Shown here: in pieces, positions 1 through 54,114 of the stretch
How the letters are laid out: every line of letters begins with the position of its first letter
Position numbering within the stretch: position 1 is the stretch's first letter
NCBI GenBank assembly: GCA_023129715.1
Contig: JAGMBO010000060.1
Coordinates: forward strand, 1-54,114
Source: Candidatus Eiseniibacteriota bacterium
Lineage (GTDB): Bacteria > Eisenbacteria > RBG-16-71-46 > CAIMUX01 > WJJG01
Length of the DNA stretch: 54,114 bases
Direction: 5' to 3'
Notes under the pieces: generated by a model
The model's input: only the letters and a program-made list of their open reading frames with translations
What the model was told of the DNA's origin: nothing
Databases searched by the model: none
Made by a program: the position numbers and the translations under genes

Positions 1-149
1 GCCTCTCGCAGGCGATCATTGAAGTCCACCTGCCGCAGATAGTGCATCAGGATCTCGAGGCCGGCAAAGGAAGTGAGGCGTTCGTCACCGAACTGGATGG
101 CAAGATCGCCATTGACACGGCGGCTCAAATCGCGCTTTCTTAACCTCAT
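1..149 (-). CDS. Transposase N-terminal fragment, cut by the window edge
   Basis: Reading leftward from an ATG at 149, 49 codons stay open to the window edge. The translation contains GDERLTSFAGLEILMHYL followed by a basic/acidic helix, which resembles the N-terminus of DDE transposases of the IS1380/IS4 type. A GGAGAG lies about 10 bases upstream of the start. The catalytic residues would lie beyond the edge, so the family call rests only on the N-terminal flavour. A related-looking C-terminal fragment lies on the same strand at the other end of the window. Confidence 0.5.
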   Translation of the reverse strand, partial: MRLRKRDLSRRVNGDLAIQFGDERLTSFAGLEILMHYLRQVDFNDRLRE

Positions 150-153
150 TGGG

Positions 154-218
154 AATGGGCTCTCCTTGCTTGTGTTCTTCGTGACCGCAATTACGAAAAA
201 ACACAAGTGGAGCCCATT
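154..218. repeat. 9-bp inverted repeat upstream of the transposase
   Basis: AATGGGCTC at 154-162 and GAGCCCATT at 210-218 are perfect inverted copies separated by 47 bases. They lie between the transposase start and unrelated sequence, so they may be part of an insertion-sequence end or its operator. No target-site duplication can be defined from one end. Confidence 0.35.
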
Positions 219-416
219 TTCAATATCTTCCCGCGCGATCAGGCCAGGATTATTGACGCTTCAGGGCTAGACGCTGCACGCCCGTGGGGCAGAGGCGATG
301 CGGGGGCCCCTGGCCGGGCAGCCGGGGCTTACCTGTCATGGCCGTTTGATGTGGCCGGCCCTCGGTGAACTGGGTGTTGGGGGAGTAGCGGGCGGTGCGC
401 GGTGCCTGCGCGTTCT

Positions 417-1385
417 CTAGGATCTGAGATTCCGGCTGCTGCGCAGTCGCAGGAGATACTTGGCCCACAACCGGTAGAGTTTCATGTTCCGGGGATAGCG
501 ACGCGTGTATTTGCGCAGCACGCGCAGGGCCTCCTTCCGGCGCCCCGCTTCCAGGAGTCCCCAGCCAAAGTCGACAGTCTGCACCGCAAGCAGGCGGTGG
601 AGAAGGGCGACAAGCTCGGGATGCTCCCGAAACTCATGCAATTGCGCCTCGGAGATCTCGACGTTGCAGGCGGCATACTCGACCCGTCGGGAGTCGTTAT
701 GAATGATGCTCTCGGGGTGGTCCCGCTTTCTCGATAGGACCTGATCGATGTATCCCGATTCACAGTGGAGCGCGTAGCGTGCGCAGAAATCGGTCTCGCC
801 CCCGTAGGCGCAGCCTTCCGGAAAGAGACTGCACGCCGACAGAAGGCTGCGCTTGACCGTAAGGCTGCTCGTCGGCATGAAAGAGCCGTACTTGATGATG
901 TGGGGAGTGAGCGGCCCCGTGAATACCCAGTGATCCTCTCGGACGACGCTGTGCGGTATGCTCCGGAAGTTCTTCCACGTACCGATGCCGGAGGGATGCA
1001 CGGTCCCGTGTGCATCGAAGACCTCGTAATCCGAGAAGACGAGTCCGAGGTTCTCCCGGCTTTTCAAGAACGCAACCGTACGTTCCACGCAGTGATCGAG
1101 GAGCAGATCGTCCGCATCGAAAAACATGATGAAATCGGATGCAGTGTTCGCGATCGCGTTGTTGAACGCCACCGACTGACCGGCGTTCTCCTGGCGGATG
1201 TAGCGCACATGCCCGCTGTCGGCATACTTCGCTATGAGCTCCGGAGTCTCGTCGGTCGAACCATCGTCGACGACGACGATCTCGAAGGAGCCCGCGAAGG
1301 TCTGATTGAGCGCGGAGTCGACGGCCTCGGCCAGAAACCGGGCGTAGTTGTAGGTCGCGATGATGATGACCAAGTCGGAACTCAT
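417..1385 (-). CDS. Family 2 glycosyltransferase
   Basis: A 322-residue GT-A fold glycosyltransferase that should transfer a sugar from a nucleotide-sugar donor, probably for surface polysaccharide or glycan synthesis at the cytoplasmic membrane. The N-terminus MSSDLVIIIATYNYARFL is the classic GT2 opening. VVVDDGSTDET follows, and FFDADDLLL supplies the DxD metal/nucleotide motif. A short TPR-like helical tail ends the protein. I chose ATG 1385 because GAGGTG lies six bases before it and the homology starts there; a longer in-frame reading exists but its extra 34 residues look non-coding. The acceptor cannot be told. It sits alone in an accessory region with a second glycosyltransferase downstream on the other strand. 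Confidence 0.85.
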   Translation of the reverse strand: MSSDLVIIIATYNYARFLAEAVDSALNQTFAGSFEIVVVDDGSTDETPELIAKYADSGHVRYIRQENAGQSVAFNNAIANTASDFIMFFDADDLLLDHCVERTVAFLKSRENLGLVFSDYEVFDAHGTVHPSGIGTWKNFRSIPHSVVREDHWVFTGPLTPHIIKYGSFMPTSSLTVKRSLLSACSLFPEGCAYGGETDFCARYALHCESGYIDQVLSRKRDHPESIIHNDSRRVEYAACNVEISEAQLHEFREHPELVALLHRLLAVQTVDFGWGLLEAGRRKEALRVLRKYTRRYPRNMKLYRLWAKYLLRLRSSRNLRS

Positions 1386-2162
1386 TGAGGGCACCTCACA
1401 TGAGCACCGGCGGGACGGCGCCTGCGGCCGGTGCGGCCAGTGGCCTTCAGAACCTGCAGGGCTTGCCGGCCCTCCAATTATGCGCAAACACTAACAGAAT
1501 CCAGACAGAAGCGACACTCTCCCGAAGACCATCGCTGTGCCGAATGCGTGCCACACGATTCTCTGCCTTCTGACCTCCCGCCGGCCGTCGTTTCCACCCT
1601 CCACAAATGGCGCGATTTCTTCCGCCACATCCGCACGGCGGTGGAAGCTCTGCTAGTGGGCGACACGCCGGAATGGGCGTCTCGGGACTGGCAACCGAAG
1701 AACCGAGAGAGAATCCGGAACCGACGCTCGGCCGCGGCGCCAGCGACACGCTCAATTGTCCGTGATCGCCACCAGCCCTGCACGCCCATGCCGAATCACC
1801 CGCTAGGATCCGGTCAGGCATACACGACTGGCGGGTAGAGGATGGCGATCCGACACGATACAATGCCGTCGAGTATAGGATTGTCCAAGATGTCAGCAGC
1901 GGGGACTATCGGGCACAGAAGAAGCGATCGGGGCCCCGGCGAAGTGATAACTCCTTCTCAGCGACAACGATGCGGGGATTGGTCCTGCGGATTGAAGAAA
2001 GGAATCGCTAACACCGGCATCGACCTGATGAACTCGCCGCCACGGCTCTGACCATTGAGCCTCCGTCTGCCCCGGCGCGGCCCGGCCGGGCTCGGGCTGC
2101 GCCAGGTCCACCCGCTGGCGGTGCCTACTACTCCCGGGAGGAAACCAAACCATGCAGGCATC
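1386..2162. other. Intergenic stretch, no gene recognised
   Basis: This gap of about 780 bases between divergent glycosyltransferase genes has open frames on both strands, but none has a convincing start, composition or family resemblance. A GGGAGGAAA at 2136-2144 precedes ATG 2152, which opens a five-codon reading (Met-Gln-Ala-Ser-stop) whose TGA overlaps the ATG of the next gene (ATGA at 2163). Confidence 0.5.
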
Positions 2163-3731
2163 ATGAGACTCCTCAACTCGCCACGCTCCATCGTCCATTG
2201 GGCGACCTTTGCTGGCCTCATCTCAATAGCCCTACTCCTTCGGGTGTCAGGCTTCCAAGGGTACTCTGATTCAGATCCACGCGACTATGCCATCCTCGCG
2301 AACGATTTGGCGCATGGCACCCTCCAGCTCCCATCCTATGATGGCCCACCTGTCTTTCCGCTCCGCCTTGGCGTATACGGGCCCATCGCTATCCTCGTTA
2401 AGGCATTTGGCCGTTCTGAACTGACGCTCGTGGTCTATCCGTTCCTCTTGAGCATAGCCGGTCTCTTCCTCGCATACGCTCTGGCCCGGATTCTCTACGG
2501 GCCTCTTGCTGGCTTGCTCGCTATCGGGCTTCTGGCCGCGCTGCCGACGGACGTCTCAATGGCCTCCAGACTCTATCCTGACGCCATCGCAGCCTTTTGG
2601 GCCAATGTTGCGGTACTGCTCACATATCTCGGTCTGACCAAGACTCGACCCTACCACTGTTCAGCCTACGCACTCCTTGCTGGTCTCTTCTTCGGCATCT
2701 CGTGGCTGTGCAAGGAGTCTGTCGCATACCTCGTCCCCTTTGTGGGCATTCTCGTTCTTTGCCTGCACCGCGAGGCTCCTCTCAGAATAAGGCTAGTCTG
2801 TCTCATTTCCCTCGGCATCGGCTCTATCGCTGTGCTCTCTGCCGAGGTTCTATCTTGTCATGCGATCGCAGGTGATCCGTTGTTTCATTTCCATGCGGTG
2901 GAGCGGAACTACCAGACGACCGCCGTCTGGTTCTTCGATCAATCGTCACCATATTTCGGCTGGGAGAACGGGCACTTTGCCAAGGCGTTGGCCAAGAGAC
3001 TCATTGTGGACGGCCCCAGGGAAATCCTGCTGTCCTTTAGAGCCCTCCCAGCCTTCGCGGCGCTTGCCCTCGCTTGGCGCGTCATCTTCCGTGAATACAG
3101 GTGCGCGATGCCGGGCATTTGGCTCGTCAGCCTTGCTCTGATGTTTGGCTATGCGTCTTCTTCGTTTGAGCACTATCGTCCCCTACCGACGTTCGAACGG
3201 TATCTATACCCGCTGCTTCTGCCCTCGGTGCTTCTGTTCGCCAGTTTCCTCGCTGGGCTCTTGCTGTCGGGGTCTGACTGCCCCGCCCGCAGAGAGCGAG
3301 CATTCTGGGCGTGGGCCCTCATCGTGGCGTATCTTGCCCACAGTGCGAGTGCATTGCCCGCGGTTCTCTGGTCAAGGCCGGAACGCACGGAACGTGAGGT
3401 CGCGGCCAAGGTGGATGGTACTGACATCGTATACACAGACTACCGCACTGCGAGTAGCCTGGTCTTCTTTCGCACTGGCTCGCTGTCACCATCCACAGCG
3501 ACGACAATCCCATATGAAAACATTGATGCAGAAGCCATGGAAGCAGGCGCATATGTACTCCTGGACAACGACATGACTGATTTCTTAGTCAGATCGTACG
3601 ATTACCGGCCTCCCCCCTTTGTACACGCACCGCCTCAGACATGGCGCAGGGTTTGGGCTGATGGGGTGTCCATTCTGTTTCAGATTCCGCGAGCGCTTGG
3701 GGGCCAAGGCAGTCAAGCCGACCGGCAATGA
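2163..3731 (+). CDS. Polytopic GT39/ArnT-like glycosyltransferase
   Basis: A 522-residue membrane protein with about ten hydrophobic segments. The first segment is followed by SDSDPRDYAILANDLAHG, which matches the first periplasmic loop of GT-C enzymes (PMT/ArnT, GT39) where acidic residues act in catalysis. These enzymes transfer a sugar from a polyprenyl-phosphate donor outside the membrane. The C-terminus ends in a short soluble domain. ATG 2163 is chosen because homology begins there; translation may be coupled to a tiny upstream reading frame whose stop overlaps it. Base composition is less GC-rich than in the core genes, in line with an accessory region. Donor and acceptor are unknown. 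Confidence 0.75.
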   Translation: MRLLNSPRSIVHWATFAGLISIALLLRVSGFQGYSDSDPRDYAILANDLAHGTLQLPSYDGPPVFPLRLGVYGPIAILVKAFGRSELTLVVYPFLLSIAGLFLAYALARILYGPLAGLLAIGLLAALPTDVSMASRLYPDAIAAFWANVAVLLTYLGLTKTRPYHCSAYALLAGLFFGISWLCKESVAYLVPFVGILVLCLHREAPLRIRLVCLISLGIGSIAVLSAEVLSCHAIAGDPLFHFHAVERNYQTTAVWFFDQSSPYFGWENGHFAKALAKRLIVDGPREILLSFRALPAFAALALAWRVIFREYRCAMPGIWLVSLALMFGYASSSFEHYRPLPTFERYLYPLLLPSVLLFASFLAGLLLSGSDCPARRERAFWAWALIVAYLAHSASALPAVLWSRPERTEREVAAKVDGTDIVYTDYRTASSLVFFRTGSLSPSTATTIPYENIDAEAMEAGAYVLLDNDMTDFLVRSYDYRPPPFVHAPPQTWRRVWADGVSILFQIPRALGGQGSQADRQ

Positions 3732-3799
3732 CCTTTGCCTGTGGCTCCCGAAGACTCCATCGTCCTTCAACTACTGGTGACCTGTTGTCACGATCGCGC

Positions 3800-4114
3800 G
3801 AGGACGCGCAAGCCAATCTCGCCGCGGGCATCGGCTACCTGCGCACGCAATACGAGCATTTCCCGGAAATTCTGGACATCGGCGAGCGCTTGAAGCTTGG
3901 CACCGCTGGCTACCATTGCGGCCGCGGGTATGTGAACTCTGCGCTCTCCATCTATCGCCAGAGGCGATCCCCCAGCTATCCGCCACCCGGGGAATCGGTC
4001 ACGCGGGAAGGCGTGAAACCGCAGCTAGCCGCCGCACGCGATGACGGTCGCTGCTGCGACTTCCGGAAAACGTGGGCCTACGTGGATCGCGTCTGGCAGC
4101 AGTATCTCGACTTC
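3800..4114 (+). pseudogene. Lytic transglycosylase (SLT) remnant
   Basis: In one frame the translation reads DAQANLAAGIGYLRTQY, then LGTAGYHCGRGYVNSAL, and later KTWAYVDRVWQQYLDF. These are the second half of an SLT/MltE-type transglycosylase domain: the aGi.YL helix, the LAAYNaG.g.V motif, and the terminal YV..V...Y helix. The first half with the catalytic Glu is absent and the middle has diverged. No credible start precedes it. I read it as a decayed fragment, not a working peptidoglycan hydrolase. Confidence 0.6.
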
Positions 4115-4680
4115 TCCCGTCGCCGTCTCCTTGGTGGCCCTGGCCAATCCCGCCGCCGCCACCGATTCGTCCAGTGCCCATGTAAGTTCCTCGCTATCAG
4201 ACGACACGCCCGATCCAACTCATTCCTCCATAAGGGGATCAAAGCGCATCGGAGGGCCGTTGACAGCAGGGGACGTGCGGCAGTAGCGTATTCGGGAGTG
4301 AGAGTTGCCAACCGGCTGAAGAGGAGAAGGATCATAGCCGAAGTGCCTCCATTCCACAGCATCAAGGAGAGCGTTCACCATGTCTGCAGCACCTGCACCG
4401 AGGGCAATAACATCGAGTCAGAAAACAAGAGACGGGGAACTGGCGGCAAGCGTCCAGATTCGTAATAGGTATCTTTCATACTCTCAGCCTTTAGGAAGGA
4501 ATCATGAGAAGAGGTCCTCTGAAGGTGCCGATACGCAGCCTCCAAGGGGGTTTTGTCCCTTTGGAGGCACTCCTGTTCTTTAGGTATACGTGAATGAGGC
4601 GCCCTCGCCTGATTCCATCGGAGGGTGGAGCTTCTTCCACCTCAACAGCAGGATAAGCTTAGAAAAAGCAGGAGGAAATC
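4115..4680. other. Intergenic stretch with one hairpin
   Basis: No gene is recognised here. GCCTCCAA at 4538-4545 and TTGGAGGC at 4561-4568 form a perfect 8-bp stem, with more G/C pairs possible inside it. No clean T-tract follows, so terminator function is uncertain. AGGAGG at 4670-4675 serves the next gene. Confidence 0.5.
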
Positions 4681-4977
4681 ATGGGAAGGTATCTTTTACT
4701 CTGGGAAGTCGACAAGGCGAGAATACCAGTTGATCGTAAAGAGCGAGGAGTTGGATGGGGTCTGTTGATGTCTATGGTAAGGCAAGATAGAGAAAAAGGC
4801 ATATCGAAAGATTGGGGAACATTTGTTGGCGAAACCAACGGATATGACGTTGTTGAAGGAACTGAGATAGAAATCTTGAAAATGACAGCCCAGTATGTTC
4901 CATATGTCTCCTTCAAGGCATATCCTATCGCTTCAGAGAGCCAAGTGAATGAAATGATAAAGGCCTTATCTGGGTAA
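4681..4977 (+). CDS. Small conserved protein, function unknown
   Basis: A 98-residue soluble protein beginning MGRYLLLWEVD, with YVPYVSFKAYPI near the C-terminus. Its alternating strand/helix pattern looks like a small ferredoxin-like or dimeric alpha/beta-barrel fold. I have seen similar short proteins from environmental bacteria but know of no assigned function. The start is secure: AGGAGG lies six bases upstream. The gene is clearly poorer in GC than the rest of the window and stands alone between non-coding stretches, which suggests recent acquisition. Confidence 0.75.
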   Translation: MGRYLLLWEVDKARIPVDRKERGVGWGLLMSMVRQDREKGISKDWGTFVGETNGYDVVEGTEIEILKMTAQYVPYVSFKAYPIASESQVNEMIKALSG

Positions 4978-5507
4978 TCAACTGAGATTCACGTAGTGGG
5001 GTGAGAGCGATATTCCTAACGCCAGGATGTGAGAATTCCCAGACAGTGCGACTCCAAAGCCGCCAAGAGGATTCCTATATCCTTTTGGAAGCATTTGAAT
5101 CTCGATCTGTTTTATCCAGAGGAGAGTTCTATCAACTTAAATGAATCTGGGCTCAGAGCATAGTGGATTCAATCCTGTGCATCCCAATAATCCCATCGGC
5201 GCGCTCAGCGAGGCGGCGAGTCCGTGTAGAATACGCTTCTCGGTCGCCGCTGACGCCCGTGGTCCGCGAAAAGGCCGTAATGCCTGTAATCAGCCAACTC
5301 TCCCACTGTGATATGGTCGCACGCATGATGCGCACATCAGTATCTGCTCCACTCGCCGTGGTCCGGGCCGGGTCGGGCCGCGCTGATGTCGCAGGCAACC
5401 CTGGGCCCTGGAGAATGCTACCCTGCGCTGACAACTCGTCGTCTGTCAGCGGACTCAGAGGCGTGGGTCGGCTCGCGGCCTAGCACGGCGGTCTGGAGGA
5501 TTCCCCT
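4978..5507. other. Intergenic stretch, no gene recognised
   Basis: About 530 bases without a supportable gene. A segment near 5058-5090 is a diverged match to the hairpin region at 4535-4568 on the other side of the small gene; both carry CCAAG and CCTTT..GGA elements. The rest shows no convincing coding signal. Confidence 0.45.
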
Positions 5508-5940
5508 CGTCCACACGCTCTGGACCTGGCTCTCGCTCCCGCCTGCTACCGACCGCCGCCCGAAAACCCGTTGCTGTATGTTCCGGTGCATCCTGCTCGG
5601 AGTATGAACCGGGACCTGAGGCAGGCGGGGATTCCCAAGTGGACTCCTGAGGGCAAACTGGATTTCCACGCGGCCAGGGTTGCCTACACGACGTTTCTCT
5701 TCGAGTGCGGGGCTTCCATCATAGAGGCGCAGGCGCTCGCCAGGCACTCTAGTCCGGTCATGACGGCGAACGTCTATGGTCGGACGCGCCGTGAGCGGCT
5801 CGCAGAGGTGGCCGAGAAGGTCGGCGCGGCGGCGCTTCCGATACCGGAACGTGCCATATGCGTGCCAGAGAAGGATGCTGGCGCGGAAGCCAAGGACGCC
5901 AACTCATTCTCTAGCGAGGGATTGTCGGCTCAGAATGACT
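5508..5940 (+). pseudogene. Tyrosine recombinase/integrase C-terminal fragment
   Basis: The translation from about 5508 contains TPEGKLDFHAARVAYTTFLF, then EAQALARHSSPVMTANVYGR and RRERLAEVAEKVG. These are the catalytic H-x-x-R box, the second His and the nucleophilic Tyr of phage-type integrases. The N-terminal half with the first Arg is missing, and an in-frame stop lies at 5481-5483. The reading runs on into the antisense of the tRNA-Ser gene without its own stop, so the 3' end is also damaged. Position and direction fit an integrase left by an element that used the tRNA-Ser 3' end as its attachment site. It is unlikely to be active. Confidence 0.75.
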
Positions 5941-5941
5941 G

Positions 5942-6024
5942 CGGAGGGCGAGGGACTCGAACCCCCAAGCCCTTGCGGGCGGCGGATTTCAAATCCGCTG
6001 ACTTACCAATTAGCCTAGCCCTCC
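5942..6024 (-). tRNA. tRNA-Ser (anticodon UGA)
   Basis: Read on the minus strand, GGAGGGC pairs with GCCCTCC as a 7-bp acceptor stem with discriminator G. The anticodon arm is GCGGA-TTTGAAA-TCCGC, giving anticodon TGA. A long variable arm (CCC..GGG) marks a class II tRNA, and the T arm is GGGGG-TTCGAGT-CCCTC. CCA is not encoded. The 3' end faces the integrase remnant. Confidence 0.93.
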
Positions 6025-6277
6025 GAATCTCGGCCCCTGTCGTCGCGCGCCGGGCTGGACCTACCCGCCCCCGCGGCCGGCGGCGAACCGTGTCGGCGTC
6101 CCCGCCTGCACTGCCGGTCGGGTTCGATCTAGCCGCTCCTGCGGCCGGCGGCGAACCGCTGACAGAGGGTAGAGCCACTCCCGGCGGGCAGTCAACGCCC
6201 CAGCAGGCCGTTGCATCCCCGGCACCGGCCCGCTAGACTCGCCGGCTGAAGCTTTTCCGGTCCGGCCGGGTAAGAGA

Positions 6278-7711
6278 TTGGCGAATCCCAGTATGGCGGA
6301 ATGGTGGATGAAGATGAACCTCGAGAATCTCCCGGGCCCTCCCGGCAGGGCCCCATCGGGGGGCGGGCGCTCGCGCCCGCTCGACCGGTCGCGTCTCCTG
6401 CACCGGGTCGGCCCGCGGCGTGGCCGGCGGGGGCGGCTGGCACCAATCAGGTCCCTTGGGCTCTTCCTGATGGTGCTTTGCCTGGTGCTCTCCTGCACCG
6501 AGAGTCACGAGCCCCTCGACTGGCGGGAGGCGGTCCGCGGCGGTCTCGGGCAGCTTGATACCCTTGTCTCCGACAGCCTGGTGGTCGGCGCGAGCCATGG
6601 GGAGGTTCCGGTGATTACCGGGTTCTCCCCCTATCTTCTCACGGGGCGGATCACCCGGGATGGCGAAGAGATCCGCAGCGAGCTCTACCTGCGCTGGGAT
6701 GTCAGCGAGCTTCCCGAGGGCAACGTCGAGCGTGTCCACCTCGAGTTCTACCTGGATCGGGTCGATGCCGCTGGCGCCGGCAGTGGCGATTTCCAACTGC
6801 GCATGTACCCGGTGACCAGTACGTGGAGCGAAGACAGCCTGACCTTGGAGACGCAGCCCGTCGTCAACACGGCCACGGCGCTGGCGACCGCCGAGTTCGA
6901 TACCGCCGGTCTTGGAGCGGGCGAGGGGCCGCTCCACCTGCGACCACTCTTCGAGAGCGAGAGCGGTGCGGCGCTCAACGAGCTGATCGAGGATTGGCGG
7001 GACGACGCGGAGAGCAACTTCGGTGTCATGATCCGGGCCGGGGCGAGCAGTTCCGAGGGGATCCTGCGCTTCTTCAGCGCCGAGGGCTATCCGGCAAGCT
7101 TCACCGAGCCACATCTCACGCCGCGCCTCGCGATCGAGATGGCCGATACAACCGTCTACTTCCAGGCCATCGATGATGTCTTCCTCGGCCGCACGCTTTC
7201 CGGGGAGTTGACGATCGCCGACTCGCTGCTGCTTGTCAGCACAGGCTACGTGCGCCGCAGCGCGTTGCGTTTCGATCTCTCCGCGCTGCGGGGGAGCACG
7301 CCGGCGGGCGAGCCGATCCTCGACCGGGCCGTCGTTCGCGGGGTCTTGCACCTTGCGCTCGAGCCGGAGCAGAGTTGGAGCCTGGCGGCGGATGACAATC
7401 TGACGCTCTTTGCCTACGAGGCGGATGTCGATTGGGAGAGCGGAGATCCGCTGGGATCGGCAGTCTTGATCGATTTCGTCGGCGAGGCCGGTGTGGCGGG
7501 GGACGATGCCGGAGTCGAGATCCGCATCGTCGAATACCTCCAACGCGCCCTCGAGGGCTCGGGGACCAGCCTCGTGATCCTTTCGACGAACGAGACGACG
7601 ACACTGGGATCGATACTCCTGCGCGGCCCCGAGGCCTCCGCGGGCAAGCCCATCGTGACGATCGTGACCGCCGATCTGGTCGGTCGATTGGGCGACGAGA
7701 CGCAACGCTAG
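6278..7711 (+). CDS. Lipoprotein with DNRLRE/CBM96-like jelly-roll domains
   Basis: A secreted protein of up to 477 residues. A hydrophobic stretch ending LCLVLSC gives a lipobox with Cys at about residue 71, so it should be a lipoprotein. The mature part has two stretches of the pattern seen in DNRLRE (CBM96-type) domains: SELYLRWDVSELPEGNVE with later LTPRLAIEM, and RSALRFDLSALRG with later KPIVTIV. Such domains bind glycans or serve as surface modules. The real start is uncertain; M1 leaves an unusually long basic leader before the signal sequence, and a later start is likely. It overlaps the ribosome-binding region of the barrel protein downstream, so the two are probably co-transcribed. 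Confidence 0.7.
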   Translation: MANPSMAEWWMKMNLENLPGPPGRAPSGGGRSRPLDRSRLLHRVGPRRGRRGRLAPIRSLGLFLMVLCLVLSCTESHEPLDWREAVRGGLGQLDTLVSDSLVVGASHGEVPVITGFSPYLLTGRITRDGEEIRSELYLRWDVSELPEGNVERVHLEFYLDRVDAAGAGSGDFQLRMYPVTSTWSEDSLTLETQPVVNTATALATAEFDTAGLGAGEGPLHLRPLFESESGAALNELIEDWRDDAESNFGVMIRAGASSSEGILRFFSAEGYPASFTEPHLTPRLAIEMADTTVYFQAIDDVFLGRTLSGELTIADSLLLVSTGYVRRSALRFDLSALRGSTPAGEPILDRAVVRGVLHLALEPEQSWSLAADDNLTLFAYEADVDWESGDPLGSAVLIDFVGEAGVAGDDAGVEIRIVEYLQRALEGSGTSLVILSTNETTTLGSILLRGPEASAGKPIVTIVTADLVGRLGDETQR

Positions 7712-7714
7712 AGG

Positions 7715-8953
7715 ATGCCGATGCGCGTAACGCTCCTGATCAGCGTGATTGTCCTGGTGGGGCTCATGGTGAGCCCGGCGCAAGCGGTGAGTGTCTTTGC
7801 GCGCGAGGGGTTCGGCGAGTGGCTGGAGGGCTACGACCTGCGCGGGGAGACGCTCGGCGGCACCGGGATTGGCCTGGCCGATCCCAACAACTTCACCGGT
7901 CCCAATCCGGCCAGCACCGCATTCTCCCCGCACACGCTCGGCCACACCGGGGTGATCTCGGTGACGAGTTGGGCCGATGATGGTTCGGCGACGGCGCGCT
8001 GGCAGCTTCCGATGATCACCGAGCTCGGAGTCTATGTGCCGCTTCCCGCGGGTATCGGCGTGCGCTTGATCCTCGAGCCGGCGACGGATGCCTCCTACGC
8101 CCTCGAGCGGGACGTGCCCACCGGCTGGGAGGAGATCGAAGAGGACATTCGCCGCGAGGAGGGCTCCCGTGGCCCCGTGCGCGTGCGGGCGGGGTTCTCT
8201 TGGCAGGGGGGTTCCTGGTGGGCCCTCGGCACGGGGATCAACGTCGTCTCGGGCTCGATCGTCGATCGCACCCGGTACGTCTTTGGCGATTCCGCCAGCG
8301 CCGCGGGTTGGCAGGGTGGCTCCGATCGGCGCGAACTGCGCTTCCATGCCTGCACGGCGATCGATCTCGGCTTCCTCGCCCGACCCACCGAGCGCCTCTC
8401 ACTGGGGGCGTTCTACTCGACCAGTCATTCGTCGAGCGTAACCGAAACCTATCGCAGCGTCGGCGGTACGGACTGGACCATCGGCGAGGTCGATGTCGAC
8501 TTGCCGGCCGGCTTTGGAGTGGGTGTCGGCCTGGGGCTTACACCTCGCTGGCGCCTGAGCGCTGACGCCCTCTACCGTCTGTGGGAGGATGTCCAGATCG
8601 GGGGCGCTGATTCGCCCCGCGCGCAGATCGGGCCCTTCCGCAATACTCTGCGTTGGGGCGCCGGCATCGAGCGCCTCGGCTCGGAGAACCGCAACGCGCC
8701 GTTTCTCTCTCGCGTCGTCTGGCGTGCCGGGTTTGCCCAGATTCCCTGGTATCTCGAAGATGCCACCGGGGACGCCATCGAGGAATGGCGCGTCAGTTTG
8801 GGCGCTGGCCTGCCGATCCAGAAGGACCGCGGCATGTTCGATCTGATGGTCGCCTATGGTCAGCGGGGTTCGCTCGAGACGAATGGACTCGAGGAAGAAT
8901 ACCTGCGCCTCGGATTTGCCTTCACCTTCGCCCACGTCTTGCGCGAGTACTAG
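7715..8953 (+). CDS. Outer-membrane beta-barrel protein (UPF0164/FadL-like)
   Basis: A 412-residue protein with a clear signal peptide (MRVTLLISVIVLVGLMVSPA, cleavage after AQA). Alternating amphipathic strands follow, rich in Gly and aromatics, and the last residues FAFTFAHVLREY form a terminal strand. After the signal, GYDLRGETLGGTGIGLADPN resembles the start of UPF0164/PorV-type and FadL-like barrels, where small residues plug the pore. It would sit in the outer membrane, either as a channel or as an assembly partner. ATG 7715 follows the previous stop by three bases; ATG 7721 has the better spacing to AGAGG and may be the true start. Confidence 0.7.
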   Translation: MPMRVTLLISVIVLVGLMVSPAQAVSVFAREGFGEWLEGYDLRGETLGGTGIGLADPNNFTGPNPASTAFSPHTLGHTGVISVTSWADDGSATARWQLPMITELGVYVPLPAGIGVRLILEPATDASYALERDVPTGWEEIEEDIRREEGSRGPVRVRAGFSWQGGSWWALGTGINVVSGSIVDRTRYVFGDSASAAGWQGGSDRRELRFHACTAIDLGFLARPTERLSLGAFYSTSHSSSVTETYRSVGGTDWTIGEVDVDLPAGFGVGVGLGLTPRWRLSADALYRLWEDVQIGGADSPRAQIGPFRNTLRWGAGIERLGSENRNAPFLSRVVWRAGFAQIPWYLEDATGDAIEEWRVSLGAGLPIQKDRGMFDLMVAYGQRGSLETNGLEEEYLRLGFAFTFAHVLREY

Positions 8954-8972
8954 CCCCGGCGCACGCCGGGGC
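8953..8972. terminator. Hairpin between convergent genes
   Basis: GCCCCGGC at 8953-8960 and GCCGGGGC at 8965-8972 form a perfect 8-bp stem with a four-base loop right at the stop of the barrel gene. No U-tract follows. It probably ends transcription of the barrel operon. Confidence 0.5.
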
Positions 8973-9069
8973 ATCCCAAGAGCAGGCCCGCGCGCCGATC
9001 TCCCAGGTCCTACCCGGTCCCGTCACGCGTCGGGGAAGCGGAGACTCGGGCGCAGTGGCTGGGGTGGGG

Positions 9070-9873
9070 TCACTCGGTGAGTTGTCCGTAGAGCCCCGGG
9101 CGGCGGCCCCGCAAGAGGTCGTTGCGCGGGTTGATCTGCTTGTTGTCTGCCTCCGCCACGTCCACCTCGGCAACGATCACCTCGGCGCGGTCCGCGGATG
9201 CGCGGGCCAGGCGCTGTCCGTCCGGTGCGGTGATCTGGCTCTGTCCGGTGAAGGTAATCTCCCGTCCCCCCCGTCGATCGCCGCCGATTCGGTTGGCGGT
9301 GACCGCGAAGAGGCGATTCTCGAGGCAACGCGTCACCATCGCATCCTGGCAGTAGGGCATGACGAGGTTGACCATGTGGACAAGGATCTGCGCGCCGGCG
9401 AGCGCCAGACAGCGGGCGGTCTCGGGATAGATCCAGTCGAAGCAAATCAGCGGGCCGAGGCGGCCGCTGGAGCTCGGATGAACGCGCGGGCTCAAATCAC
9501 CGGCGTCGAACCAATCCCACTCGTTGTCGAAGAGGTGGATCTTGCGATAACAGGCGACCGGGCGGCCTCGATCGAAGAGCGCGCCGGAGTTGTAGAGACC
9601 GCCGTCGCGGGTTCGCTCCGGGAATCCTCCGGCGATCACCGCGCGCCGCTCGGCGGAGAGATCGGCGAGGAAGCGACAGGTTACTCCCGTGGGGAATTCC
9701 TCCGCCAACTCGGCAACCTCATCACGGTCGCGGAAGAGATAGCCGGTGGCGAAGAGCTCGGGCAGAACATAGAGGTCGGCCGGTGCGCTACGAATGAGAC
9801 CGGCCGCCTCGGCGAGGTTGCGCGCGGCATCCCCGAACCGCGGGTCTGTCTGAATGGCGGCGATTCGAATCAT
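9070..9873 (-). CDS. Nitrilase-superfamily carbon-nitrogen hydrolase
   Basis: A 267-residue cytosolic hydrolase of amide C-N bonds. The Glu-Lys-Cys triad is visible: E39 in LPELFATGY, K111 in YRKIHLFD and C144 in ICFDWIYPE. Length and motif spacing fit single-domain amidases such as omega-amidase or carbamoylputrescine amidase types. The substrate cannot be read from sequence. It is preceded by the FG-GAP gene on the same strand with a 55-base gap, so the two may be co-transcribed, though their products act in different compartments. Confidence 0.85.
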   Translation of the reverse strand: MIRIAAIQTDPRFGDAARNLAEAAGLIRSAPADLYVLPELFATGYLFRDRDEVAELAEEFPTGVTCRFLADLSAERRAVIAGGFPERTRDGGLYNSGALFDRGRPVACYRKIHLFDNEWDWFDAGDLSPRVHPSSSGRLGPLICFDWIYPETARCLALAGAQILVHMVNLVMPYCQDAMVTRCLENRLFAVTANRIGGDRRGGREITFTGQSQITAPDGQRLARASADRAEVIVAEVDVAEADNKQINPRNDLLRGRRPGLYGQLTE

Positions 9874-9928
9874 GACGTCGTCTCCTGCGGTTCTCCGACC
9901 ATCCGCCTCGTGGCATGCCGCCGGGCGC

Positions 9929-11959
9929 TCACTTCAGCAGGAGCAGTTGCCGGGTCGTCGCCCGGTGGCCGAGGCTGAGCTGGTAGAAGTAGATGCCGCT
10001 CTCCCGGGAGACGCCGGAATCGTCACGGCCGTCCCAGAGGATCTCGTAGTGCCCCGGGGGGAGGAGGTGATCGAGGAGCTTGCGCACCGGTGTTCCCTGG
10101 ATGTCGAAGATGCCCAGGCAGACATCCACCTCTTGCCGCAAGTCGAAGGCAACCGTCGAGAGCACATTAGTGGTGGAGAGATCGGCGCGGCCGGCAGCCA
10201 TCTCCTCGGTGCCGGTTCCGAGTGAAGCCCCCGCGGAGGGGGCCGCGCCGGGTGGCTCGGCGGGCCGCCGCGCGCGCCGGCTGTCCCCATCGGCGGTTCC
10301 CATCAATCCCTGTCGTGATGGCCCACAGGAGAGGGCCGGCCAGGGCCTCGCGCCCGGTTCGTCGAGGGCCTCGAGGTTCCAGACATGCACGCTGCTGATC
10401 ACCTCCGTGGCGCTGATCAACTCCAGCCCGCCATCGCCATCCAGATCGGCGACCACCGGGGCTGCTCGGACGATCTCGTCGTGGGGTAGGAAGATCGGAA
10501 AGGCGCGCAGCTCACGGCCTTGGCGGCCACCGGCCCACAGCCAGGAATGGGTTTCGAGGTCGGTTGAGAGCGTCGGCACGAGGATGTCGAGGCCGCCATC
10601 GCTGTCGAGGTCGGCGATCAGCGGCGAGGCATTGATCGTCTGATGACTGAAGTGGACCGGCCAACCCGGAAGGGGGGCGGCGTCCGCTCCGCTGAGAACG
10701 AAGAGCGACGCGTCGCCGCCGATCGTAGCAACGACGATCTCGGCGGCGCCATCGCCATCGAGATCGGCCAGGGCGGCGCCCGCATTGCAGGTTCCCGGCA
10801 GCGCGAAGGGCCAACCCGGCAGCGGTCGACCCTCCGCAGTGAACACAGCGACCGTGGCGATCCCGTTCCCGCCCTGTTCGCTGGTGACGACCACGTCGAG
10901 CCTGCCGTCACCATCGACATCCCCAATGGCCGGATCGCCGAATCCGGCCCGAGCGCCATGTGGCACCGCCACCGGCCAGCCCGCCAGGTACTCGCCCGTT
11001 GCCCGCCAGGCGTGGACCTTGCCGCTGTTCGTCGCCACGACGATCTCAGGTGACCCGTCTCCATCGAGATCGGCGACGGCGGGTGAGGCGAGCGTGCCGG
11101 GGAAAATGCGCGCGCCTGGGTTGGTCGAGATCGCCTGCGGCCACCCGTTGCGCACCTCGCCCCGGCCGGTGAGCGTCCAGACCATGCCGTTGGCTGCGGC
11201 GACACTGATCTCGGCGCGGCCATCGCCATCGAGATCGGCGAGCGCGGCGGCGCCGAAGATTGCTGCCGAGGGGGTGGGGGGTGTTTCCATCTCGGCGAGG
11301 GAGCGGGGCCAGCCCGACTGCGCGGTGCCATCGAGCCGCCAGACGTGGAGCGTGCCGGTCGTGCTGCCGACGACGATTTCCGCGCGGCCATCCCCATCGA
11401 GATCGCCCGCCGCCGGCGGGGCATAGCAGGGTCCGGCGAGCGACACCGGCCAGCCGGGCCAGATCTCGCCATCGGAGCCGATGAGGTAGACGGCTCCCGC
11501 GACCGTGGCCACCACGATCTCGCGGCGTCCGTCGCCGTCGAGGTCGGCGACGCAGGGACTACCGGCAATCGCGCTCTCGAGGACCAGGGGGAAGCCATCG
11601 TGGGCCCGCAGGGTCGTCAATGGTGTGGCGGGCAGCTCAGGCCCCATGCGCATCGGCGTATCGAGCGCCACGCCCCCCTGGGAGGTCGGCTGGCCCTGAG
11701 CGAGGCCGAGGGGCGGTTGGAAACGGCCGACGATAAAGCCGCGCAGATGATCGACAACCAGCATGCGGCCCTCCTCGTCGACGAAGAAGTCGGGGCGCAG
11801 GCTCTCACCGATTGGGCGCCCCTGGGCCGCGGCGCCGGTCAGCGGTTGGGTTTCTTGAGGAACGGCGGTGGGGCCCCCGACAATCAGAAGGCAGAGCGCA
11901 CCGAGCAGGCCGCTGCGCGTGCGCCCACGGGCGATGCTCCTGTTGCCGATGGTCTTCAT
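9929..11959 (-). CDS. Secreted FG-GAP/VCBS propeller protein with FlgD-like C-terminal domain
   Basis: A 676-residue exported protein. The start at ATG 11959 gives a basic n-region and the core LLGALCLLIVGG, a signal peptide. The body is a run of about seven to eight repeats of the form ADLDGDGxxEIVVAT...W, that is, FG-GAP/VCBS blades with Ca2+-binding DxDGDG loops, forming a beta-propeller. The last 90 residues carry ILWDGRDDSGV and SGIYFYQLSLG followed by a short basic end. This is the FlgD Ig-like module used as a C-terminal sorting or anchoring domain in FCB-type bacteria. It is probably a surface adhesion or binding protein. The longer frame upstream is rejected because it reads through a tandem repeat. 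Confidence 0.85.
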   Translation of the reverse strand: MKTIGNRSIARGRTRSGLLGALCLLIVGGPTAVPQETQPLTGAAAQGRPIGESLRPDFFVDEEGRMLVVDHLRGFIVGRFQPPLGLAQGQPTSQGGVALDTPMRMGPELPATPLTTLRAHDGFPLVLESAIAGSPCVADLDGDGRREIVVATVAGAVYLIGSDGEIWPGWPVSLAGPCYAPPAAGDLDGDGRAEIVVGSTTGTLHVWRLDGTAQSGWPRSLAEMETPPTPSAAIFGAAALADLDGDGRAEISVAAANGMVWTLTGRGEVRNGWPQAISTNPGARIFPGTLASPAVADLDGDGSPEIVVATNSGKVHAWRATGEYLAGWPVAVPHGARAGFGDPAIGDVDGDGRLDVVVTSEQGGNGIATVAVFTAEGRPLPGWPFALPGTCNAGAALADLDGDGAAEIVVATIGGDASLFVLSGADAAPLPGWPVHFSHQTINASPLIADLDSDGGLDILVPTLSTDLETHSWLWAGGRQGRELRAFPIFLPHDEIVRAAPVVADLDGDGGLELISATEVISSVHVWNLEALDEPGARPWPALSCGPSRQGLMGTADGDSRRARRPAEPPGAAPSAGASLGTGTEEMAAGRADLSTTNVLSTVAFDLRQEVDVCLGIFDIQGTPVRKLLDHLLPPGHYEILWDGRDDSGVSRESGIYFYQLSLGHRATTRQLLLLK

Positions 11960-12001
11960 CCGTGCAGGCTTCCCACTCCCCGAAACGACCTTAGGCTGGC
12001 A

Positions 12002-12068
12002 ACCCACCGACCGGAGGCCAGCGACCCAGCGGCTGGGAGGCCAGCGACCCACCGACCGGAGGCCAGCC
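12002..12068. repeat. Three 22-23-bp tandem repeats
   Basis: Imperfect copies at 12002-12023, 12024-12046 and 12047-12068 share ACCCA..GGCCAGC. Copies 1 and 3 are nearly identical. They lie between hisS and the start of the FG-GAP gene. Confidence 0.85.
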
Positions 12069-12112
12069 GCCACCTGCGCGGAGATCCGGCCGCGCTCCGC
12101 CGGCCCAGGATG

Positions 12113-13501
12113 CTAGCTGCCCGCCAGCGCGTCCAGGAAGGTCCTGGCCTCGGCGGCTGCCCGGTCGCGGGGGACTTGCCGTTGATCTCGCGGCCCAGCG
12201 CGCAGCGTCACCAGGCCGGCGGCCAGCTCATCCGGCCCGACAATTGCGAGCAGGGGAATGCCCTTGGCGCTGGCATACGCGATCTGCTGCTTCAGGCCGC
12301 GGCTGGGCTTCAAGAGCACCTCGGTGCGCAAGCCCGCGGCGCGCAGCTCCGTCGCCAGGCGCAGCGCCGCCTCGCGGGTCGCTTCATCGAAGATCGTGAC
12401 CAGCAGATCGGTAGTGCTTCCCGCTGCTGGGAGCAGGTCGTGCTCCTTCATCGCATCGATGATGCGCTCGAGGCCGATGGTCGTGCCGGTGGCCGGCAAC
12501 GGCTGGCCGGTGAAGCGCCCGATGAGCTCATCGTAGCGTCCGCCGCCGGTGAGGCTGCCGATCGCCGGCCGGGTGACGATCGATTCGAAGACCGGACCGG
12601 TGTAGTAGTCGAGCCCGCGCACCAGCCGCAGATCGAGACGGTAGTGCTGTTCGGGAACGCCCATTGCCGAGAGAATCGCGAGCAGCTCGCGCGTCTCGGC
12701 GATGCCCTGCGGTCCTTGGCGGGTTGCGGCGAGCGGCGCCTCCAAACGCTTCAGGATCTCGGGGGCTGGCCCCTCCTGGGTCACCTGCTTGAGGATGCCG
12801 GTGGCGATCTCCGCCGGGACGCCGCGCCGGGCCATCTCCTCGCGAACTCCGTCGGATCCGATCTTCTCGAGCTTGTCGATCGCGACACAGATGTTCTGGA
12901 AATGCTCACCGCCCCCGGCAGACTCGACCAGGCCGTCGAGGAGCTTGCGGTGGCCGATTCGCGTGGTGAACTCCTCGAAGCCGAGCTCACCCAGAGCCTC
13001 AACCGTGATCGCAATGATCTCGGCATCGGCCAACATCGAGGCACTGCCGGCGACATCGACATCGCACTGGTAAAGCTCGCGATAGCGGCCGCGCTGCGGT
13101 TTGTCTCCCCGCCAAACGCGCTGGATCTGATATCGCTTGAACGGCATCGGCAAGGTTGGGTGCATGGCGAGAAAACGCGAGAAGGGAACCGTCAGGTCGT
13201 AGATCAGGGCGTAGTCGACCACCTCATCGAAGTCGGTCACCTCGACACGATTGACGCGGCCGAGGCGCAGGTCCTCCAGCGCGGTTCCACGCCGCAGAAC
13301 CTTGAACAGTAGTTGTTCGCCCTCATCTCCGAGCTTGCCCTTGAGGGTTTCGAAGAGCTCGAGGGTCGGTGTTTCGACCGGCTCGTAACCGAAGCGCTCG
13401 AAGACAGTGCGGATGCGTTCGATCACCCAGGTGCGCTGCCGTACTTCGGTAGGCGTGAAATCGCGCATCCCGGGAGGGGTTCTCGGCTTGACCCGACGCA
13501 T
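12113..13501 (-). CDS. hisS: Histidyl-tRNA synthetase
   Basis: A 462-residue class II synthetase that charges tRNA-His in the cytoplasm. The N-terminus MRRVKPRTPPGMRDF is the usual HisRS opening. Motif 2 is QIQRVWRGDKPQRGRYREL, the histidine-binding HisA loop is LVRGLDYYTGPVFE, and motif 3 is TGTTIGLERI. A C-terminal anticodon-binding domain follows (LLVTIFDEATRE, LLKPSRGLKQQ, GPDELA). ATG 13501 is chosen because homology starts there and GGAG precedes it. Upstream in-frame codons run through three 17-bp repeats and are not coding. Confidence 0.95.
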   Translation of the reverse strand: MRRVKPRTPPGMRDFTPTEVRQRTWVIERIRTVFERFGYEPVETPTLELFETLKGKLGDEGEQLLFKVLRRGTALEDLRLGRVNRVEVTDFDEVVDYALIYDLTVPFSRFLAMHPTLPMPFKRYQIQRVWRGDKPQRGRYRELYQCDVDVAGSASMLADAEIIAITVEALGELGFEEFTTRIGHRKLLDGLVESAGGGEHFQNICVAIDKLEKIGSDGVREEMARRGVPAEIATGILKQVTQEGPAPEILKRLEAPLAATRQGPQGIAETRELLAILSAMGVPEQHYRLDLRLVRGLDYYTGPVFESIVTRPAIGSLTGGGRYDELIGRFTGQPLPATGTTIGLERIIDAMKEHDLLPAAGSTTDLLVTIFDEATREAALRLATELRAAGLRTEVLLKPSRGLKQQIAYASAKGIPLLAIVGPDELAAGLVTLRAGPRDQRQVPRDRAAAEARTFLDALAGS

Positions 13502-13503
13502 GG

Positions 13504-13554
13504 CAGCTCCGTTCTCTTGGCAGCTTCGCTCTCTCGGCAGCTCCGCTCTCTCAG
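13504..13554. repeat. Three 17-bp tandem repeats just upstream of hisS
   Basis: Units at 13504-13520, 13521-13537 and 13538-13554 all read CAGCT(C/T)CG(T/C)TCTCT.(G/A)G. On the hisS strand each unit carries an AGCGGAGCTG- or ACGGAGCTG-like segment, so the repeat multiplies the region that holds the ribosome-binding site. Confidence 0.85.
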
Positions 13555-13759
13555 CGGACACTCCAGGGGGAGTCGGGGCGGCCGCCGGGGGGCGGTAATC
13601 GACATCCTCGCGCCGGATCCTACTCAGCGGCGTCGGCGGGTACAAGGGTCGCACCGGAGGTCGCGCCGGAGGAGACCGAGCGCCGAGCGGAGCGCCGCCC
13701 GCAGGGGGGGGCGACGCGTAATCTGCAGGGAGTGCCAGGTTACAGGGAAGCCGGGGCCC

Positions 13760-13788
13760 TTGGTTGTCGGCGTGGGGGTTGGTAGTAT
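13760..13788 (+). promoter_or_regulatory. Possible sigma-70-type promoter for rseC
   Basis: TTGGTT at 13760-13765 and TAGTAT at 13783-13788 are separated by 17 bases, in the divergent gap between hisS and rseC. The match to consensus is only moderate. The rest of 13555-13925 shows no gene. Confidence 0.3.
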
Positions 13789-13841
13789 AGCGCCCAGCCG
13801 GAAGTCGCTGGTCACCGAGCGACTGGCCGGAGGCACCCGGG

Positions 13842-13873
13842 CATGGAGGCGCCCGGCCATGGAGGTGTCCGGC
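13842..13873. repeat. Two 16-bp tandem repeats upstream of rseC
   Basis: CATGGAGGCGCCCGGC at 13842-13857 is followed directly by CATGGAGGTGTCCGGC at 13858-13873. A third partial copy (CATGGAGCTGGAGG) begins at 13903 and supplies the GGAGGAG used by rseC. Confidence 0.75.
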
Positions 13874-13925
13874 CGCGGTGGCGTGACCACTGTAGCGCCG
13901 GCCATGGAGCTGGAGGAGCGAGCCG

Positions 13926-14369
13926 ATGGAGACGTGTGGAGCCGCCCGGGTGGTACAGACCTTAGGCGCGCGCGCCCTTGTCGAGGTCAATCGCCACGAG
14001 GCGTGTTCGCACTGCACCTCGGCCGATCTGTGCCAGGTGCTCTCCGGACGGGGAACGCTCAGGCTCGAGGTCGAGAACCCGATCGGCGCCCGTGAGGGTC
14101 AAGTCGTCGAGCTGCTCGCCGCACGATCCCTGGGGCTCCGCGCCGCATTCTTTGTCTACTTGCTGCCGGCTCTGCTCTTTCTCTGCGGGGTGATTCTTGG
14201 GTCGGAGGGGTTCCGTTGGCCTCCCTGGGGCGCCGGGTTGCTCGGCCTCGCCCTGTTGGCCGGTTCGTGGTTCATCGCCCGGGTAATCGATCGGGGGATC
14301 CGACGACGGAACGAGCTGTGCTTCACGATCTCCCGCGTCCTCGATCAGCTCCCGCCGAGTGCGCGGTAG
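13926..14369 (+). CDS. rseC: RseC/MucC-family membrane protein
   Basis: A 147-residue inner-membrane protein. The N-terminal soluble part has the Cys cluster EACSHCTSADLCQ typical of RseC/MucC, which is thought to carry an Fe-S or metal site. Two hydrophobic segments follow (about residues 72-90 and 98-116), and the C-terminus is short and basic. In gamma-proteobacteria RseC works with the Rnf homologue Rsx in reducing SoxR. Here it stands alone about 22 kb from the rnf genes. GGAGGAG about eight bases upstream supports the start. A link to Rnf in this organism is inference. Confidence 0.8.
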   Translation: METCGAARVVQTLGARALVEVNRHEACSHCTSADLCQVLSGRGTLRLEVENPIGAREGQVVELLAARSLGLRAAFFVYLLPALLFLCGVILGSEGFRWPPWGAGLLGLALLAGSWFIARVIDRGIRRRNELCFTISRVLDQLPPSAR

Positions 14370-14410
14370 CCGGCGGCCGCGGGAGAAGCCAGCATCGGGT
14401 GAGATTGCCA

Positions 14411-14441
14411 CGCGGGCGGCCCCCAAAGGGAGCCGCCCGCG
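14411..14441. terminator. Bidirectional terminator hairpin
   Basis: CGCGGGCGGC at 14411-14420 pairs with GCCGCCCGCG at 14432-14441 as a 10-bp stem with an 11-base loop. It lies between the convergent rseC and GcvH-like genes. The T-rich stretch after it (GTTCTT) is weak. Confidence 0.6.
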
Positions 14442-14478
14442 CGTTCTTGAGGATGTGGGACACTCTTGACTGCCCGGC

Positions 14479-15360
14479 CTATCCGCCGAGCAGGACATTC
14501 TCGATCGCCCCGGCCCGCTTGGCCGCCGACAGGTTCGCATAGAGCTCAGCGGTGATGATGCCGCCGTCCGCCGCCAGCGGGGCGCCGGGCGAGAGATACT
14601 CGATCAGCCGGTCGGCGCTCTCCGTCATCCACTCCAGCGCATTGTCGCCGTAGTGGAGCTTCTTGAGATTGGCGGGCATGCGCTTGGTTGGCTCGATGAA
14701 GGCCATCCAGCCGTCGGTGTAGGGCAGCAACTCGTCGGGCCGCTCCTGAAGCGGGTTGATGGCAGTGATGACCCCATCCACCGGAGCCTCCAACTCGAAG
14801 CTCCGCTCGGCAGTCTTGACGGCCATGAAGGGCTCGTTCTGGGCGACCTTCTGTCCGATCCGCGGCAGATCGTACGTGCGCTCCTGGCCGAGGAGCTGGC
14901 AGGCGAAGTCGTCGAAGCCGATGCGGCACTTGCCACCATACTCGACGTTGACCCAAGCGTGCCTCTGGTGGAAGTGGTAGGTCACCGGCAAGGTGAACCC
15001 GGCGATTCGGCGCAGGCGCGGGAGGCCGGACTCGATGATCGTATCCTGAACCATCTGGTCGTACTGGCAGGTTCCGCACTCGTAATTGTGCGGGCAGAGC
15101 TTGTAGGAGACCAGTCCCTGCAGCATGTGACGGCAGTACTTTTCCGGGCCCGAGAGCGTGCGCAGCCGCTCGGTCCAGGGAACCCGCCGCTTCTGCGGAG
15201 CAGTCTGACGCCCCGCCTCCCTCATCGCCTTGTCGAAGGCGCAGAGGTTGCAGGCATAACTGTAAGGGCACAGCTTGTAGTTGATGACGCCGGCCTTCAT
15301 CCAGATGCACTGGTCGTCATCGCTCATGACCCGGTTGGTCTTCTTGGTTGTCTCGGTCAT
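14479..15360 (-). CDS. GcvH/lipoyl-domain-like protein with duplicated four-Cys motif
   Basis: A 293-residue protein. Residues 1-100 carry two copies of the spacing C-x12-C-x5-C-x2-C (C18/31/37/40 and C76/89/95/98), each with a YKLCP core, which is likely a pair of metal or Fe-S sites. Residues about 120-230 resemble glycine-cleavage H protein. K182 in FMAVKTAERSFELEAPVDG falls where the lipoyl lysine should be, so lipoylation is possible. No P, T or L proteins of the glycine cleavage system are nearby. Proteins of this layout occur in anaerobes beside redox genes; the role is unknown. AGGAGG upstream of ATG 15360 supports the start. Confidence 0.75.
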   Translation of the reverse strand: MTETTKKTNRVMSDDDQCIWMKAGVINYKLCPYSYACNLCAFDKAMREAGRQTAPQKRRVPWTERLRTLSGPEKYCRHMLQGLVSYKLCPHNYECGTCQYDQMVQDTIIESGLPRLRRIAGFTLPVTYHFHQRHAWVNVEYGGKCRIGFDDFACQLLGQERTYDLPRIGQKVAQNEPFMAVKTAERSFELEAPVDGVITAINPLQERPDELLPYTDGWMAFIEPTKRMPANLKKLHYGDNALEWMTESADRLIEYLSPGAPLAADGGIITAELYANLSAAKRAGAIENVLLGG

Positions 15361-15619
15361 TGTCCCATCCTCCTCATTGAAAGGCCGTGCGGTCTGCGGG
15401 AGCGCTTGTCCAGTCCTGAAGTCCCATCTGGTGCCGGCTCTTGATTCCGCGACTCAGCCACCGCCTACCTAATAGGCAAGATGTGGTCCATTCCAGCGGG
15501 AGAGCAGGTGGATTCTCCGAGAGAGACTCTAGCGTATTGCAGATCAACGAGTTACATGTCGCGGAGAAATGACGTGTCAGAATGCGAAACCGGCAGCAAG
15601 CTATGGTAGTGACCCCGGA

Positions 15620-15660
15620 GTGTTGAATTCCTCAAGACGCGGTGTAGACGAACTCAACAC
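15620..15660 (-). terminator. Hairpin at the end of the archaemetzincin gene
   Basis: GTGTTGAATTC (15620-15630) and GAACTCAACAC (15650-15660) form an 11-bp stem with one mismatch and a 19-base loop, overlapping the stop codon at 15654. No U-tract follows. It may end the long minus-strand transcript or stabilise its 3' end. The gap 15361-15619 otherwise holds no gene; AGGAGG of the GcvH-like gene lies at its left end. Confidence 0.4.
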
Positions 15661-16202
15661 TTTCTCGCGTCTCTCAGCTTCTCTGCGCAACGCGGGCAGA
15701 AGCGCTCCTGCTTCAGATCGGTGCCCTCGACGGAGCAGCACGAGAACATGATGCAGTCATACCGGTAGCAGTGCCGGAGGCCGAAGGTGTGGCCCAGTTC
15801 ATGGACGGCTGCCTTGGCGCAGCGCTGCATGAAGAGCAGCCGGTCGGCGGGCAGGCCATAGGCCTCGGGGCGCAGGCGCTGCAGCGAAATGACGGCGAAG
15901 CGGCCGCCGACCTCGGCGGCTCCGAAGACGAAGGTCAGAATCGGCGTGCAGAGATCGACGTCGCAGACCCCGAGAATACGTTCCGGCGCCGCCGGCGCGG
16001 AGCGGGTCATGAAGCGGATGATCTTCGTCGAATCGTACTGCTGCCGGGCGGCGATCCACGCCTCCCGTGGAATCTTTAAGGGGGGCAAGATCGCGGCCGT
16101 TGACCCGTAGATGTTCTGGAGGGATGCCTGGATGCGGGCGAGGAGTTCCGGCCGGATCGCCCCCAGGGGCTGGATCGCGATGTCGTTCGCCCCGGCGAGC
16201 AT
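15654..16202 (-). CDS. Archaemetzincin-like zinc metalloprotease
   Basis: A 182-residue protein with the archaemetzincin signature. HELGHTFGLRHC (H134, E135, H138, H144) is the catalytic zinc site with general base Glu. C145, C150 (in CIM), C169 and C172 form the structural zinc site. Length fits the family. It is predicted to be cytosolic because no signal peptide is seen. Its ATG follows the TAG of the response regulator with no gap, so translation is coupled and it belongs to the redox operon. Its substrate is unknown; a metalloprotease at the end of a kinase-regulator pair could shape turnover of the system. Confidence 0.85.
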   Translation of the reverse strand: MLAGANDIAIQPLGAIRPELLARIQASLQNIYGSTAAILPPLKIPREAWIAARQQYDSTKIIRFMTRSAPAAPERILGVCDVDLCTPILTFVFGAAEVGGRFAVISLQRLRPEAYGLPADRLLFMQRCAKAAVHELGHTFGLRHCYRYDCIMFSCCSVEGTDLKQERFCPRCAEKLRDARKC

Positions 16203-17552
16203 CTAGGTCTCTTCTTGGATGTCGTACTTCTTGATCTTGTTGTAGAGCGTCACCCGATCGATCTCGAGCGCCTTGGCCGCCTGCGAGATGTTCCAGCCGG
16301 TTTCCGCCAGGACTCTGCGGATGTGGTGCTTCTCGACCGCCTTCAGCGACCGGGAATCCGCCTGCTCTTCCCGGGAGCGGATGTTGAACGGGAGATGGTT
16401 CGACTTGATCACCTCGCCCTTGACGACCACGAAGGCGCGCTCGACGGCGTTCTCGAGCTCGCGGACGTTCCCCGGCCAGTCGTAGCCGCGGATGATCGCG
16501 AGCGCCTCGTTGGAGAACCCCTTGATGGGCTTATTCGTCTTGCTGGCGAACTCCCTCAGAAACCTCTGCGCCAAGAGCACGATGTCGTCTCCCCGCTCCC
16601 GCAGGGGGGGCAACTCGATCGAAACCACGTTGAAGCGGTAGAAGAGGTCCTCGCGGAACTGCCCCTCCTTGACCATTTGCCTCAGGTCCCGATTGGTCGC
16701 CGCGACAATGCGGACATCTACGCTGACCTCCCGCGTGCCCCCGATCCGGGTGAACTTCGATTCCTGCAGGACCCGCAACAGATCCACCTGTGCCTTGGGC
16801 GAGAGATCCCCGATCTCGTCGAGGAAGAGCGTCCCTCCATCAGCAAGTTCGAACCGTCCGCGGCGCGCGTAGGTCGCACCGGTGAAGGCCCCCTTCTGGT
16901 GGCCGAACAGTTCGCTCTCGACCAGGGTCTCGGGAAGCGCTCCGAGGCTGACCGGGACGAAGGGCATGTACTTGCGGTCGCTATTGGCGTGAATCGCCTT
17001 GGCGATCAGCTCCTTCCCGGTGCCGCTCTCGCCGGTGATCAAGACGGTGGAGTTGCTCGCGGCCACATCCCGGACGAGCTGAAAGATCGTCTTCATCGCC
17101 GGACACTCGCCGACGATCTCATCGGTTCCGAAGGCGTCCTCGATGCGCTGCTTCAGGGCCACGTTTTCCTGCTGGAGCGCCTGTTTCTCCATGACGCGCT
17201 TGATCAGGATCTTCAGTTCTTCGGGCTCGAAGGGCTTGACGAGATAGTCGTAGGCGCCCTTCTGCATCGCATCCACGGCGGTCTCGACGGAGGCATAGGC
17301 GGTCATCATCAATACCTGGATGCCGGGCTTACTGGTCTTGACCTTGGCGAGCACTTCCAGGCCGCTCATCCGAGGCATCTTCAGGTCCAGGAGCATGATG
17401 TCGCAGATGCGATCCTCCAGCATCTGCAGGGCCTCCAAACCCGACGCGGCCAGCATGACCTCGTGGCCATCCTCCTTGAGCCAGTTGCCCAGGGAGACTC
17501 TGACGATCTCCTCGTCATCGACGATCATGATCCTCGTGCCGACCGTGTCCAT
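16203..17552 (-). CDS. NtrC-family sigma-54-dependent response regulator
   Basis: A 449-residue regulator with three domains. The receiver (about 1-125) has phospho-acceptor D56 in IMLLDLKMPRMSG and the KPFEP end. The AAA+ sigma-54 domain has Walker A GESGTGKE (174-181), GAFTGA (221-226) and Walker B TLFLDEIGDL (241-250), all intact. The C-terminus is a Fis-type helix-turn-helix (WNISQAAKALEIDRVTLYNKI). It should activate sigma-54 promoters when phosphorylated by the kinase encoded 17 bases upstream. Likely targets are the rnf/NuoEFG operons, by inference from position. Confidence 0.93.
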   Translation of the reverse strand: MDTVGTRIMIVDDEEIVRVSLGNWLKEDGHEVMLAASGLEALQMLEDRICDIMLLDLKMPRMSGLEVLAKVKTSKPGIQVLMMTAYASVETAVDAMQKGAYDYLVKPFEPEELKILIKRVMEKQALQQENVALKQRIEDAFGTDEIVGECPAMKTIFQLVRDVAASNSTVLITGESGTGKELIAKAIHANSDRKYMPFVPVSLGALPETLVESELFGHQKGAFTGATYARRGRFELADGGTLFLDEIGDLSPKAQVDLLRVLQESKFTRIGGTREVSVDVRIVAATNRDLRQMVKEGQFREDLFYRFNVVSIELPPLRERGDDIVLLAQRFLREFASKTNKPIKGFSNEALAIIRGYDWPGNVRELENAVERAFVVVKGEVIKSNHLPFNIRSREEQADSRSLKAVEKHHIRRVLAETGWNISQAAKALEIDRVTLYNKIKKYDIQEET

Positions 17553-17569
17553 GATCCCTCCAGCGGACG

Positions 17570-19183
17570 CTAGGCTGACTCCTCGTCGGAAACATCGTTC
17601 TGATGCAGCGGCAAGTAGATGATGAATTCCGTGCCCTCGCCGGGCGTGCTGTGCACCTCGATCGATCCCCCATGGTTGCGCACGATCCCATAGGAGACGG
17701 GGAGTCCCAGGCCGGTCCCCTTGCCAACCTCCTTGGTCGTGAAGAAGGGGTCGAAAACCTTGTCCATGATCTCAGGCGACATCCCCGGCCCGGTGTCGAC
17801 GACCCTGATCGCAATCGCCTCGCGCTGATGGTCGCGTGCAGCGGAGAGAGTCAGCTTCCCGCCCCGGCCCATCGCCTCCGAGGCATTGATCAGCAGGTTC
17901 ATGATCGCCTGCTGGATCTGCCCGCCATCGACGTTGAGTCGCGGAAGTTCCTCGTCCAGATCGACTTCGACCTCGATCTCCTGCAGCGCCAGTTGGTGGC
18001 CGAGAATCTCGATGCACTGGTGGATGAGCTCGTTGATGTCGTGCTCCTGGCGATCCAACCTGGAGCGCCGCGAGAAGGCGAGCAGATTGCGCACGATCTT
18101 GCTGATGCGCATCGTCTCTCGACCCATCACCTCGAGGTTCTGACGGAAGTCATCGGTCTTCTCACTGGGGAAGACGTTGTTCTTGACCCATCCCTGGAAC
18201 ATCCGGATGAAGGTCAGGATCCCCATCAGGGGGTTGTTGATCTCGTGGGCCACAGATGCCGAGAGCTTGCCCAGGGAGGCGAGCTTCTCGGACTGCAGGA
18301 GTTGGGCCTGAGTCTCCTCCAGCTCGGCGGTTCGCTCATGGACCCGATCCTCCAGACTGTGGGCCCACTGCTCGACTTCTTCACGCGCTTTCTTGAGATC
18401 ACTCGTCATCTGGTTGAAGGCATAGGCCAATTCACCGATCTCGGTGCGCGACTCCACGGCGAGGCGGTAATCGAGGTCGCCGGCGGCGACGCGCTTGACC
18501 CCCTGCATCAACTGCGAGACCGGCCTGCGGATGAAGCGTTTGACGAAGAAGCGTAGGAAGAGTGAGAGCACGACGACGATGATCACGGTGAATCCGATGA
18601 TGAAGATCGTGGTTTTCAGCAGCTCGCGATCGATGGCCGCAAGGCTCTTCTTGATGTAGAGCACACCGAGAACGTTTTGGTCTTGGGGATGATGGTGGCA
18701 GGGATCGCGGTAGCAGGCCGGCTCGTTGTAGATCGGTGCGACGACGCCGAAGGTGCGATGGTCGCCCTCATCGAATACGCGGCTGCGCTCATCATGACCG
18801 AGCTCGACGAGCGGGGTCGCGCCGGCATGGCACTGAATGCAGCCCTCTTCGGTGATGCTGACGACGGTGCCTAGGTCACGCGGATCGGAGGAAAAGGTGA
18901 TCTCGCCCAGCTTGTTGAAGATCCGCACGCTCTCGATACGTTCTTCCCGGCCGATTTGAATGATCGTCTCGCTGATGCTCTGGCGATCGTTGCGCATCAT
19001 CGAGTGGAACAGGGCCCGTTGCACGATGCCGCTGAGCTGGTAGGCGTGAAGGCGCACATGCCCCATCAGATTATCGTGCTGCATTGCGATGGTGACCGCG
19101 GCCAGCGCTCCGACGAGCAAGGGGATCATGACGGCGCCGGTGACCGTCAGACGCGTTCCTATGGAACGGAAACCGCGCTGCAT
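17570..19183 (-). CDS. Sensor histidine kinase with periplasmic heme-c motifs
   Basis: A 537-residue membrane kinase. TM1 is about residues 12-33 and TM2 about 191-213. The periplasmic loop between them holds CIQCH (115-119), a c-type heme motif, and CYRDPCH (157-163), a CX4CH variant. A HAMP domain (211-262), a coiled coil and the HisKA H313 in [12 protein letters not shown] follow. The HATPase has N (NASEAM), G1 (DTGPGM), F (DPFFTT) and G2 (GTGLGLP) boxes. The layout suggests sensing of redox potential or a gas ligand through periplasmic heme. ATG 19183 is chosen because a near-identical copy of the start region lies 44 bases upstream and ends in a stop overlapping this ATG. Confidence 0.85.
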
Positions 19184-19248
19184 CAGATCCCGCCTCGGGT
19201 GACAATCGAACGGAAACTGCGCTGCATCAGACCCCGCCTCGGTTGACA
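19164..19248. repeat. 41-bp direct duplication over the kinase start
   Basis: Positions 19164-19204 and 19208-19248 are 41-bp copies with three mismatches, three bases apart. On the minus strand each holds GAGGCGGG(A/G)TCTGATGCAGCGC. Ribosome site, start codon and the first codons are thus duplicated. The outer copy opens a 14-residue reading starting MQRSFRSI that stops in TGA overlapping the ATG of the real gene. Confidence 0.9.
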
Positions 19249-19290
19249 GATGCCTGTGCTGCCCGCCGCGGGATGGTCCGCGCGACGGGG

Positions 19291-19755
19291 TTACCCCTCG
19301 CGATCCTCGTCGAGCACGACGCGTCCCTCGTCCTCTTGGCTCAGCCCGTGCCAGGGGCAGCCCGTGCGCAGGCAGATGTAGAGGTCGAGATCGAGACGCA
19401 CGATCGAGACATGCAGTTTCGCGGTGCGCGCACTGCAACGGCGGCAGCGCCGGTTGGGCTCGACGATCGAAGCGCCACAGCGCGGACAGGCGAGGTCTCG
19501 CATCTCGGTGTCCGGGTGCAGCGCGATGTCGGATTCCCGGTGTAACACATTGAAGCGCGGGGAGAGGCGCAGTTGCCCACGCTCTCCGGCGGTGTTGGTG
19601 ACCACGAGTTTGATCCAGTTGTCCTCGACGAGATCGTACTTGCAGTGTGGGCAGTAGGTGTGCAGATACGTCCCGGTCTTGAGGGCTTCCCTGCCGCTCC
19701 CGGGGCCGTCCGTCCGGGGATCCATCGGGTGTTCTGGGTGTTGCTCTTCAGGCAT
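19291..19755 (-). CDS. Zinc-ribbon protein, function unknown
   Basis: A 154-residue soluble protein with three Cys pairs: CPHCKYDL near residue 35, CPRCGAS near 90, and CRRC near 103; a Cys pair near 128-134 (CLRTGC) may add to them. These look like rubredoxin-like zinc ribbons. I do not recognise a family with known function. It sits between the NuoF-GltD gene (78 bases upstream) and the kinase on the same strand, so it is part of the redox operon. It may act as a small metal-binding adaptor. Confidence 0.65.
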   Translation of the reverse strand: MPEEQHPEHPMDPRTDGPGSGREALKTGTYLHTYCPHCKYDLVEDNWIKLVVTNTAGERGQLRLSPRFNVLHRESDIALHPDTEMRDLACPRCGASIVEPNRRCRRCSARTAKLHVSIVRLDLDLYICLRTGCPWHGLSQEDEGRVVLDEDREG

Positions 19756-19832
19756 CGTCCGAGACCGCTCCCCCGTCAGCGCTTGGGCCCGCCCTCCGTG
19801 CCTGTCCGGTCTACCCGGGGCGGGGCACCGCG

Positions 19833-22800
19833 CTAGAGATCACAGCGCAAGCAGCGCCGCGCCTCACAGATCGTGACCTTGCGATCGAGCCCCAATTCGA
19901 CTTCCTCGAAGTTACCCTTCCGCTGCCCGAGAGGCAACTCCCTCAGCTTCGGCCGGACAAGATGCTCGTCCTCGTCGGTCGGCTCGATCCGCTCGACCAT
20001 CATCCGCGGCCGAGGGTACCAGTAGCCGCCATACTTGCGGCCCTGCAGGTAGCAGTCGATCGAGACCGCCGCGCGGTGCCCAGCGGCCAGGGCCTCGACC
20101 ACCGTCGCCGGGCCGGTCACCGCGTCGCCACCGGCGAAGAAGCCGGGAACGTTCGTCGCGAGGGTGCGCTCGTCGACCCCCAGCGTGTTCCATCGACTCA
20201 CCGAGAACTTCGAGCCATTGGTGAGGAACGAGAGGTCCGGCTGCTGGCTGATCGCCGGGATGATCAGGTCGGCTTCGATAATGAATTCCGACCCCTCGAC
20301 GGGCACTGGGCGCCGCCGCCCGCTCTCGTCCGGCTCGCCGAGCTCGGTGCGAATGCATTCCATCCCGGTGACCTTCCCATCCTGGCCGACGATGCGCACC
20401 GGGGCGGTCAGGAAATCGATTTTCACCCCCTCCTCGATGGCCCCCTCGATCTCGCTCGGATTCGCCGGCATCTGCTCCCGCAGGCGGCGATAGACGATGT
20501 GCACCTCCTCCGATCCCAGGCGCAGTGCGGTTCTGGCGGCGTCGATGGCTGAGTTACCGCCGCCGATGACGCAGACCCTCCTGCCGGGGGAGACCGGCTC
20601 GCCGAGATTCACCCGGCGCAGAAAGTCGGTTGCGTCGAGGAATCCCTCGTACTCCTCCTCACCAGGAATGCGCAGCTTCAGACCCAGGTGGGCGCCCACG
20701 CCGAGGAAGAAGGCCTGGTAGCCTTCTCGGCGCAGATCTTCGAAGGTCACATCGCGCCCCACATGCACGCCGAGACGGATCTCGACCCCCATGCGCTCGA
20801 TCGCACCGATCTCGTCCTGGAGGACATCGCGGGGAAGCCGGTAGGCGGGAATGCCCACGTGGAGCATGCCGCCCGCCACCGGGAGCTGCTCGAAGATCGT
20901 GACCGGATAGCCCTTACGCGCCAGGTCGTGGGCTGTGGTCAGCCCGGCCGGTCCCGCCCCGACGACGGCGACCTTCTTCTCCGGGAACCGCACGGGCACC
21001 GGTTTGACCTCTTTGAGACTCTCGCGCATTTCGTCGGCGACCGCTCGCTTCAGAGCACAGATCGAGATCGGCTTGTCCACGTCACCGCGCGTGCAGCGGC
21101 TCTCGCAGGCGTGCGGACAGACCCGGCCGAGGACCATCGGCAGGGGATTGTCCTCGCGGATGATCTTCCAGGCCTTCTCAAATCGCCCCTCGGCGATCAG
21201 GGCGATGTAGGTGGCGGCGTCCTGGCCCGTCGGACAGGCGGATTGGCAGGGGGGCGGGCTGAGGCGCTTGCAAACGCCTGCCTGACAGTGCTTGTCGAAG
21301 ATGTGCGCCTCATACTCGTGGCGGAAGTAGCGCAAGGTGCTCAGGACCGGGTTGGGCGCGGTCTGGCCGAGTCCGCAGAGCGAAGCGTGCTGAATGACTT
21401 CACTGAGTTCGACGAGCCGGTTCAGGTCCTCAGGGACCCCCTCGCCACGGGAGATCCGTTCGAGGATCCCGAGCAGCTGCTGGGTGCCTTCCCGGCACGG
21501 GGTGCACTTGCCACACGACTCATCCGCGGTGAATTCGAGGAAGAATCGGGCGACGTCGACCATGCAGCTCGTCTCGTCCATGACGACCATGCCGCCCGAG
21601 CCGACGATCGCGCCGGTCTTGACCACCGACTCGTAGTCGACGGGGGTGTCGATCAGGGCCTCGGGCAGGCATCCGCCGGAGGGCCCGCCGATCTGCACCG
21701 CCTTCAGGTGGCGATGCTCGGGAATGCCGCCGCCGATGTCGAAGACGATCTTGCGCAAGGGTGTGCCCATCGGGACTTCGATCAGGCCGATGTTGTTGAC
21801 GCAGCCGGTAAGGGCGAAAACCTTGGTGCCCTTGCTACGCTCGGTTCCCAGACTGGCAAACCACTTCGCGCCGCGATGGATGATCTGCGGGACATTGGCA
21901 TAGCTCTCGACATTGTTGAGCACCGTGGGGCGGTCCCAGAGTCCCTTGATTGCAGGGAAGGGGGGGCGCGGCCGCGGCATCCCGCGCTTGCCCTCGATGG
22001 AGCGCATCAGCGCGGTCTCCTCGCCGCAGACGAAGGCGCCGGCGCCGTAATAGAGGTCGATGTCCATATCGAAGCCGGAACCGAGGATGTCGTTGCCGAG
22101 CAGGCCATACTCGCGCGCCTGAGCGATTGCCGTATGCAGGCGCTTGATGGCCAGGGGATACTCTGCACGCACATAGATGTAGCCCTGGTGCGCGCCGATC
22201 GCCCTGGCGCCGATGATCATGCCCTCGAGGACGGAGTGGGGATCGCTCTCCAGGATCGAGCGATCCATGAATGCGCCCGGGTCCCCCTCATCGGCATTGC
22301 AGAGGATGAACTTCAAATCACCCGGCGCCTTGGCGCAGAAATCCCACTTGAGCCCCGTCGGGAATCCGGCCCCCCCGCGGCCGCGCAGGCCCGAGGCTTT
22401 CATCTCGGCGATGATCTCCTCGGGCGACATCTCGGTCAGCGCCTTGGCGACTCCGATGTATCCATCGCGGGCGATGTACTCGTCGATCTTGTCCGGGTCG
22501 ATCAGGCCGCGATTGCGCAGGGCCACGAGCACCTGGTGACCGAAGAAGCCGATGTCCTTGATCTTGGGCACGAGCTGCTTGCGATCAGGGCTCTCGAAGA
22601 GGTGCTCTTTGACCACGCGTCCCTTGACGAGATACTCCTCGACGAAGTGGGGAGCATCCTCAGGAGATAGCCGCTGATAGAAGACCCCGTCGGGATAGGC
22701 CACCAGCAGGGGGCCGGCGGCGCAGAACCCATTGCACCCGGTTGTCGCGAGGTAGATCTCATCCTGCAGGCCGCGCTTCTTGATCTCTTCTTCCAGAGCG

Positions 22801-22880
22801 TCCCGCACGTCGAGCGAGCCGCTCGCCACGCAGCTCGTTCCTGCGCAGATCAACAAGTGCACTCGGTACGCCTTCTCCAT
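19833..22880 (-). CDS. NuoF/HndC-like flavoprotein fused to a GltD/NfnB-type module
   Basis: A 1015-residue cytosolic fusion. Residues 1-85 are a thioredoxin-like [2Fe-2S] domain (C12, C17, C48, C52). Then comes the Complex I 51-kDa domain with the NADH/FMN loop SGLRGRGGAGFPTGLKW, the SLBB region and the 4Fe-4S site CGKCTPCREG. From about residue 545 a GltD-type module follows. It has N-terminal Fe-S cysteines (CQSACPTG, CPHACESRC), FAD loop GAGPAGLTTA, NADPH site GGGNSAIDAA with YRR, and closing FAGGD. All these sites look intact, so it could take electrons from NADH and exchange with NADPH. No H-cluster hydrogenase partner is in the window. AGGACGG precedes the ATG. Confidence 0.9.
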   Translation of the reverse strand: MEKAYRVHLLICAGTSCVASGSLDVRDALEEEIKKRGLQDEIYLATTGCNGFCAAGPLLVAYPDGVFYQRLSPEDAPHFVEEYLVKGRVVKEHLFESPDRKQLVPKIKDIGFFGHQVLVALRNRGLIDPDKIDEYIARDGYIGVAKALTEMSPEEIIAEMKASGLRGRGGAGFPTGLKWDFCAKAPGDLKFILCNADEGDPGAFMDRSILESDPHSVLEGMIIGARAIGAHQGYIYVRAEYPLAIKRLHTAIAQAREYGLLGNDILGSGFDMDIDLYYGAGAFVCGEETALMRSIEGKRGMPRPRPPFPAIKGLWDRPTVLNNVESYANVPQIIHRGAKWFASLGTERSKGTKVFALTGCVNNIGLIEVPMGTPLRKIVFDIGGGIPEHRHLKAVQIGGPSGGCLPEALIDTPVDYESVVKTGAIVGSGGMVVMDETSCMVDVARFFLEFTADESCGKCTPCREGTQQLLGILERISRGEGVPEDLNRLVELSEVIQHASLCGLGQTAPNPVLSTLRYFRHEYEAHIFDKHCQAGVCKRLSPPPCQSACPTGQDAATYIALIAEGRFEKAWKIIREDNPLPMVLGRVCPHACESRCTRGDVDKPISICALKRAVADEMRESLKEVKPVPVRFPEKKVAVVGAGPAGLTTAHDLARKGYPVTIFEQLPVAGGMLHVGIPAYRLPRDVLQDEIGAIERMGVEIRLGVHVGRDVTFEDLRREGYQAFFLGVGAHLGLKLRIPGEEEYEGFLDATDFLRRVNLGEPVSPGRRVCVIGGGNSAIDAARTALRLGSEEVHIVYRRLREQMPANPSEIEGAIEEGVKIDFLTAPVRIVGQDGKVTGMECIRTELGEPDESGRRRPVPVEGSEFIIEADLIIPAISQQPDLSFLTNGSKFSVSRWNTLGVDERTLATNVPGFFAGGDAVTGPATVVEALAAGHRAAVSIDCYLQGRKYGGYWYPRPRMMVERIEPTDEDEHLVRPKLRELPLGQRKGNFEEVELGLDRKVTICEARRCLRCDL

Positions 22881-22907
22881 GGTCCGTCCTGTTTCCTCTC
22901 AAGGGTC

Positions 22908-22943
22908 CTTGTCTTGGTGCTTGTCTTGATCCTCGTCTCGATC
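22908..22943. repeat. Three 12-bp tandem repeats upstream of the NuoF-GltD gene
   Basis: CTTGTCTTGGTG, CTTGTCTTGATC and CTCGTCTCGATC follow one another from 22908 to 22943, in the 135-base gap before the NuoF-GltD start. Confidence 0.8.
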
Positions 22944-23015
22944 CCTACCCTGAATCCTCGCGAGCGCCCCCGCGCCGCGGCCCATCGTTGCGGTCCGCCG
23001 CGCGAGTGCGATCTC

Positions 23016-23399
23016 CTAGTATGTCGTCTCGCTCCCCATCGACAAGGCGTACTCCACGACGGGGTTGCCGTGCATCACATGATCCTCGAAGATCCTGGCG
23101 GTTTTCTCGGCATCCAGCTTGACGTACTTCACCGGCGCCTCGCCCCTCGTCTCCAGGGTCATCATCGGCTCGTGACTGCAGAGGCCCGCACAGCCTGACG
23201 AGGTGAGGATCACGTCCTGTAGCCCGCGCCGCTCGACCTCCTTGAGCAACACGTTCATGATCTCGCGGGCCCCGGCGGCGATGCCGCAGGTGCCCATGTG
23301 GACCGTGACCTTGACCCGGTAGTTGCCATCCCGCAGGTTGACGGTGCCCTGCACGGACTGCTTGATTCTCTTCAAGTCCTCAACCTTGAGCTTGGCCAT
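23016..23399 (-). CDS. HndB-like thioredoxin-fold [2Fe-2S] ferredoxin
   Basis: A 127-residue protein starting MAKLKVEDLKRIK, the usual opening of HndB-type ferredoxins in NADP-reducing hydrogenase clusters. CGIAAGA near residue 38 and SSGCAGLCSHEP near residue 70 supply the cluster ligands, though the first Cys pair of classic members is reduced to one. It should pass electrons within the NuoF-type complex encoded next. ATG 23399 has GGGAG six bases upstream and overlaps the end of the preceding gene by 20 bases. Confidence 0.85.
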   Translation of the reverse strand: MAKLKVEDLKRIKQSVQGTVNLRDGNYRVKVTVHMGTCGIAAGAREIMNVLLKEVERRGLQDVILTSSGCAGLCSHEPMMTLETRGEAPVKYVKLDAEKTARIFEDHVMHGNPVVEYALSMGSETTY

Positions 23400-23964
23400 C
23401 GTTTCTCCCTTCATCGCGGGCGTCGGTGTGCGCCCCCTCTTCGCCGCCGGTGAGGCTCTTGCGGATCAGGGCGAGGACCGCCGGTGTGGTGATCGGGATC
23501 TCGCCCAGCTCTTTCCTGATCTCCCGGGTGTCCAGGCTGCATTGCACACCGCCGGCGTTGCTCTCGAAGACGAAGTCGACCTCGGGATTGCCGAGGATCA
23601 GCGAAATCATCGTCGCTGCAAGATCGCCCAGCGGCTTGCGGTCGATGTGACTGCCCTGGAACGTCGCGGTGATGCTCGTTCCCCGGCCGGGCGCCGAATC
23701 GACTTCGAGCCGGCCGCCCGTCTCGCGGGCGGCTTGATCGAGCAGCGGAAGCCCGAGACCGACCCGCCGTGTCGTGCGCGTAGTCACGAATGGATCGCGG
23801 GCCCCGGCCAGCATCTGCGGATCCATCCCGCGGCCATTGTCCTTGATCGATATCACCAACAGGTCCTCGCGCGGATTTTCCGTAATCCCGATCTCCACCA
23901 GGCTCGCCCCGGCGGCGGTGCTGTTCTCGACGATGTCCAGGATATGCAGTGAGAGATCTTCCAT
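23380..23964 (-). CDS. Histidine-kinase-like ATPase protein (HATPase_c only)
   Basis: A 194-residue protein with a GHKL ATP-binding fold but no phospho-acceptor His domain. The N box is LDIVENSTAAGAS, G1 is DNGRGMD, the F-like box is DPFVTT and G2 is RVGLGLPLLD. Such stand-alone ATPases of the RsbW/anti-sigma type accompany bifurcating hydrogenase operons in several anaerobes, with unknown function. ATG 23964 is chosen because it follows the PHP gene stop by one base (TGAGATG). An in-frame ATG at 23991 is the alternative. Confidence 0.8.
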   Translation of the reverse strand: MEDLSLHILDIVENSTAAGASLVEIGITENPREDLLVISIKDNGRGMDPQMLAGARDPFVTTRTTRRVGLGLPLLDQAARETGGRLEVDSAPGRGTSITATFQGSHIDRKPLGDLAATMISLILGNPEVDFVFESNAGGVQCSLDTREIRKELGEIPITTPAVLALIRKSLTGGEEGAHTDARDEGRNDGQAQG

Positions 23965-23965
23965 C

Positions 23966-24748
23966 TCATGCTCCCGGAGCCTCTTCAGCAATGCTCCGCC
24001 CGTCCCGGCCCTGCAGGGCCAGCTGCAGTTCGCCGAACTCCGCCGCGGCTGCCTGCAAGTAGGCTGGATGCGAACCGAGCGCCTCTAGATCATGGGCATC
24101 CGAGGCCGTCACGAAGGTGAGCCGGCGGTATTCGGGGAAGCGCCGGCGGGCCTCCACCAGGGACATCCGCGCGGAGATCTCGACTGCGTCGAGGGGCAGG
24201 TCGGGCGGAATGAAGCCGAGCTGGCCGACCAAGCTGAAGCTCTCTCGGTCAATGTGGCTCGCCACCGCCAGCCCATTGCGCTCGTGGATGGCGTCGACGA
24301 TCTCATTGACACTGAGGCTCGTCGCCCCGATCAGCAGGCGCGTGTTCATTCCTTCCACTTCGTCCCGTTCGTTGGCCACGACCTGGAGGCCGAAGAGATT
24401 TTCGTCGTTCTTTCCCGGTTGCAGCCGGTCGTAGACCAGCGCCTGGAGGGAGAGGGCCTCCGCGAGGTGCTCGAAGAATCCCAAGATGTGGGCTTCCTCC
24501 GCGGAGGTCACCTCCATCCCCGGGATCACGGCCAGATCGCTGCCCGCGGCGGCGCGCATGACGGCCCCGGCGTTCTCCGCGCTGTTGTGGTCGGTCACCG
24601 CGATCATCGCTAGATGCCTCGCAATGGCGTGGCGGACGATTTTCTCCGGCGTCATGTCGAGCGTGGCGCAGGGGGATAGGCACGTGTGGACGTGCAAGTC
24701 GGCCCGTAGGCCACGCAGTCCTCTGCTCCGCTTCTCCTCGGCATGCAC
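23966..24748 (-). CDS. PHP-domain metal-dependent phosphoesterase
   Basis: A 260-residue protein of the PHP family. The metal-binding motifs are DLHVHTCLSPCA near residue 17, VTDHNS near 51, the Glu in GMEVTSAEE near 78, SHID near 164, and ASDAHD near 214. The reaction would be phosphoester hydrolysis. The substrate is unknown; nucleotide or cofactor repair is possible. It starts with GTG at 24748 and lies between a DRTGG gene and the HATPase gene, a companion set I associate with NuoEF-type operons of anaerobes. Confidence 0.85.
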   Translation of the reverse strand: MHAEEKRSRGLRGLRADLHVHTCLSPCATLDMTPEKIVRHAIARHLAMIAVTDHNSAENAGAVMRAAAGSDLAVIPGMEVTSAEEAHILGFFEHLAEALSLQALVYDRLQPGKNDENLFGLQVVANERDEVEGMNTRLLIGATSLSVNEIVDAIHERNGLAVASHIDRESFSLVGQLGFIPPDLPLDAVEISARMSLVEARRRFPEYRRLTFVTASDAHDLEALGSHPAYLQAAAAEFGELQLALQGRDGRSIAEEAPGA

Positions 24749-24777
24749 CGGCTGTCCGTTTCTCCCTCGCGTGAGCC

Positions 24778-25119
24778 TCAGCCTCCCACGATGCCCAGAT
24801 CGTGGAGCCGGCTGACGACCGCGAAGGCCGAATCCTCGGAGACTAGGATGGGCACACCCTCCGCCTCCGCCTTGCGGATGGTCTCCTCATCCGGTTCTCT
24901 GCCCTTGATTAGGATGATGCCTGCCAGGGAGCGCATGATGGCCACCGCCACGACGTTTTGATGCGACTGCAGGGTGACCCACACGGCGCCCTCGTGCGCA
25001 TTGCCGATCACATCGCTCAGCATGTCGCTGACGTAGCCGTGGGTGACCTCGGTCTCCAGGTGGCCCGCCCCGGTCCTGACTTCCAGTCCCAGGCGCTCGA
25101 CGATCTCACTCAGTTTCAT
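24778..25119 (-). CDS. DRTGG-domain protein
   Basis: A 113-residue alpha/beta protein made of a single DRTGG-type domain, with TEVTHGYVSDMLSDVIGNA near the N-terminus and GIILIKGREPDEET in the middle. DRTGG domains are found next to CBS pairs and HPr-kinase-like proteins and are thought to bind ligands. AGGAAGG precedes ATG 25119, which lies inside the end of the CBS-HATPase gene. A second DRTGG gene lies at 26086-26442. Confidence 0.75.
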   Translation of the reverse strand: MKLSEIVERLGLEVRTGAGHLETEVTHGYVSDMLSDVIGNAHEGAVWVTLQSHQNVVAVAIMRSLAGIILIKGREPDEETIRKAEAEGVPILVSEDSAFAVVSRLHDLGIVGG

Positions 25120-26032
25120 TGGCCTTCCTAGTGAAGATCCTGATCTTCAGGGTTGTGCCGACTCCCGGAGTGGAACGCAGATCCATCCGGTCGGCGCATT
25201 TCTTGATGTTCTGCAACCCCATCCCGGCCCCGAACCCGAGTTCGCGCACCCAGTCCGCGGCGGTCGAGTATCCGGGGCGCATTGCTTTCTCGATGTCCGC
25301 AATCCCCGGGCCCTGGTCGCGGATCCGCAACGAGACCTCCTGGGGCGTAATGCGGTACTCCATGACGCCGCGGTCGGCGTAGATGACGACGTTCATCTCG
25401 GCTTCATAGGAGGCGATCGCCAGGCGATGGGCGATGTCGGGATGGATGCCGAGCCGTTTGAGATTGCGTTTCATCTGCGTCGATGCTTTGCCGGCCAGAT
25501 CGAAGTCCTTGCCCTTGACCTCGTAGGTCAGATAGATCTCCTTGTACTCGGCGGTGAGGTCTTCAAAGATGTGACTCGCCCGGTACTGGCGGATCTCCTC
25601 TTCCCGCAGGGCGTGCTCGAGTTTGCCCAGCAGCCCCTCGATGATCGCGCCCTTGGTCATGATGCCGATCAGCGAGCCGTCGCGGCGATCGATGACCGGA
25701 AAGCGCCCGAACCCCGACGCGTCGAAGTGCTGGATCGTCTGGACCAGGAGCTGGTCGGCGTAGAGGACTTCCGGGTCGCGCGTCATCTTCTCGCGGATCG
25801 GGCAGTCCTGCCCCCCGGAGCTGAGCCAACCAATTAGGTCCTCGATGCTGATGATTCCCACGACCCGCCCATCTTCGACCACCGGCGTGCCCGAGATGCG
25901 CCGGTCCCGAAGAATCGCACGCAGTTCGCTCATCATCTGGTCGGGGTGCGTGACAATCGGCTCACGCCGGATGATGTCCGCCACCCGCAGCTGGTAGAGC
26001 AGCTCTCGTGTCTTTGCGAATCTAGGGTCCAT
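25106..26032 (-). CDS. CBS-pair protein with C-terminal HATPase domain
   Basis: A 308-residue protein. Residues about 15-150 hold a CBS pair (ISGTPVVEDGRVVGIISIEDLI and a second copy with GRFPVIDRRDGSLIGIM), which usually binds adenosyl ligands. Residues about 165-305 form an RsbW-like GHKL ATPase (ASYEAEMNVVIYAD, RDQGPGI, GFGAGMGLQNI). An energy-state sensor coupled to an ATPase switch is plausible. It overlaps the downstream DRTGG gene by 14 bases. Confidence 0.85.
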   Translation of the reverse strand: MDPRFAKTRELLYQLRVADIIRREPIVTHPDQMMSELRAILRDRRISGTPVVEDGRVVGIISIEDLIGWLSSGGQDCPIREKMTRDPEVLYADQLLVQTIQHFDASGFGRFPVIDRRDGSLIGIMTKGAIIEGLLGKLEHALREEEIRQYRASHIFEDLTAEYKEIYLTYEVKGKDFDLAGKASTQMKRNLKRLGIHPDIAHRLAIASYEAEMNVVIYADRGVMEYRITPQEVSLRIRDQGPGIADIEKAMRPGYSTAADWVRELGFGAGMGLQNIKKCADRMDLRSTPGVGTTLKIRIFTRKANETE

Positions 26033-26085
26033 GTTTCACAGATCCACTACTGCGCCGCGCGATCGCCGGCGCGGCTCGGGGCGGG

Positions 26086-26442
26086 CTAGGTTCTGACCGC
26101 CGCACTACGCATCCCGGCCGCATAGAGCCGGCCGGATGCCTCGAAGAGGCTGAGGTCGGTCGACATCAAAACGATGTCCTCCTCCCGGGCCAGCTCGACG
26201 AGTCTCTCCTCCACCGGTTTGCCCCGTACGATCACCGCCGCCTTGATCCCGGCCACTGCGGAGGTGCGTACGACCTGCAGGGTTGCCAAACCGGTGAGCA
26301 TGACATCGGGTGTGCCCAGCCGGGCTAGGATGTCGCTCATCAGGTCGCTCGCCGCGACTGTGACGACTTCCTGCTGGAGCTCCTCTTCGCTGCCATGCAG
26401 GGCCTTGGCCGACAGCGCCTCTGCTAACGCGCTAAGTGTCAT
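26086..26442 (-). CDS. DRTGG-domain protein (second copy)
   Basis: A 118-residue protein like the 24778-25119 product (VAASDLMSDILARLG, AAVIVRGKPVEERLV). It is a diverged paralogue in the same operon. Its start overlaps the end of the NuoG-NuoE gene by 11 bases, and AAGGAAA precedes it. Confidence 0.7.
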   Translation of the reverse strand: MTLSALAEALSAKALHGSEEELQQEVVTVAASDLMSDILARLGTPDVMLTGLATLQVVRTSAVAGIKAAVIVRGKPVEERLVELAREEDIVLMSTDLSLFEASGRLYAAGMRSAAVRT

Positions 26443-29380
26443 TTTCCTTGCTCCTGTAACTCTCGACGATGGAAGTGACTTCCTTGGGATCGAGCATCCC
26501 GTGCGTTTTCTCGCCCACCATCATGACCGGGGCTAGACCACAAGCGCCCAGGCAGCGCACCGCCTCGAGGCTGAATTCGCGGTCGGGCGTCGTCTCGCCC
26601 ACGGTGATGCGCAGGTGCCGTTCGAGCGTCTCGAGCAGCCTCTGGGCACCCTTGACGTAGCAGGCCGTCCCCAGGCAGAGGCGGACCGTGTAGCGGCCTC
26701 GGGGGACCATTGTGAAGAACGAGTAGAACGAAACGACGCCGAAGACATCCGCGGCGGGCACGCCCAATCCGACGGCGATGTAGTTCTGCGCCGGCACCGG
26801 CAGGAACCCCAGGATCTCCTGGGATTTCTGCAGCACCGGGATCAGTCCTCCCCGGCGCTGACGATGGGCAACCAGGACTTCGTCGATCTCGATCTTTTTC
26901 TCGGTGCTCTCCTCTTCCTCGAGGAACGCCTCGAACGCCTGGGTGACCTCCTCGCGGTCACTGGGCCAGTCGCGCGTGCCGCCCTCGGTGTCGGGAAGCG
27001 ACTCGAGCAACCCGTGGCACTGTTCGAGCAGGTTGCGATGGTGATAGGCGATGAGTTCCCCTTCCGGAGGGAGCGTGGGAAGCGCATCGCCGTCGAGTCT
27101 CACGCTGGCCACGCTCTGCGGATCGGGGACCGGCCACTGGCGGCCATCACCCGCCAGACGCGCATACGTGATCCCGGCGACCTGCGTGACCAACGGTGCG
27201 ATCTCGGTCTCCCAGATCTCGCCGGGACTCCGCTCGGGCCAATCGGCCCCGAGCCGGCGGGCGAGCGCGGTGAGGATCCATATGCCTGGGCGCGCCTCCC
27301 CGGGAGCCTCGACGGCGGGGGTAATCCGGGTGACGCGGCGCTCGCAGTTGATCGTCGTGCCCTCTTCCTCGACCCATGCCGCGGCCGGCAGGACGACGTC
27401 GGCCTGGGCGGTCATCTGATTGGCTCGGCTCGCCTGGACAACGAGGAACTCGATGCCCGCGAGCGCCTCCTGAGCGCCCGGCAGGCCGGCGGTCAACAGG
27501 GTCAGGTCCTCGCCGAGGCTGTAGAGCAGGCGGATCCGCGGCTTGCCGCCTTCCCCTGCGGCGCCCGCCGCGCCCGCGGCGCTACCGACGATCTGCATCG
27601 TCCCGCGCCCCGGGGTCTCGCCGAGCCGGCAGTTCCAGGCCTGTTCCCAACGCTGCCGCGCCTGCGGGTCGCCGACCGGTTGATAGCCCGGCAGGAGGGT
27701 CGGCTCGGCGCCCATCAGGGCCGCGCCGACCGAGTTGTTGAGCGCCGCCAGGGGATTGACCCCGCCACACGCGACCCCCAGATTCTCGAGCGCGCGCTGG
27801 ATGGTGTAGAAGAGCGGCGCCCAGGCGGCGACCTTGGCCCCATAGACGAGCATCGTCGGCCCACCGGCGCGCAGGCGCGAGACGAGCTGTTCGATCTCAC
27901 CCTCGCCGACGCCGGTTGCGGCGCTCACCTTCTCGAGCGGATATTCTTCGGCCGTCTTGCGCTCCTCGTCGAAGCCGCGCGCCTTGCCGGTCTCGAGCAG
28001 CCGTCGGATCAGACCTTGAAAGAGCACCGCCTCGGTGCCCTTGCGCGGCTGCACGACAAGCTTGGCGAACCGCTGGATCCGCGTCTCGGCGTCGTCGACG
28101 ACGATCAGCTCGCAGCCCCGCGCTTGCGCGCGCTTGATCAATGATCCGGCAACCGGATTCTCCGCGGTCACGTCCGAGCCGATCAGCAGGATCCGGCCGG
28201 CCCGCTCCAGCTCGCCCAGCGAATTGGTCATCGGCAGCGCCCGCAGGGGAGCGCTGACGTTGTGCGTGCCGATCACCGCCCGCAGGAGTTTCTGGGCCAG
28301 GAAGAGCGTCTCGTTGCTCGCCTTGGCCGAACAGACCGCCGCGATGGCATCGGGCCCATCGCTCTCCTTGACCTCACGGATCCGACTCGCCACGCGTTCG
28401 AGGGCCTCGTCCCAGGTCGCCTCACGCAGCGCGCCGTTCTCGCGGACGAGCGGCCGGGTGATGCGGTCTGGCGCTTGGAGGAAGTCGAATCCGAAGCGTC
28501 CCTGAATGCAGAGGCGGCCGAGGTTGGGATCGGCGCCCTCGACACCCTCGACCTTCATCACGCGCCCATCCTTCAGTTGCAGATCGAGCTGGCAGCCGAC
28601 ACTGCAGTAGTGACAGGTGGCCCGGTGGTGGCGCACTTCCCAGGGGCGGACCTGATAGCGGCTGCGCTTCTCGACCAGCGCGCCCACCGGGCAGCTCTGG
28701 ATGCACTCGCCGCAAAAGACGCAGTCGGAGCGATCGAGTTCCTGGTTGCCGATGGCGATGATCTTGACCTTTGCGCCGCGGAAGCCGTGGGATATGGCGT
28801 TGTTGACCTGGATCTCGTTGCAAGCCTGTACACAGCGCCCGCAGAGGATGCAGCGCGAGAAGTCACGGATGATCAGCGGGCTCGCCATCTCCAGCGGATA
28901 CTCCGGCGCCCGTGCCGCATAACGTCCGCTGTCGACCTGATAGCGGTAGGAGAGCGCCTGTAGGCGGCAGGTTCCATAGACCTCGCAGAGCTCCTCGCTC
29001 TGGTCGTAGTCGGCAGTGTCGCGCTGCAGGGAGGTCCAGGTGCCGTCACTCGTCCGGCGCGCGGAGCAATTGTGATGGCCCGAGGCGAGCAGCAGGCCCA
29101 ACACGGCCCGCCGCGCCGCAAGCACCTTCGGCGAGTTGGTGCGCACCACCATCTTGGGTGCGCAGGGCGTTGTACAGGCCGCCGCCAGGGCTTTCGGGCC
29201 CTCGACATCGACGGTACAGATCCGGCACGCCCCGGTCGGGGGAGCCCCCGGCAGGTGGCAGAGCGTGGGGATGAAGATGTTGTTGCGCTTCGCCACATCG
29301 AGGATCGTCTCGCCGGGTTCGAAGGGCAGACGATGCCCATTGATGGTGATCGCGTTTTCGGGTCTGTTCTCAGCGTTCAT
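26432..29380 (-). CDS. NuoG/formate-dehydrogenase-like subunit fused to NuoE
   Basis: A 982-residue fusion. Residues 1-80 hold a plant-type [2Fe-2S] site (C41, C52, C55, C69). A NuoG His/Cys region follows, then two 4Fe-4S sites (C177-187 and C220-230). A further FDH-type 4Fe-4S site comes next (C256, C259, C263, C291), then a molybdopterin-oxidoreductase fold (about 300-800). From about residue 840 it becomes NuoE (RLCLGTACYVKGA, VRCLGACGLAPVMM). In catalytic relatives a segment with Cys or Sec follows GTNNV; here GTHNVSAPLRALPMTNSLG skips it, so no Mo/W catalysis is expected. It should be an electron wire between NADH- and ferredoxin-side partners. Confidence 0.88.
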   Translation of the reverse strand: MNAENRPENAITINGHRLPFEPGETILDVAKRNNIFIPTLCHLPGAPPTGACRICTVDVEGPKALAAACTTPCAPKMVVRTNSPKVLAARRAVLGLLLASGHHNCSARRTSDGTWTSLQRDTADYDQSEELCEVYGTCRLQALSYRYQVDSGRYAARAPEYPLEMASPLIIRDFSRCILCGRCVQACNEIQVNNAISHGFRGAKVKIIAIGNQELDRSDCVFCGECIQSCPVGALVEKRSRYQVRPWEVRHHRATCHYCSVGCQLDLQLKDGRVMKVEGVEGADPNLGRLCIQGRFGFDFLQAPDRITRPLVRENGALREATWDEALERVASRIREVKESDGPDAIAAVCSAKASNETLFLAQKLLRAVIGTHNVSAPLRALPMTNSLGELERAGRILLIGSDVTAENPVAGSLIKRAQARGCELIVVDDAETRIQRFAKLVVQPRKGTEAVLFQGLIRRLLETGKARGFDEERKTAEEYPLEKVSAATGVGEGEIEQLVSRLRAGGPTMLVYGAKVAAWAPLFYTIQRALENLGVACGGVNPLAALNNSVGAALMGAEPTLLPGYQPVGDPQARQRWEQAWNCRLGETPGRGTMQIVGSAAGAAGAAGEGGKPRIRLLYSLGEDLTLLTAGLPGAQEALAGIEFLVVQASRANQMTAQADVVLPAAAWVEEEGTTINCERRVTRITPAVEAPGEARPGIWILTALARRLGADWPERSPGEIWETEIAPLVTQVAGITYARLAGDGRQWPVPDPQSVASVRLDGDALPTLPPEGELIAYHHRNLLEQCHGLLESLPDTEGGTRDWPSDREEVTQAFEAFLEEEESTEKKIEIDEVLVAHRQRRGGLIPVLQKSQEILGFLPVPAQNYIAVGLGVPAADVFGVVSFYSFFTMVPRGRYTVRLCLGTACYVKGAQRLLETLERHLRITVGETTPDREFSLEAVRCLGACGLAPVMMVGEKTHGMLDPKEVTSIVESYRSKENDT

Positions 29381-29395
29381 CGGCCTCTTCGTCCT

Positions 29396-31471
29396 CTACA
29401 TTGCCTGGCGATAACAGATCAGCCCACACTGCAGGCAACGCTCGGCTTCCTTGCCGGCGCTGGTTGGATCGAGTCCGGCGATCTCCTCCGTGTTGGTCCA
29501 GTCGGCCTCCGTGCCTGGCTCGGGCGCGGGCACCGCGGGCCGCTGGCGGGGCAGGGCGGAGACGCCCTCGATCTCGGAGACATCGAGAATTCCGTCGGCT
29601 TCGACGACGAGTTGCCGGATGGGGGCGATAATGCCGCCGGAGAAGTGCTGGTGGATCCCGCGCACGACCCGGCGCCCCGAGAGAATCGCCTGCACGACCG
29701 CCGAGGCATCGCTGATCCGCCCCGGCTCGGGCGAGCTGAAGACCCCCTCGCCCCCGTGGCCGGGCAGCGTGCGGATGATCTCGATCGTGCGCCACTTGCC
29801 ACGGAAGACCGGCTCCTCGTCTTCTTCCGTGCCGAGCGCCTCCCTGACCGGCACGATGACCAGCTCAGGAATCCGGCCCGCGGCGACGATCAGGAGATCG
29901 GTGTCGACCAGGGAGACGGCCAGGGCCACACCGGGCGTTTCCGATGCTTCCTCGAGAGAGACGCTCGTCAGGCGCTCTTCCGCGCCCCACAGTGCGGAGA
30001 TCACCGTGCGAGGCCGCACCCGGATGCCTTCGCGCTCCAGTTCGTCGGTCTCGCGCAATTCTGTGGGGATCCGCCCGAGGGGGTGGCCGGTGACGATGGT
30101 GACCTGCTCGGCGCCGCCGGCGAGGCAGGCGCGGGCGACATCCAGTGCGCGCCGCACGCCGCCGACGATCGTCACGCGGCGTCCGGCCGGCGCGGGCGCG
30201 TCGTTCCCGAGCGCCGGGAGGACATCGATCATCAGGCGCACGCCGGGGATCAGCGTCTCCTTGCCGGTCCCCGGGCGCAGGACCTTGCGGCTGTCGAATC
30301 CGCCGGTCGCCAGGAGCACGGCGTCATACCCATCGGCGAGCAGCGAGTGCACGGTGAAATCGCGTCCGAGCACCTGTCCGGTGCGCGCGGTGACACCCAT
30401 CTCGAGAATGCCCTTGATCTCATGATCGAGCACGCCATCGGGCAACCGGCTCGGCGAGATGACATAGCGCAGGACGCCGCCCAGTTCCGGCTTGGCCTCG
30501 TAGAGCGTCGGGGCGTGGCCCAGCCGGGCGAGATAGTAGGCGGCGGTCAGCCCCTCGGTCCCGCCACCGATCACCGCCGTGCGCCGCCCGCTGTCGGGCG
30601 CCTTGTAGGGGTTGACATGTCGGCCGGTCTGCATCTCGTAATCGGCGGCGAAGCGCTTCAAGTCGTTGATGGCGACCGGGTCGTCGGGCGTCAGATTGCG
30701 CCGGCACTCGATCTCGCACGGTGCCGGACAGATCCGGCCGCAAACGAGCGGCAAGGGACACTTCTCCTTGATGATTCGCAGGGCCCCCTCAGGCTGCCCG
30801 ACCCGGATCGCGTTGATGTAGCTCGGGATGTCGATCCCCGTCGGACAGGCGCGCTGGCAGGGGGCGGTGCACTCGTCGGTGGTGTACTCGGCTTGGATCC
30901 GCTTGGTCGCCGAGGTCAGCGCGATGATGTTCTTCGGGCAGGCCTCGACACAGGCGCCGCAGGCAATGCACTTCTTCGGATTGAAGACCGGCAGCCGATC
31001 CTCATCCATTGAGAGGGCGTCGAACTGGCAGGCCTTCACACAGCTTCCCAGGCCGATACAGCCGATCGGACAGAGCTTGCTGCCGCCGAAGAGCGCCACC
31101 GCCGCCTGACAGTCTTGCGCTCCGCTGTAAGTGTAGATTGGATCGGCCTCGCCGACGCCGTAGGTGCAGCTCGTCCAAGCGAGCTCGGGTTCCTTGATCT
31201 CGACCGGGATGCCCAGGATCGCGCCGACCTCGATTGCCGTCTCGGCGCCGCCGGCGACACAGACGTTACAGGGGGCCTTGCCCGAGACGATCGCCTCGGC
31301 GCACGCGCGGCAGCCGGCGTAGCCGCAACCGCCGCAGTTGGCGCCCGGCAAGGCTGCCTCGACCTCCGAGATCCGCGGGTCTTCCTTGACGTAGAAGACG
31401 CGCGAGGCGATGCCGAGCAGCAGTGCCGCGCCGGCGCCCAAGGCACCCATGAAGATCAGAGGAATTGTCAT
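29396..31471 (-). CDS. rnfB: RnfB fused to a GltD-like module
   Basis: A 691-residue protein. One N-terminal TM (about 4-22) is followed by the RnfB 4Fe-4S domain (NCGGCGYAGCRACAEAI, about 45-60) and ferredoxin sites CPIGCIGLGSCVKAC and CIACGACVEACP up to 180. From about 200 a GltD/NfnB-like module follows, with CTAPCQRACPTG and the FAD loop GGGTEGLTAA. The second nucleotide site reads GGVRRALDVA without the YRR pair, and the closing AGGD is replaced by FSSPEPG. The FAD and NADPH sites thus look partly lost. RnfB is the ferredoxin-facing subunit of the ion-pumping Rnf complex. The extra module may dock a soluble partner. Confidence 0.9.
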   Translation of the reverse strand: MTIPLIFMGALGAGAALLLGIASRVFYVKEDPRISEVEAALPGANCGGCGYAGCRACAEAIVSGKAPCNVCVAGGAETAIEVGAILGIPVEIKEPELAWTSCTYGVGEADPIYTYSGAQDCQAAVALFGGSKLCPIGCIGLGSCVKACQFDALSMDEDRLPVFNPKKCIACGACVEACPKNIIALTSATKRIQAEYTTDECTAPCQRACPTGIDIPSYINAIRVGQPEGALRIIKEKCPLPLVCGRICPAPCEIECRRNLTPDDPVAINDLKRFAADYEMQTGRHVNPYKAPDSGRRTAVIGGGTEGLTAAYYLARLGHAPTLYEAKPELGGVLRYVISPSRLPDGVLDHEIKGILEMGVTARTGQVLGRDFTVHSLLADGYDAVLLATGGFDSRKVLRPGTGKETLIPGVRLMIDVLPALGNDAPAPAGRRVTIVGGVRRALDVARACLAGGAEQVTIVTGHPLGRIPTELRETDELEREGIRVRPRTVISALWGAEERLTSVSLEEASETPGVALAVSLVDTDLLIVAAGRIPELVIVPVREALGTEEDEEPVFRGKWRTIEIIRTLPGHGGEGVFSSPEPGRISDASAVVQAILSGRRVVRGIHQHFSGGIIAPIRQLVVEADGILDVSEIEGVSALPRQRPAVPAPEPGTEADWTNTEEIAGLDPTSAGKEAERCLQCGLICYRQAM

Positions 31472-31556
31472 GTCCGTTTCCTATGCGGTTCGGCCCGGTT
31501 GACTGTGATTTCCTTCCCGCACCCTAGACCGGTTCACATCCACCGGCGCCGACATC

Positions 31557-32129
31557 TCAGGCCATCCCCAAGAAGCCCAGAAAGGCGAGCGACATCAGGC
31601 CCGCGGTAATCAGCCCAATGGCGGTGTCCTGCAACGGCTGCGGAATCCGCGTCGTGCGGAACCGCTCGCGCAGCCCGGCGAAGAGCACCAGGGCAAGGGC
31701 GAAACCGATTGCGCTGGACACCGAGAAGATGACCATCTTCACGAAGCCATAATCGTTGCGGACATTGAGGAGCGCCACGCCGAGGATCGCACAGTTGGTC
31801 GTGATCAGCGGTAGGAAGATCCCCAGGGCTTGATAGAGCGCCGGGAGAGTCTTCTTCATGAAGATCTCGACGAACTGCACGAGCGCAGCGATCACCAGGA
31901 TGAAGGCGATCGTCTGCAAGTACTCGATCCCGTAGGGCACGAGCACGCTGCGGCTGACGATCCAGGTGATCGCCGAAGCCACCGTCATGGTGAAGATTAC
32001 CGCCATGCCCATCCCGACGGCCGTTTCCATCCGTTTGGAAACGCCCTGGAAGGGGCAGTGGCCCAGATACTGGGCCAAGAGGATGTTCTTCACCAGGATC
32101 GCACTGATGGCGAGCAGGATCAGCTCCAC
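31557..32129 (-). CDS. rnfA: Rnf complex subunit RnfA
   Basis: A 190-residue integral membrane protein with six hydrophobic segments. It contains NILLAQYLGHCPFQGVS near the N-terminus and LPLITTNCAILGVAL in the middle, the two half-repeats whose cysteines hold the intramembrane Fe-S site shared with RnfE. It starts with GTG at 32129, preceded by GGGAGG. It is encoded after rnfE as in most rnf operons. Confidence 0.95.
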   Translation of the reverse strand: MELILLAISAILVKNILLAQYLGHCPFQGVSKRMETAVGMGMAVIFTMTVASAITWIVSRSVLVPYGIEYLQTIAFILVIAALVQFVEIFMKKTLPALYQALGIFLPLITTNCAILGVALLNVRNDYGFVKMVIFSVSSAIGFALALVLFAGLRERFRTTRIPQPLQDTAIGLITAGLMSLAFLGFLGMA

Positions 32130-32150
32130 AACAGCCTCCCGATTCCGCTT

Positions 32151-32240
32151 CGGACTCTCTCAGCGCTTCGGTCTCTCTCTGTGCTTCGGTCTCTCTCCGC
32201 GCCTCGGTCTCTCTCTGTGCCTCGGTCTCCCTCTGCCACG
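32151..32240. repeat. Five 18-bp tandem repeats between rnfE and rnfA
   Basis: Units at 32151, 32169, 32187, 32205 and 32223 follow CGG(T/A)CTCTCT..G.GC(T/C)T; the last is partial. The unit is a multiple of three. Rightward of them, 32241-32342 also shows no gene. The gap of about 210 bases is the longest inside the rnf part of the operon. Confidence 0.88.
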
Positions 32241-32342
32241 GCGACTTCTTCTTCTACCCCTTCCGTCGGGTCCGCGGCCCTTGCCTCTGGGTTCCCCTCG
32301 CCGAGGAGCCGCAGCGGCCGGTCCCGTGACGCGCGCCTGACG

Positions 32343-32969
32343 CTAGAAGCGCCGCTGTAAGCTCTCCTCGCGCGCCCGCAGCCGGAAGCGGTCGACCGCG
32401 TTGAGCAGGAAGAGCAACACGCCGAGCCCGATGAACGCGCCCGGCGCCTTGGCGAACAGGGTGAAGGGCTCAAAGGACTCCCCGAAGAGGGGGGTCCCCA
32501 GGAATGTGCCCGCGCCCAGGATCTCACGCACCGTGCCGAGCACGGCGAGTGAGAGCGTGAAGCCCAGGCCGATGCCGAGCCCATCGACGGCCGCCAGATG
32601 GACGGGGTTCTTGGCGGCGAAGGCCTCGGCGCGCCCCAGGATGATGCAGTTAACGACGATCAGGGGGATGAAGATCCCCAGGCTCTGTGAGAGCGGGAAG
32701 AAAAAGGCCTTCATGATGATCTCGACGATCACGACGAAGGTGGCGATCAAGACAATGAAACAGGCGATGCGCACTTTCGAGGGGATCACCTTGCGCAGCA
32801 GCGAGACGAGGACGTTGGAGCAAACGAGCACGAAGGTCGCCGCCAGCCCCATTCCGATGCCGTTGGCCACCGTGGTCGTCACCGCCAGCACGGGGCAGAG
32901 CCCCAGCACGAGGCGGAAGGGTGGAAGATGAGTCGTGAAACCCTTCGAGAATTCCTTGACGATTCGCAT
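32343..32969 (-). CDS. rnfE: Rnf complex subunit RnfE
   Basis: A 208-residue membrane protein with about six TM segments. It contains LVLGLCPVLAVTTTVANG and LGIFIPLIVVNCIILGRAEA, the RnfE/NqrD half-repeats with the Fe-S cysteines. ATG 32969 follows the rnfG stop by 16 bases, with GGGGTGG upstream. A longer in-frame reading overlapping rnfG is rejected. Confidence 0.95.
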   Translation of the reverse strand: MRIVKEFSKGFTTHLPPFRLVLGLCPVLAVTTTVANGIGMGLAATFVLVCSNVLVSLLRKVIPSKVRIACFIVLIATFVVIVEIIMKAFFFPLSQSLGIFIPLIVVNCIILGRAEAFAAKNPVHLAAVDGLGIGLGFTLSLAVLGTVREILGAGTFLGTPLFGESFEPFTLFAKAPGAFIGLGVLLFLLNAVDRFRLRAREESLQRRF

Positions 32970-32985
32970 GACGCCACCCCGCCGG

Positions 32986-33588
32986 CTAGCGGCCGGTCTG
33001 CTCCCGGACCCAGCCGGGAATCTCATCCTTGTGAGCCAGCACGAACTGAACCGCCCGATCGACACCGTTGGCCACCGCCGCGCTCGTGCGCGTGGCCCCC
33101 GAGACGCCTTCGATCTCCCCGCCCGCCGATTTGAGCGCGATCACCGTCCCCGCGCGGACCGGCACCCCCTGGTAAATCCGCATGTAGAGCGGGTCGGCCA
33201 CACGCGTGCCGATGCCGGGGGTCTCGCCATGTTGGGCCACCCGGGCTCCGAGGATCCGGCCGGCGGAGAAATCGATCCCGGTCATCACCATCACGTCGCC
33301 ACCATAGCCGCCGGCGCCGGCGGCCTGCAGCGCTACTGCCCTGCACTCGCCGTTCTCGATCCAGGGGTAGAGGCGCCAGGACTGGCCATCGACCTCGACA
33401 CTGAAGGCGTCGGCGACCGGATCGTTGGGCGCGTCGGGGAAGATGTCATGCACCGCGGGGCCCCGGACGTAGAACTCCTCCTGCTGCGCGATGCGCGCCT
33501 CCAGCCCGTTGTTGAGCGCGGTCAGCGCAAAGGCGGAGGCGAGACAGATCGCCGTCAGCACGATGATCATCTTGGCCATTTCATTCAT
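32986..33588 (-). CDS. rnfG: Rnf complex subunit RnfG (covalent FMN protein)
   Basis: A 200-residue protein with one N-terminal TM (about 6-24) and an extracytoplasmic FMN-binding domain. SGATRTS at 163-169 holds the Thr (T166) that carries FMN as a phosphoester. It overlaps rnfD by four bases (ATGA). Confidence 0.94.
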   Translation of the reverse strand: MNEMAKMIIVLTAICLASAFALTALNNGLEARIAQQEEFYVRGPAVHDIFPDAPNDPVADAFSVEVDGQSWRLYPWIENGECRAVALQAAGAGGYGGDVMVMTGIDFSAGRILGARVAQHGETPGIGTRVADPLYMRIYQGVPVRAGTVIALKSAGGEIEGVSGATRTSAAVANGVDRAVQFVLAHKDEIPGWVREQTGR

Positions 33589-34553
33589 CGCGACGCTACC
33601 TCCACGCCGATGACCGGCGGGTGCACCCGGTCGATCAGCGGTTGGACGAGGTTCATCAGGAGTACCGCGAAAACCGTGCCGTCGGGGTAGGAACCGAAGG
33701 TACGGATCAGGATCGCCAGCAGGCCGCAGGAGGCACCGAAGATCACCTGGGCCCAGGGATTGACCGGGGCACAGGAAAAGTCGGTCGCCATGAAGAAGGC
33801 GGCGAAGACGAGCATGCCCGAGAAGAGGTGCAGCCCGGGCGGCGCGTAGGTTGTGGCATCACCGAGATGGAGGGCGAGTGCGGCGACGAACGCCATCCCC
33901 AGGAAGGCGAGGGGGATCCGCCAGGCGATGAACCCGCGGATGATCAGGTAGATCCCGCCGAGGGCGAGGAGGCCGATCATGCCCGAGGCGACCCCGCCAG
34001 TTTGCAGCCCGAGCAGCAAGTTGCCGAGCGGATAGGCATCCGCGGCGCCCGGCCCGAAGCTCTGCCAGGCGAGCAGCGGTTCGATCGGCTGGGCGGCGGT
34101 CGCCAAGCCCCCCAGGCGCCAGGCGGTGTTGAGTTGCCCGGGCCAGGAGATGAGCAGGATCGCATAGGTAAGCAGGACGGGTTGCAGCAGATAGCCCCCC
34201 TGGCCGCCGAAGAACTGCTTGGCCAGCACGACCAGCAGAAGCGCGCCGATCAGCACCAGCCACCAGGGAGCGGCGGCATGCAGCAGCATGCCGAGCATCA
34301 GGCCCTGGACCAGGGCGGAGCCGTCGAGCACGCTCGTCTCGCGCTTCATCATGCGTCCGGTGAGCCACTCGAGCACCACGGTCGTTCCCACCGCCAGGAG
34401 CAGCGTCCGCAGCCCCGGCAGCCCCCAGAGGAGCACGCCGCCCGCTGCGGCGGGAATCAGGGCCAGGAGCTGATTGAGGTGGATCTCCGCGACGCTGATC
34501 CCGAAATGGGTGTGGGGCGGCATCGCCACACTCAACAACGGAGAACGCTTCAT
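33585..34553 (-). CDS. rnfD: Rnf complex subunit RnfD
   Basis: A 322-residue membrane protein with about ten TM segments. The family features seen are ETSVLDGSALVQGLMLG, FGGQGGYLLQPVL (the GGxG..NPA-like region) and FMATDFSCAPVNPWAQVIFG. At the place where the covalent-FMN SGATP motif is usual I read GLATAAQPIEPLL, so the flavin attachment Thr may be absent. ATG 34553 is chosen; the open frame upstream overlaps rnfC. Confidence 0.92.
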   Translation of the reverse strand: MKRSPLLSVAMPPHTHFGISVAEIHLNQLLALIPAAAGGVLLWGLPGLRTLLLAVGTTVVLEWLTGRMMKRETSVLDGSALVQGLMLGMLLHAAAPWWLVLIGALLLVVLAKQFFGGQGGYLLQPVLLTYAILLISWPGQLNTAWRLGGLATAAQPIEPLLAWQSFGPGAADAYPLGNLLLGLQTGGVASGMIGLLALGGIYLIIRGFIAWRIPLAFLGMAFVAALALHLGDATTYAPPGLHLFSGMLVFAAFFMATDFSCAPVNPWAQVIFGASCGLLAILIRTFGSYPDGTVFAVLLMNLVQPLIDRVHPPVIGVEVASR

Positions 34554-34585
34554 CCTGATTGCCTCCGAGTTCGTCAGCCTGCCAG

Positions 34586-35950
34586 CTAGGCCGTCACCGC
34601 CGGCGTCGATTCTCCCGCCGGCTCGGAATCGGGCTCCGGCGCCTCGGGTCCCGCGGGCTCGTCGGTTGTCGGGGCGGCGGCCAGCGCCTCGTGGTAGCGG
34701 CGCACCGCGAACCGCATGTATTGCAGCAAGGGCCGATGGGCCGGGCAGACGTAGCCGCACAGGCCGCACTCGATGCACGCGTGTGCGCCTTGCTGGAAGG
34801 CCTCCTCGACGAGGGCGAATTCCGCATAGCGCGAGACGAGGTTCACCTGGATCCGGACCGGACAGATGTGCACGCAGCGGCCGCAGTTGATACAGGGAGC
34901 CTCGGCCGGGCAGTAGGCATCCGCCGCCGGGATGACCGTCAGCCCGTCGGTCTCCCGGGTGACCGGCGCGTCGAGATCGAATTGCGCCTCTCCCCGCAGA
35001 CGGCCGCCGAAGACGACCCGGTCGCCCTCTTCGACGGCGATGTCGAGTTGCGCGAGCAAATGGTTGACCGGCGTGCCCATGCGGGTGCGCACCGTTACCG
35101 GCTGCGGCAGGCTCCTGGCCGAAACGGTGACCAGTTTCTCCGTGCCCGGTTGCCCCTCCTCGAGGCTAAGACCCAGGCAGGCGGCCTCCTCGGCGGTGAT
35201 CGCCAGCAGGCCGGCCTGGCGGGCAGCCGCCCGGGTCAGGTTGCCGGTGCCGGCGATGCGGGCCAACGCCAGACGCCAGTCGTTGTCCAAGTAGTCGGAG
35301 CCGACCTGGAAGAGCTCGACATCCGGGAAGGCGCCGCGGGCCTCGTCCTGCAGACTCTCCGGGACGACCAGCACCAGCCGTGCATTTCCGGCGACGCGCG
35401 CCAATGCGCTCAGGCCCCGGCTCAGCTCGGCGCGCAGCTCCATGAGAAAGCGACGCTGCACCGCGATTTCCGGCTCCTGGTCGATGGCCAGCACGGCGAC
35501 CGCGTCAACGGCCGGCAACGGCGCCTCGTCCCCGGGCGCCGGCGGCGTGGCCCACGTCCAGGCGCCCAGTTCGACCAGCAAGGCCCGCACGTCGTCGGGA
35601 GTGGCGAGGTCGGGTTCCGCGAGCGTGTGCGGCCGCGCCCACAGGTCCTCTTCGGCCATACTCAGTTCCAATCCGCGGGTCTGTTCGCCGGCGGGCGTGT
35701 AGAGTGGGCCGCTCTCGAGAACCTCTCCCGCGATCGGCGCATGTAGGGGGGCATGGTCGGGCGCCGTGGCGACCGGCTGGCCGCGGACGACCCGGTCTCC
35801 CGGGGCAACCAGGGGCTCGAGCTCCGTCCCATCCGGATGGATCAGGGGCAGCCTGACCTTCGCGGGCGGCGGCAGGGTGCAGATCTCGCCCTGCCAGTCG
35901 TTCATCTCAATGCGTGGGTTCCGTAGACCGAAGAAGCGCTCCGCTTTCAC
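34586..35950 (-). CDS. rnfC: Rnf complex subunit RnfC, diverged
   Basis: A 454-residue peripheral subunit. The N-terminal barrel-sandwich domain is present (PLVAPGDRVVRGQPVATAP, LHAPIAGEVLESG). Two ferredoxin sites sit near the C-terminus (CINCGRCVHICP, CIECGLCGYVCPAHRPLL). The middle domain lacks the RnfC NADH/FMN loop GGAGFPT: residues about 124-138 read LVELGAWTWATPPAP. The ECEP motif is replaced by IDQEPE near 156. The NADH site may therefore be lost. GTG 35950 is the start, with GGGGAGGAG just before it. Confidence 0.9.
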   Translation of the reverse strand: MKAERFFGLRNPRIEMNDWQGEICTLPPPAKVRLPLIHPDGTELEPLVAPGDRVVRGQPVATAPDHAPLHAPIAGEVLESGPLYTPAGEQTRGLELSMAEEDLWARPHTLAEPDLATPDDVRALLVELGAWTWATPPAPGDEAPLPAVDAVAVLAIDQEPEIAVQRRFLMELRAELSRGLSALARVAGNARLVLVVPESLQDEARGAFPDVELFQVGSDYLDNDWRLALARIAGTGNLTRAAARQAGLLAITAEEAACLGLSLEEGQPGTEKLVTVSARSLPQPVTVRTRMGTPVNHLLAQLDIAVEEGDRVVFGGRLRGEAQFDLDAPVTRETDGLTVIPAADAYCPAEAPCINCGRCVHICPVRIQVNLVSRYAEFALVEEAFQQGAHACIECGLCGYVCPAHRPLLQYMRFAVRRYHEALAAAPTTDEPAGPEAPEPDSEPAGESTPAVTA

Positions 35951-36044
35951 CGCTCCTCCCCGTGCGTTTTTCCTGGAAGCCGGCGCCGTGACAGGCAGCC
36001 GGCAGCGTCTCGCGCCTCGAATCCCGAGGCCTCCTGGCTCCCGG

Positions 36045-36809
36045 CTATTGCTTCAGATGACAGGTCGTGCAGACCGTTGGCGCGTCCTCGCGCGAGCGGG
36101 TGAAGAAGGTCCCCTCCTCCAAATCCAGGTGGCAACGGTTGCAGCGGCCATGCATGACGGTGCCGCTGCGGGTGGGGACATGACAGCCGGCGCAGTGGTG
36201 TCCTGCGATGGCCACCAATTCCCCATGGGCGAACAGGTCCGCAGTATAGCCATCCTCTTCGTGGCAGCTCGCGCAGGTCGGCGAGGACCCCTCACCGGCG
36301 CCGTGACAAGAGCGGCATGCCATCAGGACGTCGCTCTCTCCGCCGGCGTGACAGGCGCTGCAGCTGTGCCCGGCCTGGATCATCGGGTGGTCGGCTTCGT
36401 GGCATTCGGCGCACGAGGTGGCCTGCGGCGCCGCCACCGGACCGTCGATCGCGTCATGCTCGTGACAGGCGAGGCAGTCGGCGCCGTCGCCCTCCTCGGC
36501 GAAGCCGGCATGCAGATCGCCCTGGTCTTCGTCCTCCCAGGCGACCATCGCGAAGGCCTCAGCGTGATGGCAGACGGTGCAGGTCAGCTCGATCTCTTCG
36601 GCAAGCATCTCGTGATGGCAATAGGCGCACTCCATTTCCATCTCGGCATGTTTCTCATGAGGAAAGAGCACGCCGCCGCCGGTGTTGTCGTAGTAGACAC
36701 GCGTAGGCGTTTCCGCCCCACCGTGCGGAAGGAGGTATCCCAGCAGGCCCAGTACCACCATGGCGAGTCCGAGCATCAGAACCCGCACGGCTCGTTTTGT
36801 CCTGTCCAT
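36045..36809 (-). CDS. Decaheme c-type cytochrome of the rnf operon
   Basis: A 254-residue extracytoplasmic cytochrome held by an N-terminal hydrophobic segment (about 8-28). Ten CxxCH motifs are present: CAYCH, CTVCH, CLACH, CAECH, CSACH, CRSCH, CASCH, CAGCH, CNRCH, CTTCH. It is the first gene of the rnf operon, 94 bases before rnfC. Multiheme cytochromes occupy this position in the rnf clusters of Desulfovibrio (decaheme) and Methanosarcina (MmcA), where they link Rnf to quinone, phenazine or external acceptors. Confidence 0.93.
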   Translation of the reverse strand: MDRTKRAVRVLMLGLAMVVLGLLGYLLPHGGAETPTRVYYDNTGGGVLFPHEKHAEMEMECAYCHHEMLAEEIELTCTVCHHAEAFAMVAWEDEDQGDLHAGFAEEGDGADCLACHEHDAIDGPVAAPQATSCAECHEADHPMIQAGHSCSACHAGGESDVLMACRSCHGAGEGSSPTCASCHEEDGYTADLFAHGELVAIAGHHCAGCHVPTRSGTVMHGRCNRCHLDLEEGTFFTRSREDAPTVCTTCHLKQ

Positions 36810-36964
36810 AAGAACCCGGCTCCCAGGATTGCCATGGGCGGGTGTGGTGAAGCGCGCCGCCCGAAGCCCCCCAGCTGCAACCCCGTCCGCCCCGTGCGGA
36901 TGGGTTCGGGAAGAGAGATGAATAGGCTAAGAGACGGGCCGTGCACCTGTCAATGATCCGATCG

Positions 36965-36979
36965 GCAAGCGGCGTGCAG
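36965..36979 (-). promoter_or_regulatory. Possible sigma-54 promoter of the rnf operon
   Basis: On the minus strand CTGCACGCCGCTTGC is read. It matches the sigma-54 pattern TGGCACG-N4-TTGC except at the first two bases, with correct spacing of the -12 GC. It lies about 155 bases before the cytochrome start. The imperfect -24 element keeps confidence low. Confidence 0.25.
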
Positions 36980-37052
36980 GGGGGCATTAGCCAGGCTAAT
37001 CGCTAAAATGCGGTCGGGCACCGGGGTGGGTCCCCAGCGCCCGAGCCAACAG

Positions 37053-37127
37053 GGTGGACAACGGGATTTGAACCCGCGACCTCTTGAGCCACAGTCAAGC
37101 GCTCTAACCAACTGAGCTATGCCCACC
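37053..37127 (-). tRNA. tRNA-His (anticodon GUG)
   Basis: On the minus strand G(-1) GTGGGCA pairs with TGTCCAC and discriminator C, the tRNA-His hallmark. The anticodon arm is CTTGA-CTGTGGC-TCAAG, giving GTG. The T loop is TTCAAAT. CCA is not encoded. Confidence 0.95.
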
Positions 37128-37477
37128 ATCGATCGGTGCATCACTCCGGCCCCGCCTGGCACGGCGCCGGGCTTGACGACGACCGGCGCTCATGGAGCCG
37201 AGCGCCAACCATTAAGCTTACGAGCCCGGCGCGACCGCCCGCAAGGGAATTCGGCCGCCGCTGCCGCCGTCCGGCTCCACCCGCGGTGAGGATTCCAGGT
37301 GCGTGGAAGACCCGCTTGGAGCTACTGGCTGAATCGCCTTTCCCAATCACCCTTCCCAGGGTTGCGCCTTGCGCCCAAAGACGCGTAGAATCGTTGGCTT
37401 GGCGATTCGAGCCGTAGCAACAAGCGCCCTTGCGGGGCGCGGTGAGCAGGCGCCTGACCCATGCCGGAGGAGATGCC
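37128..37477. other. Intergenic stretch, no gene recognised
   Basis: About 350 bases between tRNA-His and the receiver gene. I see no supportable reading frame. GGAGGAG just before GTG 37478 is the ribosome site of the next gene. Confidence 0.5.
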
Positions 37478-38470
37478 GTGAAGGGACGCGTGCTGGTAAT
37501 CGACGACGAGCCGGAAATCCGGCGCAATCTGACCATCGGTCTGACCCAGGAGGGCTACACCGTCATCGCCTGTCCCGATGGGATTTCGGCGATCCACGAG
37601 CTCGATCGCGGGCGCGAAAAGGGCGTCGGCTACGACTACCTGGTGACCGACATCTTCATGCCCGACATCGATGGCCTCAAGATCCTCAAGGTCATCAAGA
37701 ACCAGTTCCCCGAACTCCCGGTTCTGGTGATCACCGGGTTTGGGGACGAGGCGCTCAAGTTCACCGCGCTCTCCGAAGCCAACACCGGCTATCTCGATAA
37801 GCCGTTCGAGATTCCGGAATTGGTCGCCGCTCTCGAGCAGCTCTCGTCCGGACAGACCACCCTGGCCACAGGCACGCGGGGGGCGGAAGCCGATGCCGGG
37901 ATGCGCGAGTCGGTCAGCGCCTACCTGACGATCAAGATCACCGATCCGGAACGCTCGTTGGAGGTCTTCACTCTGCTGAGCCAGATGGAAGGCGTGGAAT
38001 CGTGCAATGCGGTGCGCGGTGATGTCGACATCATCTTGTTGGCACAGGCCTCCTCGCAGGAGGAGATTCAGGGACTCTTCGAGAAGGTCCGTGCGATCGA
38101 GGGACTCGAGATCGCCTCGCTCTCTCCGGTCGAGCGTCCCAAGATCGACCGCGACGTCAACGAGTTCGTCGACATCTACCAGAAGGCGGTCAAGTCGGCC
38201 TCGCATGACAGCGCGCGCAAGCAGCGCGGCACGACGAGCTATGTGATTGTCGACATCGATCCCGACGCGATCCAGCAGATCTTTACGACTGTCTTCTTCA
38301 TTGACGAGGTCGTCTTCTGTGACGTGATCGACAATGGCACCAAGCTGGTAGGGATGATCACGGGACAGAGCGCGGTTGGGCGCACGCCCCGGATTGTCGA
38401 GAAGATCAGTCAGATCGACGGTGTGCTGCGCGTGCGTGAGGCCAAAGTGATCAAGATGCTCGACGAGTAG
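37478..38470 (+). CDS. Receiver protein with two Lrp/AsnC-type ligand domains
   Basis: A 330-residue protein without a DNA-binding domain. Residues 1-125 are a receiver (D58 in LVTDIFMPDIDG, K in GYLDKPFE). Two alpha/beta domains of Lrp/AsnC RAM type follow: about 147-225 (AYLTIKITDPERSLEVFTLL, VRGDVDIILLAQ) and about 247-330 (SYVIVDIDPDAIQQIF, VGMITGQ). These usually bind small molecules and make dimers. GTG 37478 with GGAGGAG upstream is the start. It heads the NuoE-F-G-like gene set and may tune it through protein contacts. Confidence 0.8.
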   Translation: MKGRVLVIDDEPEIRRNLTIGLTQEGYTVIACPDGISAIHELDRGREKGVGYDYLVTDIFMPDIDGLKILKVIKNQFPELPVLVITGFGDEALKFTALSEANTGYLDKPFEIPELVAALEQLSSGQTTLATGTRGAEADAGMRESVSAYLTIKITDPERSLEVFTLLSQMEGVESCNAVRGDVDIILLAQASSQEEIQGLFEKVRAIEGLEIASLSPVERPKIDRDVNEFVDIYQKAVKSASHDSARKQRGTTSYVIVDIDPDAIQQIFTTVFFIDEVVFCDVIDNGTKLVGMITGQSAVGRTPRIVEKISQIDGVLRVREAKVIKMLDE

Positions 38471-38592
38471 TCGGGCGTGTGGGTGATCGACAGGAGCGAT
38501 GCTACGACGAGTAGCCGGGCGTGCGGGTGATCGACAGGAGCGATGCTACGACGAGCAGTCGGGCGTGCGGGTGATCAACAGGAGCTTGGTGC
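38462..38592. repeat. Three 44-bp tandem repeats spanning stop and ribosome site
   Basis: Units at 38462-38505, 38506-38549 and 38550-38592 are near identical. Each starts with GACGAGTAG (the last codons of the receiver gene in unit 1) and holds GATC(G/A)ACAGGAGC. Units 1 and 2 carry AGGAGCGATGCTAC, a complete extra start signal; unit 3 leads into the nuoE start. Confidence 0.93.
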
Positions 38593-39111
38593 ATGGCGGC
38601 TCGAGCAGAACCCTTTGCCTACCGGCTGTGGCGCTATGACGGCGCGCCGGGCGAGTTGATTCCCCTGCTGCAATCGGCGCAGGATCACTTCGGCTACATC
38701 CCACGGCGCGCGATCAAGTACATCTCCGAGGTGACGCGGATTCCCGAGTCGACGATCTATGGCGTCATCACCTTCTACAGCCAGTTTCGCCTGCAACCCA
38801 TGGGGAAGCATGTGGTCCGGGTCTGCGACGGCACCGCGTGCCATGTCTCCGGAGCCAAGATGCTCATCGATACCGTTCAGGACGAGCTCGGCATCGAGGT
38901 GGGCGATACCACGGAAGATGGGCTTTTCACCCTCTTCACCGTTGCTTGCCTGGGCTGCTGTTCGCTGGCCCCGGTGATGATGCTGAACGACGAGACGCAC
39001 GGCCGCCTGACAGCGGCGGCGGTGCGCAAGTTGCTCCGCGCGTATCGTCGCCGTGAAGCGCAGCAGACGACTGTGCCGGCGGCCGCGGGCGTCCCAGATT
39101 CCCGAGGCTGA
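38593..39111 (+). CDS. nuoE: NuoE/HndA-type [2Fe-2S] subunit
   Basis: A 172-residue subunit. A helical N-terminus (GELIPLLQSAQDHFGYIPRRA) precedes a thioredoxin-like domain whose ligands are in VCDGTACHVSGA and ACLGCCSLAPVMM (four Cys). It should accept electrons from the flavin of the NuoF subunit encoded 80 bases downstream. AGGAG nine bases upstream supports ATG 38593. Confidence 0.92.
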   Translation: MAARAEPFAYRLWRYDGAPGELIPLLQSAQDHFGYIPRRAIKYISEVTRIPESTIYGVITFYSQFRLQPMGKHVVRVCDGTACHVSGAKMLIDTVQDELGIEVGDTTEDGLFTLFTVACLGCCSLAPVMMLNDETHGRLTAAAVRKLLRAYRRREAQQTTVPAAAGVPDSRG

Positions 39112-39191
39112 ACTCCAGGCGGCAGCGGTCCGGCGTCCGCGGCTTTCTTCCCGGCCGGTGGCCGCCCGCACCATGGTTCAGGAGCCAAGCG

Positions 39192-40970
39192 ATGAAGAAA
39201 CTAGTGGTTGGCATGGGTACGTGCGGCCTTTCGGCCGGCGCCAGGCAGGTGTACGAGAAAGTTGCGGAGTTGGTGCGCCTGCATCCGGATGACGCCGAAC
39301 TCCAGATCACCGGCTGCATCGGGATGTGTTACCGCGAGCCGCTCGTCGAAGTGCGCGAGGGAGGCCGCCGGATCATCTACGGCGACGTGACCCCCGAGCG
39401 CGCCGAGGAGATCTTCACCCGCCACATTATCGGCAGTGAGGTCATCGACGAGTATGTCGCTTACCGGCTCGATCCCGACGGCACTCCCGGCGGGACGGAG
39501 CTCGAGTTCATGGTACCCCAGCAGCGCATCGTCCTGCGCAACTGCGGAACGATCGATCCCGAGTCCCTGGCCGAGTACGAGGAGGCCGGCGGCTACCAGG
39601 GCGCCCGCCAGGCGCTCGGCGAGATGACGCCCGAGGGAATCATCGAGCAGATCAAGGCATCCGGGTTGCGGGGACGGGGGGGCGCCGGATTCCCGACCGG
39701 ATTGAAGTGGTCGTTCGCCGCCAAGAACCCGGGCACGATCAAGTACGTCGTCTGCAACGCCGACGAGGGCGATCCGGGCGCGTTCATGGATCGCTCGGTG
39801 CTCGAGGGCGATCCGCACGCTGTCCTGGAGGGGATGGTCATCTGTGCGCGGGCGATCGGCGCGCGCTACGGCTACATTTATTGCCGGGCCGAGTACCCGC
39901 TGGCGATCAAGCGCCTGACGATCGCCCTGGAGGCGGCGCGCAAGAGGGGCTGTCTGGGCGAGGACATCTTCGGCACGGGGTTCGATTTCGACATCAAGAT
40001 CAAGCAGGGCGCGGGGGCCTTCGTCTGCGGCGAAGAGACGGCGCTCTTTGCCTCGATCGAGGGCGAACGCGGCATGCCGCGCATTCGGCCTCCCTTCCCG
40101 GCCGAGAAGGGTCTGTGGCAGAAGCCGACGAACAACAACAACGTCGAGACTTACGCCAACGTGCCCTGGATCATCGTCCAGGGAGCACAGGCCTATGCCG
40201 ATTACGGCACCGAGAAGAGCCGCGGGACGAAGGTCTTCGCCTTGGCCGGCAAGGTCCTCCGCGGAGGGCTGGCCGAGGTGCCGATGGGCACGACGATCCA
40301 CGACCTTGTCTACAAGATCGGGGGGGGCATCAAGGAAGGCCGGGAATTCAAGGCGGTCCAGATGGGCGGTCCTTCGGGGGGCTGCATTCCGCGCGAGCTG
40401 AGTGACACCCCGGTCGATTTCGAGAGCATTCCGCAGACCGGGGCGATCATGGGCTCCGGCGGCATGGTCGTGCTCGACGACTCGACCTGTATGGTCGAGA
40501 TGGCCCGCTTCTTTCTCGACTTCACCCAGAAGGAATCCTGCGGCAAGTGCACCTTCTGCCGCATCGGCACCCTGCGCATGCTCGAGATCCTCGAACGGAT
40601 CACCAAGGGCGAGGGGCAGGCGGAAGATGTCGAGAGACTCGGCCAGCTCGCCAATCAGATCAAGGAGGCGAGCCTGTGTGGCCTCGGGCAGACCGCGCCG
40701 AATCCGGTGCTGACGACGCTCAAGTACTACGGCCATGAGTACGAAGCTCACATTCACGAGCATGTCTGTCCCGCCAAGAGCTGTGAGGCCTTGGTCGACT
40801 TCTTCATCGACGCGGACAAGTGTGTCGGTTGTACGTTGTGCGCCAAGAACTGCCCGGTCGATGCGATCGCGGGCAAGCCGAAGGAAGTGCACATCATCGA
40901 CAACGAGAAGTGCGTCAAGTGCAGCCGGTGTATCACGAGCTGCAACTACGGCGCGGTGTACAAGAACTAG
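39192..40970 (+). CDS. nuoF: NuoF/HydB/HndC-type NADH-binding flavoprotein
   Basis: A 592-residue cytosolic subunit. Its N-terminal [2Fe-2S] thioredoxin-fold domain has C11 and ITGCIGMCYREP. Then follow FMN/NADH loop SGLRGRGGAGFPTGLKW, CNADEGDPGAF, and 4Fe-4S site CGKCTFCRIG. The C-terminus adds a 2x[4Fe-4S] ferredoxin domain (CVGCTLCAKNCP, CVKCSRCITSCN). This is the layout of HydB/HndC in electron-bifurcating enzymes. It is paralogous to the 19833-22880 product but lacks the GltD fusion. Confidence 0.93.
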   Translation: MKKLVVGMGTCGLSAGARQVYEKVAELVRLHPDDAELQITGCIGMCYREPLVEVREGGRRIIYGDVTPERAEEIFTRHIIGSEVIDEYVAYRLDPDGTPGGTELEFMVPQQRIVLRNCGTIDPESLAEYEEAGGYQGARQALGEMTPEGIIEQIKASGLRGRGGAGFPTGLKWSFAAKNPGTIKYVVCNADEGDPGAFMDRSVLEGDPHAVLEGMVICARAIGARYGYIYCRAEYPLAIKRLTIALEAARKRGCLGEDIFGTGFDFDIKIKQGAGAFVCGEETALFASIEGERGMPRIRPPFPAEKGLWQKPTNNNNVETYANVPWIIVQGAQAYADYGTEKSRGTKVFALAGKVLRGGLAEVPMGTTIHDLVYKIGGGIKEGREFKAVQMGGPSGGCIPRELSDTPVDFESIPQTGAIMGSGGMVVLDDSTCMVEMARFFLDFTQKESCGKCTFCRIGTLRMLEILERITKGEGQAEDVERLGQLANQIKEASLCGLGQTAPNPVLTTLKYYGHEYEAHIHEHVCPAKSCEALVDFFIDADKCVGCTLCAKNCPVDAIAGKPKEVHIIDNEKCVKCSRCITSCNYGAVYKN

Positions 40971-40985
40971 AGGTGGATCGGCGGC

Positions 40986-43900
40986 ATGGAAACGATCACG
41001 ATCAAGGTCAATGGCCAGGAGGTCGCCGCGCGGCCCGGGCAGACGATCCTCGATGTCGTCGAGGAGCACGGGCTGGATGACATCCCGACCCTGTGCCACT
41101 CGCCGGAGCTGACGCCCTACGGTTCCTGTTTTCTCTGTGTCGTCGAGATCAAGGGACGTCCCAACTTACTCCCCGCGTGCGCGACCCGGGTGGCGCCGGG
41201 CATGGAGATCGAGACCCGCAACGATCGCGTGGTCGCCTCGCGCCGGACGGCACTCGAGCTACTGCTCTCGAATCACTACGCCGATTGCATCTCGCCGTGC
41301 ATGATCGGCTGCCCGGCGGGGGTCGATGCTCAGGGATACATCGCGCTGGCCGCGATGGGGCAGACGCGCCAGGCCGTCGACCTGATCCGGGAGACCAACC
41401 CACTGCCGGCGATCTGCGGGCGCGTGTGTGTGCGCAAGTGCGAGGTCGTCTGCCGGCGGGCGGAGATCGATGCCCCGGTGGGGATCAATGCGGTCAAGCG
41501 CTATGTCACCGATGCGCCGGGGGCCTACGACACCGATCCCGAGCGGGAGCCCGATCGCGGGCAGAGCGTCGGCATCGTCGGGGCCGGCCCCGCGGGGTTG
41601 ACCGCCGCCTACTTCCTGGGGCGCAAGGGCTACCGGCCGGTGATCTACGAGGCGCTGTCGCGCGGGGGGGGCATGCTGCGCTACGGCATTCCGACCTACC
41701 GGCTGCCCGACGACGTCCTCGATCGTGAGATCGACTACATCCGCCGCGCCGGGGCTGAGATCCACTACGGCGTGCGCGTGGGCAAGGATGTCTCCTTCAC
41801 CGAGCTGCGCGACCGCCACGACGCGCTTTTCGTCGCCCCGGGCGCCTGGACGGGCAAGGCGATGCGGGTCGCGGGGGAGTTCGACACCGTGGGCGTCGTG
41901 ATGGGCGCCGACTTCCTGCGCGAGAAGGCCGCCGACCCCGCTCCGGTCGCCGGCACGGTCGTGGTCGTCGGGGGGGGCAACACGGCGATGGATGTCGCCC
42001 GCACCTCCTGGCGGTGCGGCGCGGAGAAAGTGATCATTCTCTACCGGCGCACAAAGGCGGAGATGCCCGCCGATGAGATGGAGATCGAGGATTGTCTAGA
42101 TGAGAGCATCGAGCTCATGGAGCTCGCCGCGCCGACCGGCATCGTCAAGGAAGATGGCCGGCTGAAGGCGCTGAAGTGCCTGCGGATGAAGCTTGGCGAG
42201 CCGGACGCCTCCGGCCGGCGGCGTCCGGTGCCGATCGAGGGCTCGGAGTTCGAGCTGCCTTGCCAACTCGCCGTCTCGGCCATCGGTCAGGCACCGGTCC
42301 TGGAGGGACTGCGTGAACTGGCCGGCCAGGAACTCGGCGTCTCGCGCTGGGAGACCTATGCGGTCGACACGATCACGATGGGCACCAGTGTGCCGGGCGT
42401 CTTCGCCGGCGGCGATGCCGCCGACGACGGGCCGACGGTGGTGATCGACGCGATTCGCGACGGCCAGCGCGCCGCGCGCGCGATCCATGGTTATCTGAGC
42501 GGCGAGCCGCCGGCGCCCGAACCCTTCATCGTTACCAAGGAATTCTGGGCCAAGCCGGGCAAGGCGGAGCTGGGCGAGATCCCCGAGAGTCCCCGCCACG
42601 AGGTTCATCTGCGTGAGGTCGCCGAGCGGGCCGGGAACTTCACCGAGGTGGCGACCGGTTTCGAGCCGGAAGACGCCGCTCATGAGGCGGCGCGCTGCCT
42701 CGCCTGCGGTTGCCTGCGCTACGATGACTGCGCGCTCCGTCTGCGGGCCGAGGAGTACGGCGTCGACATGACGCGCTTCGCCGGCTACGTGCGCAAGCAC
42801 AAGGTCGATGACCGGCATCCCTACATCGTCTACGATCCCAACAAGTGCGTGCTCTGCGCGCGCTGCATCCGGACCTGTGCACGCGTTCTGCCGATCTCCG
42901 CCATCGGGCTGGTCAATCGTGGATTCCGCACCGAGATGCGCCCGGCGATGAACGATCCCCTGGTCGAGACGAGCTGCATCAGCTGCGGCAACTGCATCGA
43001 TGCCTGTCCGACGGGGGCGCTGACGCCGAAGTACCCATTCCCGGGGCGCGCGGCGCTGAAGAGCGACGATCTCGCCTCGCACTGCGCGCTCTGTTCGATC
43101 GCCTGTCCGATCACCGTGCGGCGCTTCGGCGACGGCCACTACGCAATCACCTCCTCAGGCATCCCGGGCGACTACCTCTGCCGCTACGGACGCTTCGGCT
43201 ACGAGCTCTTCGTCCAGACCCGGCGGCTGGTGGCGCCGCTGGCCCGCTCGGGCAGCGGGTCAGCCGAGATCGACTTCGGGCAAGCGTACCGCCGCACGGC
43301 AGCCGCTTTGCAGGCGGCGGTCGAGAAGCATGGGCCCGAGGCGGTGGTGATTCTGGCCAGTCCCGAGCTGACCAACGAGGAGCTCTATCTGGCCGGGCGA
43401 ATCGCGCGCGAGGGCTTGGGAACCAACAATGTCGGCTCGCTGGTGGCGCTCGAGACCCGCCAGGAGGCGGGGCGGCTCGATCCGATCCTCGGGTTCACCG
43501 CCTCGACCGCCGACCGCACCGCGGTACGCGAGGCGGATGTCATCGTCTGCAACAACACGAGCATGGAGGCCGATCATCTGATTCTCGCCGTCGAGATCAT
43601 CGACGCGGTCCGGCGCGGGGCGAAGCTGGTTGTTGCCAATTCGATTCTCGACATGACCGATACCCTGCTCGGCACGGTGACGCTCGATCCGATGCGCGGG
43701 CGCGCAGCGATGCTGTGGCAGGGTGTGATCCAACAGCTCTTGGCCACCGGGGCGCTCTCCCGGGAGCGGGTGGCCGCGATGCCGGGAGGCGCCGAGTTGC
43801 TCGCCGCGCTGGAATCGGATCTGTCCGCCGTCTCCAAGGCCACCGGGGTCGAGGCGGAGGCGATCGCCCGGACGGCGGAAATCATCGGCGCCGGTGAGCG

Positions 43901-44678
43901 CATCGTTCTCGTCCACAGCCCTGACCGCCCGCAGGACCAGGCGGCGGGTGACCTGGAGACGTTGGCCAACCTCCTCTTGCTGTTGCGCGCCGCGGGCAAG
44001 CAGGTCGATCTGCTCCTGCCGCGCCTGACCGGCAACCTGGCCGGCCTCGAGGTAACCGGCGTCGACCCGGCGTTGCTGCCCGGACGCCGTCCGGCCGACC
44101 GCCTTCCGGGCGCGCACACACACGGCGAACTCCGCGACTTGCTCACGAGCGGCAGGATCAAAGCGGCACTGATCATCGGTGAAGACCCCTTGGAACACTC
44201 CCAGACCAGTTCTTACTTCCAGAATGTCGAGTTCCTCGCGGCGATTGACTGGAAGCACACCGAGACGACCCGTTTCGCCGATATCGCCTTGCCCGGCACG
44301 ACTTATCTCGAGTCGGCGGGCACGCGCTGCAATTTCGAGGGCCGCCTGATTTCCTACTCGCAGCCGGTGGCACCGCCCTCGGGCCGCTCCGGGTGGCAGG
44401 TGCTCGCGGAGCTGGCCGCCGCCTGTGGCGTTGCCGTCGCGCACGATTCAGCCGTCCAGGTGACGGAGGCGCTGGAGCGGGAAGTCCGCCAGGGACTCGG
44501 CCCGTGGGGCGCGTTCTACTGGAATAAGGGAGAAGCACGCGAGTGGTCGGGCGAGGGGACCCTGGTGGTGCCCGTGGCCCGCGCCAAGCCGCATCCGATT
44601 CCGCCGGCGCTTACTCACGGCGGACGTTACAAGCGCGAGATCCGTGAGGTGGGGACCGCGCGCTTCCGCGTGCACTAG
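40986..44678 (+). CDS. NuoG-like large subunit with an internal GltD/NfnB module
   Basis: A 1230-residue protein. Residues 1-90 hold a plant-type [2Fe-2S] site (C37, C48, C51, C65). Residues about 100-560 are a full GltD module: CISPCMIGCP, FAD loop GAGPAGLTAA, NADPH site GGGNTAMDVA with YRR, and FAGGD. Next come two 4Fe-4S sites (CVLCARCIRTCARV, CISCGNCIDACP), an FDH-type cluster (CALCSIAC) and a molybdopterin-oxidoreductase fold to about 1150. After GTNNV the text continues GSLVALETRQ, so the catalytic Cys/Sec is missing. It probably joins NADH, NADPH and ferredoxin chemistry in one chain. It starts 15 bases after nuoF. Confidence 0.88.
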   Translation: METITIKVNGQEVAARPGQTILDVVEEHGLDDIPTLCHSPELTPYGSCFLCVVEIKGRPNLLPACATRVAPGMEIETRNDRVVASRRTALELLLSNHYADCISPCMIGCPAGVDAQGYIALAAMGQTRQAVDLIRETNPLPAICGRVCVRKCEVVCRRAEIDAPVGINAVKRYVTDAPGAYDTDPEREPDRGQSVGIVGAGPAGLTAAYFLGRKGYRPVIYEALSRGGGMLRYGIPTYRLPDDVLDREIDYIRRAGAEIHYGVRVGKDVSFTELRDRHDALFVAPGAWTGKAMRVAGEFDTVGVVMGADFLREKAADPAPVAGTVVVVGGGNTAMDVARTSWRCGAEKVIILYRRTKAEMPADEMEIEDCLDESIELMELAAPTGIVKEDGRLKALKCLRMKLGEPDASGRRRPVPIEGSEFELPCQLAVSAIGQAPVLEGLRELAGQELGVSRWETYAVDTITMGTSVPGVFAGGDAADDGPTVVIDAIRDGQRAARAIHGYLSGEPPAPEPFIVTKEFWAKPGKAELGEIPESPRHEVHLREVAERAGNFTEVATGFEPEDAAHEAARCLACGCLRYDDCALRLRAEEYGVDMTRFAGYVRKHKVDDRHPYIVYDPNKCVLCARCIRTCARVLPISAIGLVNRGFRTEMRPAMNDPLVETSCISCGNCIDACPTGALTPKYPFPGRAALKSDDLASHCALCSIACPITVRRFGDGHYAITSSGIPGDYLCRYGRFGYELFVQTRRLVAPLARSGSGSAEIDFGQAYRRTAAALQAAVEKHGPEAVVILASPELTNEELYLAGRIAREGLGTNNVGSLVALETRQEAGRLDPILGFTASTADRTAVREADVIVCNNTSMEADHLILAVEIIDAVRRGAKLVVANSILDMTDTLLGTVTLDPMRGRAAMLWQGVIQQLLATGALSRERVAAMPGGAELLAALESDLSAVSKATGVEAEAIARTAEIIGAGERIVLVHSPDRPQDQAAGDLETLANLLLLLRAAGKQVDLLLPRLTGNLAGLEVTGVDPALLPGRRPADRLPGAHTHGELRDLLTSGRIKAALIIGEDPLEHSQTSSYFQNVEFLAAIDWKHTETTRFADIALPGTTYLESAGTRCNFEGRLISYSQPVAPPSGRSGWQVLAELAAACGVAVAHDSAVQVTEALEREVRQGLGPWGAFYWNKGEAREWSGEGTLVVPVARAKPHPIPPALTHGGRYKREIREVGTARFRVH

Positions 44679-44774
44679 GGCGACGCTCGGTCGCCGTTCG
44701 TTGCGTGTGCTGGGGCACCGCTCGGTCGCCGTTGGTTGCGTGTGCTGGGGCACCCGCTCGGGCGCCGTTTGTGT
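44678..44774. repeat. 35-bp tandem repeats after the large subunit gene
   Basis: Units at 44678-44712 and 44713-44747 are nearly the same (GGGC.(A/C)CGCTCGGTCGCCGTT core) and a partial third runs to about 44774. They fill the gap before the convergent gene at 44783. Confidence 0.85.
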
Positions 44775-44782
44775 CCCCTGCG

Positions 44783-45601
44783 CTAGAGCGACCTCCCGCG
44801 TGGGGCTCGCATGCGGGGCGACTCCACCAGCACCTCTTCGGTCAGCGGCTTGAAGTCGCGTGTTCCCCCGTCGTCGCCGACGATCTCCAAGATGCGCGGA
44901 TCGGTGGCGCGCAAACCCGCGAGCACATCGACGCCGAAATCGAAGAGCAGCGGGGAGAGGGGTGTGCTCGGTCCGATGACGAGAGTTGTGCCCCGCCTCA
45001 GGGCGAGCAACTGATCGAGCGTCCCGTTGGCGAACGCGCTTCCCGTGATCACCACGAGGTCGCATTCGGGGATCAATGCGTCGGCCTGCGCTGCTGGAAG
45101 ACAGTCAGGCAGGGGGCGCTGTTCGAAGACCAGCACCCGGGCGGCGCCACACTGGCGGCGCAACTGCGGTATGAATGGGAAGGCGCCGACGATCCCGATC
45201 TGGGCATGGTGTTCGGCCTGCTCCAGGATGTAAGTGAAGACATTACGGGGGACGCCTCCGCGAACGTCGACCTGGGCGTTGATCGCCGCCGCGCCGACGA
45301 CGCGTTCGATGGGATCCTCAGCGAGGACCAGAGCGGCGAGGCGCTGCCCGGCAAAGCGCTTCCCCGACGCCGGAAGCGCGGGGCTCGAAGGGCACGGGTG
45401 GTTCTCCGGCGGCCTGGCGGGCGGCGCTCCGGACCTGGGCGGCGCTCCGGACCTGGCCGGCGCCGGGATTCGCCGCGCGAGGCCGATGCGTTCGCCGATC
45501 CGCACCGCGGCATAGCGTCCTCCGATTGCCACCGCGTCGGCGGGACGATCGTCGAGCTCGTCTAGGAGTCTCCTGGTGAAGCTGTTGGCTTGGCGGTCCA
45601 T
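44783..45601 (-). CDS. DUF364/DUF4213-like Rossmann protein
   Basis: A 272-residue protein that resembles the DUF4213-DUF364 putative metal-chelation family. It has an N-terminal domain ending near residue 95, then a Rossmann-like half (IGIVGAFPFIPQLRR, ECDLVVITGSAFANGTLDQLL, IGPSTPLSPLLFDFGVDVLAG). ATG 45601 is chosen, with AAGGA upstream. The linker at about 50-65 holds a small in-frame duplication (RSGAPPRSGAPPA). Function is unproven; siderophore or metal handling is suggested for relatives. Confidence 0.65.
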   Translation of the reverse strand: MDRQANSFTRRLLDELDDRPADAVAIGGRYAAVRIGERIGLARRIPAPARSGAPPRSGAPPARPPENHPCPSSPALPASGKRFAGQRLAALVLAEDPIERVVGAAAINAQVDVRGGVPRNVFTYILEQAEHHAQIGIVGAFPFIPQLRRQCGAARVLVFEQRPLPDCLPAAQADALIPECDLVVITGSAFANGTLDQLLALRRGTTLVIGPSTPLSPLLFDFGVDVLAGLRATDPRILEIVGDDGGTRDFKPLTEEVLVESPRMRAPRGRSL

Positions 45602-45786
45602 GGTTCCTTCCCGGGGTCGCGGTCGGTGCCCCGCGAGTGCTCTGCGGACGGTGGCTGGGCGCCCCCGGCACCGCGTGCGCTGCTCGGGCGCCCCCCCACG
45701 AGCGCTGCTCGGACCCTGCGCGGGTGTCCCGATGGGGTCGCGGTGCTTCCCGCAGGTTGCCGCGCCTCCAGCTCCTTTGCTAGATT

Positions 45787-45819
45787 GAGGTGCCACTCCA
45801 GCCATGAGGTGCCAGCATG
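45787..45819 (+). promoter_or_regulatory. Duplicated ribosome-binding segment before the PAS kinase
   Basis: TGAGGTGCCA occurs twice (starting 45787 and 45804), each followed by an ATG. The second pair leads to the kinase start at 45817. The outer copy gives an ATG in another frame. Confidence 0.5.
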
Positions 45820-47865
45820 ATCAAGCTAGGCGATCTGTATGCCTTCGTCGAGGGCAGTTTCGATTTCCTCCTCGTCATCGACGAGGAGGAAAAGGTCCTG
45901 CATGTCAATTCGCTGCTCGTGCGGGCCTGCGATTCCACCGCACGGGGGATCACGGGAAAGCGCCTTGAGGAGATCGTCACTCCCCGCTCGCTCGATTCGC
46001 TGCGCACCGGGATGGTCCAGGCCCGCGAGGGATTGCGGGGGGTCGTCGTCTGCTCTCCGCAGGGCCCCAGCAACCCCTGCTCGATTCTCCTCAAGACCGG
46101 GTATGTCGATACGACCGCCGGCGGGGTCCATCTCTTCTTCGGTTCCCAGGTCGACGGACTCAATCGGTTTGCCGAGACCGACAAGGACGAACGTGTCAAG
46201 GAGCTCTTCTGCATCTACTCGGTCGCCGAGTGGATCGAAGTCTCCCCCTCGGTGGAGGAGTTCTTCAACCGTCTGCCCGAATACCTCAGCCGGGGCATGC
46301 AGTTTCCGGAATCGACCGTTGTCTACTCGGTCTACCAAGGGCGCGAATACGGTCAGCCGATTGCATCGCAGCGCACGATTAGTGTCACGATGGTCGTCAA
46401 CCGCAAGAACGCCGGTTCCATCCAGGTCGGATATGTCGACGAGCAACTCGAGACGCTCCCGGAAGAACAGCGCATGCTCAACGAGATTGGGCGCATGCTC
46501 AGTCTGGCGGTCGAGCGCAAGGAGCTCTCCGCGCGGCTGGTGCTGAAGCAGGAGGAGGAAGCCTCGTATCGAGCGCGTCTGCATCAGCTGGAAGAGGAGA
46601 TCGACACCCGTACGCGGCAGGTGGAAGAGCAGCGCGGGAATCTCGAACGGATCGACGGGTATCTCGAACGGGTCAACCGCGACTGGGAGGAATCGAAGAC
46701 CTACCTGGAGACCGTGTTGAAGGGCATCCCCGATCCGGTCGCGCTGATCGACCGCAATCGGACGTTGGTGATGACCAACCGGGAAAACGTCGCTTCGGGG
46801 GACAAGTGCCACAAGACCCTTTTTGACAATGACATGCCTTGCCAGGACTGCCGCCTGGCGCGCATCGTGCGCGAGAAGACCCCAATTACACTGACTATCC
46901 AGCACGAGGGCCGACACCTCGAGGTCCACGCGCTGCCGATCTTCAACGCCGACCATGAAGTCGACGGCATCATGGAGTTCTACCGCGACGTTACCCTCGA
47001 GAAGACCTACGAGCAGCAGCTCAGCCAGGCCGACCGCATGGCGTCGCTGGGCGAACTCGTCAGCGGCATCGGCCACGAGATCAACAACCCCAACCAGTTC
47101 ATTCGCGGCAACGTCAAGATCCTCAAGCAGGCACTCGACGACATGCTGCCGATCGTCGATGCCCACTACGAGCAGCAGGGCGATCTGAGAATTGCTCGCC
47201 TGCCCTACAAGTTCTTCCGGGACCATGTGATGACCCTGGTCGACGACATGGCCCACGGATCTGAACGCATCAAGAGTATCGTCGAGGGACTCAAGCGCTT
47301 CGCGCGCCGGGATGAGGGGCTATTGATCGACAAGGTCGAAGTCAACACGGCGATCGAGGCCTGCGTCCGCTTGACCCACAACGAGGTCCACAAGCACGCC
47401 GAGATCGAATTGGATCTTGCCCCCGATCTGCCGACCTTCGTCGGCAATTCACAGAAGATCGAGCAGGTGCTGGTCAACTTGATCGTCAACGCCGCCCAGG
47501 CGATCCCCGACGAGCACAAGGGCCTCATCCGGGTGCAGTCGCGCTTCGACGACGGGCGCGTCATCGTCGAGGTCGAGGACAACGGCAAGGGGATGAACGA
47601 GAAGACGATCAAGCAGATCTTCGACCCCTTCTTCACCACCAAGCGTGCCTCGGGCGGGACGGGCTTGGGCCTACCGATCGCCTACCGGATCGTCGAAGAG
47701 CATGGCGGAACCATCGGGGTCCAGAGCCATGTTGGCCAGGGGACCACGTTCACGGTCGAGATTCCCGTTGCCCCCGAGGGCCAGGCTGGTCCGGCGGGGG
47801 CGGGGGATGGCCCGCAGCCCGACCGCCGGGCTGCGGCTGCCGAGTCCGGATCGGACGAGGAGTAG
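45817..47865 (+). CDS. PAS-domain sensor histidine kinase
   Basis: A 682-residue soluble kinase with no TM segment. A PAS-like N-terminus (about 5-115) and a GAF-like middle (130-240) precede a coiled coil (243-295). A second PAS domain carries C331, C342 and C345 in the pattern CHK...PCQDC, typical of metal- or redox-binding PAS. The HisKA His is H420 in GIGHEINNPNQF. The HATPase boxes are intact (NAAQAI, DNGKGM, DPFFTT, GTGLGLP). It is followed after two bases by the regulator gene at 47868. Confidence 0.9.
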   Translation: MIKLGDLYAFVEGSFDFLLVIDEEEKVLHVNSLLVRACDSTARGITGKRLEEIVTPRSLDSLRTGMVQAREGLRGVVVCSPQGPSNPCSILLKTGYVDTTAGGVHLFFGSQVDGLNRFAETDKDERVKELFCIYSVAEWIEVSPSVEEFFNRLPEYLSRGMQFPESTVVYSVYQGREYGQPIASQRTISVTMVVNRKNAGSIQVGYVDEQLETLPEEQRMLNEIGRMLSLAVERKELSARLVLKQEEEASYRARLHQLEEEIDTRTRQVEEQRGNLERIDGYLERVNRDWEESKTYLETVLKGIPDPVALIDRNRTLVMTNRENVASGDKCHKTLFDNDMPCQDCRLARIVREKTPITLTIQHEGRHLEVHALPIFNADHEVDGIMEFYRDVTLEKTYEQQLSQADRMASLGELVSGIGHEINNPNQFIRGNVKILKQALDDMLPIVDAHYEQQGDLRIARLPYKFFRDHVMTLVDDMAHGSERIKSIVEGLKRFARRDEGLLIDKVEVNTAIEACVRLTHNEVHKHAEIELDLAPDLPTFVGNSQKIEQVLVNLIVNAAQAIPDEHKGLIRVQSRFDDGRVIVEVEDNGKGMNEKTIKQIFDPFFTTKRASGGTGLGLPIAYRIVEEHGGTIGVQSHVGQGTTFTVEIPVAPEGQAGPAGAGDGPQPDRRAAAAESGSDEE

Positions 47866-47867
47866 CG

Positions 47868-49241
47868 ATGAAGAAGATCCTGATCATCGACGATGACGTG
47901 GCCGTGACCAACTACCTGATGGTCTTCTTGATGCAGACCGAGCAGTTCGAGCCGACCGTGATCAACGACTCCCGCCAAGTCGAGGAGTTGATCGGGCGTG
48001 AAGGGTTCAGTGCCGTGCTCCTCGACATGGATATGCCCCACGTCAATGGCCTCGACATTCTCAAGACGATGCGCGCCAAGGGCAAGCACATGCCGGTGAT
48101 CGTCTTGACGGGCGTCGGCGACGTCGACCTGGCGGTCAAGTCGATGAAGCTCGGCGCGTTCGACTATCTCACCAAGCCGGTCGACGATGAACATCTGCTC
48201 GAGGTGATCGGCGCGGCCCTCGAGCACCATCAGCTCCACCATACGATCAAGGAACTCCCCACCGAGCTGAAGCGCGAAGACCTGACCTACAAGGCGGCTT
48301 TCGAGCATATCCCGACACAGGACCCGGCGATGATCCACCTGCTGCATCAGGCGGAGAAGGTCGCGGCAAGCGATCTGGGGATCTTCATCTTGGGCGAGCG
48401 CGGCACGGGCAAGGAGATGCTCGCTCGCGCAATCCACAATGCCAGTCCGGCGCGCAAGGGCGCCTTCGTGGCGGTGGATGCCTCCGGGCAGGACCCCGAG
48501 AAGTTTCCCGGGGCATTCTTCGGCCAGGCGCGCATCTGGAGCGGGGAGCGCGAGGAGCACCCTGGATTCCTTGAAGAGGCGGAGAACGGCACGATCTATC
48601 TCTGCGAGATCGAGCACCTGACCAAGCCGATGCAGGTGCGGCTGAAACGCGTGCTGCAGACCGGCGAGTATTACCGCGAGAACTCGACACAGATCCGCAA
48701 GAGCAACGTGCGCTTCATCGTCTCCTCCTCCCTCGATCTGACGCAGGAGGAGTATCGGGAGATCTTCTCCCACGATCTGCTCTATCACTTGATGGTCAAC
48801 TCGCTCAGCATCCCCCCGCTACGGGAGCGGATCGGGGATCTGCCCCCGCTGGCCGAGCACTTCCGCAAGAAGGGCCGGGAGAAGATCGACAAGCGGATCA
48901 GCGGCTTCTCAGCGGACTATCTCGCTCTGCTGGCGAAATACGAGTTTCCCGACAACATCCAAGAGCTACGCAACATCATCGAGGGCTCGATGGTCAACGC
49001 CGACGGCGAACTTGTGACCATCGAGGCCTTGCCGCCCTACATCCGCCGCAAGATCGCCTCGCAGGAGAAGCACCCTCGCGCTGCGTTCCGCCCGGTGTCC
49101 CTGGCAGAGGTCCAGCGCGATCATGCCCGGCGGATGCTGGCCCACTTCGGCGGGGATCGCGAGCGGGCTGTGGCGGAGATGGGCATTGCGCCCGCCGAGC
49201 TGGATCATCTGCTCGGCAGCGAAGAATCGCCCGCCTCTTAG
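47868..49241 (+). CDS. NtrC-like response regulator with degenerate AAA+ domain
   Basis: A 457-residue partner of the kinase upstream. The receiver is intact (D53 in LLDMDMP, K in LTKPVDD). Walker A is GERGTGKE (176-183). In place of GAFTGA, residues 218-227 read FGQARIWSGE. Walker B reads TIYLCEIEHL, with Cys for the first Asp. A weak Fis-like end follows (HFGGDRERAVAEMGI). It is unlikely to remodel sigma-54 RNA polymerase; it may bind DNA or protein only, or antagonise the intact NtrC-type regulator elsewhere in the window. Confidence 0.88.
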   Translation: MKKILIIDDDVAVTNYLMVFLMQTEQFEPTVINDSRQVEELIGREGFSAVLLDMDMPHVNGLDILKTMRAKGKHMPVIVLTGVGDVDLAVKSMKLGAFDYLTKPVDDEHLLEVIGAALEHHQLHHTIKELPTELKREDLTYKAAFEHIPTQDPAMIHLLHQAEKVAASDLGIFILGERGTGKEMLARAIHNASPARKGAFVAVDASGQDPEKFPGAFFGQARIWSGEREEHPGFLEEAENGTIYLCEIEHLTKPMQVRLKRVLQTGEYYRENSTQIRKSNVRFIVSSSLDLTQEEYREIFSHDLLYHLMVNSLSIPPLRERIGDLPPLAEHFRKKGREKIDKRISGFSADYLALLAKYEFPDNIQELRNIIEGSMVNADGELVTIEALPPYIRRKIASQEKHPRAAFRPVSLAEVQRDHARRMLAHFGGDRERAVAEMGIAPAELDHLLGSEESPAS

Positions 49242-49255
49242 GGTCTTCCGACCGC

Positions 49256-50641
49256 CTAGGTCTCGGACGCCAGGCGCGCCCGGGCCTCGCTGCGCAGGCG
49301 CTCCAGCATGGGCGTGAGGTCGGGGGGCGGCCCCTTGGCGAGCAGGCGTTCGACGCCCGCCAGCGCGGCCTTGGTCTGCCCGCGCGCCAGTTGAATCCGG
49401 GTCAGCAGGACCCCATAGCGATCGAGCTGGGCCTCAGAGGGGCGGGTCGCCTGGCAGCCGAGGCAGGTCTCGAAGATCATCTTCTCGGCATACTTGAGCG
49501 CGCGGCCATGGCGGAGGGCGAATTCGGCGAACAGGCCCCGCGGCGCCATGGCATGACCCGAGAGCTGCACGACCCGTTCGTAGGCTTCTTCGGCGTCGTC
49601 GAGCTCGCCCTGGGCTTCGAGCGCCGCGGCGTAGAGCTGCCAGAGCCCCGGATCCCGGTCGAGGCCGGCCTCCATCAGCTTCTCGATCTGGGGGACCGCC
49701 TCCGCCGCGCGGCCGGCGGCGATCATCACTTCGGCATGGGTCACGGCGTAGGCGACTTGATGTTCGGGGTCGATGCGTGCTCCCTCCGCGAGCAGTTTGA
49801 GCGCGGCCCGCGCGCCGGCCGGGTCTCGTGGCTGCTGGGCCTGCCCGTGGCTGCCGGTCCCGGCGAGCATCTCGGCGAGGGCCAGGCGGGCATTGATGCG
49901 GTGGGGATCGGTCTTGAGAGCGCGTTCGAAGTGGCGGCGGGCCTCACCCTGGCGGTCGAGCTGATCGAGGAGCAGTCCCACGTGCTCGAGAAGCAGGGGT
50001 TCGTCGGGGTGCTTTTCGAGCTCGGCGGTGAAGCCGTCGAGGGCCGCCTGCCGGTCGCCCTGCTGGTAGGCGACGAAAGCGCGCTTGAAGTCCTCGCCGA
50101 AGCGCTCGGCGCGTTCCCGATCCGCGGGCGCCAGGGCGCCGGAGTACATGAGATAGGCGGTCAGCGGGTCGGTCTCGCTGAGCGATGCCTCGGGCGTGCT
50201 GAGGTACTCCTCCTGGGTGGTCGGGATCCCCGGCGCGTCGGGCGCGGGCGCATCGCGTTGCTCGGCGTCATGCCCCGGCGCCTCGAAGGTGTCGGCCAGC
50301 GAGCTGAGGCGCGTGGCCAGCGCCTCGACCTCTCCCCGCAGGCGCGTGTCTCCTTGCTCGAGATGATCACGGGCGATCTCGAGGCTCTCCTCGGCGGCAT
50401 CGAGGACGCGGTCTTCGATCATCCGCTCGGCCTCGTCGAGCTTCAGGCGCACGAAACGCTGGTGGGCGTCGTGAGCCTTGCCTTGCAGGCGCTCGGTCGC
50501 CGCAGGGTCCTTGCCGCCGGTCTTGCGCAGCGCACTGCGGTAGAGCCGGTAGGCCTCGAGCGGATCGCCCGACGCCAAGACGCCGTCGGCCTTCTCCTCC
50601 ATCGCGGCCGGCTTGCCGAAGAGACCACCGAAGAGCCCCAT
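49256..50641 (-). CDS. TPR-repeat protein
   Basis: A 461-residue protein of helical repeats (for example DPLTAYLMYSGALAPADRE, EPLLLEHVGLLLDQLDRQGEA, DPHRINARLALAEMLAGTG). The N-terminus MGLFGGLFGKPAAMEEKA has no signal peptide. ATG 50641 has a purine-rich GGGGGAAG upstream. It is convergent with the regulator gene. Such proteins scaffold complexes; no partner is evident. Confidence 0.75.
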   Translation of the reverse strand: MGLFGGLFGKPAAMEEKADGVLASGDPLEAYRLYRSALRKTGGKDPAATERLQGKAHDAHQRFVRLKLDEAERMIEDRVLDAAEESLEIARDHLEQGDTRLRGEVEALATRLSSLADTFEAPGHDAEQRDAPAPDAPGIPTTQEEYLSTPEASLSETDPLTAYLMYSGALAPADRERAERFGEDFKRAFVAYQQGDRQAALDGFTAELEKHPDEPLLLEHVGLLLDQLDRQGEARRHFERALKTDPHRINARLALAEMLAGTGSHGQAQQPRDPAGARAALKLLAEGARIDPEHQVAYAVTHAEVMIAAGRAAEAVPQIEKLMEAGLDRDPGLWQLYAAALEAQGELDDAEEAYERVVQLSGHAMAPRGLFAEFALRHGRALKYAEKMIFETCLGCQATRPSEAQLDRYGVLLTRIQLARGQTKAALAGVERLLAKGPPPDLTPMLERLRSEARARLASET

Positions 50642-50798
50642 GTCTTCCCCCGTTTCACGTCCTCCCGAACCGGCAAGGTGCAGCGGAAGCAAGAGGGTTC
50701 CTCGCCCGCCCGGCAGATCGAGTAGCATGGATGATGCAGACAGTATCGGCCGTGGCCGTTGTCCCTGCAACCATGGCGCGCCGCCTGGAGGAGGAGAA

Positions 50799-51959
50799 AT
50801 GACAAGGCAATCCGGACACGACCGTCGCCCGCGCCCCTCGAATCCCCCGGGCCCGATGGGTCGGGGGGGCCGTCCGGGCAGCGCGGGATCCCAGGCCGCA
50901 TGGGGACGGTCGCCAAGGCGGCTGCAGGGAGGCGCGGAGCTGCGCGCCGAGCTGCTCGCCGCCGCCCGCGGCTACACATTCGCCCAGGCGCTCATGACCG
51001 GCAACGCGATCGGGCTCTTCGATGCCCTCGCGCGTCCCGCAACCACGGCCACTCTCGCCCGACGCCTGAAATGCAGCCGGCGTGGGATCCGCGCGCTCGT
51101 CGACGCCCTGATGGCGATGGACCTGCTCGGGCGGCGCGGCGAGCGCATCTCCCTGCGCCCCGCCGCCGCCGAGTTGCTGCGCAGCACCGGGCGCGAGTCG
51201 ATCGTCAATCTCCTCCATCACCAGCAGCATCTCTACACACGCTGGAGCGGCCTCGAGACCGCCGTGCGGTCGGGACGTCCGACCGAGGCCCGCTCCGCCG
51301 GGCTCGCCGCCCGGGAGCGCTTCCAGCAGGCGATGCTCGAAGGCGCCCGACGAGCGATTCCCGAGGTTCTGGCGCTCCTCGATCTGCGGGCGTGCGAGAG
51401 CTTCCTCGATGTCGGGGGCGGGCTCGGAGCCTATGCGGCCGCCCTCGTGCGGCGCTGGCCCCACCTGGATGGCACCCTCCTCGAGCAGCCCCCCGTCGCC
51501 CGCCTGGCGCGACGTTACCTGCGCGCCGAAGGACTGGCGGAGCGGATCGCGGTCATCGCGGGCGATGCCCGCCGGGATCCCCTCGGAGGATCGTACGATT
51601 TGGTGTTGTTTTCCAATGTCCTGCACATCTACTCGCGCCGCGAGTGCGTGGCCATCCTGCGCCGCGCCGTACGGGCGCTCGCTCCCCGGGGAACGATCCT
51701 GATCAAGGACTTCTTCCTGCGCCGGGATCGGCGGGGACCGCTGCGGGCCGGTCTCTTCGCCCTGAACATGCTGATCGCCACCGAGACGGGCGCGGTGCTC
51801 AGTGAGGCAGAGTTGGATGCGGTGCTGCGCTCCGCGGGCCTGCGGCGCATCGCGACGCGAGCGATCGGGGAGGCCTCCCTGCTGGTGGCTGCCGCCCCAC
51901 CGGGCAAGCCGGGCGCGCGCCCGGAAGCGATGCCTTGTCTGCGTGCCTCCCCCTGCTAG
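50799..51959 (+). CDS. SAM-dependent O-methyltransferase-like protein
   Basis: A 386-residue protein. After a basic leader, a winged-helix dimerisation domain (about 50-130, ATTATLARRLKCSRRGIRAL) precedes a Rossmann methyltransferase domain with SAM loop FLDVGGGLGAY and post-loop LLEQPPVARLARRY. This is the layout of the acetylserotonin/caffeate O-methyltransferase family used in secondary and isoprenoid metabolism. ATG 50799 sits right after GGAGGAGGAG. Substrate unknown. Confidence 0.8.
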   Translation: MTRQSGHDRRPRPSNPPGPMGRGGRPGSAGSQAAWGRSPRRLQGGAELRAELLAAARGYTFAQALMTGNAIGLFDALARPATTATLARRLKCSRRGIRALVDALMAMDLLGRRGERISLRPAAAELLRSTGRESIVNLLHHQQHLYTRWSGLETAVRSGRPTEARSAGLAARERFQQAMLEGARRAIPEVLALLDLRACESFLDVGGGLGAYAAALVRRWPHLDGTLLEQPPVARLARRYLRAEGLAERIAVIAGDARRDPLGGSYDLVLFSNVLHIYSRRECVAILRRAVRALAPRGTILIKDFFLRRDRRGPLRAGLFALNMLIATETGAVLSEAELDAVLRSAGLRRIATRAIGEASLLVAAAPPGKPGARPEAMPCLRASPC

Positions 51960-51974
51960 AATCTCCCCGAGTCG

Positions 51975-52007
51975 GAGCGAATCGGGAGCGGACGGGAACG
52001 AAGCGGG
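51975..52007. repeat. Three diverged 11-bp repeats before the transporter
   Basis: GAGCGAATCGG, GAGCGGACGGG and AACGAAGCGGG follow one another in the 57-base gap before the NSS transporter. The GGGAGGGG after them is its ribosome site. Confidence 0.45.
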
Positions 52008-52016
52008 AGGGGCCGC

Positions 52017-53624
52017 ATGAGTGGAGCGGGCGAACCGACGGGACGGGAGCATTGGGCCTCGCGCCGGGCCTTCATTCTGGCGGCGATCGGCTCGGCGATC
52101 GGGCTGGGGAACATCTGGCGCTTTCCGTACATCTGCTACGAGTATGGTGGGGGGGCCTTCCTGCTCGCCTTCGTCGTGGCCCTCTTCACCGCCGGCATTC
52201 CCCTGCTGATTCTCGAGTTCGGCATCGGCCACTCCACCGAGGGCACCGCGCCGAAGGCGATGCGCAAGATCCACCCCAAGCTCGAGTGGTTCGGCTGGGC
52301 CGCGACCGGAGTGGGCTTCGTCATCTGCACCTACTACGCCGTGATCATGAGCTACTGCGCCAACTACGCCTGGCATTCCCTGACCCTTGCCTGGGGCAGT
52401 GATCCCAGCGCTTTCTTCTACAACGATGTGATCGGGCTGACGACGGTACGGGCCGACAGCGTCGCCACCGCCGCCGCCGACAGCCTGCGGGCCATCGGCG
52501 CTCAGGTTCCCGCTGAGCTGGTGGCCAAACCCTGGTCGCTCGGTCCCTTCATGCCCTGGCTCTTCGTCGGATTGGCGATCAGTTGGGTCTGGATCGTGCT
52601 CTCGATCTGGAAGGGGACCAAGACGGTCGGCAAGGTCGTCTATGTGACCGTGCTCGTGCCCTGGGCGATCTTGATCATCTTCGTCGTTCGCGGGGTGACC
52701 CTTCCCGGGGCCGGTGAGGGCCTGCACTTCTACCTACATCCCGTCTTCGGAGAGCTTCTCAAACCCGGGGTCTGGTTGGCAGCGTATACGCAGGTCTTCT
52801 TCAGTCTCTCGGTCGGCTTCGGGATCATGATCGCCTACTCGAGCTTCCTGCCACGCAAATCCGACATCGTCAAGAACGCCTTCCTGATCGGCATTGGGGA
52901 TGCCCTGACCGCGTTTCTCGGCGGACTCGCCGTCTTCGGCGCGCTCGGTTACAAGGCCCACTTGAGCGGCCTTCCGGTGGAGGATGTCGTCCAGAGCGGG
53001 CCTGGTCTGACCTTCATCACCTATCCCGATATCATCAACAATCTCCCCATGCCGCATCTCTTCGGGATCCTCTTCTTCTTGATGCTCCTGACACTGGCGA
53101 TCGATTCCGCCTTCTCTCTGGTCGAGGCGGTTGCCGCCGCGGCACGCGACAAGTGGGGTTGGTCGCATCGGCGGGCGAATCTCACCGTCGCCTCGATCGC
53201 CCTCCTGCTCGGCGTTCCCCTGATCTTCGGCGTCGGGCTCCACTGGCTCGACATCGTTGATCGCTTCATGAATCAGGTTGGGCTCAGCCTGGTCGTGTTC
53301 GGGGAGTGCCTGTTGATCGGCTACTATTTCAAGAGCGAGCGCATGCGCAATTACGTCAACAACCTCTCCGACTTCAGCGTCGGCAAGTGGTGGAATGTCT
53401 GCATCATGGTGATCACCCCGGTGGCGATTCTCTGCCTCCTCGGGGCGGAGATCGTCGCGCGGTTCAAGGAGCCCTATGGCGACGCAGGCCTGCGCTCGCA
53501 GGAGTTCGTCTTCGGGTGGCTGATCGTGATCCTGGTCTTCGTCGGGGGGCTGTTGCTGGCCCGCACGCGGGGCCGCAAGGAGTCTCAGTCGGTCGGTTCG
53601 GCGGGGGTCGACAGAGGAGCATGA
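52017..53624 (+). CDS. Na+-dependent NSS/SNF-family transporter
   Basis: A 535-residue inner-membrane symporter with about 12 TM segments. TM1 carries GSAIGLGNIWRFPYICYEYGG, the Na+-binding signature of the family, and the protein continues with IPLLILEFGIGH. Substrates of bacterial members are amino acids such as tryptophan, tyrosine or methionine; the one here is not evident. A small membrane protein follows with a two-base gap, a common arrangement for NSS carriers with small subunits (as in MetP-MetS). Confidence 0.93.
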   Translation: MSGAGEPTGREHWASRRAFILAAIGSAIGLGNIWRFPYICYEYGGGAFLLAFVVALFTAGIPLLILEFGIGHSTEGTAPKAMRKIHPKLEWFGWAATGVGFVICTYYAVIMSYCANYAWHSLTLAWGSDPSAFFYNDVIGLTTVRADSVATAAADSLRAIGAQVPAELVAKPWSLGPFMPWLFVGLAISWVWIVLSIWKGTKTVGKVVYVTVLVPWAILIIFVVRGVTLPGAGEGLHFYLHPVFGELLKPGVWLAAYTQVFFSLSVGFGIMIAYSSFLPRKSDIVKNAFLIGIGDALTAFLGGLAVFGALGYKAHLSGLPVEDVVQSGPGLTFITYPDIINNLPMPHLFGILFFLMLLTLAIDSAFSLVEAVAAAARDKWGWSHRRANLTVASIALLLGVPLIFGVGLHWLDIVDRFMNQVGLSLVVFGECLLIGYYFKSERMRNYVNNLSDFSVGKWWNVCIMVITPVAILCLLGAEIVARFKEPYGDAGLRSQEFVFGWLIVILVFVGGLLLARTRGRKESQSVGSAGVDRGA

Positions 53625-53625
53625 C

Positions 53626-53808
53626 ATGGAACTTGGAGTTCCACTCATCGCGGCGCTCGGTTGATTCGGCGCAGTCTGTGCCGTGAGCACAGTGATCCAT
53701 CGCAGGTTCAAGCCTCTCGACATGCGGCGGTTGATCGCGGTTGCGGCCGTCATGGCGACACTGGCGTTCATCTCGGTCTTCGTCGTCGTGAACTACCTGA
53801 TCGACTAG
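53626..53808 (+). CDS. Small membrane protein with an in-frame TGA codon
   Basis: ATG 53626 has GAGGAG six bases upstream and follows the transporter stop by one base. The reading MELGVPLIAALG meets TGA at 53662-53664, then stays open in the same frame to TAG at 53806: FGAVCAVSTVIHRRF, then MRRLIAVAAVMATLAFISVF and VVVNYLID. The 60-residue product would have two TM segments, fitting a small partner of the carrier. Just after the TGA, CTGTGC-CGTGA-GCACAG (53676-53692) forms a 6-bp hairpin whose loop begins 17 bases past the TGA with G in second place. That agrees with the bacterial SECIS pattern. Alternatives are a nonsense mutation, a sequencing error, or a separate gene from GTG 53683, which lacks a ribosome site. 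Confidence 0.55.
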
Positions 53809-53957
53809 CCGTGTGAACTACATGATCGACTAAATCATATCGCACGATTTCGCAAAGCCCCGCGCGTGGACACAGCCTCCGCTGAGAGGTGGCATGAAGC
53901 GGCATTGTCGGCAATCACGCGAGGCGATTTAGTCACGTGAACCACCTGACCGACTAG
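53788..53957. repeat. Three copies of a 21-bp motif
   Basis: GTGAACTACCTGATCGACTAG (53788-53808), GTGAACTACATGATCGACTAA (53813-53833) and GTGAACCACCTGACCGACTAG (53937-53957) are near copies. The first holds the last codons and stop of the small membrane protein. GACTAAATC (53828-53836) and GATTTAGTC (53926-53934) also form an inverted pair between copies 2 and 3. Confidence 0.8.
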
Positions 53958-54112
53958 CAGCCCGTGGCAAAAGCCTGCCAGGGCCGTCCCGGGAAGGGGT
54001 TCTTCTCCGGGGATTGATGCGAAGAGGCGATCGTCGCGAAGAGTCGATATAGGCCGGATGGTTTCAAGACCCGCCTCAGGAGGCGCGTGGCGATCCAAGA
54101 CAGCATTTCACA
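53954..54112 (-). CDS. Possible transposase C-terminal fragment at the window edge
   Basis: From the right edge, 52 codons stay open leftward to a TAG at 53954. The translation has ATRLLRRVLKPSGLYRLFAT and later NPFPGRPWQAFATGC. A basic helical end with a PWQAF-like motif recalls the C-termini of IS1380-type transposases, but the match is weak. If right, it complements the N-terminal fragment at the left edge. An overlapping frame on the same strand has less natural composition. Confidence 0.35.
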   Translation of the reverse strand, partial: CEMLSWIATRLLRRVLKPSGLYRLFATIASSHQSPEKNPFPGRPWQAFATGC

Positions 54113-54114
54113 AG

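Follow-up and report, generated by a model that had tools for sequence, protein, structure and literature searches.

Introduction

The Rnf complex is commonly described as a ferredoxin:NAD+ pump in which electrons cross the membrane twice, and the models for A. woodii and C. tetanomorphum disagree on which part moves the ion, RnfA/E or RnfD. In Methanosarcina, which has an Rnf with a cytochrome, the small membrane protein MA0665 is among the features of the system. In A. woodii, Thr156 of RnfD carries a covalently bound FMN that sits between the FMN of RnfG and a riboflavin. In the solved complexes, electrons run from RnfB through RnfA/E to the FMN of RnfG and the FMN and riboflavin of RnfD, and thereafter via two RnfC clusters and the RnfC FMN to NAD+ (PMC9588780, PMC11889175).

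The type with a large RnfB and an RnfC lacking the NADH domain is already known from sulfate reducers, namely Desulfobacula toluolica and other Desulfobacteraceae, as Tol2-type Rnf or Rnf2; in the accessible text of its descriptions, the 700-residue RnfB has NAD-binding sites and RnfC is without the NADH domain (PMC5109826, PMC11887813). Likewise, rnf operons led by a decaheme cytochrome gene are already known from Desulfovibrio, with the order dhcA-rnfCDGEABF (PMC4841214, PMC4215793, PMC4287179). According to the available parts of these sources, vesicle tests for ferredoxin-to-NAD+ coupling failed in Desulfovibrio (PMC4841214), the Desulfovibrionaceae are assigned to Rnf1 (PMC11887813), and a 2024 survey reports many Desulfovibrionaceae in which rnfB is lost, with an FAD-dependent oxidoreductase in its place (PMC11434368). 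Biochemical precedent for an Rnf that reduces cytochrome c without NAD(P) comes from the archaeon Methanosarcina acetivorans (PMC4023990).

Locus and operon organization

The window, i.e. the whole stretch of DNA analysed, comprises positions 1-54,114 of contig JAGMBO010000060.1 of the Candidatus Eiseniibacteriota assembly GCA_023129715.1 (labelled G000:C144). The nearest named relatives of this draft genome are Candidatus Eisenbacteria, and a scan of named genomes returned Eisenbacteria relatives only. Genes for RnfA, B, C, D, E and G are all present, in the order rnfCDGEAB behind a decaheme cytochrome gene (Table 1). The same genome has a second, canonical rnfCDGEAB cluster (G000:C127; L003:8075-13756) with all flavin/NADH motifs in RnfC and a plain RnfB, and an ApbE flavin transferase gene (C127:30410-31318) about 11 kb from it. 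A sensor histidine kinase (17570-19438) that has a single CXXCH heme motif, followed by an NtrC-type regulator, lies at the far end of the strand that carries the rnf genes, and a second kinase/NtrC pair is found at 45817-49241.

Table 1 Features of the rnf locus and its surroundings (window coordinates).
Feature	Position	Strand	Basis or remark
NuoF-GltD fusion; GGAGFPT, NADEGDP and GEETAL motifs intact	19833..22880	-	further downstream of the rnf genes
NuoG/FdhA-like protein fused to NuoE; starts 15 bases past RnfB	26432..29380	-	family matches
RnfB-GltD-like flavoprotein fusion; second nucleotide motif degenerate (GGVRRALD)	29396..31471	-	family matches and motif
RnfA, cluster cysteines retained	31557..32129	-	family match and motif
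RnfE, cluster cysteines retained	32343..32969	-	family match and motif
RnfG, flavinylation motif SGAT intact	32986..33588	-	family match and motif
RnfD	33585..34556	-	family match
RnfD stretch without the covalent-FMN motif [ST]xATPL; reads ATAAQPIEPL	34074..34103	-	alignment; Thr156 of A. woodii
RnfC without FMN/NADH motifs	34586..35950	-	alignment to solved RnfC; TIGR01945 score
Two conserved RnfC 4Fe-4S sites	34745..34894	-	motif scan and alignment
Lost YPQGxE site, now YLDNDW	35276..35293	-	alignment
Lost ECEP site, now DQEP	35471..35482	-	alignment
Lost flavin loop site, GGAxFPT to LGAWTWATPPA	35537..35569	-	alignment; low-confidence loop in AlphaFold2 model
Decaheme c-type cytochrome	36045..36809	-	254 residues, ten CXXCH, hydrophobic N-terminal segment; Cytochrome_C7 and Cytochrom_CIII matches
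NuoE-like protein, divergent cluster	38593..39111	+	family match
NuoF, FMN/NADH motifs intact, divergent cluster	39192..40970	+	family match and motifs
NuoG-like protein with internal GltD-like domain, divergent cluster	40986..44678	+	family matches

RnfC has lost three motifs and kept its cluster sites

The RnfC protein aligns over its full length to the solved chains 7zc6_C, 8ahx_C and 9eri_C (E = 1e-33 to 1e-34), and the canonical flavin and NADH motifs are absent from it. In agreement with the first-pass annotation, the flavin loop (GGATFPT/GGAxFP in the solved chains) is replaced by LGAWTWATPPA and AECEPYL by IDQEPEI, and the cluster sites are kept, with both CxxCxxCxxxCP motifs present at residues 353-363 and 392-402. 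A third motif had been missed, YPQGxE being changed to YLDNDW. The span 34586-36809 given in that annotation contains the feature but takes in RnfC and the cytochrome together, the lost loop itself covering only about 35537-35569.

Scored against NCBIfam TIGR01945 (rnfC), the protein reaches 176 bits, below the 246-bit cut-off, versus 498 for the canonical C127 copy. Its predicted fold is nevertheless that of RnfC: the AlphaFold2 model (mean pLDDT 74) matches RnfC structures best and NqrA next. Residues 133-142, at the former flavin-loop position, form the least certain internal loop ahead of the Fe-S domain of this model. Judged from the alignment, the flavin/NADH pocket is gone, with cofactor binding presumably lost along with it.

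The same loss recurs in the same-family genomes G007, G008 and G009, in which the substitutes are conserved (LGxxSPWKP and REPG.xVQ), and YPQGxE is also altered in G010, where only the C-terminal half of RnfC is visible. Nine more loci from other phyla likewise lack the three motifs. Because relatives and other phyla share the loss, the family with conserved substitutes, and because a separate canonical Rnf is present, sequencing error, chance and a decaying single copy were ruled out. An in-frame TGA in other Eisenbacteria RnfC matches had been considered as a selenocysteine codon; in L009 it is the normal C-terminal stop.

Distribution and phylogeny of the siteless loci

Across 385 genomes spanning the domain, with up to about three per phylum, RnfC scores against profile A3 show a clear gap between copies without the flavin/NADH motifs, here called siteless (at least 525 bits), and canonical ones (at most 332 bits); divergent siteless forms may hide among the canonical scores. 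We compared 14 siteless with 36 canonical loci, RnfB being visible in 9 and 24 of these, respectively. The three RnfC motifs are jointly lost in 13 siteless loci, the fourteenth being cut by a contig end, and present in 36/36 canonical ones, and no siteless copy has lost any of the eight cluster cysteines.

The 14 loci come from at least four phylum-level groups: the window's family; G265 and G442; G244; and G166, G303, G385, G387, G388 and G389. Nine of the siteless-bearing genomes also have a canonical Rnf. Since the canonical type is usually found in the same genome, the siteless type is a parallel machine rather than a decayed only copy. The siteless loci form one clade with support 1.0 in the RnfC tree and also in the RnfA+RnfE tree, which uses proteins without a role in defining the group. 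Being one clade, their linked traits are not independent events, and the trait correlations may reflect few evolutionary events. For this reason, the Fisher values calculated for the locus comparison do not count as independent evidence.

RnfD, RnfG and the RnfA/E pair

The loss extends beyond RnfC. The covalent-FMN motif [ST]xATPL of RnfD is lost in 14/14 siteless loci and kept in all canonical loci compared; a threonine near the FMN position is still present in five siteless loci (the G166 group and G303). Of the riboflavin residues, N123 is altered in four loci (to Q in the window), and D249 is kept in the window but altered in some other siteless loci. The flavinylation motif of RnfG (SGAT/TGAS) and the cluster cysteines of RnfA, RnfE and RnfB are retained in every siteless copy seen. 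With the RnfC and RnfD flavin motifs both lost, the return arm RnfG-RnfD-RnfC-NAD therefore seems to be interrupted at two flavin positions, and the outward arm up to RnfG seems intact.

Window RnfD aligns to NqrB only from NqrB residue 143 on, so the long N-terminal part of NqrB appears to be absent from it. Membership of Na+-NQR was rejected given this alignment, the lack of NqrF in the operon and the eight cluster cysteines of RnfC.

Multiheme cytochromes

The open reading frame upstream of rnfC (36809-36045) contains exactly ten CXXCH motifs, as first annotated. A multiheme cytochrome gene is adjacent in 11/12 informative siteless loci versus 0/36 canonical ones. Seven siteless loci, one of them cut by a contig end, encode 8-10 hemes directly upstream, and in four the gene lies about 5.5 kb downstream of rnfC and encodes 22-27 hemes; at L071:15123-16844 (G166) and in L139 (G385), 22- and 27-heme cytochromes in this downstream position replace the upstream 8-10-heme gene. 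In L073, no cytochrome was found within about 6 kb of siteless rnfC. In the RnfA+RnfE tree, the canonical locus L167 (G311), which has a 4-heme reading frame 2.5 kb upstream, branches beside the siteless loci and is a possible intermediate.

RnfB fusion and NuoEFG-like proteins

RnfB of the window is a 691-residue protein with a GltD-like flavoprotein domain attached, a fusion present in all nine siteless loci with RnfB visible and in none of 24 canonical ones. The FAD-dependent oxidoreductase of the Desulfovibrionaceae may, going by the accessible text of the survey, be the same fusion (PMC11434368). The dinucleotide motifs GGGPxGL and GGGNxAxD are kept in 7/9 siteless clusters; the second is degenerate in G010 (DGGLKGLE) and in the window (GGVRRALD), which has also lost the FAD-side GGD. 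In these same two clusters, RnfB is followed by a NuoG-NuoE fusion, with a NuoF-GltD protein encoded downstream; no NuoEFG-like genes were seen in the other siteless clusters read. As the RnfB motif is degenerate in the two clusters where these genes follow, the NuoG-NuoE/NuoF-GltD module may have taken over nicotinamide chemistry in the window and G010. The molybdopterin domains of the two NuoG/FdhA-like proteins (26432-29380 and 40986-44678) carry no Cys or Sec at the usual catalytic place, and a formate dehydrogenase reading is unsupported.

Discussion

Based on the motifs lost and retained, the linked genes and the common ancestry of the siteless loci, we propose, with slight preference over doubt, that the locus encodes an Rnf2-type (Tol2-type) complex whose NAD-reducing arm is dismantled and whose electrons leave from RnfG to a multiheme cytochrome. 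Electrons would enter at RnfB, donated by reduced ferredoxin or, via a flavoprotein partner on the RnfB side, by NAD(P)H. They would pass the membrane through the RnfA/RnfE iron-sulfur centre to reach the FMN of RnfG, a passage coupled to ion translocation, and exit to the multiheme cytochrome c that the operon encodes, outside the cytoplasmic membrane. They would not return via RnfD and RnfC to NAD+, and RnfC would be retained mainly as a scaffold, like NqrA in Na+-NQR. Exit at RnfG is the simplest and most likely reading, by analogy with the proposal for M. acetivorans (PMC4023990), as the last flavin and that of RnfD are apparently missing and everything up to RnfG is kept. More tentatively, at somewhat less than an even chance, the whole clade may be a half-loop, in which the RnfD and RnfC FMN are lost, an ion-pumping RnfB-RnfA/E-RnfG arm feeds periplasmic multiheme cytochromes, and nicotinamide chemistry resides on the RnfB side, in Eisenbacteria on a NuoEFG-like module.

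The first-pass annotation had suggested an Rnf ending not on NAD+ but on cytochrome, quinone or an outside acceptor. RnfC is indeed very probably devoid of FMN/NADH binding and the multiheme cytochrome is the likely partner, a reading strengthened by the loss of the RnfD flavin motif. However, that annotation overlooked the RnfB-GltD fusion, which puts a potential NAD(P)H site on the opposite side of the complex, and the NADH-binding NuoF-type proteins encoded alongside; hence nicotinamide may still feed the pump. Several observations speak against our proposal. The strict conservation of both RnfC 4Fe-4S sites is hard to explain for a pure scaffold and is the main unexplained point. Furthermore, the RnfD riboflavin contacts are only partly eroded, a threonine persists near the FMN position in five loci, L073 lacks a nearby cytochrome, and dhcA mutants of D. 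alaskensis, which has the same rnf layout, are described in the available text as having almost no phenotype (PMC4215793).

Conservation of the RnfC cysteines is also the main support for a retained U-shaped path, in which RnfD would bind FMN non-covalently or work with riboflavin alone, and the RnfC clusters would feed another cytoplasmic partner rather than NAD+ directly, for example the co-encoded NuoEFG-like proteins. The position of the NuoG-NuoE and NuoF-GltD genes on the same strand and the retained D249 fit such a path, yet the covalent-FMN motif is lost from all siteless RnfD, the NuoEFG-like genes of two clusters cannot explain the whole clade, and the frequent cytochromes are left unaccounted for; we regard it as rather unlikely. 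A little less doubtful is the half-loop running in reverse, from a periplasmic cytochrome pool via RnfG and RnfA/E to RnfB, driven by the ion gradient and making reduced ferredoxin or NAD(P)H. Its structure is that of our preferred explanation, so that confidence in the two overlaps. Reverse flow has been proposed for the decaheme-led Desulfovibrio operons, as far as the accessible text goes (PMC4287179, PMC4841214), and the nearby two-component sensors, one with a heme motif, would suit redox regulation; sequence, however, cannot reveal direction, and no matching periplasmic donor enzyme was identified within the window.

Reduction of a membrane quinone at RnfD, as at NqrB in Na+-NQR, with the cytochrome incidental, would agree with the resemblance of RnfC to NqrA, both in the lost FMN/NADH sites and in the structure matches of the model. 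This we consider improbable, as the NqrB N-terminal part bearing the quinone-site helices (PMC12174285) appears absent from RnfD, NqrF is missing and the cytochrome linkage would go unexplained. That the locus encodes an ordinary ferredoxin:NAD+ Rnf whose RnfC site has diverged but still works is favored by the predicted preservation of the fold; the loss and replacement of three distinct motif regions in 13 loci, the concurrent loss in RnfD and the canonical Rnf of the same genome make this reading very improbable.

If the clade truly lacks both return flavins, the RnfA/E arm alone must sustain ion pumping, which would provide a direct test of the dispute over RnfA/E and RnfD. Such a loss would likewise account for the way in which sulfate reducers and uncultured bacteria link ferredoxin or NAD(P)H of the cytoplasm to periplasmic cytochromes, and would caution against assuming a link to NAD whenever an rnf operon is annotated. 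The siteless clade is a counterpart in nature to the transition proposed from Rnf to Nqr. As far as the accessible literature goes, three findings are new: the RnfD flavin-motif loss, the single clade spanning several phyla, and the version of Eisenbacteria, in which the NAD(P) site of RnfB is degenerate.

Comparison with known systems

By its published description, Tol2-type Rnf/Rnf2 shares with the window an RnfB of about 700 residues with an added domain and an RnfC without the NADH domain. The window and G010 differ from it in the degenerate NAD(P) motif of RnfB and in the NuoG-NuoE/NuoF-GltD genes that follow, and the available parts of its descriptions make no mention of an RnfD that has lost the flavin motif (PMC5109826, PMC11887813). 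Rnf2 of D. multivorans, as described there, similarly has a cytochrome gene in the cluster and sits beside a canonical Rnf1 (PMC5109826, PMC11887813), but its cytochrome is a small one of 15 kDa versus the decaheme protein of the window. In its published layout, the Desulfovibrio operon matches in the decaheme gene followed by rnfCDGEAB and in the nearby response regulators, but is, in the text available, usually treated as a ferredoxin:NAD+ enzyme. The M. acetivorans Rnf, compared by description, has a multiheme cytochrome in the operon and a proposed RnfG to cytochrome c exit, but is archaeal, uses methanophenazine as acceptor and has no reported RnfB fusion (PMC4023990, PMC12174285).

In Na+-NQR, the RnfC homologue NqrA has lost the FMN/NADH sites and a flavin-bearing input module lies on the other side (PMC4014512), whereas the window system keeps RnfB as well as the RnfC clusters, has no NqrF and has an RnfD without the NqrB N-terminal region. 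Finally, the one-way NQR/RNF-like systems also use one of two transmembrane arms; there, however, the NqrB/RnfD-like arm is kept and fused to an NqrF-like domain (PMC8238504), whereas in the window it is the RnfA/E arm that stays intact.
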